DNA of 64,000 nucleotides from Xenophilus azovorans DSM 13620 (GTDB lineage: Bacteria; Pseudomonadota; Gammaproteobacteria; Burkholderiales; Burkholderiaceae_C), in contig NZ_JQKD01000016.1 in the NCBI RefSeq assembly GCF_000745855.1, positions 1 through 64,000 of the forward strand, read 5' to 3'. Under the pieces are notes generated by a model that saw only the letters and a list, made by a program, of their open reading frames with translations, was not told the origin of the DNA and did not search any database. Made by a program: the position numbers and the translations under genes. Positions 1 through 64,000 of this stretch are shown in pieces; position 1 is the first letter of the stretch; every line of letters begins with the position of its first letter.

Positions 1-2
1 TC

Positions 3-422
3 GTCGGTGGCCTGCTGGGCGGCGACCTGCTCGGCGGCGTGCTGGGCGAAGACGGCCTGGTCGGCAGCCTGCTCGGCGGCGACGCGCTCGGTGGCGATCT
101 GCTCAGCGGCGTGGTCGGCGAAGGCAGCATCGTCGACAGCGTGATCGACACGATCGCCGGCGAGGACGGTCTGGTCGGCAACCTGATCGACACGGTCGCC
201 GGCGATGGCGGCCTGGTCGGCGGTCTGCTGGGCGGCGACGCGCTCGGCGGCGACCTGCTCGGCGGCGTCCTCGGCGAGGACGGCCTCGTCGGCAACCTGC
301 TCGGCACCGTCGCCGGCGCCGACGGCGGCCTGCTGGCCCCGGTGACCAGCCTGCTGTCGGGCAACGAGAGTGGCGGCGCCCTGGCGCCGGTGGACAACCT
401 CCTGCGCGGCCTGCTGGGCTGA
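3..422 (+). CDS. Gly/Leu/Asp-rich repeat protein, 5'-truncated by the window edge
   Basis: The reading frame is open from the first bases of the window and ends at TGA 420-422, so only the C-terminal part is present. The first possible internal start (GTG at 39) lies inside the repeats and is unlikely to be real. The visible 139 residues are almost entirely Gly, Leu, Asp, Val and Ala, in imperfect repeats built on GEDGLVGNLL and GGDALGGDLLGG. The protein ends in a non-repeat tail, APVDNLLRGLLG. There is no Cys and almost no aromatic residue. Such low-complexity proteins in Burkholderiales are often labelled collagen-like or surface repeat proteins, without known function. Lying upstream of a complete type I secretion trio, it may be the exported substrate, with the hydrophobic tail as signal. 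That role is inferred. Confidence 0.6.
   Translation, partial: VGGLLGGDLLGGVLGEDGLVGSLLGGDALGGDLLSGVVGEGSIVDSVIDTIAGEDGLVGNLIDTVAGDGGLVGGLLGGDALGGDLLGGVLGEDGLVGNLLGTVAGADGGLLAPVTSLLSGNESGGALAPVDNLLRGLLG
20..300 (+). repeat. In-gene degenerate repeats encoding the Gly/Leu motif
   Basis: The DNA here repeats with the period of the protein motif. The stretch around 18-70 recurs near 240-298 with mostly third-position changes, and shorter copies occur near 156-185. Synonymous differences between copies show selection on the protein motif rather than a very recent DNA duplication. Confidence 0.6.
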
Positions 423-478
423 TGCAGCCAGCGCGGCCGCATCCGCGGCCGCGCGCTCCCCCTCCTGCGAGACGCAAC

Positions 479-1000
479 ATGACAGATCACCACCGACTCC
501 ATCACCGCCTGGCACCCCTGCTGGCGCTGGCCGCCGTGGTCGCCGGCTGCGCCAGCGGCCGCCCGGGCCAGGACGACACGAGCTACTACTACTCCAACCG
601 CCAGAGCCCGTCGACCGTGGCGCCGGTCGTGGCGCGCCCGGCGCCGATGCCGCGCGCGCCCGGTCCGCAGGGCGTGGCCCGCATCGTCTACTTCGACTTC
701 GACCGCTTCGAGGTGAAGCCCGAGTACCGGGACGTGGTGCAGGCGCACGCCGACTACCTGCGCAGCCGGCCCCAGGCGCGCGTGGTGCTCGAAGGCCACA
801 CCGACTCGCGCGGTGGCCGCGAGTACAACCTCGCGCTGGGCCAGCGCCGCGCGGATGCGGTGGCGCAGCGCATGCGCCTGGGCGGCGCCAACGGCGCGCA
901 GATCGACACCATGAGCTGGGGCATGGAGCGGCCCGCGTCCAACGAGCTCACCGAGGCCGGGCACCAGCTCAACCGCCGCGTCGAGTTCGTCTACCGCTGA
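479..1000 (+). CDS. OmpA-family outer-membrane lipoprotein
   Basis: A 173-residue lipoprotein. From the ATG at 479 it has a short basic N-terminus, a hydrophobic stretch and a lipobox VVAGC with Cys24 as lipidation site. An ATG at 422 would add an Arg/Pro-rich leader and spoil this signal. After a linker of about 45 residues comes an OmpA C-terminal domain beginning VYFDFDRFEV, with the peptidoglycan-binding motif GHTDSRGGREYN followed by LGQRRADAV, and ending NRRVEFVYR. It should anchor the outer membrane to the cell wall non-covalently, like Pal. Its place between the repeat protein and the secretion genes suggests it stabilises the export complex or tethers the secreted product at the surface (inference). 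Confidence 0.85.
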   Translation: MTDHHRLHHRLAPLLALAAVVAGCASGRPGQDDTSYYYSNRQSPSTVAPVVARPAPMPRAPGPQGVARIVYFDFDRFEVKPEYRDVVQAHADYLRSRPQARVVLEGHTDSRGGREYNLALGQRRADAVAQRMRLGGANGAQIDTMSWGMERPASNELTEAGHQLNRRVEFVYR

Positions 1001-1014
1001 GGTCGCCGCGGCCC

Positions 1015-4000
1015 ATGTCCGCCCTGCCATCTCCTCCCGCCTTGGACGACCTGCCGGAAGGCAGGTCCGACGACGGCGCCGAGCGGACGCCGCTGAACCT
1101 GCAGCAGATGCTGCAGGCCTGCCGCGAGCGCATCGCCCCCGTCTGCACGGAGGTGCCGGCGCCCTTTCCGGCGTTCACGCTGATCTTCTCGGTGACCGAC
1201 GGCCAGCGCCGCGCCCGCGTCACGCACGTGCGCGGCGACAGCTTCGACGACGCCTGGTCCGAGGGTGCCCGCCAAGTGCTGAAGGACGCCGGCGCGCGCG
1301 CCCTGGCCTCGCCCTGGCTGCGGGTGGACTGGGTGGAGGGCGTGAGCAAGCTGGCCTGGGGCCAGTTCGAGGCCCACCTGAAGAACGTCAAGCGCAACTA
1401 CTTCCGCCTCGGCCTGGCGCTGGACGCCGGCTTCGACCGCCTGCTGACCGAGCAGGAGCTCAACGCCAACGCCATGCTCTACGCCGGCCCGCAGGTGGCG
1501 AGCGCGCAGTTCAACAAGAACAACTTCGAGATCTACCTGCGCACGCGCTTCCCGCACGAGCCCACGGCGGACTTCGACGCCGCGCGCGAGGTCTACCTGC
1601 TCGCCACCGCCGGCGTGTTCTGCCAGGACGACGGCGTGGTGCACCGGCTGGCCGGCCCCGGGCTGGACGCCGGCCGCCGCCAGATGCCGGCGCTCACCGC
1701 CCGCAGCACGCTGGCGCTGGTGGCCGGCGGCAGCGGGCACCTGGCGCGGCAGGTGCAGCCCAGCGGCCAGTTCGTCTACGGCCTGTTCCCCTGCTTCGAC
1801 CGCCGCATCCCCGGCTACAACACGCTGCGCCACGCCAGCTCGCTCTACGCGATGCTGGAGGCCTGGGAGCTCACGCGCGACGCGGCGCTGATGCAGGCCA
1901 TCGAGCGCAGCCTGGCCTTCATGTGCGGGCAGCTCATCCGCGAGCGCGTGCTGCCCGACGGCACCCACGCCGCCTTCCTGGTGGACGTGGCCGACGAGAT
2001 CAAGCTGGGCGGCTGCGCCGTCTGCCTGCTGGCGCTGGCCAAGCACGCCGAGGCCACCGGCAGCCGCGAGTGGCTGGCGCTGATGGAGCGGCTGGCGCAG
2101 GGCATCGGCTTCATGCAGGACCGCGCCAGCGGCCGCTTCGTCCACGTGCTCCACGCGCACGACCTGTCGGTCAAGCAGGCCTCGCGCATCGTCTACTACG
2201 ACGGCGAGGCCGCCTTCGGCCTGATGCGGCTGTACGCGCTGACGCGCGACCCCCGCTGGCTGCTCATGGTGGAGCAGGCCTTCGAGCACTTCATCGCCAG
2301 CCAGCACTGGCAGGCGCACGACCACTGGCTGAGCTACTGCGTGAACGAGCTGACGCGCTGGCGGCCGCGCGAGAAGTACTTCCGCTTCGGCATCCAGAAC
2401 GTCGCCGGCTACCTGGACTTCGTGCTCGACCGCAAGACCACCTTCCCCACGCTGCTGGAGCTGATGCTGGCCGCGCACCAGATGCTCGAACGGCTGCAGG
2501 AGCTGCCCGAGCTGCGCCACCTGCTGGACGAGGTGGACCTGGACAAGTTCCATCGCGCGCTGGACTTCCGCGCGCACTACCTGCTCAACGGCGTGTTCTG
2601 GCCCGAGCTGGCGATGTACTTTCGGCGACCGGCCTCCGTGGCCGGCGCCTTCTTCATCCGGCATCACTCGTTCCGCGTGCGCATCGACGACGTGGAGCAC
2701 TACCTGTCCGGCTTCGTCGGCTACCACCGGCTGCTGGTGGCGCGCGAGGCGGCGACCCACGACGACGCCGTCGCCGGCGGTCAATGGAGCGCCGAGGAGC
2801 TGGCGCAGGCCACCGGCGGCCGGTGGGTCGTGCCGCCGCCGCCGGGCTGGCGCGCCTCGGGCGTGGCGCCGCGCCTGTCGGCGCAGCGCAGCCACGTGCT
2901 GTGCGTGGAAGACGCCGCCCGCAGCGGCCGCGGCGCGCTGGTGCGCTCGCTGCAGAGCGCGCTGCGGCCGGCCGCCGCCATCCTGTGCAGCGATGCCGCA
3001 CCCCACCTGCACCGCGGCACCCCGCTGCTGCAGGTGGACGACGTGGCCCGGGCGATGCTGGCGCTGGGCGCGCGGGCGCGGGCGCGCTACGAAGGCCCGG
3101 TGGCCGGCATCGTCAGCGCCGGCGAGCCCAGCCGCCTGGCGGCCCTGCTCGCTGGAGCGCTGGGCATGCTGGGTCCGGTGGCCCAGCCCGAGGGCAACAC
3201 GCGCACGCCCAAGGGCACCGCCTGGAGCCTGTGCTGCATGCCGCGCTCGGCCGCGGCGTGGGTGGTCGACGTCGGCCGTTCGCCGCCGCCGGCGCTGATG
3301 CGGCTGCTGCAGCCCACGGTGCTGGTGCTGCCGCCGGCCGCCGCCGCACCCGGCGAAAGCGCCGACGAGCATGCGCGGGCGCGCGGCTCGCTGATGCGCG
3401 GGCTGCCGCCCGGCGTGCACCTGGCGGTGGCCGACCCGCGCGATGCGGCCGCACTGCATGCGGCAGGCCATGCCGGCCGTGTACTGACTTATGGCGAACA
3501 TGCGAACGCGCAGGTGCGGCTGCTGGGCGTGCACCAGGGCGAGGTGCGGCTGCTGGTACTGGACATCCCGCTGCAACTGCATCTGAAGGCCGCCGGTCTG
3601 GGCGTCGGCATCGAGGTCGCCGCCGCGCTGGCGGCGGTGCTGGCCCTCGGGCTGGCACCGGCCGAGGCGCTGCGCGCGCTGGGCCGGTCGACGCAGGAAG
3701 ACGAACTCGGCCCCTTCCACCGCATCCCGGTGGGCGACGGCGCCTTCCACCTGATCGACCAGAGCTACGACGCCAACCCCGCCTCGATGCGCGCCGCGCT
3801 GGCCCTGCTGGGCCAGGCGCCCTGCCCGCCGGCGCAGCGCGTGGCCCTGCTGGGCGACATGCAGGGCAGCGGCCACATGGGCCAGGCCCAGCACGAGGCG
3901 CTGGCGGAGCCGCTGCTGCAGGCGCAGCCCGACCGGGTGCTGCTGATCGGGCCGCTGATGCACTTCCTGCACCTGCGCATCCGCGGCCGCGTGCAGTCCC

Positions 4001-4134
4001 ACTGGTTCGCCGACGTGGCGGCGCTCTCCGACGCGCTGGGCGACATGCTGCGCCCGGGCGACTGGGTGCTGGCCAAGGCGTCGCGGCCCATGCGCCTGGG
4101 CCGCCTCACCCGCGCACTGAAGACGCTGGCATGA
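1015..4134 (+). CDS. Helical (alpha/alpha-type) domain fused to a MurF-like region lacking the P-loop
   Basis: A 1039-residue protein starting at ATG 1015, 15 bases after the OmpA gene. Residues about 1-580 are helical, with repeated Tyr- and Leu-rich blocks such as YNTLRHASSLYAML and YYDGEAAFGLMRLYAL. These resemble alpha/alpha-barrel sugar enzymes, but I cannot name the family. Residues about 590-1039 follow the three-domain plan of MurF, the UDP-MurNAc-tripeptide:D-Ala-D-Ala ligase: a WSAEELAQATGG start, a GN motif in QPEGNTRTPKG, the C-terminal signature LIDQSYDANPASMRAAL and LLGDM. The ATP-binding loop, normally GxxGKTT, reads SAGEPSRLAA near residue 701 and lacks the Lys. So the ligase part is probably inactive or reshaped. 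The context suggests a role in making or modifying an exported polymer or protein. It ends in an ATGA overlap with the next gene. Confidence 0.6.
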   Translation: MSALPSPPALDDLPEGRSDDGAERTPLNLQQMLQACRERIAPVCTEVPAPFPAFTLIFSVTDGQRRARVTHVRGDSFDDAWSEGARQVLKDAGARALASPWLRVDWVEGVSKLAWGQFEAHLKNVKRNYFRLGLALDAGFDRLLTEQELNANAMLYAGPQVASAQFNKNNFEIYLRTRFPHEPTADFDAAREVYLLATAGVFCQDDGVVHRLAGPGLDAGRRQMPALTARSTLALVAGGSGHLARQVQPSGQFVYGLFPCFDRRIPGYNTLRHASSLYAMLEAWELTRDAALMQAIERSLAFMCGQLIRERVLPDGTHAAFLVDVADEIKLGGCAVCLLALAKHAEATGSREWLALMERLAQGIGFMQDRASGRFVHVLHAHDLSVKQASRIVYYDGEAAFGLMRLYALTRDPRWLLMVEQAFEHFIASQHWQAHDHWLSYCVNELTRWRPREKYFRFGIQNVAGYLDFVLDRKTTFPTLLELMLAAHQMLERLQELPELRHLLDEVDLDKFHRALDFRAHYLLNGVFWPELAMYFRRPASVAGAFFIRHHSFRVRIDDVEHYLSGFVGYHRLLVAREAATHDDAVAGGQWSAEELAQATGGRWVVPPPPGWRASGVAPRLSAQRSHVLCVEDAARSGRGALVRSLQSALRPAAAILCSDAAPHLHRGTPLLQVDDVARAMLALGARARARYEGPVAGIVSAGEPSRLAALLAGALGMLGPVAQPEGNTRTPKGTAWSLCCMPRSAAAWVVDVGRSPPPALMRLLQPTVLVLPPAAAAPGESADEHARARGSLMRGLPPGVHLAVADPRDAAALHAAGHAGRVLTYGEHANAQVRLLGVHQGEVRLLVLDIPLQLHLKAAGLGVGIEVAAALAAVLALGLAPAEALRALGRSTQEDELGPFHRIPVGDGAFHLIDQSYDANPASMRAALALLGQAPCPPAQRVALLGDMQGSGHMGQAQHEALAEPLLQAQPDRVLLIGPLMHFLHLRIRGRVQSHWFADVAALSDALGDMLRPGDWVLAKASRPMRLGRLTRALKTLA

Positions 4135-4385
4135 CGACCGACTCCATCGCAGGCCAGCTCGAACGCCTGGGCATCCTCGACGCCCGCGAGGAGCCGGACC
4201 CGGTCTGGTACCGCGTGCTGCGCTTCGTGTGCATCTGGCTGTACCTGATGCTGTTCTGCGCAGGCGCGGCGCTGCTGCTCACGCACATGGCCCGCCCGGC
4301 ATCCGCCTCGGTATCCGCGCCGCCGGCAGCAGCGGTCGGATGCGGGGCGACGGCGTGCGCGGCGGAAGTGAAGACACAAGAGTAA
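4131..4385 (+). CDS. Small single-helix membrane protein of the secretion cluster
   Basis: An 84-residue protein whose ATG overlaps the stop of the upstream fusion gene (ATGA), so it is translationally coupled. The soluble N-terminus carries acidic residues and Trp/Tyr. One transmembrane segment covers about residues 27-51 (starts YRVLRFVCIWLYLMLF). The tail of about 30 residues is Ala/Pro-rich and contains two Cys (VGCGATACAAE). No family is recognised. The size, topology and position suggest an inner-membrane accessory of the type I secretion system or an anchor for the upstream fusion protein. Confidence 0.6.
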   Translation: MTTDSIAGQLERLGILDAREEPDPVWYRVLRFVCIWLYLMLFCAGAALLLTHMARPASASVSAPPAAAVGCGATACAAEVKTQE

Positions 4386-4390
4386 CTGCT

Positions 4391-4406
4391 TGTTAACATT
4401 TGTGTC
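4391..4406 (+). promoter_or_regulatory. AT-rich 16-mer similar to one upstream of flp
   Basis: TGTTAACATTTGTGTC sits 6 bases after the stop of the small membrane gene and 30 bases before the GTG of the ABC gene. It matches 13 of 16 positions at 21596-21611 upstream of the flp pilin gene. It stands out as AT-rich in a very GC-rich region, but the similarity could be chance. A shared regulator or an internal promoter are both possible. Confidence 0.25.
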
Positions 4407-4436
4407 CTCACCCTCCAACCCGATGAAGCCGAGCCC

Positions 4437-6263
4437 GTGCTGAAGTACCTGCTGCCCCGTCAACTCGCGGCGCCCTCGGCCAGCGCCGACGAAGCCCATC
4501 CGCATGCCGATGCCCTCGGGCGCGCCTTCGAGGGCTCCTTCGGGATGATCCGCTCGGCGGCGTGGTGGTCCATCCCGATCAGCCTGTCGGGCCTGCTGCC
4601 GTCGATCTTCCTGCTGCAGGTGTACGACCGGGTGATCTACCGCAACGGCACCTCCACGCTGTGGGCGCTGGTCAGCGGCATCCTGTGCTTCCTGGCGATC
4701 GAGTTCTGGCTGCGCACGCGCCGCTCGCGGCTGCTGCGCGACGCCGGCGCCACCATCGACCACGAGGTGTCCAACGCGCTGATGCGCTCGATGCTGGAGC
4801 GCCCGCTGCGCGCGCTGGAGGCGCGCCCCGCCTCCATGTGGTTCCTGCTGTTCCGCGACGTCGGCTCGGTGCGCGGCACCATCACCGGCGGGCTGGCGCA
4901 GTCGATCTTCGACCTGCCGATGGCGATCTTCGCGCTGGTGGTGATCGGCATCGTGGCGCTGCCGGTGCTGCCGGTGGTGATGGCCTTCCTCGGGGTGATG
5001 TCCTTCCTGGCCTGGTGGTGGGCCGACGAGGTGCGCGCCGGCCGCGTCGAGGAGGCGCAGCGCAGCCGCGGCCTGGAGCGCATGACGGCGGAGATCTGCA
5101 ACGCCCGCGAGACGCTCAAGACGCAGGCCAACGACGGCCCGACGCTCGCGCGCTGGCGCGAGACCTACGACGCCTGGCTGGCCGAGAGCTTCCGCAAGAA
5201 CGGCGAGATCGAGCGCGCGCGCGACGGCACCACGGTGCTGCTGACCATCTTCTCCACGGTGGTCATCACCGTCGGCGCCGTCGCCGTGATGCAGCAGTGG
5301 ATGACGGTGGGCGGCCTGGTGGCCTCCAACATGCTGGCGCTCAAGGCGCTGCAGCCGGTGGCGGGGCTGGTGTCGAACTGGCGCGCGCTGGCCATCGCCT
5401 CCGAGGCGGCCAAGCGCCTGGAGAAGGTGCTGGGCGAGCCGGTGGAGAAGCCGCCGCTGGCGGTGCAGCTGCCGCAGCCGCGCGGCCTGCTCACCCTGCG
5501 CGGCATGGGCTTCGGCTTCAGCCCCGAGCTGGCGCCGGTGCTGGAGGACGTCGACCTGAGCATCGGCCCGGGCGGGCTGCACGCCATCGTCGGGCGCAAC
5601 GGCGCCGGCAAGTCCACGCTGGTCAAGCTGCTGTCGGGGCTGTACGCGCCCACGCGCGGCACGGTGGAGATCGGCGAGTACGACCTCTCGCAGTTCGGCC
5701 GCGCCGAGCTGGCGAACTGGATCAGCTACCTGCCGCAGGAGGTGTACTGGTTCGCCGGCGAGCTGATGGACACGCTGCGCCGCTGCGCGCCCGGCCAGAA
5801 CGACGAGCAGATCGTCGGCGCCTGCCGCCTGGCCGGCGCGCACGAGTTCATCTCGCGCCTGCCCGACGGCTACCGCACGCGGGTGGGCGAAGGCGGCACC
5901 GGCCTGTCGGTGGGCGAGCGGCGCAAGCTGGCGCTGGCGCTGAGCTTCCTGCGCAACCCCTCGGTGCTGATCCTGGACGAGCCGAGCAACGACCTGGACA
6001 TCGCCAGCGAGCGGGCGCTGCTGGCCACGCTGCTGGCGGTGGCGCGCACGCGCACGGTGATCGTCGTCACCCACTCGCTGCGCATGGTGTCGGCCGCCAG
6101 CCACGTCTACCACGTGACGGGCCGCGGCGGCATCGAGCAGGGGCCGGCCTCGGTCATGGTGCCGCGGCTGTTCGGCGTGAAGAAGGCCACCGCCGTGGGC
6201 GAGGAGGAAGGCGCGCCGCAGGCCAGGCCCGAGATGGCCTCGATGGCCGTGCCCGCGGCCTGA
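4437..6263 (+). CDS. Type I secretion ABC transporter, permease-ATPase (PrtD/LapB-like)
   Basis: A 608-residue half-transporter that would energise export across both membranes. The GTG at 4437 is the first usable start; the ATG at 4423 is in another frame and closes after six codons. Residues about 40-320 form the membrane domain with several hydrophobic segments (ISLSGLLPSIFLLQVYDRV is typical of the type I secretion family). The ATPase domain has Walker A GRNGAGKST near 386, Q-loop LPQEVYW, Walker B VLILDEPSNDLD near 509 and H-loop VTHSLR. The signature motif reads LSVGERRK near 490 instead of LSGGQ, a clear departure. There is no N-terminal C39 peptidase, so double-Gly leader cleavage is not expected here. 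It is followed by the HlyD and TolC partners. Confidence 0.88.
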   Translation: MLKYLLPRQLAAPSASADEAHPHADALGRAFEGSFGMIRSAAWWSIPISLSGLLPSIFLLQVYDRVIYRNGTSTLWALVSGILCFLAIEFWLRTRRSRLLRDAGATIDHEVSNALMRSMLERPLRALEARPASMWFLLFRDVGSVRGTITGGLAQSIFDLPMAIFALVVIGIVALPVLPVVMAFLGVMSFLAWWWADEVRAGRVEEAQRSRGLERMTAEICNARETLKTQANDGPTLARWRETYDAWLAESFRKNGEIERARDGTTVLLTIFSTVVITVGAVAVMQQWMTVGGLVASNMLALKALQPVAGLVSNWRALAIASEAAKRLEKVLGEPVEKPPLAVQLPQPRGLLTLRGMGFGFSPELAPVLEDVDLSIGPGGLHAIVGRNGAGKSTLVKLLSGLYAPTRGTVEIGEYDLSQFGRAELANWISYLPQEVYWFAGELMDTLRRCAPGQNDEQIVGACRLAGAHEFISRLPDGYRTRVGEGGTGLSVGERRKLALALSFLRNPSVLILDEPSNDLDIASERALLATLLAVARTRTVIVVTHSLRMVSAASHVYHVTGRGGIEQGPASVMVPRLFGVKKATAVGEEEGAPQARPEMASMAVPAA

Positions 6264-6301
6264 CGCGGCCGGCCCGCATCCGCCTGGAGGGAAACGAAGC
6301 G

Positions 6302-7618
6302 ATGAAGAACGACCTGCCCCAGATCCTGCAGCACATCGCCGGCCAGGAGCCGCCGACGCCGGCGCCGCGCCGGTCGCGCCGCCGCTGGCTGCTCGGCGTC
6401 GCGGTCGCGCTGCTCGCCGCGATCGCGCTGGGCTATCCCATGGAGACGGTGGTGGTGGCGTCCGGCCGGGTCATCCCCTCCGACCGGGTCAAGTCCATCC
6501 AGCACCTGGAGGGCGGCATCGTGCGCGCCGTGGCCGTGCGCGAGGGCCAGCTGGTGCGCCAGGGCCAGCCGCTGGTGGAGATCGACCTGGGCGGCAGCAG
6601 CCTCAACCTGGAGGAGCTGACCGCGCGGCACGCCGCCATGCAGGCCACGCGCGTGCGCCTGGGCGCCGAAAGCCGCGGCGAGCCGCTGGCGCGCGAGCGC
6701 TTCGCCGAAGGCACGGACGAATCCGTGCTGCGCGGCGAGATGGGCGCCTACGAGGCGCGCGCGCTGGAGCAGCGCGGCGTGATGGCCGCCGCCGTCGCCA
6801 GCCTGGAGCAGGCGCGCAGCCGCCAGATGGAGCAGCACGCCAAGATCGCCGGGCTCAACGAGCGCCTCGCGCTCATGCAGACCGAGCTGAAGATTTCCGA
6901 GCAGTTGCTCAGCGAGAAGCTGATCGGCCAGCTCGAAGTGCTGGAGAAGCGGCGCCAGGCCGAGAGCGCACGCGCCGAGCTGGCGGTGGCGCGCCAGGGG
7001 CTGGTCTCGGCCGCCGCCGCCATCGGCGAGGCGCAGGCCAAGATGGCCGAGGCCGAGGGCAGCTTCCGCCGCCGCGCCTCGGACGAGCTGGCCACGGTGG
7101 AACGCCAGCTCTCCAGCCTGGCCGAGGACCTGGCGCGCGCACGCACGCAGCGCTCGCGCACCGTGGTCACGGCGCCGGCCGACGGCATCGTCAAGGGGCT
7201 GCGCAGCGCCAGCCCGGGCTGGGTGGTCAAGCCCGGCGAGACCATCCTGGAGGTCGTGCCCGACGAGGACGAGGTGATGGTCGAGGCGCGGCTGAGCCCC
7301 AACGACCGCGGCTTCGTGCACGCCGGCCAGCCGGCGCGCGTGAAGATCACCGCCTACGACTTCCTGCGCTACGGCACCGTGGACGGCAAGGTGGTGCTGG
7401 TCGCCGCCGACGCCGACCGCGACGCCACCCTGCCCACCGCGCCGCCCTACTACCGGCTGCTGGTGAACACGAAACAGTCGCACGTCGGCCGGCCCGAGAA
7501 CCGCATCACCGCCGGCATGGAGGCCGAGGTGGACCTGCTCGTGGGCACCGATCCCTTCATCTGGTACATGCTGCGGCCGGTGCTGAAGCTGCAGCGCGAA
7601 GCCTTCCGCGAGCCATGA
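6302..7618 (+). CDS. HlyD-family type I secretion periplasmic adaptor
   Basis: A 438-residue membrane fusion protein. ATG 6302 is preceded by the ribosome site GGAGGG at a good distance. A basic cytoplasmic N-terminus (PRRSRRRW) is followed by one transmembrane helix at about 31-48. A biotinyl-lipoyl half begins GGIVRAVAVREGQLVRQGQPLVEID. A long Ala/Glu/Arg-rich coiled-coil hairpin spans about residues 95-285, then the second lipoyl half (VVTAPADGIVKGL) and a beta-barrel domain. The family signature near the C-terminus (ITAGMEAEVDLLVG) is present. It bridges the inner-membrane ABC protein upstream and the outer-membrane TolC protein, whose ATG overlaps this stop. Confidence 0.92.
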   Translation: MKNDLPQILQHIAGQEPPTPAPRRSRRRWLLGVAVALLAAIALGYPMETVVVASGRVIPSDRVKSIQHLEGGIVRAVAVREGQLVRQGQPLVEIDLGGSSLNLEELTARHAAMQATRVRLGAESRGEPLARERFAEGTDESVLRGEMGAYEARALEQRGVMAAAVASLEQARSRQMEQHAKIAGLNERLALMQTELKISEQLLSEKLIGQLEVLEKRRQAESARAELAVARQGLVSAAAAIGEAQAKMAEAEGSFRRRASDELATVERQLSSLAEDLARARTQRSRTVVTAPADGIVKGLRSASPGWVVKPGETILEVVPDEDEVMVEARLSPNDRGFVHAGQPARVKITAYDFLRYGTVDGKVVLVAADADRDATLPTAPPYYRLLVNTKQSHVGRPENRITAGMEAEVDLLVGTDPFIWYMLRPVLKLQREAFREP

Positions 7619-9141
7619 TCCGTCGCATCCTTCCCGGCACCCTGCTCGCCCTGGCGGCGATGGCCGACGCCGCCTGGGCCGCCGCGCCCGCCGCCCTGCC
7701 CGGCGCGGCGCTGACGCCGGCGCGCCGCCTCGCGGCCCCGTCGCTGGGCGCCAACGGCTATGCCGCGCGCGTGAAGGAGGCGCTTCGCACGCTGGCCCAC
7801 GACCATCCCGAGGTGCTGTCCGCGCAGGCCGCCGCCGCCACCAGCGGCTTCGAGGTGGAGTCCGCCAAGCAGGCGCGCTACCCGCGCTTCAAGGTCGGCA
7901 GCGCCTCGGGCAGCTACGACAGCGGCGCGGACGGCGCCTCCTCCCGGAACTACCAGCTCATCACCGCCGAGGCGCGGATGAGCCTGATCGACGGCGGCGC
8001 CATCAGCGCGCGCGTGCGCGCCGCCGAGGCGGGCAGCCGGGCGCAGGACGAGGCGCTGTTCTCCACCTCGCAGAAGGTGGTGCTGGACGCCCTCACCGCC
8101 TACCTGCAGGTGCAGCGCTTCGACCTGCAGCGCGAGGTCGCGGCGCGCTCCACGCGCATCGTCGACGAACTCTCGCGCGCCGAGGAGCGGCGCGTGGCGC
8201 TGGGCGCCGCCGGCCAGAACGACCTGCGCATGGCCGCCGCGCGGCGCGCCAGCATCGCCGCGCGCGAATCCGACTTCGACGCGCAGCGCGGCGAGGCCAT
8301 CGCCAAGTTCGAGAGCTACTTCGGCTTCCGGCCCGACCCGCGCCGGCTGCCCGCGCTGGCCGCGCTGCCGGCCTGGGCCGGCGGCAGCCAGGAGGAGGTG
8401 CTACGCCGCGCCGAGAGCCGCAGCACCGAGCTGGCCGAGGGCCGCAGCCGGGTGGCGCGCGCCGAGGCGCAGGTCGACCAGCAGGAGGCCAGCCTCTGGC
8501 CCACGGTGGAGGCCGTCGTCGTCAAGACCAAGGACCCGCGCGGCGTCTCCCCTTCCGAGCCGACGCGGGCGGCGCTGGAGCTGAACTGGAACTTCGGCAG
8601 CGGCTTCGACCGGCAGCTGCGCGTGAAGTCGGCGCTGGCGGAGGTGGACAACCAGCAGGCCAAGCTGGAAGGCGCGCGGCGCAGCCTGTTCGAGGCCACG
8701 CTGTCGGCCTGGGGCCGCACCCAGGCCGGCCGCGAGCGCGAGCGCCAGCTGCAGGCCGCCGTGCAGGAGTCGGGCGAGGCCTTCCGCGGCCGCCGCCGGC
8801 TGCTGGAGTTCGGGCGCGAGACGCTGCCCAACGTGCTCGACGCCCAGCTCGACTACTACACGCTGGTGCAGGACTACATCGACGCCGTGTTCGACCTGCG
8901 CATCTCGGAGTTCCGCCTGGCGCGCGCCACCGGCGAGCTGCGCATCGAGAGCGGTGCGCCCAGCGCGTGGGTGGACCGCATCTTCGGCCCGGCGCGCGGC
9001 CCGCTGCTGGACGGCGACGGCGTGCTGGGCACGGGCTGCATCGCCGCCGCGGCGCCCTGCCGCGGCGGGCCGCAGCGCGGCCCCGGCGAAGGCGCCCAGG
9101 CGCTCGTGCTGCGCGGCGCCCGGCAGCTCGGCCAGCGCTGA
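7615..9141 (+). CDS. TolC-family outer-membrane channel of type I secretion
   Basis: A 508-residue protein starting by ATGA overlap with the adaptor gene. The first 23 residues are a Sec signal peptide ending AAWAA. The mature part has the duplicated helical layout of TolC, with DHPEVLSAQAAAATSGFEVESAKQ early and a second half around RVARAEAQVDQQEASLWPTVEA. It would form the trimeric outer-membrane duct. The last 60 residues (after WVDRIFGP) are a Gly/Ala-rich tail beyond the usual TolC fold. It is the last gene of the plus-strand export operon and converges with the sigma-54 regulator 16 bases away. Confidence 0.9.
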   Translation: MIRRILPGTLLALAAMADAAWAAAPAALPGAALTPARRLAAPSLGANGYAARVKEALRTLAHDHPEVLSAQAAAATSGFEVESAKQARYPRFKVGSASGSYDSGADGASSRNYQLITAEARMSLIDGGAISARVRAAEAGSRAQDEALFSTSQKVVLDALTAYLQVQRFDLQREVAARSTRIVDELSRAEERRVALGAAGQNDLRMAAARRASIAARESDFDAQRGEAIAKFESYFGFRPDPRRLPALAALPAWAGGSQEEVLRRAESRSTELAEGRSRVARAEAQVDQQEASLWPTVEAVVVKTKDPRGVSPSEPTRAALELNWNFGSGFDRQLRVKSALAEVDNQQAKLEGARRSLFEATLSAWGRTQAGRERERQLQAAVQESGEAFRGRRRLLEFGRETLPNVLDAQLDYYTLVQDYIDAVFDLRISEFRLARATGELRIESGAPSAWVDRIFGPARGPLLDGDGVLGTGCIAAAAPCRGGPQRGPGEGAQALVLRGARQLGQR

Positions 9142-9157
9142 GCACGGACCCGCCTCC

Positions 9158-10540
<1,383 letters not shown>

Positions 10541-10563
10541 GGACGCCAACGGGCAGCACCCCG

Positions 10564-12285
10564 TCAGTACACGAGCTGCGGCTCGCCGCAGGACAGGGAT
10601 TGATGATGGATGTCACTGTAGCCGAGCTGTACGCCGAGCAGGCCGAGCAGCGGCTGGACGACGCTGTCAAGCACGTCCAGCAGCGGCGCCAGCAAGTAGG
10701 TGTTGACGCGGTCGAGTATCTTGGTGAGTTCCCCGGCGTCCAGACACAAGAAGCTCAACGTGCACACCTGCAGCCGAAGCCCGCGGCCCAGGCCGCCAAC
10801 GGCGCTAGACAGCACGCCGCCCACCGCGTTGGAACTGCTGCGCTGAATGTCGTCCTCGTTGCCGATCACGCCGTCGAATTCCAGGGTGGCTGCCGTTCCC
10901 GGCGGCACCTGGGCCGACAGGGGCACGCGCGCCTTCACGTCCAGGAGACTGATGCCCAGCGCCGACACCTTGCCCACGGTCGCCGGCTCGCCGCAGTTAA
11001 CCGGTGCGGAGGTGTTGCGCATCTGCGCATCGCTGACGTCGGCGATGCACACGTTGGCCAGTCCAGGACTGGCGCCGATGAGCGCCCGTGATTCAGTCCG
11101 CGTAGCCGCGCACTGGATATCGCTCAGCCAGGCATCGCCCGGCGCGACCTCCAGGTAGACCGGCAGGTTCAGCGCCTTGATATCCACCAGGTTCCCGACC
11201 ACCGGAATGGCGGCAGTGTCCAGCACGCTCGCCTGCAGCAGCAGGCGCACGGTGGCCGAATGCGCCTGCGTCTTCCATTGGCCGTTCTCGTCGCGCCCCG
11301 CCTCGCCGATGGCGATGGAAGGCGGCTCGACGATGACCAGCTTGGTCGCCGCCGTCGCCAGCGGCGGCAGTTGCAGGCCGCCCGCCAGGTGGACCAGGTT
11401 CGATCCGTTGGCCACCTGCGCCGCTACCATCAGCAGCTCCAGCACGTTCACGTCAGCCGTGCCTGCGGCCTCGGGGTTCGTGGTGGTCACGTTCAGCAGA
11501 TCGCCGACCGTGACGGTCAGGGCGTCCAGGCCCAGGGCCGCCAGCCGGTTCAGCGCCGTCACGGCCACGGCATCGTCAGGCCCCAGCGCGCTGGCCATCA
11601 ATGCCAGCAGCTGGCCGACGCCCAGGCGGGTGTCGAGCAGTTCCTGCACCGTGCCCACCGAAGGCGCCAGCGCCACCAGATCGAGCAGCCGGACGTGCGC
11701 GTTCGCCAGGCCCTGGTAGCTGGCCAGGTCCAGCGCGACATTCGCATTCAGCAGCGCGCCGAGCAACTGGTTCACCGCCCCTGCGTTCAGGGCGGCCAGG
11801 CCGGTGCCCAGGGAGAAGCCCGCCGTGTTGCGCGCGGCGGCAGTCGCGGTGGCCGTCACGGTGCGCCAGCCGGCGCCCCACGAGAACGCGAAGAAGTACG
11901 GCACCTCGCGGCTGACCGTCACTCTCGCCGCGTTGAACGGCAGCGCGTCGGCCGCGAAGTGCTGTGGCGGCGACCCGGGGCCGCGGTCCAGCGCCGGGTT
12001 CCAGTTGCCGCACTGGATCGCCAGCTGATCGCCGGCATCGCGCACACCGTTGGCCCGTTCCAGTTGCGACGGCACCGCAGCGCGGCAGAAGTCCTCGCCG
12101 TTCGCGCGCGCCATGGCCGCCAGGTCGGCGATGCGCTGCACCTCGCGCTGCTGCCAGAACAGGTAGCCGACGTCGATCACCATCAGGCAGGTGACGGCCA
12201 GCAGCAGCCACAGCGCGCCCAGCACCGCGACGGCACCGCGCTGCACCGCACGACAGGCAGGGCTTCGCGCGGCCGCTGCGTTCAT
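10564..12285 (-). CDS. tadG: TadG-like Tad pilus assembly protein
   Basis: A 573-residue protein. Its start ATG overlaps the stop of the DUF3613-type gene (ATGA). The N-terminus has the TadE/TadG pattern: a short basic segment, [20 protein letters not shown] as single membrane helix, then [14 protein letters not shown]. The large outer part is unusually rich in Leu, Ala, Val and Asn, with runs like [16 protein letters not shown], and has scattered Cys. TadG proteins are membrane-anchored pilus assembly factors with an extracytoplasmic domain. I do not see a von Willebrand A motif. The base composition is a little less GC-rich than that of the neighbouring tad genes. There is no separate TadF, so this protein may cover that role. 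Confidence 0.75.
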
Positions 12286-12608
12286 CGGCCGGCCATGCCC
12301 GATGCCTTCTCGCCCACGGAGGACTTGAAGTGCTCGGGTATCTCGTGTTCGAAGCTCTTGAGATAGCGCGCCCGGCTGCGCTGGGCCACCTCGCCCGGCA
12401 CCGGGCGCGGCACCTCGGAGGCCATGCGCCCCTCGCGCTGCAGGGCCAGCAGGCGATGGGTCGCCTCGCCGACGTGGCGGGTGTACGGCGGCCCGGCCGG
12501 CGGGGCTTCGGCGGCGGTGGCATCGGCCGCCGCGGCGCCGGAAGACATCGCGGCCATGCAGGCCGCGCCCAGCGCGCAAACAAGATGTCGATGCAGTGGC
12601 AGGCGCAT
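12282..12608 (-). CDS. DUF3613-type exported protein of the Tad locus
   Basis: A 108-residue protein with a Sec signal peptide (residues 1-28, cleaved near SSGAAAA). The mature domain has the pattern GEATHRLLALQREGR, then RARYLKSFEHEIPEHFKSSV, which I recognise as the DUF3613 family seen in Tad loci of Burkholderiales. Its function is unknown. It starts 14 bases after tadD and overlaps the next gene by 4 bases, so it is made with the pilus apparatus and probably acts in the periplasm. Confidence 0.7.
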   Translation of the reverse strand: MRLPLHRHLVCALGAACMAAMSSGAAAADATAAEAPPAGPPYTRHVGEATHRLLALQREGRMASEVPRPVPGEVAQRSRARYLKSFEHEIPEHFKSSVGEKASGMAGR

Positions 12609-12622
12609 GTCGAAAGGCTCCT

Positions 12623-13540
12623 TCAGGGCTGGCCGGGTTCGGCGGTGGATCCGGGCGCGGCGGGCACTTGCCCGCCCTGCGCCATCTCCACGCGGCGCAC
12701 ACCCACGTGGATACGCCGCGCCTCCCGCCACCCGGCGGGGCGCAGGCTCAGCCCGTCCGGTGCCGCAGCAGCAGCAGCGGCGGCCGGACGGGCGGCGTGT
12801 ACGGCGGCGGCCTCGCGCGCCAGGCGGGCGGTGGCCTGCACCGCCTCGCGCGATCCGGCGGCCATCCGCCGGGCGTCCAGCAACCGCGCGGCCTCGTCCT
12901 GCTGCCCGTCGGCGGTCAGCCAGGCGGCCAGGTTGAGCTGGATGCGCGGGTTGTCGGGCTGCAGCTGCGCCGCCTGCATCAGCGGCACGCGCGCCTCGGC
13001 GATCCGGCCGGCGCGCAGCCGCGCATAGCCCAGGTCGTTGAGCAGCAGCGCATCGGTCGGCTGCTGCCGCTGGGCCTGCGCCAGCAGTTCGGCCGCGCGG
13101 TCGAACGCGCCTTCCGCGCCCGCCAGCAGGCCCAGCCCGTGCAGGCCGGCGGCGGCCTCGGGCGTGCCCGCCAGGCGGGCATAGGCCTGGCGGCTGGCCT
13201 CGGCCTGGCCGGTGTGGCGCAACGCGTCGGCGCGCAGCCGCGTGGTGGCGGGCGTCGGCCCGGCGCGCTGCTCGAACTGGTCGATGTGGGCCAGCGAGGC
13301 GTACCACAGGCCCTCGCGCTGCATCTGCTCGATCAGTCGGCGGTGCGTGGCCTGCGGGTCGGCCACGGCGCCGGCGGGCAAGGCGTCGGCCTGCGCGCTG
13401 CGCTGCGCCAGCTGCTGCGCCTCGGCGCCAGGGTAGCTGGCCTTCGGCGTGCCGCAGGCGGCCAGCAGGCCGGCCGCCAGCAGGCACAGGGCGGGCCGCA
13501 GGCATGCGGCCGGCGGGGTCTGCGTCGTGCGGTCGCTCAT
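12623..13540 (-). CDS. tadD: TadD, TPR lipoprotein for secretin assembly
   Basis: A 305-residue lipoprotein with lipobox LLAAC and Cys29 as lipidation site. Tetratricopeptide-like repeats cover about residues 60-240 (for example ALLLNDLGYARLRAGRIAEARVPLMQAAQLQP). TadD-type pilotins help the CpaC/RcpA secretin reach and assemble in the outer membrane. The C-terminal 60 residues are Ala-rich and low complexity. The ATG overlaps the tadC stop (ATGA), and the gene is followed closely by the DUF3613-type gene. Confidence 0.85.
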   Translation of the reverse strand: MSDRTTQTPPAACLRPALCLLAAGLLAACGTPKASYPGAEAQQLAQRSAQADALPAGAVADPQATHRRLIEQMQREGLWYASLAHIDQFEQRAGPTPATTRLRADALRHTGQAEASRQAYARLAGTPEAAAGLHGLGLLAGAEGAFDRAAELLAQAQRQQPTDALLLNDLGYARLRAGRIAEARVPLMQAAQLQPDNPRIQLNLAAWLTADGQQDEAARLLDARRMAAGSREAVQATARLAREAAAVHAARPAAAAAAAAPDGLSLRPAGWREARRIHVGVRRVEMAQGGQVPAAPGSTAEPGQP

Positions 13541-14496
13541 TTCGTCATCGATCCCAGGGTGCGGATGATGGCCAGGAAGCCGGGGCCCGCCGTCACGATC
13601 AGCAGCGCCGGCAGCAGCGTGGTCACCATCACCGCGGTCATCTTCACGGTGGTCTTGCCGATGCGTTCCTTCAGCTCGGCGCGGCGCTGCTCGCGCAGGC
13701 GCTCGCCGAACAGGCGCAGCGGCTCCTGCACGGCGCCGCCGTGGCGGTCGATCTGAACCAGCAGCCCGACCAGGCCGGCCAGGTTGTCGTTGCCGTGCAG
13801 CGTGGCCAGGCGCTGCAGCGAGTGCTCGCGCGTGCGGCCCCGCGCGTAGAGGTTGGCCGCCACCTCCACCTCGCGCCCCAGCACCTTCAGCACGTCGCCG
13901 AAGTCGCTCACGATGATCTGCAGGCTCTGGTCCAGGCTCAGGCCGACGCCCTGCAGCAGGCGCAGCAGGTCCACGAACAGCGGCAGCTCGCGGGCCACCT
14001 GCGCGCGCCGGCGCCGCGCGTGGGCCGACAGCGCCCACTTGGGCAGCATGAAGCCGAGGGTGAAGGCGATGGCGGCCAGCAGCATCACGCGGCTGCGCAC
14101 GTGGCCGGCCTGCGCCAGCAGCAGCACGAGCAGCGGCAGCCCGGCGGCCAGCACCGCGCGCGCCGCCAGGAAGAGGAGCTGCGCCCGCACCGAAGGCCAG
14201 CCGCACTGGTCGATCAGGCGGCGGTCCTCGTCGGCCACCAGCAGGCGGCCCAGGCGCGTGCGCAGCCAGTGGCTGGGCAGGTCGCGGCCGCGGCCGTCAG
14301 GTGCGGCCTCGGCCGGCGCACCGCCGTCGCCGCCCGCCGCGGCCGCCGTGGCGCGCGCCTCGCGCTCGATGGCGCGGCCGACCACCTCGCGCCCGCGCAG
14401 GCGCGCCACCTCGCGCCGCACGAAGGCGCCGGCCACCAGCAGCAGCGCGGCCAGGGCCAGCGCGGCGCTGAGCACGTAGAGGACGGTGGGGGACAT
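13537..14496 (-). CDS. tadC: TadC, inner-membrane platform protein
   Basis: A 319-residue GspF-like type II secretion F domain protein. There is one N-terminal membrane helix, a charged loop with an Ala/Gly-rich stretch (ATAAAAGGDG), two central helices (AARAVLAAGLPLLVLLL and MLLAAIAFTLGFMLP) and one near the C-terminus (VMVTTLLPALLIVT). The F-domain core ELPLFVDLLRLLQGVGLSLDQSL is typical of TadC. It would pair with TadB to form the platform on which the CpaF ATPase acts. Start ATG 14496 lies 14 bases after tadB. Confidence 0.9.
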   Translation of the reverse strand: MSPTVLYVLSAALALAALLLVAGAFVRREVARLRGREVVGRAIEREARATAAAAGGDGGAPAEAAPDGRGRDLPSHWLRTRLGRLLVADEDRRLIDQCGWPSVRAQLLFLAARAVLAAGLPLLVLLLAQAGHVRSRVMLLAAIAFTLGFMLPKWALSAHARRRRAQVARELPLFVDLLRLLQGVGLSLDQSLQIIVSDFGDVLKVLGREVEVAANLYARGRTREHSLQRLATLHGNDNLAGLVGLLVQIDRHGGAVQEPLRLFGERLREQRRAELKERIGKTTVKMTAVMVTTLLPALLIVTAGPGFLAIIRTLGSMTK

Positions 14497-14510
14497 GCGC
14501 TCGCCTCCCC

Positions 14511-15473
14511 TCAATCCAGCCGTGCCAGTCGGTACAGCAGCACGGCGCCCAGGAGCTGCAGCCCGCCGGCGCCGAAGAGCAGCATGCGGCCCGTCGGGTC
14601 CTGCCACATGCGGGTGAAGTAGGCCGCGTTGAGCATGACGATCGCGAAGCCCACCGCCAGCGGCAGCAGGCCCAGGATCCAGGCCGACAGCCGCGTCTCG
14701 GAGGACAGCGCCATCAGCTCCTGCTCGGCCTGCTCGCGGTCGCGCATGAAGTGGGCCACGCGCTCCAGCAGCAGATCGGCCCGGCCGCCGTAGCGCACGC
14801 TCAGGCCGAGGATGGCCGCCAGCAGCGCCATCTCCTCGATGCGCACGGCGCGGGCGGTCTGGTGCAGCGCCTGGTCCAGCTCCACGCCGGCGCGCACCAG
14901 GCTGGCGGCGCGCTCCAGGTGCCCGCGCAGCGGCTCGGCGCTGTTGCCGACCGAGAGCTGGAAGGCGGCCTGGGTGGAGTTGCCGATGGTGATCAGGCGC
15001 ACCATCGCGTCGATGAAGGGCGGCAGTTGCTGCGCCAGCCGGCGCCGCAGCCGCTGCACCGCCAGCCACAGCGCGAAGGCGCCGAGCGCCGTGCACAGCA
15101 CGGCCGCGCCGGCGGCGGCCACCGGCCCGAGGGCGATGCCCGCGACCGCCACCGCCAGCAGCACGAGGGCCAGCCCGGCCAGCAGCCGGCCGGGCTCGAC
15201 GGCGCCGTCGAGCCAGCCGGGCATCCAGCGCGCCGGCCGCCGCGCGGGGGCGGCAGCGGCCTGCGCCGGCGGCGCCGCTTCCGGCAGGTCGGCCAGCGCG
15301 CGCATCCAGGGCGCCGCGTCCTGCGGCAGCTGGTCGCCGGCGCGCAACTGGCGTTCGAGGTGCTCGCCGGCGCGCTGGCGCGCGCGCTCGCGTGCCGCCC
15401 ATGCCCACAGCCACAGGGCCGCCGCCGCCAGCAGCGCCGCGGCGGCCAGCACCAGCAGCTGGCGTTCAGCCAC
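14511..15473 (-). CDS. tadB: TadB, inner-membrane platform protein
   Basis: A 320-residue paralogue of TadC. The GTG start at 15473 overlaps the cpaF stop by 8 bases, so it is translationally coupled. It has an N-terminal helix (LLVLAAAALLAAAALWLWAW), paired central helices around 100-140, the F-domain segment LPPFIDAMVRLITIGNSTQAAFQL and C-terminal helices (SAWILGLLPLAVGFAIVML, LLFGAGGLQLLGAVLL). It partners TadC in the Flp pilus platform. Confidence 0.9.
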   Translation of the reverse strand: MAERQLLVLAAAALLAAAALWLWAWAARERARQRAGEHLERQLRAGDQLPQDAAPWMRALADLPEAAPPAQAAAAPARRPARWMPGWLDGAVEPGRLLAGLALVLLAVAVAGIALGPVAAAGAAVLCTALGAFALWLAVQRLRRRLAQQLPPFIDAMVRLITIGNSTQAAFQLSVGNSAEPLRGHLERAASLVRAGVELDQALHQTARAVRIEEMALLAAILGLSVRYGGRADLLLERVAHFMRDREQAEQELMALSSETRLSAWILGLLPLAVGFAIVMLNAAYFTRMWQDPTGRMLLFGAGGLQLLGAVLLYRLARLD

Positions 15474-16776
15474 GCCGCTCCCCTGCCGCGCGCATCGCCT
15501 GGCGCAGGCGCGCGATCTTGGGCGAATGCGGGGCGATGCCCAGCGAGACCCAGCGGTCGCGGTCCGCGCCGTCGGCGCCGTGCACCGGCTCGTGGCGGAA
15601 CAGCTCCTGCATCGCCACCACGTTGTCGTTGACGCCGGTGATCTCGGAGATCGACAGGATGCGCCGCTCGCCGCCGGGCAGGCGGCCGATCTGCACGATG
15701 AAGTCGATGGCGTTGGCGATCTGCCGGCGCAGGCTGACCTCGCTGCCCTGGTAGCCGGCGAAGCCGGCCAGCATCTCCAGCCGGTACAGGCACTCGCGCG
15801 GCGAGCTGGCGTGGATGGTGCCCATCGAGCCGTCGTGGCCGGTGCCCATGGCCTGCAGCATCTCGATCACCTCGGCGCCGCGCACCTCGCCCACGATGAT
15901 GCGGTCGGGCCGCATGCGCAGGCTGTTGCGCAGCAGGTCGCGGATGGTCACCACGCCGGCGCCGTCGAAGCCGCCGGGCCGGCTTTCCAGCCGCACCACG
16001 TGCGAGTGCCCGAGCGCGAGCTCGGCGGTGTCCTCGATGGTCACCACGCGCTCGCCGTCGGGGATGAAGGTGGCCAGCGCATTGAGCAGCGAGGTCTTGC
16101 CCGAGCTGGTGCCACCGCTGACCAGCACGTTGCAGCGCGCCCGCACGGCCAGTTCCAGCAGTTGCGCGATGCCGGCGTCGAAGGTGCCGAGCTTGATCAG
16201 GTCGGCCGGCGTGAGCGGGTCCTTGCGGAACTTGCGGATCGACACCGACACGCCGTCGATGGCCAGCGGCTCGATGATGACGTTGATGCGCCCGCCGTCG
16301 GGCAGGCGCGCGTCGACCATCGGGTTGGCCTCGTCCAGCCGCCGCCCGATGGGCGCCAGGATGCGACGCACGATGCGGATCACGTGCTCGTCGTCGGCGA
16401 AGCGCAGCGATTCGCGCTGCAGCATGCCGCGCCGCGACACGTACACGCTCTTGTGGCCGTTGATGAGGATGTCCTCCACCGCCGGGTCGGCCAGCAGGTC
16501 CTCCAGCGGGCCGAAGCCGGCCAGCTCCTTGGTCAGCGCATCGGCGATCAGCTGCGTCTCGCGCTCGTTGATCGGCACGCGCTGCATGCGCACGAAGCTC
16601 TCCAGCTCCAGCTCGACGAACTGCTGGATCGACTGGCGCGACCAGCGGCCGAACTCTGCCCCCAGCTCCTCGATGCGCGACAGCAGGTGGTCGTGCATCC
16701 AGGCCTTGATGTCCTGGAACTGCTGCGACTGGACGAACTTCTGGCCGTCGTCGGAAAACTCGATCTCTGCTTCCAT
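15466..16776 (-). CDS. cpaF: CpaF/TadA pilus ATPase
   Basis: A 436-residue type II/IV secretion ATPase that powers Flp pilus assembly. After an N-terminal helical region comes FGPLEDLLADPAVEDILING, typical of CpaF. It has Walker A GGTSSGKTS near residue 217, an Asp box IEDTAELAL, a Walker B-type motif PDRIIVGEVRG, and a His box GHDGSMGTIHASSP. All catalytic motifs appear intact. Start ATG 16776 is 11 bases after cpaE. Unusually, no flanking pilus gene is missing, so the motor should work with TadB and TadC encoded downstream. Confidence 0.93.
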   Translation of the reverse strand: MEAEIEFSDDGQKFVQSQQFQDIKAWMHDHLLSRIEELGAEFGRWSRQSIQQFVELELESFVRMQRVPINERETQLIADALTKELAGFGPLEDLLADPAVEDILINGHKSVYVSRRGMLQRESLRFADDEHVIRIVRRILAPIGRRLDEANPMVDARLPDGGRINVIIEPLAIDGVSVSIRKFRKDPLTPADLIKLGTFDAGIAQLLELAVRARCNVLVSGGTSSGKTSLLNALATFIPDGERVVTIEDTAELALGHSHVVRLESRPGGFDGAGVVTIRDLLRNSLRMRPDRIIVGEVRGAEVIEMLQAMGTGHDGSMGTIHASSPRECLYRLEMLAGFAGYQGSEVSLRRQIANAIDFIVQIGRLPGGERRILSISEITGVNDNVVAMQELFRHEPVHGADGADRDRWVSLGIAPHSPKIARLRQAMRAAGERRG

Positions 16777-16787
16777 CCCGATGGTCC

Positions 16788-18128
16788 TCAGGCCGTCCTG
16801 CCCCGTCCGAGCATCCTGTTCTTGAGCGCCTGCCACGCCCCGCCGCGGCGCGGCGCGAGGGGCGGCGGCGCGCAGCCGCCTTCGCGCAGGTCGCGCGCCA
16901 GCGCCTGCACGGCCTGCGTGTAGGGGTCGCTGCGCGCGGCATGCACCAGCATCTCGCCGCGGCCCGCGGCGGCCAGCAGCGCGGCGCGGCGCGCCGGCAC
17001 CACGCGGGCCAGCGGCAGGCCCAGGCGCTGCGCGATGTCGGCCGCGGGCAGCCCGGCCTGCGGGTCGAACTGGTTGACCACCAGCGCCAGGCGCTGCGCC
17101 GGCAGGCCGCGCGCCTCCAGCTCGCGCAGCAGCGCGGCGGTGGACACCACGCCGCCGATGCTCTGGTCGCACACCACGAACACGCGGTCGGCGCTGCGCG
17201 CGGCGTGGGCGACGAACTCCACCGGCGAGAAGCCGCCCAGGTCGACGATCTGGAAGGCGAAGAAGTCGCTCAGGCGCCGGATCAGCGACACCGCGTCGGC
17301 ATGGGAGATCTCGCGCATCTGCCCCAGCGCGGCCGGCAGCGGCAGCACCGCCGCGCCGCCGGCATGGCGCGCGAAGGCGCTCTGCACCAGCGTGCGGTCC
17401 AGGCGGCGCAGGTTGCGCACGCCGTCGACGAAGCTGAAGGCGTTGTCGATGTCGCAGTACAGCAGGCCGTCGCGCGCGGGAAGGCCCAAATCGAGCAGCG
17501 CGACGCCATGGTCCTCGTCGCCGGGCGACGCCGTGGCCCTGGCCGCGCGGCCGCGCCGCGGCGGCTCCGGCTGCTGCAGCAGCAGCGCCAGGCTGACGGC
17601 CAGCGTGGTCACGCCCAGGCCGGCGCGCGCCCCCAGCAGCGCCACCGTGCGGCCCTGCGGCGCGGCCTGCGCCGCAGGCTGCCGGGCCAGGACCTGCGCC
17701 ACGGTGTGCGCCGCGTCGTCCTCGCCGGCATCCAGGTCGATGAAGTCGTGTACGCCGGCCCGCAGCGCCGCCAGCAGCGAGGCCGGCTGGCCGGCGCGGC
17801 CGACGCCGAGCACCGGCACGCCGGGCCAGCGCTGGGCCAGCGCCCGCGGCACGTCCTGCACCACCTCGGCGCTGCAGAAGTCGAGGAACACGGCATGCGG
17901 CCCGTGGCGCGCGATCTGCGCCTCCAGCGCCTGCGTGTCGGTCACCGCCGGCAGCACCCGGCCCTGGCGCAGCAGCGCGCGGGCCAGCCAGGCGCCGTGC
18001 GCGTCGTCGGCCGACACCAGCAGGTAGCGCTGCGGGCCGGCCTGCACCGGCTCGGCGACGCCGCCGGGTTCGGTGTCGGGCGACAGCGTGTCGAAGCCGG
18101 TGGCGGGACGCAGGTGGGAGCGGTTCAT
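16788..18128 (-). CDS. cpaE: CpaE/TadZ, pilus localisation ATPase-like protein
   Basis: A 446-residue protein with an N-terminal receiver-like domain (RYLLVSADDAHGAWLARALL, then HAVFLDF) and a MinD/ParA-like C-terminal domain. The deviant Walker A region reads LLGARAGLGVTTLAVSL, without the usual Lys pairs, as is common in TadZ proteins that bind ATP poorly. Other visible ParA-like parts are VALLDLGLP and FFAFQIVDLGGF. TadZ/CpaE marks the cell pole or site for pilus assembly. The ATG overlaps the secretin stop by 4 bases. Confidence 0.85.
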   Translation of the reverse strand: MNRSHLRPATGFDTLSPDTEPGGVAEPVQAGPQRYLLVSADDAHGAWLARALLRQGRVLPAVTDTQALEAQIARHGPHAVFLDFCSAEVVQDVPRALAQRWPGVPVLGVGRAGQPASLLAALRAGVHDFIDLDAGEDDAAHTVAQVLARQPAAQAAPQGRTVALLGARAGLGVTTLAVSLALLLQQPEPPRRGRAARATASPGDEDHGVALLDLGLPARDGLLYCDIDNAFSFVDGVRNLRRLDRTLVQSAFARHAGGAAVLPLPAALGQMREISHADAVSLIRRLSDFFAFQIVDLGGFSPVEFVAHAARSADRVFVVCDQSIGGVVSTAALLRELEARGLPAQRLALVVNQFDPQAGLPAADIAQRLGLPLARVVPARRAALLAAAGRGEMLVHAARSDPYTQAVQALARDLREGGCAPPPLAPRRGGAWQALKNRMLGRGRTA

Positions 18129-19441
18129 TGCGAGAACCCCGGCACGGGAAAGACGGCGCTGCCGGACAGGATCTGGCCCCACACGGCCGGGTCGCGCCGC
18201 TCGTTCTGCTCGCCCGGCAGGTAGGGCTGCAGGTCGGTGCCGCGCGCCAGCGGCCTGACCAGGTGCGGCGTGACGACGATCACCAGTTCCTTCTCGCGCA
18301 TCTGGAAGTCGTTCTGGCGGAACAGGCTGCCCAGCACCGGCACGTCGCCCAGCAGCGGCACCTTGTCCACGTTGGAGGTGGTCTGGCGGCTGACCAGCCC
18401 GCCGATGATGAAGCTCTCGCCGTCGCCCAGCTCGACCGTGGTGTCGGCGCGGCGGGTGGTGATGGCCGGCACCGGGGCGCCGTCGACGCTGACGCGGTTG
18501 GCGTAGTCCAGCTCGCTGGCCTCGGGCGCGACCTTCAGGGCGATGCGGTCGTTCGACAGCACGGTGGGCGTGACGGTCAGGCCGATGCCGTAGGGCTTGT
18601 ATTCGATGGTAGTGGTGCCCAGCCCCTGCGCCACCGGGATCGGCAGCTCGCCGCCCGACAGGAAGCTGGCGCTCTGCCCCGACAGGGTGACGAGCGAGGG
18701 CTCGGCCAGCACCCGGGCCAGGCCGTCGCCTTCCAGCAGGTTCAGCGTCAGCGTCAGGCCGCGGCCCTTGTTGGCCTTGCCGAAGCCCAGCGCCACCTGG
18801 AAGGCATCGGCCAGCACGCCGCCCCCCAGGCTGCCGAAGCTGAAGCCGTGGCTGTTGGGCCCGTAGCTGGACAGGTTGACGCCCACCTGCTTGAGCAGGT
18901 TGCGGTTGAACTCGACGACCTTCACGTCCACCTGCACCGTGTGGCTGCGCACGTCGAGCACCGAGCGGTCGAGCAGCGGCGTCTTGTCGGCGTGGCGGGC
19001 CAGCGCGTCGGCACGCGCGCCGGCCTGCGCGTCGCCGTCGACGAAGCGGCCTTCGACCTGCGCCGTCGGGCGCTGCACCTCGATCCGGTAGGTGCGCGCG
19101 GCCGGCCGGTCGCGCTCCCACACCATCAGCGTGGTCTGGCCCGCGCCCCGGGCCGTGAGGATCAGCCGCGCCGCCGCGGTGCCGGCGCGCTGGCGCGAGA
19201 CCGCCACGCTCGCCACCGCCTCGTCGGCGATCGCGATGCGCTCGACGCCGGCGTCGAACAGCAGTTCGCGCTGGCTGCCGGTGCGCATGTCGATGCGCTC
19301 GGCCGCATTCGGCAGGCGCTGCACGGCGGGCTGCGTGCGCGCCTGCGTCTGCACCTGGGCCGGAGCCAGCAGGGGCAACAGCAGCAGCGCGGCGCCGGCG
19401 CGGCGGCAGCGAAGGAAGGGAAGGCTGCGATGGGATGTCAT
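18125..19441 (-). CDS. cpaC: CpaC/RcpA outer-membrane secretin
   Basis: A 438-residue secretin from ATG 19441; an ATG seven codons upstream (19462) is an alternative. A Sec signal peptide ends near LLAPAQA. An N-terminal pilus/BON-like domain (ERIAIADEAVASVAV) is followed by the secretin core: VDVKVVEFNRNLLKQVGVN, RVLAEPSLVTLSGQSASFLSGGELPIPV, GLTVTPTVLSNDRIALKV, the family signature around VPLLGDVPVLGSLFR and ELVIVVTPHLVRP. It forms the outer-membrane pore for the Flp pilus. Confidence 0.93.
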   Translation of the reverse strand: MTSHRSLPFLRCRRAGAALLLLPLLAPAQVQTQARTQPAVQRLPNAAERIDMRTGSQRELLFDAGVERIAIADEAVASVAVSRQRAGTAAARLILTARGAGQTTLMVWERDRPAARTYRIEVQRPTAQVEGRFVDGDAQAGARADALARHADKTPLLDRSVLDVRSHTVQVDVKVVEFNRNLLKQVGVNLSSYGPNSHGFSFGSLGGGVLADAFQVALGFGKANKGRGLTLTLNLLEGDGLARVLAEPSLVTLSGQSASFLSGGELPIPVAQGLGTTTIEYKPYGIGLTVTPTVLSNDRIALKVAPEASELDYANRVSVDGAPVPAITTRRADTTVELGDGESFIIGGLVSRQTTSNVDKVPLLGDVPVLGSLFRQNDFQMREKELVIVVTPHLVRPLARGTDLQPYLPGEQNERRDPAVWGQILSGSAVFPVPGFSQ

Positions 19442-19472
19442 GAAAGGCACGGCGCGGAGCATCGGGGTTCGG

Positions 19473-20453
19473 CTAATACCGCAGCGTCTCGCGCTGCGCG
19501 CCGCGGAACACCTCGACCTCGTGGCCCGACGCAGCGGCGGCGGCGCCCTGCGCCTGCGGAACGAGGCGCGGCGTCGGCGCGGCACGCTGCTGCGGCGCGC
19601 GGGCGCTGCCGCCTGCCGCCAGGTCGGCGGTGGCCAGGCCCGCCTGGGCGCGGTCGATGCCGGCCAGCGGCGGACGCGGCGGCGCCGGCGCGCGCGCGGG
19701 CAGCGGCTGCAGCGCGGTGGGCAGCGGGGCGAACAGGTCCGCGTCCGGCACCGCCTCGTCGTCGGGCCGGCGCAGCGCCAGCAGCAGGCGCGCGCTCGCG
19801 TCGCCCAGCGCCAGGCGGTTGACCTGGTCCACCGGCACCGCCAGCACCGCGGTGCGCGCCGGCTCCGGCCGCCCGGCATTGCCGCGCTGGCCGTTGCCGG
19901 CAGCGGCCGGCGCGCCGTCGACCGAAGCGCTGCCGAAGGCCAGCACCCGCATGCGCGGCAGCAGCAGGCGGGCCTGGCTGCGGTCCACGTCCTTGCCGTC
20001 GCTCTTGAGCACGAAGAACACGTCGACGAAGTCGCCCGGGCGCACCCGGTTGCCCACGCCCATCACCTCGTCGGCCTTGACGGCCACCGCGCGCTCGCCC
20101 GGCTCCAGCCGCAGCGCCAGGCCGGAGACGAGCTGGCTTTCGGTCAGCGGCGTGTTCTCCGCGATGTCGTACACCGGCACGCGGGCCACGGCGGCAGCGG
20201 TGTCGGCCAGCGCATCGGCGGGCTTGATGGGCAGCTGCACGACGCGCACCGCGTCCTGTGCGATCGGCTCGCCGGCCGGCAGCGGTTTGGCCGCGACGAC
20301 CACGGCGTACTGGCGCGCGGCCGGCGCGCTGGCGGCGGCCGGTGCGCCGGCCGCCGGCGGCGGCGGCTTGCGTCCCAGCAGCCAGGCATAGCCGCCCAGG
20401 GCGAGGGCCAACAGCAGGAGCGCGAGGGCGGCGAGGCGGACGTAGCGGGACAT
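19473..20453 (-). CDS. cpaB: CpaB/RcpC, secretin-associated SAF-domain protein
   Basis: A 326-residue protein with one N-terminal membrane helix (LAALALLLLALALGGYAWLL). The SAF domain runs about 48-110 (VVVAAKPLPAGEPIAQDAVRVV), followed by the conserved RcpC region RAVAVKADEVMGVGNRVRPGDFVDVFFVL. The C-terminal third is Ala/Pro/Arg-rich and low complexity. CpaB/RcpC works with the secretin and may contact peptidoglycan. ATG 20453 is preceded by the tadE stop 34 bases away. Confidence 0.88.
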   Translation of the reverse strand: MSRYVRLAALALLLLALALGGYAWLLGRKPPPPAAGAPAAASAPAARQYAVVVAAKPLPAGEPIAQDAVRVVQLPIKPADALADTAAAVARVPVYDIAENTPLTESQLVSGLALRLEPGERAVAVKADEVMGVGNRVRPGDFVDVFFVLKSDGKDVDRSQARLLLPRMRVLAFGSASVDGAPAAAGNGQRGNAGRPEPARTAVLAVPVDQVNRLALGDASARLLLALRRPDDEAVPDADLFAPLPTALQPLPARAPAPPRPPLAGIDRAQAGLATADLAAGGSARAPQQRAAPTPRLVPQAQGAAAAASGHEVEVFRGAQRETLRY

Positions 20454-20486
20454 GGATGGGAGGCTCGGGCGGCTCGGCGTGAAGGG

Positions 20487-20924
20487 TCAGAGAAGCTGCA
20501 TCGGGCCGATCTGCACGACCGCCTCGCTGCTCAGTTGGGCCGGGGTCGGCAGCGACAGCGGCCCCAGCAGGCGGGGGACGAGCGGCGCGGCCTGGTAGTC
20601 GTAGGTCACGCTGACCTGCAGGCAGCGCAGCGCGGCGTCGGACGCGCAGGCCTGCGCCACCGGCAGCGGCACGCTCACCGCGTCGACGCCGGCGATGTTG
20701 CGCAGCCAGTTCAGCGACTGCCCGGCGGCGCTCTGCGCGGCGGCGGCGCGCAGGGCCAGCGCCTCCTCCGCCGTGTCCGCGCGCTGGTAGCGCAGGGCGG
20801 CCCGCCCGCCCTCGGCGGCGGCCAGCGACAGGGTGTGCTGCGCGCTGAAGATCAGCGCATAGGTGATGAGCCCGTAGAGGATGAGGAACAGCACCGGGAA
20901 GAGCAGGACGAACTCCACGCTCAC
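20487..20924 (-). CDS. tadE: TadE-like minor pseudopilin (start uncertain)
   Basis: TadE-like sequence: a hydrophobic N-terminal helix VEFVLLFPVLFLILYGLITYALIF, then a small periplasmic domain with one Cys pair (QACASDAALRC). The nearest standard start is the GTG at 20924, which overlaps the tadV stop as GTGA and gives 145 residues. But the prepilin-peptidase motif G|SVSVEF lies just upstream of and across this GTG, so a protein starting there would lack the Gly. Starts that keep the motif are a CTG at 20951 (leader MDGLGQRG), a CTG at 20942, or a GTG at 21023 (32-residue leader). I give the GTG for the coordinates but think the real start is upstream. Confidence 0.8.
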   Translation of the reverse strand: MSVEFVLLFPVLFLILYGLITYALIFSAQHTLSLAAAEGGRAALRYQRADTAEEALALRAAAAQSAAGQSLNWLRNIAGVDAVSVPLPVAQACASDAALRCLQVSVTYDYQAAPLVPRLLGPLSLPTPAQLSSEAVVQIGPMQLL

Positions 20925-21367
20925 CGAGCCGCGCTGGCCCAGGCCATCCAGGCCAGCGCCGCGGTGGCCAGGTGCGCGGCGTAGGGCACCTCGCGGCGCC
21001 GCTGGCGCACTGCCCCGGTCCACCGGCGCATCTGCATCAAGCCGATGGAATGCACGGCGGCCAGCAGGCTTGCACCGATCCATGTCCACAGCATTCCCTC
21101 CAAGCCCAGCCACAGCGCGAGCGCGGCGGCGAATTTCACGTCCGCGGCGCCCATCAGGCCCGCGGCGTAGAACAACAGCAGAAAAACGAAGGTGGCGGCA
21201 CAGGCCGAAAGTGCGTCGGCCCAGCCGATGTGCAAGGGCACCAAGTGAATTGCCAACGCGCCAATTGCACCCAGCGCACCCGCCAATACCAGCCAGTTGG
21301 GAACTCGCCTGAGGCGCCAATCAAAAACGATGGCGCCGATAAGCCACAGTACGAAAAAATGGCGCAA
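20921..21367 (-). CDS. tadV: TadV/CpaA prepilin peptidase
   Basis: A 148-residue aspartic prepilin peptidase that processes the Flp pilin and pseudopilins. The start must be TTG 21367: an in-frame stop lies two codons upstream and there is no earlier ATG. The conserved active-site patterns are present: the first Asp at D16 in VFDWRLRRVPNWL and the second in GLMGAADVKFAAAL near residue 76. Four or five hydrophobic segments follow the family layout. It lies 6 bases after flp and overlaps tadE. Confidence 0.88.
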   Translation of the reverse strand: MRHFFVLWLIGAIVFDWRLRRVPNWLVLAGALGAIGALAIHLVPLHIGWADALSACAATFVFLLLFYAAGLMGAADVKFAAALALWLGLEGMLWTWIGASLLAAVHSIGLMQMRRWTGAVRQRRREVPYAAHLATAALAWMAWASAAR

Positions 21368-21373
21368 TGATCA

Positions 21374-21562
21374 TCACGGCCCAGGGGCTGCGAATCCTGC
21401 TTCAGTCAACGCGGTGGAGATCGCCTGGAAAGCAGCATTCAACTGGTCCCCAAGCGTTCCAACAACCGTGACGATGGCCACCGCGATCAATCCCGCGATG
21501 ATCCCGTACTCGATCGCGGTCGCACCTTCCTCGTCGTTCCAGAAGTTGATCAGCTTGTTCAT
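21374..21562 (-). CDS. flp: Flp major pilin
   Basis: A 62-residue prepilin and first gene of the Tad operon. The leader is MNKLINFWNDEEG, with peptidase cleavage expected after Gly13. The mature protein begins ATAIEYGIIAGLIAVAIVTV, with Glu and Tyr at mature positions 5 and 6, the hallmark of Flp pilins. The mature length is 49 residues. ATG 21562 is preceded by a strong ribosome site (AAGGAGTG), as expected for an abundant structural protein. Confidence 0.95.
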   Translation of the reverse strand: MNKLINFWNDEEGATAIEYGIIAGLIAVAIVTVVGTLGDQLNAAFQAISTALTEAGFAAPGP

Positions 21563-21743
21563 GGGGCACTCCTTTTTGCGTGGCTTGGTGAAATCTGTTT
21601 ACAAATGTGTCTTGTGGATGATGCTAGTAACGCTTCCTTGGTCCAACAAGCCAACAAAAGTACTCCTTTGCTCAGGCCCGATACTTTTTTTCTCAGAATG
21701 ACACACTTGTTCTGCACGCGATCGCCTCGATGAGCGCGCACGG
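21563..21743 (-). promoter_or_regulatory. AT-rich promoter region of the Tad operon
   Basis: A gap of about 180 bases, much more AT-rich than its surroundings, between flp and the L,D-transpeptidase gene. Reading on the minus strand it contains a poly-A run (around 21685-21691), a possible -35-like TTGGAC near 21640 and the palindromic stretch CTTGTTGGACCAAG. I do not see a convincing -24/-12 sigma-54 site. Two copies of a motif resembling 4391-4406 flank the region (21596-21611 on the plus strand and 21700-21715 on the minus strand). Confidence 0.5.
21596..21611 (+). promoter_or_regulatory. 16-mer similar to the site upstream of the ABC gene
   Basis: TGTTTACAAATGTGTC, 13 of 16 identical to 4391-4406. 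A weaker inverted copy (GACACACTTGTTCTGC) is at 21700-21715. Possible binding site shared by the pilus and secretion operons, but the match may be chance. Confidence 0.25.
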
Positions 21744-22997
21744 CTACAGCCACTCTTCGTGGAAGATCTTCCAGCCCCCGGGCGCGTGCAGCCAGTACTG
21801 GCGCCGCGAGGCGCCGGTACGCTCGCCGCGCGGCACCTCGCCGAAGTTGACGACCATCAGCTCCTGCCGCTCGTCGCGCCAGCGCAGCACCGACACGTCC
21901 TTCAGCTCGATCGGCCGGCCGCGCCCGGCCGTCTGCGCCAGCTCGTCGCGCAGCGCGGGGCGCTGCTGCCCGAGGCGGCCCGCGCGCACCGCATCGGGCA
22001 GGTAGAAGGACTGCCAGCGCTGCAGGTCCCCTTCGGCGCGCGCCTCGTTCCAGGCCAGCACCTGGCGGCGCAGCGCCTGGGCCTGCGCGCGCGCCTCGGC
22101 CTGGGGAATCCAGTCCAGCCGCGGCGCGATGGTCACCACCGTGGCGCCGACATCGGCCATGCGCAGGAGCTGGCGCAGGTCGTTGTCGGCGAGCACGACG
22201 CAGCCGTCGGTGGCGAGCGGGGCCCGCGCGTACTGCTCGGGCGGCGAGCCGTGCAGCCAGATACCGCTGCCCGTGCGGCCCTCGCGCCGGTCGAAGGCGT
22301 TGGGATAGTTCAGCGGCAGCGCGCCGGCGCCGTAGAAGTCCGGCAGGGTGCGCGCGGGCAGGTTGCTGGTGACGTGGTACACGCCGAGGGGCGTGCGCGC
22401 ATCGCCTTCCACGCGCTTGCCGGCGCCGGCCTTGCCGAGCGAGACGTAGTAGTCCGCCGCGAGTTCGAGCCCCTGGCGAGTGTTGCGCAGCACGTACATG
22501 CGCGAGCGCGACACGTCGACGGCCAGCGCGTAGCGGCTGGAGGCGGGCACGGCGAGCAGTTGCGCGGGCACGGTGCCGGGCGCGGGCCGGTGGCGCAGCG
22601 CCTCCAGCCGGCGCGCAGATTCGTCGCGCAGGCTGCGCAGGGCCTCGGCCGCGCCGGGCGCCTGCAGGCGCTGCTCCACCGCGCGGCGGCCGGCCGGCGG
22701 CAGGCGCAGCGCCAGCAGGTCGGCATGGACCAGCTGCGCGGCCTGGAAGGTGGGCCAGGCGCGCGCCAGCTGCCCGGCCTTGGCGAGGGCCTCGGCCTGC
22801 CGTCCCTGGCCGATCAGGGCATAGACCTCCAGCAGCCGCGCCTCGGCGCCGTCGGCCGTGCGCAGCGCGGTGGACGCAGGCGCAGCGGTATGCGATGCCC
22901 CCGCCGCGGCCTGCACCGCCGCGCCGGCGCATGCGAGCACGCAGGCCAGCGCCGCGGAGGCGACGCTGCGGCCCGTCCGGCGCAACGCGGGCGTCAT
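21744..22997 (-). CDS. L,D-transpeptidase (YkuD) with C-terminal NTF2-like domain
   Basis: A 417-residue exported enzyme that would form 3-3 cross-links in peptidoglycan or attach proteins to it. A signal peptide covers about residues 1-30. A helical, TPR-like region follows. The YkuD domain begins near RYALAVDVSRSRMYVL and carries the catalytic motif, with HGSPPEQYARAPLATDGC and nucleophile Cys near 266. The last 120 residues form an NTF2/SnoaL-like domain ending YWLHAPGGWKIFHEEWL. Its ATG overlaps the upstream TPR gene by 4 bases. The partner has the same type of C-terminal domain, so the two probably act together. Confidence 0.88.
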   Translation of the reverse strand: MTPALRRTGRSVASAALACVLACAGAAVQAAAGASHTAAPASTALRTADGAEARLLEVYALIGQGRQAEALAKAGQLARAWPTFQAAQLVHADLLALRLPPAGRRAVEQRLQAPGAAEALRSLRDESARRLEALRHRPAPGTVPAQLLAVPASSRYALAVDVSRSRMYVLRNTRQGLELAADYYVSLGKAGAGKRVEGDARTPLGVYHVTSNLPARTLPDFYGAGALPLNYPNAFDRREGRTGSGIWLHGSPPEQYARAPLATDGCVVLADNDLRQLLRMADVGATVVTIAPRLDWIPQAEARAQAQALRRQVLAWNEARAEGDLQRWQSFYLPDAVRAGRLGQQRPALRDELAQTAGRGRPIELKDVSVLRWRDERQELMVVNFGEVPRGERTGASRRQYWLHAPGGWKIFHEEWL

Positions 22998-24124
22998 GAG
23001 TTCCCGACGGCTTCGCGCGTGATGTGCCAGTCGGTGCCTTCGCGCTTGAGTTCCAGCGTCTTGCGGCTGCGCACGTTCAGCGCATTGGAGCGGTAGCTCT
23101 GGCGGAAGCGCGCCCGCGCGGTGTCGCCGTCGATGCCGATGACCAGGTCGTCCAGGCTCACCTTGATGTCGGTCTTGCCCTCGATGCGCACGCGGCGCTC
23201 CTCCTCCCACGCCTTGCGCGACTGGCCGCCCGCGGGCACGAAGTCCTTGGCGTAGGCGTCGAGGTAGCGCTGCATGTCCTTGGCGGACCAGGCGGCGGCC
23301 CAGGCGCGCACGGCCTGCTCGACCGCCTGCTTCGAGGCCGCCTCCGACGAGGCGGGCGCGGCCGTGGATGCGGCCACCGGCGCAGGCGCCGGCGCCGGTG
23401 CGGCCTTCGGCTCGGGCGCCGGCGCCGCGGGCACGGGCCTGGCGGGCGCCGCAGGAGCAGCAGCAACGGCAACGGCGGGTGGCGTGGCAGCCGGTGCGGA
23501 CGCCGCGACAGCCTGCGCGCGCCGCGAGGCGCCGGCCGCCTGCGCGGACGCCAGCGCCGCCGGGCCCGCGGCCGGCGCGCCCGGGCCCTGGAACAGCGAA
23601 CGGATCGCCGCCAGCTTGGGCGCGGCCGCGGGGCTGCTGCCTTCCATCTGCAGCGCCTGGCTGTAGGCATCCGCCGCCAGCCGCGCATAGACGTCGCCCA
23701 GGTTCTCCTGCGCCGTCGCGTAGCTGGGGTTGGTGCGCAGCGACGACTCCAGCGCCGCGCGGGCGCGGTCGTACTGGCCCTGGCCGGCATAGAGCACGGC
23801 CAGGTTGTTGTACGGCTCGGGCAGTTCGGGCGCGTCCTGCGTCAGCTGCGTGAAGGTGGCGATGGCCTCGCTGCGCCTGTCGGTCTCGAGCTGGATCACG
23901 CCCTTGAGGAAGCGCATCTGCACGTCGCGCGGCCGGTCGGCCAGGAACTTGTCCGCGAGGGCCCGCGCCTCGTCGTAGCGCCGGGCCTGGATCAGCGAGT
24001 CCACGGCGGCATGGTCGCCGCCCGTCGCGGCGGCAGCGGCGGCAGCCGCCAGGAGCGACCATCCCAGCAGGCTCGCCCGGCCCATGGCACGTACCCTCGT
24101 CGGGATGGAAAAGCGATAGGTCAT
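22994..24124 (-). CDS. Exported TPR protein with C-terminal NTF2-like domain
   Basis: A 376-residue protein from ATG 24124; a GTG just before it is an alternative. After a short basic segment comes a signal peptide (LGWSLLAAAAAAAAT). TPR repeats cover about residues 35-150 (ELPEPYNNLAVLYAGQGQYDRARAALESS). A long Ala/Pro-rich linker at about 170-260 leads to a C-terminal domain (VEQAVRAWAAAWSAKDMQRYLDAY) like SnoaL/NTF2 domains. It probably guides the L,D-transpeptidase encoded immediately downstream or senses its substrate. The function is not known in detail. Confidence 0.78.
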   Translation of the reverse strand: MTYRFSIPTRVRAMGRASLLGWSLLAAAAAAAATGGDHAAVDSLIQARRYDEARALADKFLADRPRDVQMRFLKGVIQLETDRRSEAIATFTQLTQDAPELPEPYNNLAVLYAGQGQYDRARAALESSLRTNPSYATAQENLGDVYARLAADAYSQALQMEGSSPAAAPKLAAIRSLFQGPGAPAAGPAALASAQAAGASRRAQAVAASAPAATPPAVAVAAAPAAPARPVPAAPAPEPKAAPAPAPAPVAASTAAPASSEAASKQAVEQAVRAWAAAWSAKDMQRYLDAYAKDFVPAGGQSRKAWEEERRVRIEGKTDIKVSLDDLVIGIDGDTARARFRQSYRSNALNVRSRKTLELKREGTDWHITREAVGNS

Positions 24125-24150
24125 CACGGCGCGCGATTCTATCGGCGGCC

Positions 24151-24173
24151 GTCACAAATTCACATTTCGTGAC
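24151..24173. promoter_or_regulatory. Inverted repeat GTCAC-N13-GTGAC in divergent promoter region
   Basis: An AT-rich 23-base element with perfect outer arms GTCAC and GTGAC lies 27 bases upstream of the TPR gene and 136 bases before the EEP-family gene. It is a candidate operator. The rest of this gap, up to 24308, is GC-rich and shows no other signal. Confidence 0.35.
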
Positions 24174-24308
24174 GACTGTCTCACGGCCGCTCGGCGGCGC
24201 CCGGGCGCATTCCGCCCGGCGCGCGGAAGCTCCGGCGCAGCGGCATGGGGTACCCTCGCAGGCCGGCAACGCGCCTGCCCGGAGCCGGCCCCTCGGAACA
24301 CGACACCC

Positions 24309-25169
24309 ATGCGCATCGTCACCTGGAACACCCAATGGTGCTGCGGCCTGGACGGCATCGTCAGCCCACGCCGCATCGTCGAGGGCGCCCGTGCGCTCCT
24401 GGCCGACTTCGACGTGCTGTGCCTGCAGGAAATCGCGCAGGGCTACGACGACACGATGCCGGGCCGCCCCGGCGACCAGCCGGCCGAGCTGGCGGCGCTG
24501 CTGCCGGGCCATTCGCTCTTCTTCGGCGCCGCGGTCGACGAGTTCACGCCCGATGGCCGGCGCCAGCGCTTCGGCAACCTGATCGCCACACGCCTGCCGG
24601 TGCGCCGCGTGGAGCACCATCCCCTGCCCTGGCCGGCCGATGCCGGCGTGCGCTCGATGCCGCGCATGTGCACCGTCGTCACCGTCGACGCGCCGGGCCT
24701 CGGGCCGGTACGCGTGATGACCACGCACCTGGAGTACTACTCGCCGGTGCAGCGCATGGCCCAGGCCCGCGCCCTGCGCGCGCTGCACCAGTCCGCCTGC
24801 GCGCTGGCCGCCGCGCCGCCCGCGGCCGACGAGGACGGCTCGCCCTTCCGCGCCAAGCCGCACACGCCGCACGCCGTGCTGTGCGGCGACTTCAACCTGG
24901 GCGCGTGCGAGCCGGAATACGAGGTGATCCAGCAGCCCTTCGACGCCGGCGCGGGCGAGGCCCGCCTGCGCGACGCCTGGCGCGTCATGCACCGCGACGC
25001 GCCCCACCCGCCCACCTTCCGCCTGTTCGACCGCACCTACGGTCCCGACCCGGTGGCCTGCGACTTCGTCTTCCTCAGCGACGGCCTGGCGCCGCGCCTG
25101 AAGTCGATCGCGGTGGACACCGCGACCCGGGTGTCGGACCACCAGCCGGTCGCCATCGAACTGGCCTGA
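24309..25169 (+). CDS. Endonuclease/exonuclease/phosphatase-family hydrolase
   Basis: A 286-residue metal-dependent phosphodiesterase of the EEP fold. The motifs are in order: RIVTWNTQW at the N-terminus, LCLQEI (metal-binding Glu), TTHLEYYS, CGDFNLG and the closing SDHQPVAIEL with the catalytic Asp-His. There is no signal peptide, so it is cytoplasmic. The substrate cannot be told from sequence: DNA repair (ExoIII-like), phospholipid or small-molecule phosphodiester are all possible. It is alone, followed 30 bases later by a LysR gene. Confidence 0.85.
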   Translation: MRIVTWNTQWCCGLDGIVSPRRIVEGARALLADFDVLCLQEIAQGYDDTMPGRPGDQPAELAALLPGHSLFFGAAVDEFTPDGRRQRFGNLIATRLPVRRVEHHPLPWPADAGVRSMPRMCTVVTVDAPGLGPVRVMTTHLEYYSPVQRMAQARALRALHQSACALAAAPPAADEDGSPFRAKPHTPHAVLCGDFNLGACEPEYEVIQQPFDAGAGEARLRDAWRVMHRDAPHPPTFRLFDRTYGPDPVACDFVFLSDGLAPRLKSIAVDTATRVSDHQPVAIELA

Positions 25170-25199
25170 CTCCCCGCCTCGTGCACACTGCACGGCGAC

Positions 25200-26087
25200 A
25201 TGAAGCTCAAGCACCTCGAGGTCTTCCACGCCATCATGCTCACCGGTAGCGTGAGCGCCGCCGCCCGCCTGCTGCACGTGACGCAGCCGGCCGCCACGCA
25301 GACGCTGCAGCACGCCGAGCTGCAACTGGGCTACGCCCTCTTCACCCGCCAGCGCAACCGCCTGGTGCCCACGCGCGAAGCGCAGGCCCTCTACGCGGAG
25401 GTGCAGCCGCTGATGGCGCAACTGGAGCGCGTGCGCCGCCTGGCCACCGCGCTGGGCCGCGACGAGGGCACGCCGCTGCGCATCCTGGTCGTCCCTTCGC
25501 TGGCGGTGAAGGCGCTGCCCGAGGCGCTGCGGCGCTTCCGCCAGCGGCACCCGGACATGCCGGTGACCATCCGCACCCTGCACTCACGCGAGATCGCCCA
25601 GGCCATGGTGCTGCAGGAAGGCGACATCGGCATCGTCTACGGCAGCGCGCCGCACCCCGCGCTGCACGAGGAGCCGATCGCGCGCGGCCGGCTGGTGTGC
25701 GTCTCGCGCGCCGAGCGGCCGGGCGCCGACCGCCGCGCCACCGTGGCGCTGGACGAGTTGCTGCGCAGCCCCATCATCCGCATCGACGAGCGCGACCCGA
25801 TCGGCACCATGCTGGCCGAGCAGTGGTCGCGCCTGGGCGTGGCGCCCAGCGGCGGCATCACGGTGCAGACGTATCACATCGCGCTGGTGCTGGCCGAGCA
25901 GGGCTTCGGCCCCGCGATCGTCGACTCCTTCACCGCGCAGGCGCGGCAGGACGCGGCGCTGCACACGCGCACCCTGCTGCCGGAGATCGGCGTGGAGGTG
26001 CGCGCGCTGCTGCCGCAGGGCGTGCGCTCGCCGCGGCCGGTGGCCGACTTCATCAAGGCCTTCAAGGCCGTGGCCGAAGCGGCCTGA
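25200..26087 (+). CDS. LysR-family transcriptional regulator
   Basis: A 295-residue LysR regulator. The N-terminal winged helix-turn-helix is LKHLEVFHAIMLTGSVSAAARLLHVTQPAATQTLQ. The substrate-binding domain starts near residue 95 (LRILVVPSLAVKALPEALRRF). A small perfect hairpin (CGTGCA, loop CAC, TGCACG at 25180-25194) lies just before the ATG. The gene converges with the racemase gene 6 bases away. No divergent partner gene marks its target. Confidence 0.9.
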   Translation: MKLKHLEVFHAIMLTGSVSAAARLLHVTQPAATQTLQHAELQLGYALFTRQRNRLVPTREAQALYAEVQPLMAQLERVRRLATALGRDEGTPLRILVVPSLAVKALPEALRRFRQRHPDMPVTIRTLHSREIAQAMVLQEGDIGIVYGSAPHPALHEEPIARGRLVCVSRAERPGADRRATVALDELLRSPIIRIDERDPIGTMLAEQWSRLGVAPSGGITVQTYHIALVLAEQGFGPAIVDSFTAQARQDAALHTRTLLPEIGVEVRALLPQGVRSPRPVADFIKAFKAVAEAA

Positions 26088-26093
26088 GGGTCT

Positions 26094-26825
26094 TCAGGCG
26101 GCCAGCGCCTCGCGCCCGCCGGCCCAGGCCACGGTGGCGCGCGCCAGCGCGGCGGTGGCGTCGATCACCGGCACGGGCGCTGTGCCGGCATCGACCACGA
26201 GCGGGATCTCGGTGCAACCCAGCACCAGGGCCTGCGCGCCGCGCGCCGCCAGCGCGGCCGCTGCCTTGCCGAGCAGCATGCGTCCGCGCCCCAGGTCGCC
26301 GGCCTTGACGGCGGCGATGCCCGGCGTGATCCATGCCTCCCGCTCGGCCGGCGTCGGCAGGCGCCAGGCGACGTCCGCCGCGCGCGCCGTGTACAGGCCC
26401 GAGTCCAGCGTGGCCTCGGTCGCCAGCAGGCCCAGCGGCGCGCCCGCGCCGACGTGCCGCCGCGCCTCGGCCAGCGCCATGTCGACGATGTGCAGCATCG
26501 GCACGCCCAGCGCCGCCTGCAGCGGCTCGAACCACAGGTGCGCCGTGTTGCACGGCATCACCAGCAGCGCCGCGCCGCCGTCCACCAGGCGGCGCCCGCT
26601 CTCGACCAGCGCCGGCAACGGCGAAGCGCCCTCGCCGCGGAAGGCGGCGGTGCGGTCCGGCACCTGGGGGATGGAGCTGACCAGCAGCGGCAGGTGGTCC
26701 TGGTCGCGCGCGGCGGGCGTGGCGGCCAGCAGCTTGTGCATGAAATCGATGGTGGCCAGCGGCCCCATGCCGCCCAACACGCCGATGGGCGAAGGAACGG
26801 CGGCAAGACAGGGGCTGGACATCAT
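26094..26825 (-). CDS. Aspartate/glutamate racemase family protein
   Basis: A 243-residue member of the Asp/Glu racemase fold (YgeA/RacX type). It starts with PIGVLGGMGPLATIDFM and has both catalytic Cys: C92 in VMPCNTAH and C204 in LGCTEIPLV. The presence of both Cys fits a PLP-independent racemase. The substrate (Asp, Glu or another amino acid) is not evident. MM at the N-terminus leaves the start uncertain by one codon. Confidence 0.87.
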   Translation of the reverse strand: MMSSPCLAAVPSPIGVLGGMGPLATIDFMHKLLAATPAARDQDHLPLLVSSIPQVPDRTAAFRGEGASPLPALVESGRRLVDGGAALLVMPCNTAHLWFEPLQAALGVPMLHIVDMALAEARRHVGAGAPLGLLATEATLDSGLYTARAADVAWRLPTPAEREAWITPGIAAVKAGDLGRGRMLLGKAAAALAARGAQALVLGCTEIPLVVDAGTAPVPVIDATAALARATVAWAGGREALAA

Positions 26826-26929
26826 GGCGCCATGCTAGGCCGCGGCGGCACGGCCGGGTCATCGCGACTGGCGCAGCATCCATCAGGCCGCCTAATGGCA
26901 GGCGCCGGCCGATCGCGCAGAATGCCGCC

Positions 26930-27367
26930 ATGCCCGGTCCACAGAGTTCGCCTGCCTTCCAGCGCGGCACGCGCCAGCGCGCGGCCATCCGCGCCGCCAT
27001 CGACGCCGCCGGCCGGCCGCTGCTGCCCCAGGAAATCCTGGCGCTGGCCCAGGACGAGGTGGCCGAACTGGGCATGGCCACCGTCTACCGCAACCTCAAG
27101 CTGCTGGTCGAGGCCGAGGAGATCCGCGTGGTGGAGCTGCCGGGCGAGGTGCCGCGCTACGAGTCGGCCCACCACTCGCACCACCACCACTTCCAGTGCC
27201 GCGCCTGCCAGCGCGTGTTCGACGTGCACGGCTGCACGGAGGACTTCGCCGGGTGGGCGCCGCGCGGCTTCCGCGTGGACGGCCACGAACTGACGCTCTA
27301 CGGGATGTGCGCCGACTGCGCCAGGCCGGCGAAGGCCGCGCGCGGCAAAACAGCGGCCCGGCGCTGA
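26930..27367 (+). CDS. zur: Fur-family regulator, probably the zinc regulator Zur
   Basis: A 145-residue Fur-family repressor. The DNA-binding helix is MATVYRNLKLLVE (49-61). A His cluster AHHSHHHHFQC and two CxxC pairs (C90/C93 and C127/C130) supply the zinc sites. The C-terminal tail is basic. The convergent neighbour is a COG0523 zinc GTPase with a Zur-like box in front of it. This makes Zur more likely than Fur or PerR. The assignment rests on context and the His-rich motif. Confidence 0.72.
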   Translation: MPGPQSSPAFQRGTRQRAAIRAAIDAAGRPLLPQEILALAQDEVAELGMATVYRNLKLLVEAEEIRVVELPGEVPRYESAHHSHHHHFQCRACQRVFDVHGCTEDFAGWAPRGFRVDGHELTLYGMCADCARPAKAARGKTAARR

Positions 27368-27377
27368 TCCGCCCCGT

Positions 27378-28577
<1,200 letters not shown>

Positions 28578-28591
28578 CGCAGGTCCTTTAT

Positions 28592-28607
28592 TGATAACGC
28601 ATTATCA
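28592..28607 (-). promoter_or_regulatory. Zur-like operator upstream of the COG0523 gene
   Basis: TGATAACGCATTATCA is a perfect inverted repeat (TGATAA, 4-base spacer, TTATCA) in an AT-rich stretch and ends 15 bases before the start codon. An overlapping near-palindrome ATTATCATAATCAT follows. The form fits Fur/Zur boxes and the place would let a repressor block transcription or initiation. Confidence 0.65.
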
Positions 28608-28765
28608 TAATCATTCATGGCACTTCCTTCCGCCCGACGACGGCCGGCCCTCCCCGGGCGGCGAAGGCCGGTGCGGCGCGCAGGCGGCCACAGCCGCTAC
28701 AGTTCGGCTGCCCGGCCCGCCCCGGGGCAGGCCCGTGCACCCCGCCTTCCGCAGATCCGTCCGCG

Positions 28766-29872
28766 ATGCCAGCACGTCCGTCTCCACGCCTTGCCTCCCT
28801 CTGCGCCCACGTCCTGCTGCTGGGCGCCCTGACGATCACCTCCGCGGCGGCCCAGCCGCGGCCCGCCGCCGCGCCGCGCCCGGTGGCCGCCCGCGGGCCG
28901 CTCGGCGCCGAGGAGCTGAACCAGATCGCCGTGTTCCGCGCCGCCTCGCCCTCGGTGGTGCACATCACCTCGCTCGGGCTGCAGCGCGACCTGTTCTCGC
29001 TCGACGTGCAGCAGGTGCCGCAGGGCACCGGCAGCGGCTTCGTGTGGGACACGCAGGGCCACGTCGTCACCAACTTCCACGTGATCGAGAACGCCAGCGC
29101 CGCCCGCGTGACGCTGGCCGACCAGAGCAGCCACCGCGCGCGGCTGGTGGGCGTGTTCCCCGAGCGCGACTTGGCGGTGCTGAAGATCGACGCCCCGGCC
29201 GGCACGTTGCGGCCGCTGCCGCTGGGCACCAGCGCCGACCTGCAGGTGGGTCAGCGGGTCTTCGCCATCGGCAACCCCTTCGGGCTGGACCAGACCATGA
29301 CCACCGGCATCGTCAGCGCGCTGGACCGGCAGATCGAGTCGGTCAACCGGCGCACCATCCGCGGCGCCATCCAGACCGACGCCGCCATCAACCCCGGCAA
29401 CTCGGGCGGCCCGCTGCTGGACTCGGCGGGCCGGCTGATCGGCGTGAACACGGCGATCTTCAGCCCCTCCGGCGCCAGCGCGGGCATCGGTTTTTCGATT
29501 CCCGTGGACGAGGTCAACCGCATCGTGCCCAGGCTGATCCGCGACGGCCGCTTCGTGCGCCCCGCGATGGGCGCCGCCTATGCGCCGCAGGAACTCAACC
29601 GCGCGCTGGAGCTGCCGCGCGGCGTGGCCGTCGTGCGCGTGCAGCCGGGCAGCCCGGCCGAGCGCGCCGGCCTGCGCCCCTTCATGCGCGGCGAGCGCGG
29701 CATCGTCGCGGGCGACGTGATCACCGCGCTGGACGGCCGGCCCGTGGCCAACACCGACGACCTGTTCACCCTGCTGGAGCAGCGCCAGCCCGGCGACACC
29801 GTGATGCTGACGCTGTGGCGCGCCGGCAGCACCCGCCGCCAGGCGGTGAAGCTGGCGGCGCCGGAAGACTGA
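28766..29872 (+). CDS. HtrA/DegP-type S1C serine protease
   Basis: A 368-residue periplasmic protease with a signal peptide (cleavage near TSAAAQ). The catalytic triad is visible: H105 in VTNFHVIENA, D135 in FPERDLAVLK and S213 in NPGNSGGPL. One PDZ domain follows at about 270-360 (GVAVVRVQPGSPAERAGL). A single PDZ resembles DegS-like proteins, but the cleavable-looking signal suggests a soluble enzyme. It would degrade or check misfolded envelope proteins. It stands alone. Confidence 0.9.
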   Translation: MPARPSPRLASLCAHVLLLGALTITSAAAQPRPAAAPRPVAARGPLGAEELNQIAVFRAASPSVVHITSLGLQRDLFSLDVQQVPQGTGSGFVWDTQGHVVTNFHVIENASAARVTLADQSSHRARLVGVFPERDLAVLKIDAPAGTLRPLPLGTSADLQVGQRVFAIGNPFGLDQTMTTGIVSALDRQIESVNRRTIRGAIQTDAAINPGNSGGPLLDSAGRLIGVNTAIFSPSGASAGIGFSIPVDEVNRIVPRLIRDGRFVRPAMGAAYAPQELNRALELPRGVAVVRVQPGSPAERAGLRPFMRGERGIVAGDVITALDGRPVANTDDLFTLLEQRQPGDTVMLTLWRAGSTRRQAVKLAAPED

Positions 29873-29925
29873 CCGAGGCACGCCGCATCGCCGCGTAGCA
29901 TCGGGGGCCGGACCTCCTGCCTGCC

Positions 29926-30465
29926 ATGCCCCTGCCCGACCCATCCCGCCGCCCCCGCATCTACCTGGCCGGGCCCGACGTGTTCCTACCCGACGCCGAG
30001 CGCGTGTTCGCCGGCCTCAAGGCGCAGTGCGATGCGCTCGGCCTGCACGGCGTGGCGCCGACGGACGCGGCCGCCGACACGTGCCACGGCAGCGACGACG
30101 AGATCGCGCAGCGCATCTACGAGGGCAACGTGCGGCTGCTGCGCGGCTGCGACGGCGTGATCGCCCATCTCGCCCCCTTCCGCGGGCTGGAGCCGGATGC
30201 GGGCACGGTGTTCGAGGTCGGCTATGCGGTGGCGCTGGGCCGGCCCGTGGTGGCCTACGGCGTGCCCGGGGCCAGCTACGAGCAGCGCGTGTGCGCGGCC
30301 ATCGGCTGCGCCCGCGACGCGCAGGGCGTGATGCGCGAGGCGGGCAGCGGCACCATGGTCGAGGGGCTGGGCCAGCGCATGAACCTGATGCTCACGCGCT
30401 CGACCGCCATCGAGGCCGACGCGGCGGCGGCCTTGCGCCGGATCGCGGCGCTGCTCGGCCGCTGA
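29926..30465 (+). CDS. Nucleoside 2-deoxyribosyltransferase
   Basis: A 179-residue protein of the nucleoside deoxyribosyltransferase family. Motifs are RIYLAGPDVFLPDAERVF at the N-terminus, GCDGVIAHLAPFRGLEPDAGTVFEVGYAVALGRPV with the nucleophilic Glu in FEVGYA, and a C-terminal MNLMLTRST segment. It would exchange bases on deoxynucleosides or cleave modified nucleosides. It converges with pip 4 bases away. Confidence 0.85.
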   Translation: MPLPDPSRRPRIYLAGPDVFLPDAERVFAGLKAQCDALGLHGVAPTDAAADTCHGSDDEIAQRIYEGNVRLLRGCDGVIAHLAPFRGLEPDAGTVFEVGYAVALGRPVVAYGVPGASYEQRVCAAIGCARDAQGVMREAGSGTMVEGLGQRMNLMLTRSTAIEADAAAALRRIAALLGR

Positions 30466-30469
30466 ACCG

Positions 30470-34939
<4,470 letters not shown>

Positions 34940-34993
34940 TTAGGAAGCGCGGGCGGCCCCGGCTCGGCAAGCGCGCTTTCTACAATCCCGCCC

Positions 34994-35782
34994 GTGTCCG
35001 ACGCCGTCCTCAACATCTCCGCCTACCTCTTCGTGCCCCTGCCCGACCGCGCCGAGCTGCGGCCGCGGCTGCTGGCGCAGTGCCAGGCGGCCGGGCTCAA
35101 GGGCACCATCCTACTGGCCGACGAAGGCATCAACCTGTTCCTCGCCGGTGCGGCGCAGGCCGTGCGCGGCTTTCTTGCCGAGCTGCGCGCCGACCCGCGC
35201 TTCGCGCTGCTGGAGGCCAAGGAAAGCTGGTCGGCGCAGCAGCCCTTCCGCCGCCTGCTGGTCAAGCTCAAGCGCGAGATCATCCGGATGGACCATCCGG
35301 CGATCCGGCCCGCGGCCGGCCGCGCGCCGGGCGTCGACGCACGCACGCTCAAGCGCTGGCTGGACCAGGGCCACGACGACGGGGGCCGGCCCGTCGTGCT
35401 GCTGGACACGCGCAACGCCTTCGAGGTGGACTACGGCACCTTCGAGAACGCCATCGACTGGCGCATCACGAAGTTCACCGAGTTCCCGCAGGCGGTGCAG
35501 GCGCACCGCGCCGAACTGGAGGGCAGGACGGTCGTGAGCTTCTGCACCGGCGGCATCCGCTGCGAGAAGGCGGCGATCTACATGCACGGCATCGGCCTGC
35601 CGAACGTGCTGCAGCTCGACGGCGGCATCCTCAAGTACTTCGAGGAGGTCGGCGGCGCGCACTACCGCGGCGACTGCTTCGTCTTCGACGGCCGCGAGGC
35701 GCTGGCGCCGGACCTGAGCGCCCGTTCGGCGCACAGCAGCGCGCGGCGGGCGGAAGACCCGGACATCGCGATCAAGGCCTGA
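34994..35782 (+). CDS. trhO: tRNA uridine(34) hydroxylase, rhodanese family
   Basis: A 262-residue protein from GTG 34994. TrhO (YceA) hydroxylates U34 of some tRNAs as the first step to 5-methoxyuridine. N-terminal acylphosphatase-like part with [18 protein letters not shown], then a rhodanese domain with active loop [13 protein letters not shown] containing the catalytic Cys. The -10-like TACAAT (34981-34986) lies only 7 bases before the GTG, so the mRNA may be nearly leaderless. The gene is convergent and overlaps the epimerase gene by 11 bases. Confidence 0.88.
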
Positions 35783-36710
35783 GCAGCGCGGGCTCCTGCC
35801 GGATCAGGTCCAGGCCTTCCCGGTACGTGGTCACGGCGAAGTCCGGGAACCGGCGCTTGAACTTCGTCGAATCGAAGAGGTTGTCCTGCTCGTAGCGGGG
35901 CAGCAGTTCCCTGATCTCGCGCACCTGCGGGGAAAAGAGGCCCGCCGCGACCAGGGTCCACTTGCCGATGACCGTGTAGGCAGCCTCCCGGCCGAAAGCC
36001 TCGCCGGCCAGGGCGACGAACTGCCTGTAGGTCGGCCGGTCGTCGCAGCAGGGCAGGTGCCAGGTCTGCCCGAACGCATCCGGCGTGTTGGCGAGGGTCG
36101 CCAGCGCGCGGCTCGCGTCGGGTGTCCAGACGAGCGTGCGCAGCGTGTCGTCGCGCACCGACACGCGCGGCTTCCTGCCCTCCTTGAGCCGGTCGATGAC
36201 CAGCGCGTTGGTGAAGCTCTGCGTCCTGCCCGGGCCGTAGAACTCGGGGGCGCGGCCGATGAGCACGGGGATCTCTCCCCGCGCCATCTCTTCCAGCACC
36301 ATGGACGCCATCGCCGCGCGCACCCTGCCCTTGCGCCCGACCGGCGCGAAGGGCGTCTCCTCCGTCTGGAGCCGGTCGTCCTGCGGGTACATGTAGGTGT
36401 TGTCGAAGTAGGCGAACTTCGCGCCTGCCGCCCGGCTCGCGTCGAGGGCGTTCCTCAGCATCACGGGAAACTGCGCCTCCCACAGCCGCGTGTCCGGCGG
36501 CAGCCCGGCGGTGAAGTAGACGATGCGGCTGCCCCGGACCGCCTCGAGGGTCTGCCCGGCGTCGAGCAGATCGGCCGGCGCCAGGACGTCCGTGTCGTTG
36601 ACCTTGCGCGGATGGCGGCTCACGAGCCTCAGCGCGCCCGCGTGGCTGCGCCGCAGCTCCCGCGCCAGTTCCACCGCGATCTGGCCGTTCGCGCCCAATA
36701 TCGTCTGCAT
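35772..36710 (-). CDS. NAD-dependent epimerase/dehydratase family protein
   Basis: A 312-residue short-chain dehydrogenase-type protein. The N-terminal nucleotide-binding motif reads [16 protein letters not shown] (GxxGxxxxxL). YxxxK-type residues are not in the standard place: FDNTYMYP and [10 protein letters not shown] are seen instead, so catalysis may differ from classic SDRs. Its promoter carries a MerR-type operator with a 19-base spacer, shared with the DJ-1/PfpI gene. A role in detoxifying reactive carbonyl or electrophile compounds is inferred. Confidence 0.8.
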
Positions 36711-36759
36711 GCCCCGACTCCATGACGGCGGACCCCGTCCGCACCGGCGGCAGCTTAAG

Positions 36760-36784
36760 CTTGAAGCCAGGTTCAATGTCAAAC
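36760..36784 (-). promoter_or_regulatory. MerR-type operator-promoter of the epimerase gene
   Basis: On the minus strand: -35 TTGACA, a 19-base spacer holding the dyad TTGAAC...GCTTCAA, then -10 TAAGCT. The overlong spacer with a central dyad is the classic MerR-family promoter. It lies between the divergent epimerase and MerR genes. 20 of 24 positions match the site at 37986-38009. Confidence 0.75.
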
Positions 36785-36813
36785 CCGCTGCCGCCCTCCG
36801 GAGCATCGTGACC

Positions 36814-37257
36814 ATGAAGATCGGGGAACTCGCCCAGCGCACCGGCCTCGCCCCCTCGCGCATCCGCTTCTACGAACGCATCGGCCTGCTCAAGGCCGTG
36901 GAGCGCCAGGCCAACGGCTACCGCAGCTATCCCGCCGATGCGGTGCTGGTGCTCCGGCTGATCGCCACGGCGCAGCAGGCGGGCTTCAGCCTGGACGAAT
37001 TGCGCGCGCTGCTGCCCGGCGACCTCGCCCGGTGGGACCACGACACCCTGATCGGCACGCTGCGCCGCAAGGTGGAGGACATCGACGCGCTGCTGGCACG
37101 GCTGGCGCAGAACAAGGCCCAGCTGGTCGACCTGATGGCACAGATCGAGGCGAGGCCGCGCGACATGGACTGCGCCGCCAACGCCCGGCGCGTGCTGTCC
37201 GGCATGCGGCTGGTGGAGGCGGACGGCGCGACGCGCCGGGCCACCGTCCGCCGGTAG
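36814..37257 (+). CDS. MerR-family transcriptional activator
   Basis: A 147-residue regulator from ATG 36814. N-terminal MerR helix-turn-helix MKIGELAQRTGLAPSRIRFYERIGLL, wing region, then a long dimerisation helix (LRRKVEDIDALLARLAQNKAQLVDLM). There is one Cys (C120) and no metal-binding Cys/His cluster, so it more likely senses an electrophile or organic molecule than a heavy metal. Two matching operators, in front of the divergent epimerase gene and the downstream DJ-1/PfpI gene, mark its probable regulon. Confidence 0.88.
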   Translation: MKIGELAQRTGLAPSRIRFYERIGLLKAVERQANGYRSYPADAVLVLRLIATAQQAGFSLDELRALLPGDLARWDHDTLIGTLRRKVEDIDALLARLAQNKAQLVDLMAQIEARPRDMDCAANARRVLSGMRLVEADGATRRATVRR

Positions 37258-37266
37258 GCGTTCCCG

Positions 37267-37953
37267 TCAGCGAAGAAGGGCCGCCACTTCCTCGGCAGTG
37301 GCCTTGGCCGACTGCGGGTTCTGGCCGGTCACCAGCCGGCCGTCCACCACGACCTTGGAGACGAAGGGCAGCCAGGCCTTCTCGTAGCGTGCGCCGCGAC
37401 GCTTCATCTCCTCCTCGGCGTTGTACGGCACCTTGCGTGCGACGCCGGCCAGGACCTCCTCCCGCCACGAGAAGCCGGTGAGCCGGCGCCCGGCGACCAG
37501 CAGCGTGCCGTCCGACAGCCGCGTGTTCAGCAGGCCGCAGTAGCCGTGGCACACCGAGGAGACGATGCCGCCGCGCTCGTGGATGCCGCGGGTGATGCGC
37601 TGCAGCCCCTGCGCGCCCGGGAAGTCCCACATGACGGCGTGCCCGCCGGTGAAGTAGATCGCATCGAAGTCCGCCGGATCGATCTCGTCGGGCCGGGCCG
37701 TGTGCGACAGCAGCGCCATGCGGGCTTCGTCGTCCAGCCACGCCTTCGCGGAGGCGTCGAAGGTCGGCCACTTCAGCGATCGCGGCTCCAGCGGCGAGGC
37801 CCCGCCCAGCGGGCTCACCAGCCGCTGTTCATGGCCCTGGGCAGCGAACACGTCCCAGGCGTGGGTCAGCTCGGACAGCCACAGGCCGGTCCGCTCGGAA
37901 GGGTCGTCATAGTGGGCGACGTTGCTGACGACGTGGAGGATGCGGCGCGGCAT
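37267..37953 (-). CDS. DJ-1/PfpI (Hsp31-like) family protein
   Basis: A 228-residue protein of the DJ-1/PfpI superfamily. Nucleophile-elbow Cys135 in GGIVSSVCHGYCGLL, with His following. FTGGHAVMWDFPGAQGL is the usual preceding loop. Relatives are glyoxalase III or deglycase-like enzymes and chaperones acting on methylglyoxal-type damage. Its promoter has a second copy of the MerR operator, tying it to the epimerase and the MerR gene. It converges with the MerR gene 9 bases away. Confidence 0.85.
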   Translation of the reverse strand: MPRRILHVVSNVAHYDDPSERTGLWLSELTHAWDVFAAQGHEQRLVSPLGGASPLEPRSLKWPTFDASAKAWLDDEARMALLSHTARPDEIDPADFDAIYFTGGHAVMWDFPGAQGLQRITRGIHERGGIVSSVCHGYCGLLNTRLSDGTLLVAGRRLTGFSWREEVLAGVARKVPYNAEEEMKRRGARYEKAWLPFVSKVVVDGRLVTGQNPQSAKATAEEVAALLR

Positions 37954-37985
37954 GTCGAAGGCTCTCCTTGGCGCCGCACCTTCAC

Positions 37986-38009
37986 CTTGAAGCGCGGTTC
38001 AGTGTCAAG
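37986..38009 (-). promoter_or_regulatory. Second MerR-type operator, upstream of the DJ-1/PfpI gene
   Basis: Minus strand: TTGACA, 19-base spacer with dyad TGAACC...CTTCAAG, then GAAGGT as a weak -10. Nearly identical to 36760-36784. It overlaps the last codons and stop (38005-38007) of the neighbouring enolase-superfamily gene. Confidence 0.7.
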
Positions 38010-39210
38010 CCGGGCCGCCGCCCGACACCCGCACCGTCGCATCGTCGCGCCGGTGCAGGTCGGGCAGCAGTTCCAGCCCCAGCCCCGGCTTGCCGTTCAG
38101 GCGGATCATTCCCTGCTCCACGATGGGCAGTTCGGTCACCAGTTCCTTGTACCAGCCGGTGTAGAAGGCCCGCACGCTCTCCTGCACCAGCGCGTTGGGC
38201 GCATGCAGGCTCAGGTGCGTGGAGGCGGCCCACACCACCGGCCCGGTGCAGTCGTGCGGCGCGACCGGCAGTTGCCAGGCGTCGGCCATCGCGGCGATCT
38301 TGCGCGCCTCGGTCAGGCCGCCGCACCAGCTCAGGTCGAGCATCGCCACGCCGGCCACGCCGGTCTGCAGGTAGTCCTTGAAGCCCCACCTGTAGGCCAG
38401 CGTCTCGCTGGCGCAGACCAGCGCCTTGCAGTCGACGGCGTACTGCCGGAGCAGGTCGAGGCTGTCCATCCGGATCGCGTCCTCGTGCCAGAAAGTGTCG
38501 AACTCCTGCAGCGCGCGGGCGATCTTCTGCGCCATCGGCAGCCGCCACAGGCTGTGGAACTCGACCATGATGTCCATCTGCCGCCCCACCGCGCCGCGGA
38601 TCTTGCGGAAGGGCTCCAGCGCCGCGTCGAGGTCGGCGTTGCTGATGTACTGGCCGTGGCTCTTCTCCGCCGCGAGGTCGAAAGGCCAGATCTTCATGGC
38701 CGTGATGCCTTCGGACAAAAGCGACTCGGCCAGTTCGTCGGCATGGTGCAGGAAGCCCTGCAGGTCCTCGTAGGGGCCGGCGCCGTTGCCCAGGCCCCAG
38801 TTGGAGCTGCTCTGGTTGGCGGTGCTGCGCACGTACTGGTAGCCGGCGCAGGTGTTGTAGATGCGGATGGCGTCGCGGCTGGCGCCGCCCAGCGCCGTGC
38901 ACACCGGCATGCCGGCGGCCTTGCCGAACAGGTCCCACAGCGCGATGTCGACGGCCGAGTTGCCGCGCGTCTCCACGCCCGAGCCGCGCCAGCCCAGGTA
39001 GCCGGTGAGGTCGCGCGCCCGGGCCTCGATGGCCAGCGGGTCGGCGCCCAGCAGCCGGGGCGCCGCCCACTCGTGCAAGTACGCCTCCACCGCGGCGGCG
39101 CCCATGAAGGTCTCGCCCAGCCCGACCAGCCCCTCGTCCGTGTGCAGCCGCACCCACAGGATGTTGGGGAACTCGCCGAGCCGGATGGTTTCGAGCCGCG
39201 TGATCTTCAT
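38005..39210 (-). CDS. Enolase-superfamily sugar-acid dehydratase (galactonate-dehydratase-like)
   Basis: A 401-residue mandelate racemase/muconate lactonising enzyme-type protein. The N-terminal cap begins MKITRLETIRL. The barrel has metal ligands as Glu in VEFHSLWRLPMAQ, Glu in FWHEDAI and Glu in CASETLAYRWGFKDYL. The catalytic His is in VAPHDCTGPV. The pattern E-F-H..., S/ETL...RWxFK... and GGLTEARKIAAMAD resembles D-galactonate dehydratase DgoD, although the first ligand is Glu instead of Asp. It dehydrates a sugar acid to a 2-keto-3-deoxy acid. It closes an operon with the TRAP genes. Confidence 0.85.
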   Translation of the reverse strand: MKITRLETIRLGEFPNILWVRLHTDEGLVGLGETFMGAAAVEAYLHEWAAPRLLGADPLAIEARARDLTGYLGWRGSGVETRGNSAVDIALWDLFGKAAGMPVCTALGGASRDAIRIYNTCAGYQYVRSTANQSSSNWGLGNGAGPYEDLQGFLHHADELAESLLSEGITAMKIWPFDLAAEKSHGQYISNADLDAALEPFRKIRGAVGRQMDIMVEFHSLWRLPMAQKIARALQEFDTFWHEDAIRMDSLDLLRQYAVDCKALVCASETLAYRWGFKDYLQTGVAGVAMLDLSWCGGLTEARKIAAMADAWQLPVAPHDCTGPVVWAASTHLSLHAPNALVQESVRAFYTGWYKELVTELPIVEQGMIRLNGKPGLGLELLPDLHRRDDATVRVSGGGPA

Positions 39211-39225
39211 GGGCAGGCTCCGCCG

Positions 39226-40233
39226 TCAGCCGCCGCGGACCTTCTTCAGCTCGTCCATCACCACCTGCACCGCCTCGGCGCCGATGGTGGGGATGTTCTT
39301 GTCGTACACCGGCTTGACCTTCTCGAACATGCGCTTCTGCTCGGCGGCCGAGATCTCGTTGACCTGCAGCGACTTCTTCAGCATCTCCAGCGACTTGGCG
39401 TTGAGGTCGCGGTTGGCCTGGCGCTGCACCTTCTGCCCTTCCTTGGCCGCCTCGCGCAGCAGGGCCTGCTCCTCGGGCTTGAGCTGGTCCCACAGCTTCT
39501 TGCTGTAGAGCACCAGGAAAGGCGTGTAGGCGTGGCGCGTCACGCTCAGGTACTTCTGCACCTCGAAGAACTTGGAGGTCTCGATGGTGACGAAGGGATT
39601 CTCCTGGCCGTCGATGGTGTGCGTCTCCAGCGCCGTGAACACCTCGCCGAAGGCCATCGGCACGGCATTGGTGCCCAGGGTCTTGAAGGAGTCCAGGAAG
39701 ATGTTGTTCTGCATCACCCGCACCTTCACGCCGTCGAAGTCCTCCACCTTGTGGATGGGGCGCTTGCTGTTGGTCAGGTTGCGGAAGCCGTTCTCCCAGT
39801 AGGCCAGGTTGACCAGGCCCGCGGCCTCCAGCTTCTTGTTGAAGTACTCGCCGGCCGGGCCGTCGAGCACGGCGTCGGCCTCCTTCTCGTTGTTGAAGAG
39901 GAAGGGCAGGTCGAACACGCCCAGTTCCTTGACGATGCCCACCAGGGGCGAGCTGGAGGTGCACACCATCTCCTGCGTGCCCGCGCGCAGCGCCTGGGTG
40001 GCCTGCAGGTCGCCGCCCGCCGCGCCGCCCCAGAAGGCCGCGATCTTCATCTTGCCGCCGGTCTTGGCGGCCAGGATCTCCTGCATCTTCTTGACGCCGA
40101 CGCCGACCGGATGGTCCTCGTTCACGCCGTTGGTGAACTTGATCGTGCGTTCGCCGAACTGGGCCAGCGCGGGCATGCCCAGCGTGAGGCCCGAGCCGGC
40201 CACGGCGGCCGTGAAGGTTCTGCGGTTCAACAT
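39226..40233 (-). CDS. TRAP transporter substrate-binding protein (DctP type)
   Basis: A 335-residue periplasmic receptor. The signal region has RRTF (twin-arginine-like) and ends MPALAQ. The DctP core includes TNGVNEDHPVGVGVKKMQEIL and VMQNNIFLDSFKTLGTNAVPMAFGEVFTAL, with the usual Arg region DGVKVRVM for binding a carboxylate. It would capture a sugar acid for the membrane DctQM pair encoded upstream. ATG 40233 has ribosome site AGGAGAC. Confidence 0.9.
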   Translation of the reverse strand: MLNRRTFTAAVAGSGLTLGMPALAQFGERTIKFTNGVNEDHPVGVGVKKMQEILAAKTGGKMKIAAFWGGAAGGDLQATQALRAGTQEMVCTSSSPLVGIVKELGVFDLPFLFNNEKEADAVLDGPAGEYFNKKLEAAGLVNLAYWENGFRNLTNSKRPIHKVEDFDGVKVRVMQNNIFLDSFKTLGTNAVPMAFGEVFTALETHTIDGQENPFVTIETSKFFEVQKYLSVTRHAYTPFLVLYSKKLWDQLKPEEQALLREAAKEGQKVQRQANRDLNAKSLEMLKKSLQVNEISAAEQKRMFEKVKPVYDKNIPTIGAEAVQVVMDELKKVRGG

Positions 40234-40262
40234 CTCTTGTCTCCTTGCTTGCGGGGTGGGAA

Positions 40263-41564
40263 CTACCGCGCCATCCACCACGAGAGCGGAACGGTCACGA
40301 TCTGCGGGAACAGGACCATCAGGAAAAGAACGAACAGGTGCGCGATGAAGAAGGGCATCACGCCCTTGAAGGCGTCGTCCATCGTGATGCGCGAGACGCC
40401 GCACACCACGTTGAGCACCGTGCCCACCGGCGGCGTGATCAGGCCGATGGCGTTGTTGATGATGAACATCACGCCGAAGTAGACCGGGTCGATGCCCGCC
40501 TTGAGCACCACCGGCATCAGCACCGGCGTGAGGATCAGCACCGTGGGCGTGAAGTCCAGCGCGGTGCCCACGATCACGATGAGCACCATGATCACGAACA
40601 TCAGCAGCATGCGGTTGTCCATGAAGGGCTCGAGCATCCTGGCCACCTCGCCCGGGATGTCGGCCACGGTGATGAGCCAGGCGCTGACCATGGCCGCCGC
40701 GACCAGGAACATGACCACCGCCGTGGTCTTGCCCGCCGCCAGCGTGAGGCGGTAGAGCATCGACACCTTGAGCTCGCCGTAGACGAGCATGCCCACCACC
40801 AGCGCATAGACGGCGGCGACCACGGCGGCCTCGGTGGGGGTGAACAGGCCCATCTTCATGCCGCCGATGATCAGCACCGGCAGGAACAGCGCCAGGCTGC
40901 CGCGCAGCGTGACGCGCAGCCGCTCGCCCCACGGCACGCGCGGCGCGGCCTGCACCTTGTCGCGCCGGGCCACCACCCACCAGGTCATGCCGATCGCCAG
41001 CCCCATCAGCACGCCCGGCACGATGCCGGCCAGGAAGAGTTTGGTGATCGACACGTTGGCCGCCACGCCGAAGACGATGAGGCCGATTGAAGGCGGGATG
41101 ACCGGCGCGATGATGCCGCCCGCGGCGATCAGGCCGGCCGAGCGCCTGGTGTCGTAGCCCGCGCGGTTCATCATGGGGATGAGCAGCGCGGCCAGGGCCG
41201 CCGTGTCGGCCACGGCCGAGCCGGAGATCGCCGCCATGATGATGGCCGCCATCACCGCCACATAGCCCAGGCCGCCGCGGAAGTGCCCCACCCAGGCCAC
41301 GGCCATCTCGACGATGCGCCGGGAGAGCCCGCCCGCGTTCATGAATTCACCCGCCAGCAGGAAGAAGGGCACGGCCAGCAGCGGGAAGTTGTCGGCGCCG
41401 TCGACGAAGCGCTGCGCGATGATCTGGCTGTCGAAGGCCGGCAGCACGCCGTTGAAGGCCAGCCAGCCCATCAGCGAGACGCCGCACACCAGCAGCGCGT
41501 AGGCAATGGGCATGCCGATGGCCATGGCGGCCAGCAGCGAGACCACGAAGATCGTGACGGTCAT
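40263..41564 (-). CDS. TRAP transporter large permease (DctM type)
   Basis: A 433-residue integral membrane protein with about 12 hydrophobic segments, starting MTVTIFVVSLLAAMAIGMPIAYALLV. It carries typical DctM motifs such as NFPLLAVPFFLLAGEFMNAGG and SGSAVADTAAL. It is the sodium-coupled channel of the TRAP transporter. The ATG overlaps the DctQ stop by 4 bases. Confidence 0.93.
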   Translation of the reverse strand: MTVTIFVVSLLAAMAIGMPIAYALLVCGVSLMGWLAFNGVLPAFDSQIIAQRFVDGADNFPLLAVPFFLLAGEFMNAGGLSRRIVEMAVAWVGHFRGGLGYVAVMAAIIMAAISGSAVADTAALAALLIPMMNRAGYDTRRSAGLIAAGGIIAPVIPPSIGLIVFGVAANVSITKLFLAGIVPGVLMGLAIGMTWWVVARRDKVQAAPRVPWGERLRVTLRGSLALFLPVLIIGGMKMGLFTPTEAAVVAAVYALVVGMLVYGELKVSMLYRLTLAAGKTTAVVMFLVAAAMVSAWLITVADIPGEVARMLEPFMDNRMLLMFVIMVLIVIVGTALDFTPTVLILTPVLMPVVLKAGIDPVYFGVMFIINNAIGLITPPVGTVLNVVCGVSRITMDDAFKGVMPFFIAHLFVLFLMVLFPQIVTVPLSWWMAR

Positions 41565-42115
41565 CGCGCGCTCCCCGGTGCGGACGCGGGCGCGCTCACC
41601 TCAGTGGCGTTGTCTTCCGACTCCATCACCTGCACCAGCTGCTCGTCGCTCAGGCGGTCGGTGAACAGCAGCCACAGGCGGTGCAGATTCATCACGCCCA
41701 TGACCACAGACACGATGTAGCCGATGCCGTAGACCCAGATCATGGAGATGCCGACCACCGGCGAGATGTTGGTGCGCTGCAGCTCGTGCATCTCGAAGGT
41801 GCCCATGAAGAACAGCACGTTGCAGAACAGCATGAGCAGTTGGTTGATCGCGAAGCACAGCTTGCGGCCCAGCCTCGGCAGGTGGCGGATCATCGTGTCC
41901 ACGCCCAAGTGGGCGCCGTCGCGCATCGCCACCATGGCGCCGATGTAGGTCAGCCAGATGAAGCAGTAGCGCGACATCTCGTCCGAGACGGTGATGCCGG
42001 AGTTGAAGCCGTAGCGCAGCACCACGTTGCCGAAGACCATGACCACCATGGCCACCATGCACACGACCACCAGGAACTCCAGCAGCCGGAAGAATGCGTC
42101 GATCACGCCTTTCAT
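41561..42115 (-). CDS. TRAP transporter small permease (DctQ type)
   Basis: A 184-residue protein with four transmembrane segments and the DctQ motif VLRYGFNSGITVSDEMSRYCFIWLTYIGA. It pairs with DctM. ATG 42115 follows a ribosome site AAGGAGA. The gap to the GntR gene upstream is 50 bases (42116-42165) and shows TG-rich sequence but no clear operator. Confidence 0.9.
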   Translation of the reverse strand: MKGVIDAFFRLLEFLVVVCMVAMVVMVFGNVVLRYGFNSGITVSDEMSRYCFIWLTYIGAMVAMRDGAHLGVDTMIRHLPRLGRKLCFAINQLLMLFCNVLFFMGTFEMHELQRTNISPVVGISMIWVYGIGYIVSVVMGVMNLHRLWLLFTDRLSDEQLVQVMESEDNATEVSAPASAPGSAR

Positions 42116-42165
42116 GGGCTCGTCTCTCCTTGATCTGTTGTTGTGTGATCCGCGCACCGCGCGTG

Positions 42166-42918
42166 CTATGCCGCCGCCTTGATGCGCCGCGGCGGCGCAT
42201 GGATCTGCGGGATGCGCTTGCCCGAGGTGAGCACGGTCTCGATGTCCTCGCGCGCGCCGTCGATCAGCACGCGGATCGCCTTCTCGGCCTGCTCGGGCTT
42301 GCGGGCGATGACCGCGTCGAGCACCGCGCGGTGCAGCGGCAGCGAACTTGCCGGCCCGTCCTTGCGGCGGGTGGAGATCTCGAAGCTGGTGCGCAGCAGC
42401 GCCGCCAGCGCGCGGCTCATCTGCACCAGCATGCGGTTGTGGCTGGCGGCGATCAGGCCCTGGTGGAAGCGCAGGTCGGGCGTGACGTAGTCGCCGCCGA
42501 ACTCGATGGCGTGCTTCATCAGCGCGTAGGCGGCCTCCATGCCGGCGATGTCCTCGGGCGTGGCACGCTCGGCGGCCAGCCGCACCGCAGCCGGCTCGAC
42601 GGCGCGCCGCAGGTCCTGCAGGTCGCGCAGGAAGTCGCGCGACAGGCCCACCCGCGTCTGCCAGACGATGACATCGGCGTCGAACCAGTTCCACTGGTCG
42701 GCCGGCAGCACCCGCGTGCCCACCTTGGGGCCGGTGCTGACCAGCCCCTTGGCGACCAGCGACTTGACGGCCTCGCGCACCACCGTGCGGCTCACGCCCA
42801 GCTCCTCGCACAGCAGCGGCTCCGGCGGGATGGCGCTGCCCGGCGCATAGCGGCCGGCCACGATGTCCCCGCCGATGCGGTCCACCGTGTTGCCGTGGAC
42901 GTTCTTGATGGTCGCCAT
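42166..42918 (-). CDS. GntR/FadR-family regulator of the sugar-acid genes
   Basis: A 250-residue regulator. The winged helix has GSAIPPEPLLCEELGVSRTVVREAVKSLVAKGLV, typical of the FadR subgroup. The FCD effector domain starts near residue 95 with Arg/His residues (FHQGLIAASHNRML) that usually bind metal and a carboxylic acid effector. It lies inside the sugar-acid operon between the Bug receptor and the TRAP genes, so it is the likely local repressor responding to galactonate or a related acid. Confidence 0.9.
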   Translation of the reverse strand: MATIKNVHGNTVDRIGGDIVAGRYAPGSAIPPEPLLCEELGVSRTVVREAVKSLVAKGLVSTGPKVGTRVLPADQWNWFDADVIVWQTRVGLSRDFLRDLQDLRRAVEPAAVRLAAERATPEDIAGMEAAYALMKHAIEFGGDYVTPDLRFHQGLIAASHNRMLVQMSRALAALLRTSFEISTRRKDGPASSLPLHRAVLDAVIARKPEQAEKAIRVLIDGAREDIETVLTSGKRIPQIHAPPRRIKAAA

Positions 42919-42946
42919 GCGCCGCGCGGGGAACGCTCTTCGCCGC

Positions 42947-43927
42947 TCAGGGCTTGATGCCCACCTTGGCGACGAGCTGCTTGAAGTAGGCGTGGTCGCG
43001 CGCCATGGCCTGGCCGAACTCGGGCGCGTCCAGGTAGGCGAAGCCCAGGATGAGCTTGTCCAGCGTCTCGCGCAGCGCCGGGTCCTGCGCGGCCTTGCGG
43101 GTGGCCTCGCGCAGCACGTTCACCACCTCGGGCGGCGCGCCCTTGGGCAGCGCCAGGCCGCGCCAGGTGCCGATGCTCAGGTCGATGCCGCGCTCCTTGA
43201 GCGTGGGCACCTTGTCGAAGGCCGGCACGCGCTGGTCGGCCATCACCGCCAGCATCTTCATCTTGCCGGCCTGCACGTGCGTGGCCACCTCGCCGGGGCT
43301 GACGGCCACTGCGTCGATCTGCCCGCCCAGCAGCGCCACTACGCCCGGCGCCGCGCCCTGGAAGGGCACGTGGTTGAACTTCACGCCCACCTTGTCCTCC
43401 AGGCCCACCGCGGCCAGGTGCCAGATGGATCCGTTGCCGGAGTTGCCCATGGTGACGGTGCCCGGCTTCGCCTTCGCCGAGGCGAGGAATTCCTCGATGG
43501 TGTTCCACGGCGCGTCGGCGCGCACCGTGATGGCCGACGGATCGCCGTTGAGCCGCGCCACCGGCGCGAAGCCCTCGTAGGTGAACTTGGCCAGCCCCAG
43601 GTGCGGCAGGATCACCAGCTCGGCAATGATCATGCCGACCTTGTAGCCGTCGGGCCGCGCATTGAGCACGTCGGTCATGCCGATGACGCCGCTGGCGCCC
43701 GGCTTGTCGTTGACCACCATCGGCTGCGGCAGGTACTTCTTGATGACCTCGGCGAAGCCGCGCGCCAGCGCATCGGTGCCGCCGCCGGCCGAGGCCGGCA
43801 CCACCAGCTCGATGGGCTTGGCCGGGTAGTCGGCCGCCTGTGCGAAGGCGTGCGGCAGCGGCAGCAGGGCCGCGCCCAGGCCCTGGACGACGTGGCGGCG
43901 CGAGATGCGCGGGATGGTGCTCTTCAT
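42947..43927 (-). CDS. Bug/TctC-family solute receptor, without TctAB
   Basis: A 326-residue periplasmic receptor of the Bug family. The signal segment has SRRHVVQGLGAALLPLPHAFA (possible twin-arginine signal). The mature protein begins ADYPAKPIELVVPASAGGGTDALARGF, the typical Bug start that binds a carboxylated ligand. No TctA or TctB gene lies nearby, as for many orphan Bug proteins in Burkholderiales. It begins the minus-strand sugar-acid operon. Confidence 0.9.
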   Translation of the reverse strand: MKSTIPRISRRHVVQGLGAALLPLPHAFAQAADYPAKPIELVVPASAGGGTDALARGFAEVIKKYLPQPMVVNDKPGASGVIGMTDVLNARPDGYKVGMIIAELVILPHLGLAKFTYEGFAPVARLNGDPSAITVRADAPWNTIEEFLASAKAKPGTVTMGNSGNGSIWHLAAVGLEDKVGVKFNHVPFQGAAPGVVALLGGQIDAVAVSPGEVATHVQAGKMKMLAVMADQRVPAFDKVPTLKERGIDLSIGTWRGLALPKGAPPEVVNVLREATRKAAQDPALRETLDKLILGFAYLDAPEFGQAMARDHAYFKQLVAKVGIKP

Positions 43928-43989
43928 GCGTGCGTGTCTCCGGTGTGCGGCGCTCGAAAACCCTAGGCGCCGCGTCGATGCTTGTTCTT

Positions 43990-43999
43990 ATCATATGAT
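43990..43999. promoter_or_regulatory. Palindrome ATCATATGAT between divergent sugar-acid operons
   Basis: A perfect 10-base palindrome in an AT-rich patch of the 149-base gap between the Bug receptor and the IlvD/Edd gene. A plausible GntR/FadR operator controlling both operons. The rest of the gap (43928-44076) shows the ribosome site GGAGAC before the dehydratase and nothing else clear. Confidence 0.45.
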
Positions 44000-44076
44000 G
44001 ATTGAAACGCAGCGGATTCAGAGGAAAAACCCTGAGCCGGCCGCAGCGAGCCCCCTCCTCGCGCAACGGAGACACC

Positions 44077-45819
44077 ATGAGCCACGCCCCCCGCAAGAAG
44101 AAGCCCCCGCACGAGCTGCGCAGCCAGCAGTGGTGGGGCCGCACCGACCGCGACGGCTTCATCTACCGCAGCTGGGTCAAGGGCAAGGGCGTGCCGCACG
44201 ACCAGTTCGACGGCCGGCCGGTCATCGGCATCTGCAACACCTTCAGCGAGCTGACGCCCTGCAACTCGCACTTCCGCACGCTGGCCGAGCAGGTGAAGAT
44301 CGGCGTGTACGAGGCCGGCGGCTTCCCGCTCGAGTTCCCCGTCATGTCGCTGGGCGAGACGCTGCTGCGCCCCACCGCCATGCTGTACCGCAACCTCGCC
44401 AGCATGGACGTGGAGGAAAGCATCCGCGCCAACCCGCTCGACGGCGTGGTGCTGCTGATGGGCTGCGACAAGACCACGCCCGCGCTGATGATGGGCGCGG
44501 CCAGCGTCGACCTGCCGACCATCGGCGTCTCCGGCGGCCCCATGCTCAGCGGCAAGTGGCGCGGGCAGGAGCTGGGCTCGGGCACCGGCGTGTGGCAGAT
44601 GAGCGAGATGGTGCGCGCCGGCACGCTGAAGCTGCAGGACTTCTTCGAGGCCGAGAGCTGCATGCACCGCAGCCACGGCCACTGCATGACGATGGGCACC
44701 GCCAGCACCATGGCGAGCATGGTCGAGTCCATCGGCATCGGGCTTCCCGGCAACGCGGCCTATCCCGCGGTCGATGGGCGCCGCAACGTGCTGGCGCGCA
44801 TGGCCGGGCGGCGCATCGTCGACATGGTGCACGAGGACCTGGTGATGTCGAGGATCGTCACGCGCGAGGCGATGGAGAACGTCATCAAGGTCAACGCCGC
44901 CATCGGCGGCTCGACGAATCTCGTGATCCACCTGCTGGCCATCGCCGGCCGGCTGGGCATCGACCTCACGCTCGACGACTTCGACCGCATCGGCTCCGAG
45001 CTGCCCTGCCTGCTGGACCTGCAGCCCTCCGGCAAGCACCTGATGGAGGACTTCTGCTACGCCGGCGGCCTGCCGGTGGTGATGAAGGAGATCGCGCACC
45101 TGCTGCACAAGGACCTGATCACCGCCAGCGGACAGACCGTGTGGGAGAACGTGAAGGACGCGGAGAACTACAACCCGCAGGTGATCCGCCCGCTGGCCGA
45201 GCCCTTCAAGGACAAGGCCGGCATCTGCGTGCTGCGCGGCAACCTCGCGCCCAACGGTGCCATCATCAAGCCCAGCGCCGCCACGCCCGAGCTGCTGGTC
45301 CACAAGGGCCGCGCCGTGGTGTTCGAGAACGCCGACGACCTGCACAAGCGCATCGACGACGAGGACCTCGACATCGACGAGACCTGCGTGATGGTGCTGA
45401 AGAACTGCGGCCCCAAGGGCTACCCCGGCATGGCCGAGGCCGGCAACATGCCGCTGCCGCCCAAGGTGCTGCGCAAGGGCATCACCGACATGGTCCGCGT
45501 GAGCGACGCGCGCATGAGCGGCACCGCCTACGGCACCGTGGTGCTGCACACCGCGCCCGAGGCGGCGGCGGGCGGGCCGCTGGCGCTGGTGAAGAACGGC
45601 GACATCGTGGAGCTGGACGTGCCGAACCGCCGCCTGCACCTGCACGTGAGCGACGAGGAGCTGGCGCGCCGCCGCGCCGAATGGACGCCGCCCAAGCCGC
45701 CGCTCGATTCGGGCTACTGGAAGCTGTACGTGGACAACGTGCTGCAGGCCGACGAAGGCGCCGACCTCGGCTTCCTGCGCGGCAAGCGCGGCAGCTTCGT
45801 GCCGAGGGACAATCATTGA
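44077..45819 (+). CDS. IlvD/Edd-family sugar-acid dehydratase
   Basis: A 580-residue iron-sulfur dehydratase of the IlvD/Edd family, in the subgroup that acts on arabinonate, xylonate or galactonate. ATG 44077 with GGAGAC upstream; earlier starts add a non-conserved leader. Cluster Cys are in GICNTFSELTPCNSHF and LLMGCDKTTPALMMGA. The substrate/active region has AAIGGSTNLVIHLLAIAGR and DARMSGTAYGTVVLH. It heads an operon with KDGal kinase and KDPGal aldolase, which fits dehydration of galactonate to 2-dehydro-3-deoxygalactonate. Its last codons lie inside a 15-base inverted repeat. Confidence 0.9.
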   Translation: MSHAPRKKKPPHELRSQQWWGRTDRDGFIYRSWVKGKGVPHDQFDGRPVIGICNTFSELTPCNSHFRTLAEQVKIGVYEAGGFPLEFPVMSLGETLLRPTAMLYRNLASMDVEESIRANPLDGVVLLMGCDKTTPALMMGAASVDLPTIGVSGGPMLSGKWRGQELGSGTGVWQMSEMVRAGTLKLQDFFEAESCMHRSHGHCMTMGTASTMASMVESIGIGLPGNAAYPAVDGRRNVLARMAGRRIVDMVHEDLVMSRIVTREAMENVIKVNAAIGGSTNLVIHLLAIAGRLGIDLTLDDFDRIGSELPCLLDLQPSGKHLMEDFCYAGGLPVVMKEIAHLLHKDLITASGQTVWENVKDAENYNPQVIRPLAEPFKDKAGICVLRGNLAPNGAIIKPSAATPELLVHKGRAVVFENADDLHKRIDDEDLDIDETCVMVLKNCGPKGYPGMAEAGNMPLPPKVLRKGITDMVRVSDARMSGTAYGTVVLHTAPEAAAGGPLALVKNGDIVELDVPNRRLHLHVSDEELARRRAEWTPPKPPLDSGYWKLYVDNVLQADEGADLGFLRGKRGSFVPRDNH

Positions 45820-45843
45820 TGACGCAAGCGTCATCAATGATTG
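45810..45843 (+). repeat. Perfect 15-base inverted repeat over the dehydratase stop codon
   Basis: CAATCATTGATGACG, loop CAAG, then the exact reverse complement CGTCATCAATGATTG. The TGA stop (45817-45819) lies in the left arm. There is no T-run after the stem, so it is not a standard Rho-independent terminator. It may stabilise the 3' end or modulate passage into dgoK. Confidence 0.8.
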
Positions 45844-45849
45844 CGGCGA

Positions 45850-45899
45850 GGCTCATGTCGCGAAGCGACGTGAAGGCGCGTCAGCGCCGGGCCGGAGCC
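45850..45899 (+). repeat. Compact multi-stem element before dgoK
   Basis: Two adjacent stem-loops, CATGTCGC/GCGACGTG (45854-45861 with 45865-45872, loop GAA) and GGCGC/GCGCC (45875-45879 with 45884-45888, loop GTCA), are enclosed by GGCTC (45850-45854) and GAGCC (45895-45899). With the upstream 15-base hairpin this looks like a REP-type intergenic element or an mRNA regulatory structure. Confidence 0.5.
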
Positions 45900-45907
45900 A
45901 CAACCCC

Positions 45908-46795
45908 GTGAGCTTCGTCGCCGTCGACTGGGGCACCAGCTCGCTGCGCGGCGCGCTGGTCGCCGACGACGGCCGCGTGATCGAGGAGCGCAGTGCCGCG
46001 CGCGGCATCCTGAGCGTGCCGCCGGGCGGGTTCCCCGAAGCGTTCGAGTCGCTGTTCGCGGACTGGATGGCGCCCCCCGGCCGCACGGCCCTCGTCAGCG
46101 GCATGGCCGGCAGCCGGCAGGGCTGGATCGAGGCGCCCTACTGCCCCTGCCCCGCCGGCGCCGCGGAGATCGCGCAGCGCATCGTGCCGGTCGAGGCGGG
46201 CCGCATCGCCATGGTGCCGGGCCTCTCGGACGAGCACGACGGCGTGCCCGACGTGATGCGCGGCGAAGAGGTGCAGATCCTCGGCGCGATGCAACTCACC
46301 GGACTGGACGAAGGACTGTTCGTACTGCCCGGCACCCACAACAAGTGGGCCCGCGTGCAGGGCGGCCGCGTGACGGGTTTCCGCACCTGCATGACGGGTG
46401 AGTTCTATGCGCTGCTGTCGCAGCAGTCGATCCTCGCCCGCACGCTGGATGCCGCGGCGCCGCTGGACGAGGCCGCCTTCCTCGACGGCGCGGCCCGCGC
46501 CGCGCAGGGCCGCGGCCTGCTGCACGACGCCTTCGGCGCGCGCACCCTGGCGCTGTTCGGCCGGCGCGACGCCGCCGCGCTGGCCAGCTACCTTTCGGGC
46601 GTGCTGATCGGCGAGGAGCTGCGCTCGCAGCCGCTGCGCGAGGCGGGCGAACTGGTGCTCGTCGGCGCGCCCGCCCTCACGCGACGCTATGCCCTCGCCC
46701 TGGGCACCGCCGGCCTGCGGCCGCGCGTGCTCGGTGCCGAAGCCACCTGGGCCGGCCTGCACGCCTTGCACCGGGCCCGTTCGATGCCTGCCTGA
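45908..46795 (+). CDS. dgoK: 2-Dehydro-3-deoxygalactonokinase
   Basis: A 295-residue kinase that phosphorylates 2-dehydro-3-deoxygalactonate at C6. GTG 45908 is the only sensible start. It begins MSFVAVDWGTSSLRGALV, the phosphate-binding loop of this ASKHA-type kinase, and has the family motifs VSGMAGSRQGWIEAPY, FVLPGTHNKWARV and MTGEFYALLSQQSIL. No ribosome site is evident; the structured element at 45850-45899 lies 8 bases upstream. The aldolase gene follows 6 bases later. Confidence 0.92.
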   Translation: MSFVAVDWGTSSLRGALVADDGRVIEERSAARGILSVPPGGFPEAFESLFADWMAPPGRTALVSGMAGSRQGWIEAPYCPCPAGAAEIAQRIVPVEAGRIAMVPGLSDEHDGVPDVMRGEEVQILGAMQLTGLDEGLFVLPGTHNKWARVQGGRVTGFRTCMTGEFYALLSQQSILARTLDAAAPLDEAAFLDGAARAAQGRGLLHDAFGARTLALFGRRDAAALASYLSGVLIGEELRSQPLREAGELVLVGAPALTRRYALALGTAGLRPRVLGAEATWAGLHALHRARSMPA

Positions 46796-46801
46796 ACCGC
46801 C

Positions 46802-47446
46802 ATGCCACTCACCGCCCTCGACACCTTCCGCGACGCGATGCAGGCCCTGCCGCTCATCGCCATCCTGCGCGGCCTCGCGCCCGACGAGGCGCCGGCCATC
46901 GGCGACGCGATCACGGGCGCCGGCTTCCGCCTGCTCGAAGTGCCGCTGAACTCGCCCCGGCCGCTGGAGAGCATCGCCCTGCTGCGCGCGCGCTGCCCCG
47001 CCGCGCTGGTCGGCGCCGGCACGGTGCTGGGCGCACAGCAGGTGCGCGAGGTCCAAGCCGCCGGCGGACAACTGGTGGTGGCGCCGAACTTCGATGCCGA
47101 AGTGGTGCGCGAGGCGGTGCGGCTCGGCATGGTCGCGCTGCCCGGCGTGTTCACGCCCACCGAGGCCTTCGCCGCCCTGGCGGCCGGCGCGCACGGGCTG
47201 AAGCTCTTTCCGGCCGAAGCCGCCTCGCCGGCCGTGCTCAAGGCGATGCTGGCGGTGCTGCCCGCCGGCACGCCGCTGATGCCGGTGGGCGGCATCACGC
47301 CCGAGTCGATGGCCGGCTGGCGCCGGGCCGGCGCGGCCGGCTTCGGCATCGGCTCGGCGCTGTACAAGCCGGGCAAGGACGCCGCCGCCGTGCGCGAGGA
47401 CGCGCAGCGCTTCGCCGCCGCCCACGCCGGCTTCACCACGGTCTGA
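46802..47446 (+). CDS. dgoA: 2-Dehydro-3-deoxy-6-phosphogalactonate aldolase
   Basis: A 214-residue class I aldolase of the KDPG/KDPGal family that splits the kinase product into pyruvate and glyceraldehyde 3-phosphate. The catalytic Glu is in FRLLEVPLNSP and the Schiff-base Lys134 in HGLKLFPAE. The VPLNSP motif is typical of KDPGal rather than KDPG aldolases. It is coupled with dgoK. Confidence 0.92.
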   Translation: MPLTALDTFRDAMQALPLIAILRGLAPDEAPAIGDAITGAGFRLLEVPLNSPRPLESIALLRARCPAALVGAGTVLGAQQVREVQAAGGQLVVAPNFDAEVVREAVRLGMVALPGVFTPTEAFAALAAGAHGLKLFPAEAASPAVLKAMLAVLPAGTPLMPVGGITPESMAGWRRAGAAGFGIGSALYKPGKDAAAVREDAQRFAAAHAGFTTV

Positions 47447-47459
47447 ACAGGAACAGCCC

Positions 47460-48230
47460 ATGTCCGCCCTGCCCCGCGCCCTCTCCCCCGACGCCGAATA
47501 CGCCAGCCCCGCCGTGCGCCGCCTGCGCGACGACCTGTCGCTGGCCCTGCGCGCCGCCGCGTACCACGGGCTGGAGGAAGGCGTGTGCAACCATTTCAGC
47601 GTCATGCTCCCCGGCACGCAGGACCGCTACCTCATCAACCCGCGCGGCCTGCACTGGAGCGAGGTCGGCCCCGACGACATCGTGCTCATCGACGTACACG
47701 GCAACGTGCTGGCCGGCCGCCACCGCGTCGAGCCGACGGCGCTGTTCATCCACGGCGCCGTGCACCGCCTGACGGGCCGCGCCGTGGTGCTGCATTGCCA
47801 CATGCCCTACGCCACCGCGCTCACGCTCACGCAGGACGGCGCGCTCGACCCCACGCTGAGCCAGAACGCGATGCGCTTCATGAACCGCCTGGCGGTGGAC
47901 CGCGTCTACAACGGCCTGGCGCTGGACGACGCCGAGGGCGAGCGCATCGCCGGCGCCATGGCCGGCGAGAACGCGGGCAAGGACATCATCTTCCTGGCCA
48001 ACCACGGCGTGATCGTGGCCGGCCTCAGCGTGGCCTGGGCCTACGACGACCTGTACTACCTGGAGCGCGCCTGCCTGCACCAGGTGCTGGCGCAGAGCAC
48101 CGGCCGCCCGCTGGTGCCGGTGGACGCGAAGCTGGCCGCGCACGTGGCGGCGCAGATCCAGGGCGAGCGCGAGCAGTCCGACCTGTTCTTCGAGGCGCTG
48201 CGCCGCCTGTTGCCGCCGCCGCGGCGCTGA
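47460..48230 (+). CDS. Class II aldolase/adducin-family protein
   Basis: A 256-residue protein of the class II aldolase/adducin fold. Zinc-binding His residues are in VVLHCHMPYATAL and a later VIVAGLSVAWAYDD region; an active Glu may be in EEGVCNHFSVMLPG. Family members act as fuculose- or ribulose-phosphate aldolases/epimerases or decarboxylases of phosphorylated keto acids. In this operon it probably processes a related sugar acid or a side product. The exact reaction is not known. Confidence 0.85.
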   Translation: MSALPRALSPDAEYASPAVRRLRDDLSLALRAAAYHGLEEGVCNHFSVMLPGTQDRYLINPRGLHWSEVGPDDIVLIDVHGNVLAGRHRVEPTALFIHGAVHRLTGRAVVLHCHMPYATALTLTQDGALDPTLSQNAMRFMNRLAVDRVYNGLALDDAEGERIAGAMAGENAGKDIIFLANHGVIVAGLSVAWAYDDLYYLERACLHQVLAQSTGRPLVPVDAKLAAHVAAQIQGEREQSDLFFEALRRLLPPPRR

Positions 48231-48326
48231 TGACATTCTTCACCTGCCTTCGCACCCGGTTTGCAATGCGTTCACATGGCCGCCGGACCATGGGAACACC
48301 TCAGACGACAGACGAAGGAGCAGGCC

Positions 48327-48632
48327 ATGAAGACCCTTTCCATCACCCTCGGCGCGGCTGCGATGCTGGCGCTCGGCGCACTGGTTGCCGCACCGGCTCA
48401 TGCGCACGGCGGCCCTCACGTGCGCGCCCAGGTGTACGTCGCGCCGCCGCCACCGCCGCACTACTACCGCCCGGCGCCGCCGCCGCGCTACGTCGCGCCG
48501 CCCTACTACCACCACGGCCCGCGCCACCACTACTACCGCGACCACCACCGCCGCCACGGCTGGCGCGACAACGACCGCGACGGCGTGCCCAACCGCTACG
48601 ACCGCCGGCCGAACAACCCCTACCGTTACTGA
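48327..48632 (+). CDS. Small exported His/Tyr/Pro-rich protein with Asp-rich loop
   Basis: A 101-residue protein. ATG 48327 has a clear ribosome site AAGGAG. Signal peptide about 1-26 (ending PAHAHG). The mature part is mostly Pro, Tyr, His and Arg, with blocks such as HHYYRDHHRRHGWR. Near the C-terminus is DNDRDGVPNRYD, a calcium-binding type DxDxDG loop seen in thrombospondin type 3 repeats. Possible metal-binding periplasmic or surface protein; no function is known. Confidence 0.75.
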   Translation: MKTLSITLGAAAMLALGALVAAPAHAHGGPHVRAQVYVAPPPPPHYYRPAPPPRYVAPPYYHHGPRHHYYRDHHRRHGWRDNDRDGVPNRYDRRPNNPYRY

Positions 48633-48639
48633 GCCCCCA

Positions 48640-48708
48640 GGGCCGGACTGCGCCCGGCCCGCCCCCCGAGGGGGGCAAGAAAACTTGGGGCGGCCCGGCG
48701 TTTTCTTG
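48640..48708. terminator. Cluster of three stem-loops between convergent genes
   Basis: Three consecutive inverted repeats: GGGCCGG/CCGGCCC (48640-48646 and 48654-48660), GCCCCCC/GGGGGGC (48661-48676) and CAAGAAAAC/GTTTTCTTG (48676-48684 and 48700-48708). They lie between the small exported protein gene (+) and the MATE gene (-), so a bidirectional terminator is likely. It may be a copy of a dispersed repeat. Confidence 0.65.
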
Positions 48709-48713
48709 TGACT

Positions 48714-50105
48714 TCAGGCCGCGCGCCGGCGCACCAGCGCCGCCGGCGTGCGCGGCCAGCCCGGCCGGCCGAACCACGCACCGCCCGCGACGGCGGCGGC
48801 GATGAACAGGCCGTAGACCCCCAGCGCCGCCGCCTGCGCGGCGAACACGTGCGACAGCTCGCCGCCCCAGCGCAGCGCCAGCCAGCCGCCCACGCCGGCC
48901 ACGGCCAGCCGCAGCACGTTGCCCAGCACCGCCCACAGCAGCCGCCCCGCGCCCTGCGAAGCGAAGTACAGCACCAGCCCCAGCCCGAAGAAGCCGTACA
49001 GCGGCCCGACGCTGCGCAGGTACAGGCTGCCCGCCTCCAGCATGGCCGGGTCGCTGCCGAACAAGCGCAGCCACGCCGTCGGGAACAGCGCCGCGGCGAC
49101 GCCGATGGCGCTGGTCATCCCGAAGGCCAGCGCCGCGCCGGCCCAGGCCGCGCGCAGCGCGCGCTCCGGCCGGCCGGCGCCCATGCTGGTGCCCACCATC
49201 GCCAGCAGCGGCGCGCCCAGGCCGAACACCAGCGGCACCAGCAGGTACTCCAGCCGCGCCGCCGTGCCGTAGCCGGCGATCGCGCCCGCGCCCCAGCGCC
49301 CCGCCAGCGCCGTGGCGATGCCGATGCTCAGGTTGGTGGCCGCGGTGGACACGGCGCCCAGCAGCCCGACGCGCAGGATGTCGCGCATCAGCGGCCACGC
49401 CAGCCGCGCCTGGCGCCAGCGCGGACGCAGCAGGCTGGCCGGCGAGCGCAGGTACAGCGCCAGCGCGATGCAGCCGCCCAGGTAGTACAGCAGCATCGCC
49501 AGCGCGCCGCCGGCGATGCCCAGCGCGGGCACCGGCCCGCCGCCGAAGATCAGCAGCGGCGACAGCGGCACCGCCACCACCACGCCCGCCGCCGTCACCA
49601 GCGCCGGCAACGCCATGTTGCCGGTGCCGCGCACCACCGCCGCCAGCGCGTTGAACAGCCACACCAGCACGGCCCCGCCGAAGATCCAGTGCGAGTACGT
49701 CAGCGCCGCCTCCAGCGACGCGCCGCTGCCGCCCATGTGCCCGTACAGCCAGCGCCCGCCGGCCCACATCAGCGCGGTGGACGCGAGCCCGCAGCCCAGC
49801 GCGATGGCGACCGACTGCCACACCAGCGCCTGTGCGTCGGCCTGGCGGCCGGCACCCAGCGCACGGGCCACGGCCGAGGCCATGCCGCCGCCCATCGCGC
49901 CGGCCGAGCTCATCTGCATCAGCATCACCAGCGGGAAGACCAGCGCCATGCCGGCCAGCGCGTCGGTGCCCAGCCGGCCGACGAAGTAAGTCTCCACCAG
50001 GCCGATGCCGGCCTGCGCCGCCATCACCGCGATGTTGGGCAGCGCCAGGCGCAGCAGCGTCGGCACGATGGGCGCTTCGAGCAGCGCGCGGGTGCGGGGA
50101 TCCAT
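48714..50105 (-). CDS. MATE-family multidrug efflux protein
   Basis: A 463-residue membrane protein with about 12 hydrophobic segments and the duplicated MATE layout (for example LALPNIAVMAAQAGIGLVETYFVGRLGTDALAGMALVFP). It exports cationic or hydrophobic compounds in exchange for Na+ or H+. ATG 50105 is 9 bases after the MFS stop, so it is the third gene of a MarR-MFS-MATE operon. Confidence 0.9.
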   Translation of the reverse strand: MDPRTRALLEAPIVPTLLRLALPNIAVMAAQAGIGLVETYFVGRLGTDALAGMALVFPLVMLMQMSSAGAMGGGMASAVARALGAGRQADAQALVWQSVAIALGCGLASTALMWAGGRWLYGHMGGSGASLEAALTYSHWIFGGAVLVWLFNALAAVVRGTGNMALPALVTAAGVVVAVPLSPLLIFGGGPVPALGIAGGALAMLLYYLGGCIALALYLRSPASLLRPRWRQARLAWPLMRDILRVGLLGAVSTAATNLSIGIATALAGRWGAGAIAGYGTAARLEYLLVPLVFGLGAPLLAMVGTSMGAGRPERALRAAWAGAALAFGMTSAIGVAAALFPTAWLRLFGSDPAMLEAGSLYLRSVGPLYGFFGLGLVLYFASQGAGRLLWAVLGNVLRLAVAGVGGWLALRWGGELSHVFAAQAAALGVYGLFIAAAVAGGAWFGRPGWPRTPAALVRRRAA

Positions 50106-50114
50106 GGCCGGCGT

Positions 50115-51365
50115 TCAGGCGGTCTGCGCGGCCCGCAGGCGCGGCGGCGCCTCGCGGATCGGCAGGTTCACCAGCGCCGCGCCCACGGCCAGCACGATGT
50201 CCACGTACCACACCCAGTCGTAGCTGCCCGTGGCCTGGAACACATAGCCGCCCAGGAAGGCGCCGAGGAAGCCGCCCACCTGGTGCGCCAGCATCACGAT
50301 GCCGAACAGCATCGCCATGTTGGCCGGGCCGAACATCTTGGCCACCAGCCCGGCCGTCGGCGGCACGGTGGAAAGGAAGCTCACGCCCATCACCGCCGAG
50401 AACACCAGCACCACCGCCGTCGTCTTGGGCAGCAGCAGGAACAGCAGCACCGCCGCGGCGCGCGTCGCGTAGACCCAGGCCAGCAGCGACTTCATGCGCC
50501 AGCGCCCTACGGCCCAGCCCATCAGCAGGCTGCCGACGATGTTGAACAGGCCGATCATCGCCAGCGCCCAGCCGCCCACCTCCTGAGGCAGCCCGCAGGC
50601 GGCGATCACGCCCGGCAGGTGCGTGGCCAGGAAGGCGACGTGGAAGCCGCAGACGAAGAAGCCGGCCGAGAGGTACCGGTAGCTCGGCGTCGCCAGCGCC
50701 TGCGCGATGGCCTCGCGCGCCGACAGCGCCGCGGCGCCTGCCGCGCCGCCCGCCTGCGCTGCGAGGGCGCGCGCATTGCCGCGCAGCACCCAGGCCGCCG
50801 GCAGCGCCAGCAGCACGATCACACCCAGCCACTGCATGGAGGCGGCCCAGCCCACGGCGGCGGTCAGGCCGACGGCGATGGGCGCCATGGCGAACTGGCC
50901 GAAGGAGCCGCCCGCATTGACCACGCCGGTGGCCAGCCCGCGCCGTTCGGGCGGCACCAGCCGGGTGACGGCGCCCATCAGCACCGAGGGGCCGGCCATC
51001 CCGGCGCCGCCCGCCGCCAGCACGCCGACGGCCAGGATCAGGCCGACAGTGCTCGTCATCAGCGGTGTGATGATCGTGCCCAGCGCCACCAGCGCCACGC
51101 CGAGCAGCACGGTGCGGCCGGCGCCGATGCGGTCGGCCACCGCGCCGGCGAAGGGCTGCGTCAGGCCCCACCACAACTGGCCGAACGCGAAGGCCAGGCT
51201 GATGCTGCCCAGGCCCAGTTGCGTGGCGGTGTTCAGCGGCGAGAGGTACAGGCCCATCGTCTGGCGCACGCCCATGGTCAGGGCGAAGGCGCCGGCCGCG
51301 GCCAGCAGCACCAGCCACAGGGCCGGCAGGGCGGCGGGCTTCGCGGGGGTGACGGCGTCATGCAT
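50115..51365 (-). CDS. MFS transporter
   Basis: A 416-residue major facilitator protein with 12 hydrophobic segments. The loop 2-3 motif is present as GAVADRIGAGRTVLLGVAL. Ser/Gly-rich helix 4-5 has GPSVLMGAVTRLVPPERRGLATGVVNAGGSFGQF. The substrate is unknown. It overlaps the MarR stop by 8 bases and precedes a MATE gene, so the MarR protein probably controls two efflux routes at once. Confidence 0.9.
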   Translation of the reverse strand: MHDAVTPAKPAALPALWLVLLAAAGAFALTMGVRQTMGLYLSPLNTATQLGLGSISLAFAFGQLWWGLTQPFAGAVADRIGAGRTVLLGVALVALGTIITPLMTSTVGLILAVGVLAAGGAGMAGPSVLMGAVTRLVPPERRGLATGVVNAGGSFGQFAMAPIAVGLTAAVGWAASMQWLGVIVLLALPAAWVLRGNARALAAQAGGAAGAAALSAREAIAQALATPSYRYLSAGFFVCGFHVAFLATHLPGVIAACGLPQEVGGWALAMIGLFNIVGSLLMGWAVGRWRMKSLLAWVYATRAAAVLLFLLLPKTTAVVLVFSAVMGVSFLSTVPPTAGLVAKMFGPANMAMLFGIVMLAHQVGGFLGAFLGGYVFQATGSYDWVWYVDIVLAVGAALVNLPIREAPPRLRAAQTA

Positions 51366-51822
51366 CGTGTTCTTCCTGTGGTTCCTCGTCGCCGGCGGTC
51401 AGCAGCGCCAGGCTGTCGTCGATGAGCGCGTGCAGCGCGCCCACGCGCTCGATGCCCAGCAGCGCGTTCAGCCCCTCCTGCGCAGCGCGCCAGCGGCGCT
51501 GGGCCTCGCTGCGCTTGTCGCGCCCGGCCTGGGTGATGCTCACGAGCCGGCTGCGCGCGTCGGGGCCCTCGGCCATCTCCAGCCAGCCGGCCGCCAGCAT
51601 GGGCTGCAGGTTGCGCGTGAGGGTCGAGGGGGTCAGGCCCATCTCGCGCGCCAGGTCCACCGGGCGCAGCGGGCCCAGGTGCAGTACGTGCGAGAGCAGC
51701 GAGTACTGCGTGGTCTTCAGGCCGGTGCGCGCCAGCTCGGCGTCGTAGTGGCGCGCGATGCGGCGCATCAGCTGGCGCAGCTTGAAGTTGGTGCAGCCCT
51801 GCGGGCGGACGGCGGTGTTCAT
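51358..51822 (-). CDS. MarR-family regulator of the efflux operon
   Basis: A 154-residue winged-helix regulator. The DNA-binding part is VDLAREMGLTPSTLTRNLQPMLAAGWLEMAEGPDARSRLVSIT, typical of MarR. It starts at ATG 51822 and is divergent from the thioesterase gene across a 54-base gap that contains a palindromic operator. It is expected to repress itself, the efflux genes and the thioesterase, and to be released by an aromatic or phenolic ligand (known for the family; the ligand is unknown here). Confidence 0.9.
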   Translation of the reverse strand: MNTAVRPQGCTNFKLRQLMRRIARHYDAELARTGLKTTQYSLLSHVLHLGPLRPVDLAREMGLTPSTLTRNLQPMLAAGWLEMAEGPDARSRLVSITQAGRDKRSEAQRRWRAAQEGLNALLGIERVGALHALIDDSLALLTAGDEEPQEEHDA

Positions 51823-51824
51823 GA

Positions 51825-51855
51825 CATATGATTGTAGCTGCAACAATTGCATATG
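51825..51855. promoter_or_regulatory. MarR operator in the divergent promoter
   Basis: Near-palindromic core TTGTAGCTGCAACAA (51832-51846; arms match 6 of 7) enclosed by CATATG at 51825 and CATATG at 51850-51855. It lies between the MarR and thioesterase genes and has the 15-base inverted-repeat form usual for MarR operators. Confidence 0.7.
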
Positions 51856-51876
51856 CAACACAAGGAGCGCGCGCAC

Positions 51877-52422
51877 ATGACGCAGACGAACGAACTGGAA
51901 CGCTGGCTGGCGGAAGAGGCCCGCATCCTGGAACGGCTCGACGCCGGCCCCGGCCCCGGCGTGGCCCGGCCGGAGCAGATCGCCGGCAAGACGGGGCTGG
52001 AGATCATGCAGGGCATCGTCGACGGCACCCTGCCCTACGCCGAGATCGCCCGGACGCTGGACTTCACCGTCATCGAGGTCGCCCCGGGCCGCGCCGTGTT
52101 CCAGGGCATGCCGCTGCAGCGCCACCTCAACCCGCTGGGCACGGTGCACGGCGGCTGGTTCGCCACGCTGCTGGACTCGGCCCTGGGCTGCGCCGTCCAC
52201 ACCCTGATGCCGCCGGGCCGCGCCTACACCACGGCCGAACTGGGCGTGAACATGGTCAAGGCCATCACGCCCAAGGTGCAGCGCGTGCGCGCCATCGGCA
52301 CGGTGATCCACTGCGGCCGCCAACTCGCCACCGCCGAGGCGCGGCTGGTGGGGCCGGACGGCATGCTCTACGCTCACGCCACCACCACCTGCCTGGTGTT
52401 CGAGGTGCCGGCGGCGCGCTGA
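51877..52422 (+). CDS. PaaI-type hotdog thioesterase
   Basis: A 181-residue hotdog-fold acyl-CoA thioesterase. ATG 51877 with ribosome site AAGGAG eight bases ahead; an ATG at 51847 is less likely. Key motif HLNPLGTVHGGWFATLLDSALGCAVHTLMP contains the HGG substrate loop and the catalytic Asp. It would hydrolyse aryl- or acyl-CoA. Divergent from the MarR regulator, it may clear the CoA ester made from the inducing compound. Confidence 0.88.
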   Translation: MTQTNELERWLAEEARILERLDAGPGPGVARPEQIAGKTGLEIMQGIVDGTLPYAEIARTLDFTVIEVAPGRAVFQGMPLQRHLNPLGTVHGGWFATLLDSALGCAVHTLMPPGRAYTTAELGVNMVKAITPKVQRVRAIGTVIHCGRQLATAEARLVGPDGMLYAHATTTCLVFEVPAAR

Positions 52423-52487
52423 CGCCCCCAGGGCGGCGCTACCACCACGCAACCCGGGGAATTGGCCGGGACGACCAGCAATCACGC

Positions 52488-52504
52488 TGATAATCGTTCG
52501 CATC
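52488..52504 (+). promoter_or_regulatory. Fur-like box upstream of fbpA
   Basis: TGATAATCGTTCGCATC resembles the Fur consensus built on GATAAT repeats. It lies 57 bases before the ferric-iron receptor ATG in an otherwise GC-rich gap (52423-52560). Iron-repressed control would fit the genes downstream. Confidence 0.6.
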
Positions 52505-52560
52505 CCCCGCCGCCGGCTGGCGGCGGAACGGTTCCATTTCCAAGTCCCCGGAGGAGTTCC

Positions 52561-53616
52561 ATGTCCCGATCCCTTCAGCGCCGTGCCGGCGCCCTGCGCC
52601 TGGCGCCCCTGGCCGCCGCCTTCGCCCTCGGCGGCGCCGCGCTGCCCGCCTTCGCCCAGGGCGAGCTCACGCTCTACACGACGCGCGAGCCGGGCCTGAT
52701 CCAGCCGCTGCTGTCGACCTTCACGGCGCAGACGCAGATCAAGGTGAACACGGTGTTCGTCAAGGACGGCCTGCTCGAGCGCGTGCAGGCCGAGGGCGCC
52801 CGTTCGCCCGCCGACGTGCTGATGACGGTGGACGTGGGCAACCTGCTGGACCTGGTGGAAGGCGGCGTGACGCAGCCGGTGAAGTCGGCGGCGCTGGAGT
52901 CGGCCATCCCCGCCAACCTGCGCGGCGCCGACGGCCAGTGGTTCGCCCTGTCGATGCGCGCACGCGTGCTGTACGCCGCCAAGGACCTGAGGCTCACCAG
53001 CTTCCGCTACGAGGACCTGGCCCAGCCGAAGTGGAAGCAGAAGGTCTGCATCCGCGCCGGCCAGCACCCCTACAACACGGCGCTGATCGCGGCCATGATC
53101 GCCCACGACGGCGAGGCCAAGACCGAGCAGTGGCTGCAGGGCGTGAAGGCCAACCTGGGCCGCAAGGCCACCGGCGGCGACCGCGACGTGGCGCGCGACA
53201 TCCTGGGCGGCATCTGCGACATCGGCGTGGCCAACTCCTACTACGTCGGCCAGATGAAGGCGTCCAAGGAAGGCAGCGACGCACGCAAGTGGGGCGACGC
53301 GATCAAGGTCATCCGCCCAACCTTCGACAACCCGGGCAGCGGCACGCACGTCAACATCAGCGGCGCCTCGGTGGCCAAGCATGCACCGCAGCGCGCCAAC
53401 GCCGTCAAGCTGCTGGAGTTCCTGGTCTCCGAGCCGGCGCAGCGCATGTACGCCCAGGCCAACTACGAGTACCCGGTGCGCAAGGGCGTGCCGCTCGACC
53501 CGATCATCGGCCAGGCCATCGGCGAGCTGAAGGTCGACCCGCTGCCCCTGACCGAGATCGCCAAGCACCGCAAGCAGGCCAGCGCGCTGGTCGACAAGGT
53601 CGGCTTCGACAAGTGA
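52561..53616 (+). CDS. fbpA: Ferric iron ABC transporter, periplasmic receptor
   Basis: A 351-residue Fe3+ receptor. Signal peptide ends near LPAFAQG. The mature protein begins LTLYTTREPGLIQPLL. The iron-binding tandem Tyr lies in GVANSYYVGQM (Y227, Y228). ATG 52561 follows GGAGGAG. It is followed after 22 bases by the permease and then the ATPase, a complete FbpABC-type system. Confidence 0.92.
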   Translation: MSRSLQRRAGALRLAPLAAAFALGGAALPAFAQGELTLYTTREPGLIQPLLSTFTAQTQIKVNTVFVKDGLLERVQAEGARSPADVLMTVDVGNLLDLVEGGVTQPVKSAALESAIPANLRGADGQWFALSMRARVLYAAKDLRLTSFRYEDLAQPKWKQKVCIRAGQHPYNTALIAAMIAHDGEAKTEQWLQGVKANLGRKATGGDRDVARDILGGICDIGVANSYYVGQMKASKEGSDARKWGDAIKVIRPTFDNPGSGTHVNISGASVAKHAPQRANAVKLLEFLVSEPAQRMYAQANYEYPVRKGVPLDPIIGQAIGELKVDPLPLTEIAKHRKQASALVDKVGFDK

Positions 53617-53638
53617 TGCGGCAGGCGACGGCCGGTTG

Positions 53639-55324
53639 ATGCCTGGCCCGCTGGCATCCCGCCTGCCGGCCGGGCTGCGTCCGGTCGGCCCGCTGTGGCG
53701 CGGCGCGTCGGTGCTGATCGCGCTGGGCGTGCTCGCGCCCGTGCTCTCGCTGGCCTGGCTGGCCGCGGGCAGCAGCCTGGCGCACTGGACGCACCTGCTG
53801 GCGCACGTGCTGCCCTCGGCGGCGCTCAACACTGCCGTGCTGCTGGCCGGCGTGGGCGCGATGGTGCTGGTCATCGGCACCGGCTGCGCCTGGCTGGTGA
53901 CCGCCTGCGACTTCCCCACGCGGCGCGTGCTGCACTGGGCGCTGCTGCTGCCGCTGGCGATGCCGACCTACATCGTCGCCTTCGCCTACCTCGACCTGTT
54001 GCACCCGCTGGGCCCCGTGCAGGGCGTGCTGCGCTGGATGCTGGGCTACGACAGCCCGCGCCAGTGGCGCCTGCCCGACCTGCGCACGATGGCCGGCGCC
54101 ATCTTCGTGCTGGGCCTGGTGCTCTACCCCTACGTCTACATGACGGCGCGGGCGATGTTCATGACCCAGCCCGCGCACCTGCTCGAAGCGGCGCGCTCGC
54201 TGGGCGAGACGCGCTGGGGCGCCTTCCGCCGCGTCGCCCTGCCGCTGGCGCGGCCCGCGCTGGCGGTGGGCGTGAGCCTGGCGCTGCTGGAGACGCTCAA
54301 CGACATCGGCGCCTCCGAGTTCCTCGGCGTCAACACGCTCACGGTGGCCGTCTACACCACCTGGATCACCCGCTCCGACCTGGCCGGCGCGGCGCAGATC
54401 GCCTGCGCGATGCTGGCGGTGGTGGTGATGCTGGTGCTGCTGGAGCAGCACGGCCGGCGCCACCAGCGCTTCGGCTCGGCGCAGCGCATGCGCGCCATCC
54501 GCCCTCGCCCGCTGCAGGGCGCCGCGGCCTGGGGCGCCTGCGCGCTGGGCTGGCTGCCGGTGCTGCTGGGCTTCGCCGCGCCGGCCGCCTACCTGGCCTG
54601 GGAAAGCTACAAGCGCCTCAGTCTGGGCGGCGGCGTCTCGGCCGGCCTGGTGGCCAGCCTGGCGAACACCATCACCCTGGCCCTGGGCGTCACGGTGGCG
54701 GCGGTGCTGGCCGGGCTGGTGGTGGCCTGGGCCGTGCGCCACACCGCCAGCACCGTGCGCACGCCGCGCTGGCCGGCGCGCCTGGCCAGCCTGGGCTATG
54801 CGCTGCCGGGCACGGTGCTGGCCATCGGCCTGCTCACGCCGGCGCTGGGCCTGGACGCCCTGCTAGCGCGCAGCCTCGGCCTGCCGGGCCTGCCGCTGAT
54901 GGCCGCCGGCGTGGTGCTGGTGGCCGCCTGCGCCATCCGCTTCCTGGCGATGCCGGTGGGCGGCATCGAGGCCGGCCTGGCGCGCATCCCGCCCGCGCTG
55001 GAACAGGCGGCCCGCTCGCTGGGCGAGACGCCGCTGGGCGCGCTGCGCCGCGTGCACCTGCCGCTGCTGCGCCCGGCGCTGGCCGCCAGCGCGCTGCTGG
55101 TCTTCGTCGATGCGATGAAGGAGCTGCCCGCCACGCTGCTGCTGCGCCCCGCCAACTTCGACACCCTGGCCACCTGGCTGTATGCCGAGGCCGCGCGCGG
55201 CACCTACGAGGAAGGCGCGATCGCCGCGCTGGCCATCGTGGTCGCCGGCCTGCTGCCGGTGGCCTGGCTGGCGCGCACGCAGCTCGCCCTGCCGCACGTG
55301 GACGCGCTGCCCGCGCCCGAGTGA
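53639..55324 (+). CDS. fbpB: Ferric iron ABC transporter, fused permease
   Basis: A 561-residue permease with about 12 transmembrane segments in two homologous halves. Each half has the EAA-type loop: LEAARSLGETRWGAFRRVALPLARPAL and LEQAARSLGETPLGALRRVHLPLLRPAL. ATG 53639 is chosen over an in-frame TTG one codon earlier. It lies between receptor and ATPase genes. Confidence 0.93.
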   Translation: MPGPLASRLPAGLRPVGPLWRGASVLIALGVLAPVLSLAWLAAGSSLAHWTHLLAHVLPSAALNTAVLLAGVGAMVLVIGTGCAWLVTACDFPTRRVLHWALLLPLAMPTYIVAFAYLDLLHPLGPVQGVLRWMLGYDSPRQWRLPDLRTMAGAIFVLGLVLYPYVYMTARAMFMTQPAHLLEAARSLGETRWGAFRRVALPLARPALAVGVSLALLETLNDIGASEFLGVNTLTVAVYTTWITRSDLAGAAQIACAMLAVVVMLVLLEQHGRRHQRFGSAQRMRAIRPRPLQGAAAWGACALGWLPVLLGFAAPAAYLAWESYKRLSLGGGVSAGLVASLANTITLALGVTVAAVLAGLVVAWAVRHTASTVRTPRWPARLASLGYALPGTVLAIGLLTPALGLDALLARSLGLPGLPLMAAGVVLVAACAIRFLAMPVGGIEAGLARIPPALEQAARSLGETPLGALRRVHLPLLRPALAASALLVFVDAMKELPATLLLRPANFDTLATWLYAEAARGTYEEGAIAALAIVVAGLLPVAWLARTQLALPHVDALPAPE

Positions 55325-55349
55325 CCTCCTTGCCCGCCCGCCCCCATCG

Positions 55350-56066
55350 ATGAGCACCCCCCTCCCGCCAGACGCCCGTACCGCGCCCGCCGACCTGCGC
55401 ATCGCGCGCCTGCGCCTGGCCTACGACACGCCGCGCGGCCCGCACACGGTAGTCGACGGCTTCGACCTCGCCCTGCCCGCCGGCCGCATCGGCTGCCTGC
55501 TCGGCCCCTCCGGCTGCGGCAAGAGCACCGTGCTGCGCGCCATCGCCGGCTTCGAGCCGGTCCGCGAGGGCGAGATCCACGTGGGCGAGCGGCTCGTCTC
55601 GTCGCCCACCGTGCACGTGCCGCCGGAGGCGCGGCAGGTCGGCCTGATGTTCCAGGAATACGCCCTCTTCCCGCACCTCGACGCGGCCGCCAACGTCGGC
55701 TTCGGCCTGCGGCGCCTGCCGCGCGCCGCGCGCCAGCAGCGGGTGCGCGAGATGCTGGCGCTGGTGGGCCTGGGCGACATGGCGGGGCGCTACCCGCACG
55801 AGCTGTCGGGCGGGCAGCAGCAGCGCATCGCGCTGGCACGTGCACTGGCGCCGGCGCCGGCGCTGATCCTGCTGGACGAGCCTTTTTCCAACCTGGACGG
55901 CGCCACCCGTGAGCGCCTGACGGCCGAGGTGCGCGACATCCTGCGCGCCGCCGGCCAGACCGCCGTGCTGGTGACCCACAACGCCGCCGAGGCGCGGGCG
56001 ATGGCCGACTTCGTCGGCGTGATGCACGGCGGGCGATTGAAGGACTGGACGGCAACACAGGACTGA
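55350..56066 (+). CDS. fbpC: Ferric iron ABC transporter, ATPase
   Basis: A 238-residue ATPase with Walker [11 protein letters not shown]-loop [12 protein letters not shown], signature [15 protein letters not shown], Walker [13 protein letters not shown] and H-loop VTHNAAEA. It is shorter than full FbpC proteins (about 350), lacking the C-terminal regulatory domain. ATG 55350 is preceded by 25 bases from the permease stop. Confidence 0.92.
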
Positions 56067-56115
56067 GATGCCGACAATGACGGCTTTGCTTCCCCGACAA
56101 GAGAAAGAAAGCCCC

Positions 56116-56529
56116 ATGCGACTCCTGCACACCATGCTGCGCGTCGGCGACCTGCAGCGCTCCATCGACTTCTACACCAAGGTGCTCGGCATGACGCTGC
56201 TGCGCACCAGCGAGAACCCCGAGTACAAGTACAGCCTGGCCTTCGTCGGCTACGGCAACGGCAACCCCGAGCAGGCCGAGATCGAACTGACCTACAACTG
56301 GGGCACCGACAGATACGACCTGGGCAACGCCTACGGCCACATCGCCCTGGGCGTGCCCGACGCCTACGCCGCCTGCGAGAAGATCAAGGCCGCCGGCGGC
56401 AACGTCACCCGCGAGCCGGGGCCGGTCAAGGGCGGCACCACCGTCATCGCCTTCGTGACGGACCCGGACGGGTACAAGATCGAACTCATCCAGCGCGACT
56501 TCGAGGCCGCGGGCGGCGGGCTGCGCTGA
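56116..56529 (+). CDS. gloA: Lactoylglutathione lyase (glyoxalase I)
   Basis: A 137-residue enzyme converting the methylglyoxal-glutathione hemithioacetal to S-lactoylglutathione. The metal ligands H5, E57, H75 and E123 align with those of E. coli GloA. It starts [20 protein letters not shown]. An in-frame ATG at 56068 would add 16 residues not seen in the family. It is convergent with the NTF2-like gene 9 bases away. Confidence 0.95.
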
Positions 56530-56538
56530 ACGCTGCCT

Positions 56539-56928
56539 TCAGGGCAGGACCACCGTGCCCTGGTGGAACACCGCCTGCCAGCCCTGGCCCGCGCGGCGCC
56601 AGAGCGTGCTGCGCAGCGTGACGCGGCCCGGCTGCTCCAGCGTGTACGTCAGCAGGCAGTGGTCCGAGCCCAATTCGCGCACGTGCCAGTCGCGCGTGAC
56701 CCAAGCCTCCTCCGGCGGCTTGGCGGCGCGCTGCGAGAGCACCTCCAGGCAGAAGTCGCGGCTGTAGCGCCGACCCGAGGCGCCGATCTCCCAGAAATCC
56801 GGCGCGACGATGCGGCCGAAGTCCTGCGGCGTCGCCGCATGCGAGGCCGCGTGGAAGCGGTCCTCCATGCCGCGCAGTTCGGCCAGCAGGGGCTGCAGGC
56901 GCTCCGGCGTGTCGAGTTCCGGCGCCAT
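56539..56928 (-). CDS. NTF2/SnoaL-like (DUF4440-type) protein
   Basis: A 129-residue protein with the NTF2-like pattern: LLAELRGMEDRFHAASHAATPQDFGRIVAPDFWEIGASGRRYSRDF, then SDHCLLTYTLEQ and LWRRAGQGWQAVFHQGTVVL. Such small cone-shaped domains bind or transform small molecules; no activity can be named. It is last in the edd-eda operon. Confidence 0.7.
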   Translation of the reverse strand: MAPELDTPERLQPLLAELRGMEDRFHAASHAATPQDFGRIVAPDFWEIGASGRRYSRDFCLEVLSQRAAKPPEEAWVTRDWHVRELGSDHCLLTYTLEQPGRVTLRSTLWRRAGQGWQAVFHQGTVVLP

Positions 56929-56942
56929 GCGGCAGGGCCGGC

Positions 56943-57353
56943 TCAGGCCGGCGCGCCCAGGATCAGCTGCGTCTGCGTCACCACCGCGCACAGCCGCCCC
57001 TCGGCATTGGTGATCGTGGTCTGCCAGACGTGGGTGGTGCGTCCGCGGTGCAGCGCGATGCTCTCGCCGCGCACGCGCGTGCCGACCTTCGCGCCGGCGA
57101 TGAACTTGGTGCTCGAATCGGTGGTGGTGGTGCGCTGGCCGGCCGCCAGGTTCACCACCGTGCCCACCGCGCCCAGCGTGTCGGCGAAGGCCATGTAGGC
57201 GCCGCCGTGCAAGATGCCGCCGGAGGTGCACAGGTCGGGCCGCACCTCCATCTCGGCCACGATGCGCTCGGGCGCCGCCTCCAGCAGCGTCACGCCCATC
57301 AGGCCGGGGAACAGGGGCTGCAGCAGCGTCTGCAGGCCGGCGAGGTCGGTCAT
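56943..57353 (-). CDS. PaaI-family hotdog thioesterase
   Basis: A 136-residue hotdog protein. ATG 57353 has ribosome site AAGGAG. Motif SGGILHGGAYMAFADTLGAVGTVVNL carries the HGG loop and catalytic Asp; the second half has TRVRGESIALHRGRTTHVWQTTI. It would hydrolyse acyl- or aryl-CoA esters. It is encoded just after the HAD gene in the edd operon. The substrate is unknown. Confidence 0.88.
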   Translation of the reverse strand: MTDLAGLQTLLQPLFPGLMGVTLLEAAPERIVAEMEVRPDLCTSGGILHGGAYMAFADTLGAVGTVVNLAAGQRTTTTDSSTKFIAGAKVGTRVRGESIALHRGRTTHVWQTTITNAEGRLCAVVTQTQLILGAPA

Positions 57354-57378
57354 CGGTGCGTTCTCCTTGTGGGTGTCG

Positions 57379-58122
57379 TCAACAGCCCAGCGCATCGGCG
57401 AGCGCGCCGATGTCCTGCACGTGCAGGTCGTTGCCTGGCTGCGGCGAGACGTCCTTCGGCTTCGCGGCGCCGAACTCCAGCGGCCGCTGGATGTACGCGG
57501 TGGCCAGGCCGCACACGCGCGCGGCGGCCAGGTCGTCGTGGTGCGCGGCCGCCAGCATCACCTGGCTGGGCGCCACGTCGAAGACCGCGGCCACGCCGAG
57601 GTAGGTGCGCGGATCGGGCTTGTAGGCCTTGAACACCTCGGCCGAGAGGATGCAGTCCCAGGGCAGGCCGCCGCGCTTGGCCATCTCGGTCAGCAGGCCG
57701 ATGTTGCCGTTCGAGAGCGTGCAGACCGTGTACCGGCGCCTGAGCCGCGCCAGGCCCTCGGCCGCATCGGGCCAGGGCGGCAGCCGGTGCCAGGCGAGGT
57801 TGAGTTCGCGCCGCGCCTCGGCGTCGAGCCGGTCGGCCACGCCGAAGTCGCGCAGCACGGTCTCGAGGATGCCGCGGTGCAACTCGTCGATGAGGGTGAA
57901 GCCGCCCTCGCCCGCCGCCATGCGCTCCATCACCCCGCGCATGGCGGGCTGGTAGCCGGCACGCCAGGCGAACGCGAAGGCCTCGGCGTCCACGCCGGGC
58001 AGCATGCGGCGCACCTCGGCGGCGATGCCGCCGTGCCAGTCCACCACGGTGCCGAAGACGTCGAAGGCGACGACCTTCAGCGCGCCGGGCTCGAAGGCCG
58101 CGGGCGCCACGGCAGCGATCAT
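57379..58122 (-). CDS. HAD-family haloacid dehalogenase type II-like enzyme
   Basis: A 247-residue HAD protein. Nucleophile Asp in [16 protein letters not shown], motif II in TLSNGN, motif III Lys in [12 protein letters not shown], and late [24 protein letters not shown]. This is the pattern of L-2-haloacid dehalogenases, but a phosphatase role is also possible. ATG 58122 overlaps the eda stop (ATGA). Confidence 0.87.
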
Positions 58123-58765
58123 CGCGCCAGCGCCGACGCCTCGCGCGCCAGCGCCTCGATGCGGCCCCAGTCCTTGGCCGCGATGGCGTCGGTCGGCACG
58201 ATCCACGAGCCGCCCACGCAGGCCACGTTGGGCAGCGCCAGGAACTCGTGCGCGTTGCCGGCGTGCACGCCGCCGGTGGGGCAGAACTTCACGTCGCCGA
58301 AGGGGCCCTGCCAGGCCTTGAGCATCGGCACGCCGCCGGCCTGGACGGCGGGGAAGAACTTCAGCTCGGTGTAGCCGTCCTCTTGCGCCAGCATGATCTC
58401 GCTGCCGGTGGCCACGCCGGGCAGGAGCGGCAGGCCCAGGTCGTGGCAGGCCTTGCCGACGGCGCGCGTGTAGCCGGGGCTGACGCCGAAGCGCGCGCCG
58501 GCCAGGGCCGAGGCCTGCGCGTCGGCCGCGCTGCGGATGGTGCCGGCGCCGGGCACCGCCTCGGGCACTTCCTTGGCGATCGCCTCGATGCATTCCAGCG
58601 CCTCGCGCGTGCGCAGCGTCACCTCCAGCATGCGGATGCCACCGGCCACCAGCGCGCGCGCCAGCGGCACGGCGTCGCCCACGTCGTGCAGCACGATCAC
58701 GGGGACGACGGGCGCGTCGCGCATCACGTCCAGCGCGGTGAGTTCGGTCGAGGGAGCGTCGGGGT

Positions 58766-58775
<10 letters not shown>
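58119..58775 (-). CDS. eda: KDPG/KHG aldolase
   Basis: A 218-residue aldolase of the Entner-Doudoroff pathway, splitting 2-keto-3-deoxy-6-phosphogluconate into pyruvate and glyceraldehyde 3-phosphate. Glu51 is in RMLEVTLRT and the Schiff-base Lys139 in YTELKFFPA. It overlaps edd by 10 bases. Confidence 0.95.
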
Positions 58776-60628
<1,853 letters not shown>

Positions 60629-60771
60629 GGGGCGCGGGGCGATGGCTGGCAATGCCGCCCGGGAGTGGTCGGCAGGCGTATTCATCCTACCAATGATGCG
60701 CGACGCGGCGCATACCGGCAGGCCCTCGCGGCGATACGCTGGCGCGGTCTTGCGGGCGGCGTCCCGGCCGG

Positions 60772-61323
60772 TCAGGCGCCCAGCCAGGCCAGCGCCTGCG
60801 CGCGCAGCTGCGGCAGCGGCGCCGTGGCCGGCACCGCCAGCACGTCGGGCTCGCCCACGGGCGATTCGAGCGCCTCGAACTGGCTGTCCACCAGGCTGGC
60901 GGGAAAGATGTGGGCCGGCGCCCTCGCCTGCACGCGGGCGCGGGCCTCCTCGCGGTCGATCTCCAGGAAGACGAAGCGCAACCGCGGCACGGCGGCGCGC
61001 AGGCGCTCGCGGTAGGCGCGCTTGAGGGCCGAGCAGCTCAGCACCGCGCCGCCGGGGTGCGCTGCCAGCTCGCGGGCCAGGCAGTCCAGCCAGCCGGCGC
61101 GGTCGGCGTCGTCCAGCGGCAGGCCGCCTCGCATCTTGCGGATGTTGTCCTGCGGATGGAAGGCGTCGCCCTCGATGAGCGGCAGGCCCAGCGCGCCGGC
61201 CAGTTGCTCGCCGAGGCTGGACTTGCCGCAGCCGGACACACCCATCACCACCACCCAGGCCGGCGCCGGCAAGCCTGCGCAGAAAGCGGAACGCCCGGCG
61301 TCGGCCGGGCGTTCGCAGGGCAT
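60772..61323 (-). CDS. gntK: Gluconate kinase
   Basis: A 183-residue gluconokinase from ATG 61323; a GTG at 61338 is an alternative with poor spacing. P-loop [43 protein letters not shown] and [14 protein letters not shown] are family signatures. It makes 6-phosphogluconate for edd/eda, encoded 143 bases downstream. Confidence 0.92.
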
Positions 61324-61344
61324 GTCAGGTTCGCTCACACCTGC

Positions 61345-61890
61345 TCAGTCGATCAGCCGCACCTCAACCCGGCGCGCCTGCGCGTTGCTGCCGCTGCCGG
61401 TGGTGACGGCGGGCTTCTCCAGCGTGATCTTCTCGGCCGGCACGCCCAGGCCGGCGAGCACGTCGCGCACCGTCTCGGCGCGCTTCCTCGCGAGCTGCTC
61501 GTTGACCGCCGCGTCGCCGGTGGTGTCGTGGAAGCCGGAGACGATCGCCTTGCGTCCGGACTCCACGCCCTTGAGCACGATCGCCAGCGCCTCGGCGGCG
61601 CCGGGCGCGATGTCGGCGCTGCCGGTGGCGAAGTAGAAGTTCACCGTGTCGCCCTCGACGCGGATGCTCGCGCCCTCGGGCACGGTGGCCACCACCGTCT
61701 CGGTGATGACGGCCACGCTCGTGGCGGGCGCGCCCGCCTGCGCCGCAGCGCCCTCGGCGGCGTCCGCCTGCGGCAGCCCGTAGTGATAGACGGCCGCGCC
61801 CACCACGCTCAGGACGACGAGGGCAATGAGGGCGAAGATCAGCCCGAGCGCGAAGCGCTGCTGGCTGTCCTCGTCGGAACGCGTGGACAT
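61345..61890 (-). CDS. OmpA-family inner-membrane-anchored protein
   Basis: A 181-residue protein with one N-terminal transmembrane helix (FALGLIFALIALVVLSVVGAAVYH) instead of a cleavable signal. The OmpA-like domain begins VNFYFATGSADI and has FHDTTGDAAVNEQLARKRAETVRDVLAGLGV. A membrane-anchored peptidoglycan-binding protein (MotB-like architecture without the channel). It is co-directional with gntK and 21 bases before it. Confidence 0.85.
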   Translation of the reverse strand: MSTRSDEDSQQRFALGLIFALIALVVLSVVGAAVYHYGLPQADAAEGAAAQAGAPATSVAVITETVVATVPEGASIRVEGDTVNFYFATGSADIAPGAAEALAIVLKGVESGRKAIVSGFHDTTGDAAVNEQLARKRAETVRDVLAGLGVPAEKITLEKPAVTTGSGSNAQARRVEVRLID

Positions 61891-61932
61891 CGGATGGTCT
61901 CCCAGGGAAAGAGGACGGTAAATAATCGGTTC

Positions 61933-62685
61933 GTGAACCATGAGCGCGAAATTGTAGGCGCCGCGGCGCCGGGCCCTGCCGGACCGGATCGGCTGCCCGC
62001 GCCCCTGCGCGACCCCCAGCCCCTGCTCGACCGGACGATCCACGAATGGGGCGGCCACCAGGACCTCTGGCTGTTCGGCTACGGCTCGCTGATCTGGCGG
62101 CCCGAGTTCGACTTCGCCGAGCGGCGCCCGGCCAGGGTGCACGGCTGGCACCGGGCGCTGAAGATGTGGAGCCGCGTCAACCGCGGCAGCCCCGACAACC
62201 CCGGCCTGGTGTTCGCGCTGCTGGCCGGCGGCAGTTGCCAGGGGCTGGTGTTCCGCGTGCCGGCCGTGCAGGGCCTGGAGACGCTGGGCCGCCTGTGGCT
62301 GCGCGAGATGCCCACCGGCGTGTACGACCCGCGCTGGCTGCACTGCATCACGCCGGGCGGGCCGGTGCGGGCGCTGGCCTTCACACTCTCGCGCCGCAGC
62401 CCCAACTTCACCGGCACCCTGCCCGACGCGCGCTACCGCGAGATCTTCGCCAGCGCCACCGGGCGCTACGGTACCTCGCTCGACTACGCACGCCAGACCC
62501 TGGAGGAGCTGCGCCGCCACGGCATCCGCGACCAGGCCCTGGCGCGCCTGCTGCGGCTGGCCGGATCGCTCGAAGAGGCGGCATCGGCTGACGCGGCGGC
62601 GACGGGCGGCGGGGCTACGCTGCATCTTCCCAGCCAGCCGGCCCCCGCCCGCCAGCCGCCTTCTTCATCCAACGGAACCACCTGA
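61933..62685 (+). CDS. Glutathione-specific gamma-glutamylcyclotransferase-like protein (ChaC)
   Basis: A 250-residue ChaC-like enzyme from GTG 61933, which lies inside a small palindrome GGTTCGTGAACC. It begins with an Ala/Pro-rich segment, then LWLFGYGSLIWRPEFDF, the substrate-binding YGSL loop. The catalytic Glu should be in the later GLVFRVP...EMPTGVYDPRW region. It breaks down gamma-glutamyl peptides such as glutathione. The C-terminal 30 residues are low complexity. The sod gene starts one base after its stop. Confidence 0.85.
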   Translation: MNHEREIVGAAAPGPAGPDRLPAPLRDPQPLLDRTIHEWGGHQDLWLFGYGSLIWRPEFDFAERRPARVHGWHRALKMWSRVNRGSPDNPGLVFALLAGGSCQGLVFRVPAVQGLETLGRLWLREMPTGVYDPRWLHCITPGGPVRALAFTLSRRSPNFTGTLPDARYREIFASATGRYGTSLDYARQTLEELRRHGIRDQALARLLRLAGSLEEAASADAAATGGGATLHLPSQPAPARQPPSSSNGTT

Positions 62686-62686
62686 C

Positions 62687-63232
62687 ATGATCCGCACGAA
62701 CACCCTCGCGACGGCCGCCGCCGTCATCGCCGCCGCGGCAGCGCTGTCGGCCTGCAGCGGCATGGGCACCGGCCGCGCCGCGGCCCGCGCCGACCTGCGG
62801 CCCACCGCGGCCGTCCAGCCCAACACGACCACCGGCACCGTCCGCTTCACCGCGCTGGACCACGGCGTGCGCGTGGCCGGCGAGGTGCGCGGCCTGCCAC
62901 CAGGCACCGAGCACGGCTTCCACATCCACGAGAAAGGCGACTGCGGCGACAACGGCAACGCCTCGGGCGGGCATTTCAACCCCGCCGGCGGCACGCATGG
63001 CAAGTTCGGCTCCGCCGGCACCCATGCGGGCGAACTGCCGAGCCTGGTGGCCGATGCGTCGGGCGTCGCGCGCTTCCGGGTCGACGTGCATGCGATCTCG
63101 CTGAGCGAGGGCGCGGCCAACAACGTGGTCGGCCGCGCGCTGGTGGTGCACCGCGACCGCGACGACTTCACCACCCAGCCCGCCGGCAACTCCGGCCCGC
63201 GCATCGCCTGCGCGGTGATCGTGCCGGGCTGA
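62687..63232 (+). CDS. sodC: Cu/Zn superoxide dismutase lipoprotein
   Basis: A 181-residue periplasmic superoxide dismutase. Signal peptide with a lipobox (ALSAC, Cys23), so a lipoprotein. Copper/zinc ligands are in HGFHIHEKGDC, SGGHFNPAGGTHG and HAGELPSLVADA, with LVVHRDRDDFTTQPAGNSGPRIAC carrying the last His and the disulfide Cys. It removes superoxide at the cell envelope. It is convergent with a ROK gene across a strong hairpin. Confidence 0.93.
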   Translation: MIRTNTLATAAAVIAAAAALSACSGMGTGRAAARADLRPTAAVQPNTTTGTVRFTALDHGVRVAGEVRGLPPGTEHGFHIHEKGDCGDNGNASGGHFNPAGGTHGKFGSAGTHAGELPSLVADASGVARFRVDVHAISLSEGAANNVVGRALVVHRDRDDFTTQPAGNSGPRIACAVIVPG

Positions 63233-63237
63233 ACGGC

Positions 63238-63258
63238 GGGGCGCCTATGAGGCGCCCC
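63238..63258. terminator. Bidirectional terminator hairpin after sodC
   Basis: GGGGCGCC (63238-63245), loop TATGA, GGCGCCCC (63251-63258): an 8-base GC-rich stem between the convergent sodC and ROK genes. The ROK stop codon lies in it. A T-run on the plus strand (ttcttcccgttcttcttcc) follows loosely. Confidence 0.7.
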
Positions 63259-64000
63259 TGCCCTTCTTCCCGTTCTTCTTCCCCTCCTTGGGCGCCGGCT
63301 TCCTGTTGACGTAGCTGGCGTTGCCCAGGCCGGTGCCGACGGTGAGCACCGCCCAGCGCTTGACGTCGCGCATGAAGGGCAGCTCCGACAGGCCCTGCAC
63401 CACCGCGTCGTTGTGCATCAGCACCTGCGTCGGCGCCTCGCCGACGAGCGGCAGCTGCTCGCGCAGCGCCGTCGGCAGGTGGAAGCTGTCGGCCGCCCAG
63501 TTGCCCGGCAGGTTCTGCGCGCCGCGCGCGATGGTGCCGTCCTCGCGGATCAGCCCCGGGCAGGCGATGCCGACGAAGGGCGCCAGGCGGATGCGGTGGC
63601 GGCGGCTCCAGGCGATCATCTCCTGCAGCATGTTGACCAGCCCGTCCACCAGCGCGGTGCGGCTGGGCTCGTCGTCGGCGTGGCGCCACTTGATGCGCCG
63701 CGCGACCCGGGCGCGCGACAGGTCCTGCGCCTTGCCGCGGCGGAACTCGACGATGCCGCAGCGCACGTTGGTGCCGCCGATGTCCAGCGCCAGCAGCGCG
63801 TCGGCGTGCTCGGCGAAGTGCGGCGGCGCCAGGTGCACCCAGCCGATCAGGCCGCCGTCGTCCGCCTCGTGGCGCAGCCGCGCCAGTTCCACCGGCACGC
63901 CGTCCGCATGGCACAGCGCGGCCGCCTGCAGGATGGTGCGCTCGCCGACCTCGCTTTCGGAGAAGCCGCCGCCGATGACGACGCGGCGCACGCCCTTCCA
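63245..64000 (-). CDS. ROK-family sugar kinase or regulator, 5'-truncated by the window edge
   Basis: The frame is open to the window end; the C-terminus is at TAG 63245. Visible part of 251 residues: an unusual N-terminal extension of about 75 residues (RRVVIGGGFSESEVGERT and LRHEADDGGLIGWVHLAP), then the ROK ATP-binding motif LALDIGGTNVRCGIVEF. It continues with VGIACPGLIREDGTIARGAQNLPGNW and VLTVGTGLGNASY. The tail is Lys-rich (EGKKNGKKGRGAS). ROK proteins are glucokinases, other sugar kinases or repressors. Near the Entner-Doudoroff genes a kinase is likely, but the start is outside the window. Confidence 0.75.
   Translation of the reverse strand, partial: WKGVRRVVIGGGFSESEVGERTILQAAALCHADGVPVELARLRHEADDGGLIGWVHLAPPHFAEHADALLALDIGGTNVRCGIVEFRRGKAQDLSRARVARRIKWRHADDEPSRTALVDGLVNMLQEMIAWSRRHRIRLAPFVGIACPGLIREDGTIARGAQNLPGNWAADSFHLPTALREQLPLVGEAPTQVLMHNDAVVQGLSELPFMRDVKRWAVLTVGTGLGNASYVNRKPAPKEGKKNGKKGRGAS

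Follow-up and report, generated by a model that had tools for sequence, protein, structure and literature searches.

The third gene of a seven-gene cluster in Xenophilus azovorans DSM 13620 encodes a fusion protein whose N-terminal half is a conserved toroid domain, and we think it probable that this domain is a repeat-modifying enzyme that covalently alters the (Asp-X)n tract of an exported adhesin. The domain is associated with such tracts in both Gram-negative and Gram-positive bacteria and beside surface proteins that use different secretion routes. It is decayed or missing in related clusters in which the adhesin has another kind of linker.

A gene cluster for the export of a large adhesin

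The window (the whole 64,000-nucleotide stretch that was analysed) starts at base 1 of contig C13, and an earlier note on this DNA correctly described seven genes on one strand at positions 3-9141. Because the window starts at the contig edge, the first gene (3..422, + strand, like the six that follow) is only a C-terminal fragment of a type I-secreted adhesin with Gly/Leu repeats, so that the repeat-protein cargo proposed in the note holds, with the gene itself cut short. Contig C25 begins with a matching N-terminal part, which reads off the end of that contig and comprises, in order, a module that by eye resembles retention modules, a (DA)n tract broken by a run of N, and Gly/Leu repeats. 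The two pieces are unjoined and would together form one gene.

Downstream lie genes for an OmpA/Pal-like lipoprotein of 173 amino acids (479..1000; Pfam OmpA, 1.8e-19; Pal model, 4.3e-35, with 119.9 bits against a cut-off of 125.35), the 1,039-amino-acid fusion protein (1015-4134), and an 84-amino-acid protein (4131..4385) with a single hydrophobic stretch, judged by eye, which matched no Pfam or NCBIfam family above cut-off. The type I secretion genes then stand together, and family matches bear out the claim that the trio is complete: an ABC permease/ATPase of the short form (4437..6263; ABC_tran and ABC_membrane above Pfam cut-offs, LssB and PrtD models below those of NCBIfam), an HlyD-family adaptor (6302..7618; TIGR01843 above cut-off), and a TolC-family outer membrane protein (7615..9141; OEP, 1.7e-39; TIGR01844 below cut-off). 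The HlyD protein thus passes the NCBIfam cut-off, whereas the ABC and TolC proteins pass those of Pfam and fall below those of NCBIfam. A sigma-54 activator gene on the opposite strand (9158..10540) borders the cluster, and a relative of it lies within six genes at 36 of 91 toroid loci.

In carrying an (Asp-Ala)n tract, on C25 and interrupted by N, the type I-secreted cargo resembles BapA of Paracoccus denitrificans, the adhesin of the BapA/BapBCD system. BapA has 891 Asp-Ala repeats and is required for biofilm formation; it runs in gels above its predicted size, and its authors, who could not exclude modification, suggested that the tract binds calcium and described the function of the Ser-Asp repeats of SdrC as not known (PMC5588039). 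The available portion of that report does not mention a toroid, whereas the window's cluster has one. The BapA prefix-like domain (NF033677) was matched by the adhesins of two relatives (L183 and L191) and not by those of two others (L060 and L030). Assignment to the Lap-type adhesin systems was rejected, as the LapG protease (PF06035) was not found in the X. azovorans genome (0/1); by clustering, with one example of each checked, LapD-like genes lie near 11 of the 91 loci and LapG-like genes near 4.

The fusion protein contains a conserved toroid domain

The structure prediction proposed in the earlier note for residues 1-580 of the fusion (1015..2754) gave an AF2 model in which residues 1 to ~580 form an (alpha/alpha)-toroid (pLDDT 92.7), and what had been called the helical part of the protein is a distinct, conserved domain. 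The nearest PDB folds to this predicted model belong to the AGE/cellobiose 2-epimerase superfamily (E 2.7e-7; TM [target] 0.60), with 7-14% identity among the 50 matches listed; unlike the superfamily, the modelled toroid has an N-terminal extension. In profile scans the domain matched no curated Pfam or NCBIfam model above its cut-off and no glycosyltransferase family. Alignment of 58 toroids from Pseudomonadota and Bacillota revealed 42 invariant residues, and staphylococcal relatives show 33-36% identity over 85-97% of the toroid query. The domain was found in 54 plasmid records, and the X. azovorans genome has a second copy on contig C36.

The toroid is associated with (Asp-X)n tracts

Near toroid relatives in Pseudomonadota, we found (Asp-X)n tracts in which X is A, S, G, N, or T. 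Among 44 toroid loci flanked on each side by at least 8 kb (17 genera, with 21 of the 44 from Variovorax), 43 have a tract of at least 24 residues, and at the sole exception the contig ends within the adhesin. Without the flank filter the tract was present in 57 of 80 loci, and among the plasmid loci fetched, in 15 of 17. In 40 control stretches with LssB-type type I secretion genes, neither tract nor toroid occurred (0/40 for each), these stretches being unmatched for adhesin type; the tract of a giant adhesin could, moreover, lie beyond the stretch. The tracts use a mixture of synonymous codons, which indicates that the peptide, and not a DNA repeat alone, has been kept.

For some toroid copies the stretch examined contains no tract: the C36 copy of X. 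azovorans itself, two in G431, and one each in G211, G093, G238, G195, G180, and G133, the last three on contigs of 8-12 kb. No tract was found at locus L194, and the Acinetobacter baumannii locus has only a run of ~15 residues. Across the phylum sample, a 24-residue tract pattern matched at least once in 173 of 398 genomes, which is a noisy count. At least seven matches on a strand were found in 7 of the 14 genomes in which the toroid match is strong versus 7 of 384 others (Fisher, 3.5e-8), the latter including two weak toroid matches (G141 and G096). Five of the seven high-count genomes among the others (G376, G281, G034, G149, and G318) have runs of at most 26 residues in the stretches examined; in the sixth (G181) these stretches contain no run, and in the seventh (G349) the matches are scattered. 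Genomes without a toroid can hold runs of 12-26 residues.

Toroid relatives at other secretion routes

The toroid also adjoins an autotransporter whose tract is (DG)n, as well as tract-bearing sortase-type (LPXTG-type) surface proteins of Staphylococcus and Listeria; no type I secretion genes were seen in these autotransporter and LPXTG-type stretches. At a pls locus (L179), the 538-amino-acid protein encoded downstream of pls is a toroid relative, and the S. haemolyticus protein of this size and location is 32% identical to the window's toroid over 534 aligned positions. GtfC (SACOL0051) of S. aureus COL likewise has 538 amino acids, is encoded directly downstream of pls, and is 69% identical to an S. 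epidermidis protein (PMC5230774), to which the S. haemolyticus protein is also 69% identical. By place, size, and this common identity, GtfC appears to match the toroid relative.

GtfC, for which mutants have been published, is reported to be required for full periodic acid-Schiff (PAS) staining of Pls and full glycosylation of its SD repeats, and CAZy does not predict it to be a glycosyltransferase (PMC5230774). GtfC and, if the pieces on C13 and C25 are one gene, the window's toroid both lie near a surface protein with an Asp-containing dipeptide repeat, the SD repeat in the case of GtfC, but GtfC stands alone with a glycosyltransferase partner, whereas the window's toroid is fused to a Mur domain lacking the P-loop and lies in a type I secretion cluster. 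The glycosyltransferases SdgA and SdgB also act on Asp-containing dipeptide (SD) repeats of surface proteins, but they have a GT-B fold (PMC8561734), unlike the toroid with its lack of a glycosyltransferase family match. The earlier note knew of no described system with this gene set, a statement that holds for the set as a whole but not for its parts: BapA (PMC5588039) and, as an apparent characterized homologue of the toroid, GtfC (PMC5230774) have been described.

Toroid and linker in clusters of the window type

Clusters of the same type as the window's fall into two sets. All 7 of 7 clusters with a conserved toroid have an adhesin linker of the (DX)n type (one of the seven toroids, in G030, is frame-broken in the assembly), whereas 0 of 8 clusters with a decayed or missing toroid have one, their linkers being of the PTDPTN, TNPTDT, PTG, GAT, or T/G/N type. 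Decayed toroids occur in clusters of G141, G704, G606, and G504, and no toroid was found in those of G481, G506, G588, G603, and G663. The eight clusters without a conserved toroid probably represent about three lineages.

A probably accessory MurF-like domain

The C-terminal half of the fusion resembles MurF, as the earlier note had said (residues ~650-1038; 2962..4128; NCBIfam E 2.4e-35 for residues ~650-1036, below the cut-off of the model), and includes a Mur_ligase_C domain (4.7e-11), but the P-loop G..GK[ST] is gone, with SAGEPSR in its place (3115..3135). Among two-domain relatives, 35 of 72 have kept the P-loop and 37 of 72 have lost it. The MurF-like half is missing from some sister lineages, is a separate gene in others, and in a long form occurs together with a PGA_cap (CapA) domain. 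Relaxed decay of the Mur domain is unsupported, as Mur identity is nearly the same with or without the P-loop: among pairs at 0.6-0.7 toroid identity, it averages 0.489 without (277 pairs) and 0.494 with (292 pairs). The MurF-like domain is probably accessory. In a literature search that was not aimed at epimerases or the AGE family, none of the papers listed tied a Mur ligase to such repeats.

Discussion

From these observations we infer a pathway in which the cluster would make, modify, and export a large adhesin whose N-terminal module is followed by an (Asp-X)n linker, Asp-Ala in this case, and a Gly/Leu-repeat body. The toroid would covalently modify the linker in the cytosol, and the adhesin would then leave through the ABC-HlyD-TolC apparatus. 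The results support the suggestion in the earlier note that the fusion could process the cargo ahead of its export; the purpose is probably surface adhesion. Since Asp is constant and X is variable, what the enzyme recognizes or modifies is probably the Asp residue or its backbone. Both the predicted fold and the GtfC data point to sugar-type chemistry, but the link to PAS staining may be indirect, because the toroid resembles epimerases and hydrolases and not glycosyltransferases.

A broader and more speculative scheme, which we regard as possible but doubtful, would make the tract a genetically templated scaffold and the toroid the founder of a new class of Asp-acting peptide-modifying enzymes, for example catalyzing isomerization or epimerization of Asp or adding sugar to its side chain. 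Mur or Mur-CapA proteins would then amide-link groups to the same carboxylates, much as cyanophycin synthetase adds amide-linked groups to those of poly-Asp. A single modification system of this kind would act on surface proteins that are secreted by the type I or type V route or anchored by sortase, in Gram-negative as well as Gram-positive bacteria.

Foremost among the alternatives, though rather unlikely, is that the toroid forms or interconverts a sugar precursor, with attachment to the repeat left to a separate glycosyltransferase. The predicted AGE-type fold would suit such a role, a GT4 gene adjoins the toroid in S. epidermidis (L189), and PAS staining in S. aureus COL is weak with GtfD alone but full with GtfC and GtfD together (PMC5230774). 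Among the annotated plasmid loci examined, however, L189 is the only one with a glycosyltransferase-annotated gene besides the toroid; other loci have a Mur ligase, both CapA and Mur, or no partner at all. Furthermore, the presence of the toroid goes with the sequence of the tract, a correlation not required of an enzyme that makes a precursor.

We give little credence to the idea, raised in the earlier note, that the fusion belongs to the export or assembly machinery of a new type I system. Its gene does sit between the adhesin and ABC genes, and an ABC- or HlyD-like protein is encoded within six genes at 76 of 91 loci (some may be unrelated ABC ATPases), but window-type clusters occur with the toroid missing or decayed, the toroid also lies beside autotransporter and LPXTG-type proteins in stretches where no type I secretion genes were seen, and the 40 control type I secretion stretches lack it. 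It is more improbable still that the fusion synthesizes a polymer of its own, for example poly-glutamate or cyanophycin, that is exported alongside the adhesin: a long form does combine Mur ligase and CapA domains, but the tract is the constant partner, and poly-glutamate synthase was rejected as an identity because in many relatives the Mur domain lacks the P-loop or is absent altogether. Mere co-travel of toroid and adhesin as a mobile cassette, which the plasmid records would allow, is equally hard to credit, given that the surface proteins are unrelated, secretion routes and gene orders differ, and in otherwise similar clusters the toroid has decayed where the linker differs.

The reading of the toroid as an enzyme acting on the tract bears on a wider class of proteins, as surface adhesins repeatedly contain Asp-Ala and Ser-Asp tracts. 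Because the toroid accompanies the tract in adhesins that are unrelated and along different secretion routes, and has decayed or is missing in clusters with another linker, it offers a direct handle on the role of the tract. Taken together, these results also suggest that GtfC, although regarded as a glycosyltransferase, may belong to another type of enzyme, and they make the label "poly(glycerol-phosphate) alpha-glucosyltransferase" carried by toroid proteins doubtful.

The adhesin gene is probably split between contigs

The first base of the window is base 1 of contig C13 in the 6.5-Mb genome, and all seven co-directional genes, with the functions that the earlier note assigned to them, lie within the first 9.1 kb. 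The repeat protein is present as claimed, but just as a C-terminal fragment, since the window starts at contig base 1. At the start of another contig of the same genome (C25), in reverse orientation, we found an N-terminal part matching this fragment, which comprises, in order, a retention-module-like module (recognized by eye), a (DA)n tract broken by a stretch of N, and Gly/Leu repeats that are cut off where the contig ends. We infer that the two parts are one gene on unjoined contigs. The complete relatives at loci L060 and L030 carry module, tract, and Gly/Leu repeats in that order within a single protein, followed downstream by an OmpA-like gene, the fusion gene, and the type I secretion system (T1SS) genes. 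The NCBIfam BapA prefix model found no match in the adhesins of L060 or L030 and matched those of L183 and L191. Beside the sigma-54 activator bordering the cluster, Tad pilus genes (two checked in Pfam) occupy positions 10564-22997 of the window on the minus strand.

The fusion protein joins a predicted toroid to a MurF-like domain

The first ~580 residues of the fusion had no Pfam match of their own, and 49 relatives gave weak Pfam signals (GH88 in 10, GH127 in 6, and GH76 in 3). An AlphaFold2 model from a 49-row alignment (pLDDT 92.7, pTM 0.90) predicts a toroid that, among solved structures, is closest to cellobiose 2-epimerases and isomerases of the AGE family (best E value, 2.7e-7; TM on target, 0.60; 13% identity), and 42 residues are invariant across 58 aligned toroids. 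Toroid proteins in plasmid records are annotated as poly(glycerol-phosphate) alpha-glucosyltransferase or Mur ligase; because of the predicted fold, the former label looks doubtful. The toroid stands alone in Xenophilus, Listeria, and Halopseudomonas, is accompanied by a separate Mur gene in Staphylococcus and Nitratireductor, and in other relatives takes the form toroid-Mur or toroid-CapA-Mur, the latter often with an adjoining alpha/beta hydrolase. A second copy in our own genome (contig C36, locus L109:9341-14922) is toroid-CapA(PGA_cap)-Mur with an intact P-loop and an adjoining alpha/beta hydrolase. Distant toroid-like proteins at L111 and L167 (22-25% identity), with kinase-like (by eye) and Mur-like (blastp) neighbors, perhaps point to a wider toroid superfamily.

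The MurF-like assignment of the earlier note holds, in that fusion residues 650-1036 resemble MurF, with scores below the cut-offs of the NCBIfam models. Among 72 two-domain fusions, counting one piece of a frame-broken gene (G030), the P-loop is kept in 35 and lost in 37; all 37, the window's fusion among them, come from clusters of the window's type. The Mur domain is conserved at the same pace with and without the P-loop, so the P-loop-less form may have a non-catalytic role. In the clusters of Xenophilus and two Variovorax (L080, L082), the toroid gene has no Mur domain.

The toroid accompanies Asp-X tracts

A long run of Asp-X dipeptides is a frequent feature of the surface protein encoded near the toroid. 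Scored strictly (at least 12 D[ASGNT] units), this tract was found in 57 of the 80 toroid loci kept: in 43 of the 44 that have 8 kb or more on each flank (17 genera by record title; Variovorax contributes 21 of the 44) and in 14 of 36 truncated loci. At the sole miss among the 44, Halomonas L083, the adhesin is cut by the contig end. The median distance from tract to enzyme gene was 4.5 kb, and the longest tract had 1340 residues. The tracts are encoded by mixed codons, with 3 to 13 distinct dicodons at each locus, which argues for selection on the peptide.

As a control, we hand-picked 40 stretches (9 shorter than 19 kb) from 34 genomes around LssB-type ABC genes above the model cut-off, leaving out G109 and G224, where a toroid lies beside the ABC gene, and other listed places, some in the toroid-bearing genomes G133, G163, and G211. 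These T1SS stretches, not matched to the toroid loci in adhesin type, contained neither tract (0/40) nor toroid (0/40); Fisher's test of the tract in toroid loci against control gave 2.7e-23, relatedness being ignored. Short DA runs also occur without a toroid. No tract was found in the stretches fetched around the C36 copy (20 kb), two copies in G431, and copies in G211, G093, G238, G195, G180, and G133, the last three on contigs of only 8-12 kb. The toroid genes of G093 (L161) and G238 (L158) adjoin pilin-like genes (by eye), in stretches without an adhesin. In the phylum sample, 7 of 14 toroid genomes passed a coarse 24-mer test, which G224 and G362 failed, though SD and DG tracts adjoin their toroids, because other tract codings escape it.

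The association extends to other secretion routes and phyla. In G362, the neighbor of a stand-alone toroid is an autotransporter, recognized by its Pfam beta-domain (4.5e-46), whose (DG)n tract spans 178 residues. Of 72,556 plasmid records, 54 have a toroid, and 15 of the 17 plasmid loci fetched have a tract of at least 24 residues. A tract-bearing Staphylococcus haemolyticus locus has the order pls, 538-aa toroid, Mur ligase; in S. epidermidis, also with a tract, GT4 follows the toroid; and in Listeria a toroid alone accompanies an LPXTG protein whose DA tract is 262 residues long. Tracts are likewise present at plasmid loci of S. simulans, S. aureus (pWBG759), two Enterococcus, Klebsiella, Sulfitobacter, Agrobacterium, Rhizobium, and Nitratireductor. 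The two fetched loci without a tract of at least 24 residues are Variovorax L194 and A. baumannii, where the N-terminal piece of the adhesin shows a run of about 15 residues. According to the record annotation, the Sulfitobacter locus, L183, lies next to genes for a type I polyketide synthase and for condensation domains.

Clusters with a decayed or missing toroid have other linkers

The ABC gene was matched at E <= 1e-180 in 16 of 299 genomes of the family, in which the toroid was strong in 9, decayed in 2, and not found in 5; weak toroid matches added two more decayed-toroid clusters (G141 and G504). Among clusters with a visible linker, it was (DX)n in 7/7 with a conserved toroid (G632, G700, G431, G567, G625, G450, and G030, counted as conserved though frame-broken in the assembly) versus 0/8 with a decayed or missing one (G141, G704, G606, G504, G481, where just the linker end is visible, G663, G506, and G603), a difference (Fisher, 1.6e-4) to be read with the eight probably representing about three lineages and with some genomes recurring among the 80 loci (e.g., G567 is L094). 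The comparison omitted G011 and G588, because the adhesin N terminus is off the contig, and our own genome, because its tract is on C25. Linkers of toroid-less clusters were of the PTDPTN, TNPTDT, PTG, GAT, or T/G/N type. Of the 42 residues that do not vary in other toroids, that of G141 retains only 7; the Mur P-loop of G141 is intact.

Proposed role of the toroid

Two known systems may bear on this arrangement. In S. aureus COL, GtfC (538 aa) is encoded directly downstream of pls; CAZy is reported to have given no glycosyltransferase prediction for it, periodic acid-Schiff (PAS) staining of Pls was full with GtfC plus GtfD and, with GtfD alone, weak in COL and absent in strain 1061, and the SD-repeat region of Pls was protease resistant (PMC5230774). 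BapA of P. denitrificans is described as having 891 Asp-Ala repeats, migrating above its predicted mass, and being required for attachment (PMC5588039).

What the analysis shows is limited to the genes, the predicted fold, and the toroid-tract association. Modification of the tract by the toroid is the simplest account of why the two occur together in the setting of unrelated proteins and why clusters with a different linker have a decayed toroid or none. Candidate chemistries are sugar-type, because of the predicted fold and the PAS result; Asp-directed, because Asp is the fixed residue of the tract; or precursor supply. The adhesin would be synthesized in the cytosol, where the toroid would act on its (Asp-X)n linker, and would then be exported by the T1SS, after which the N-terminal module may retain it at the outer membrane.
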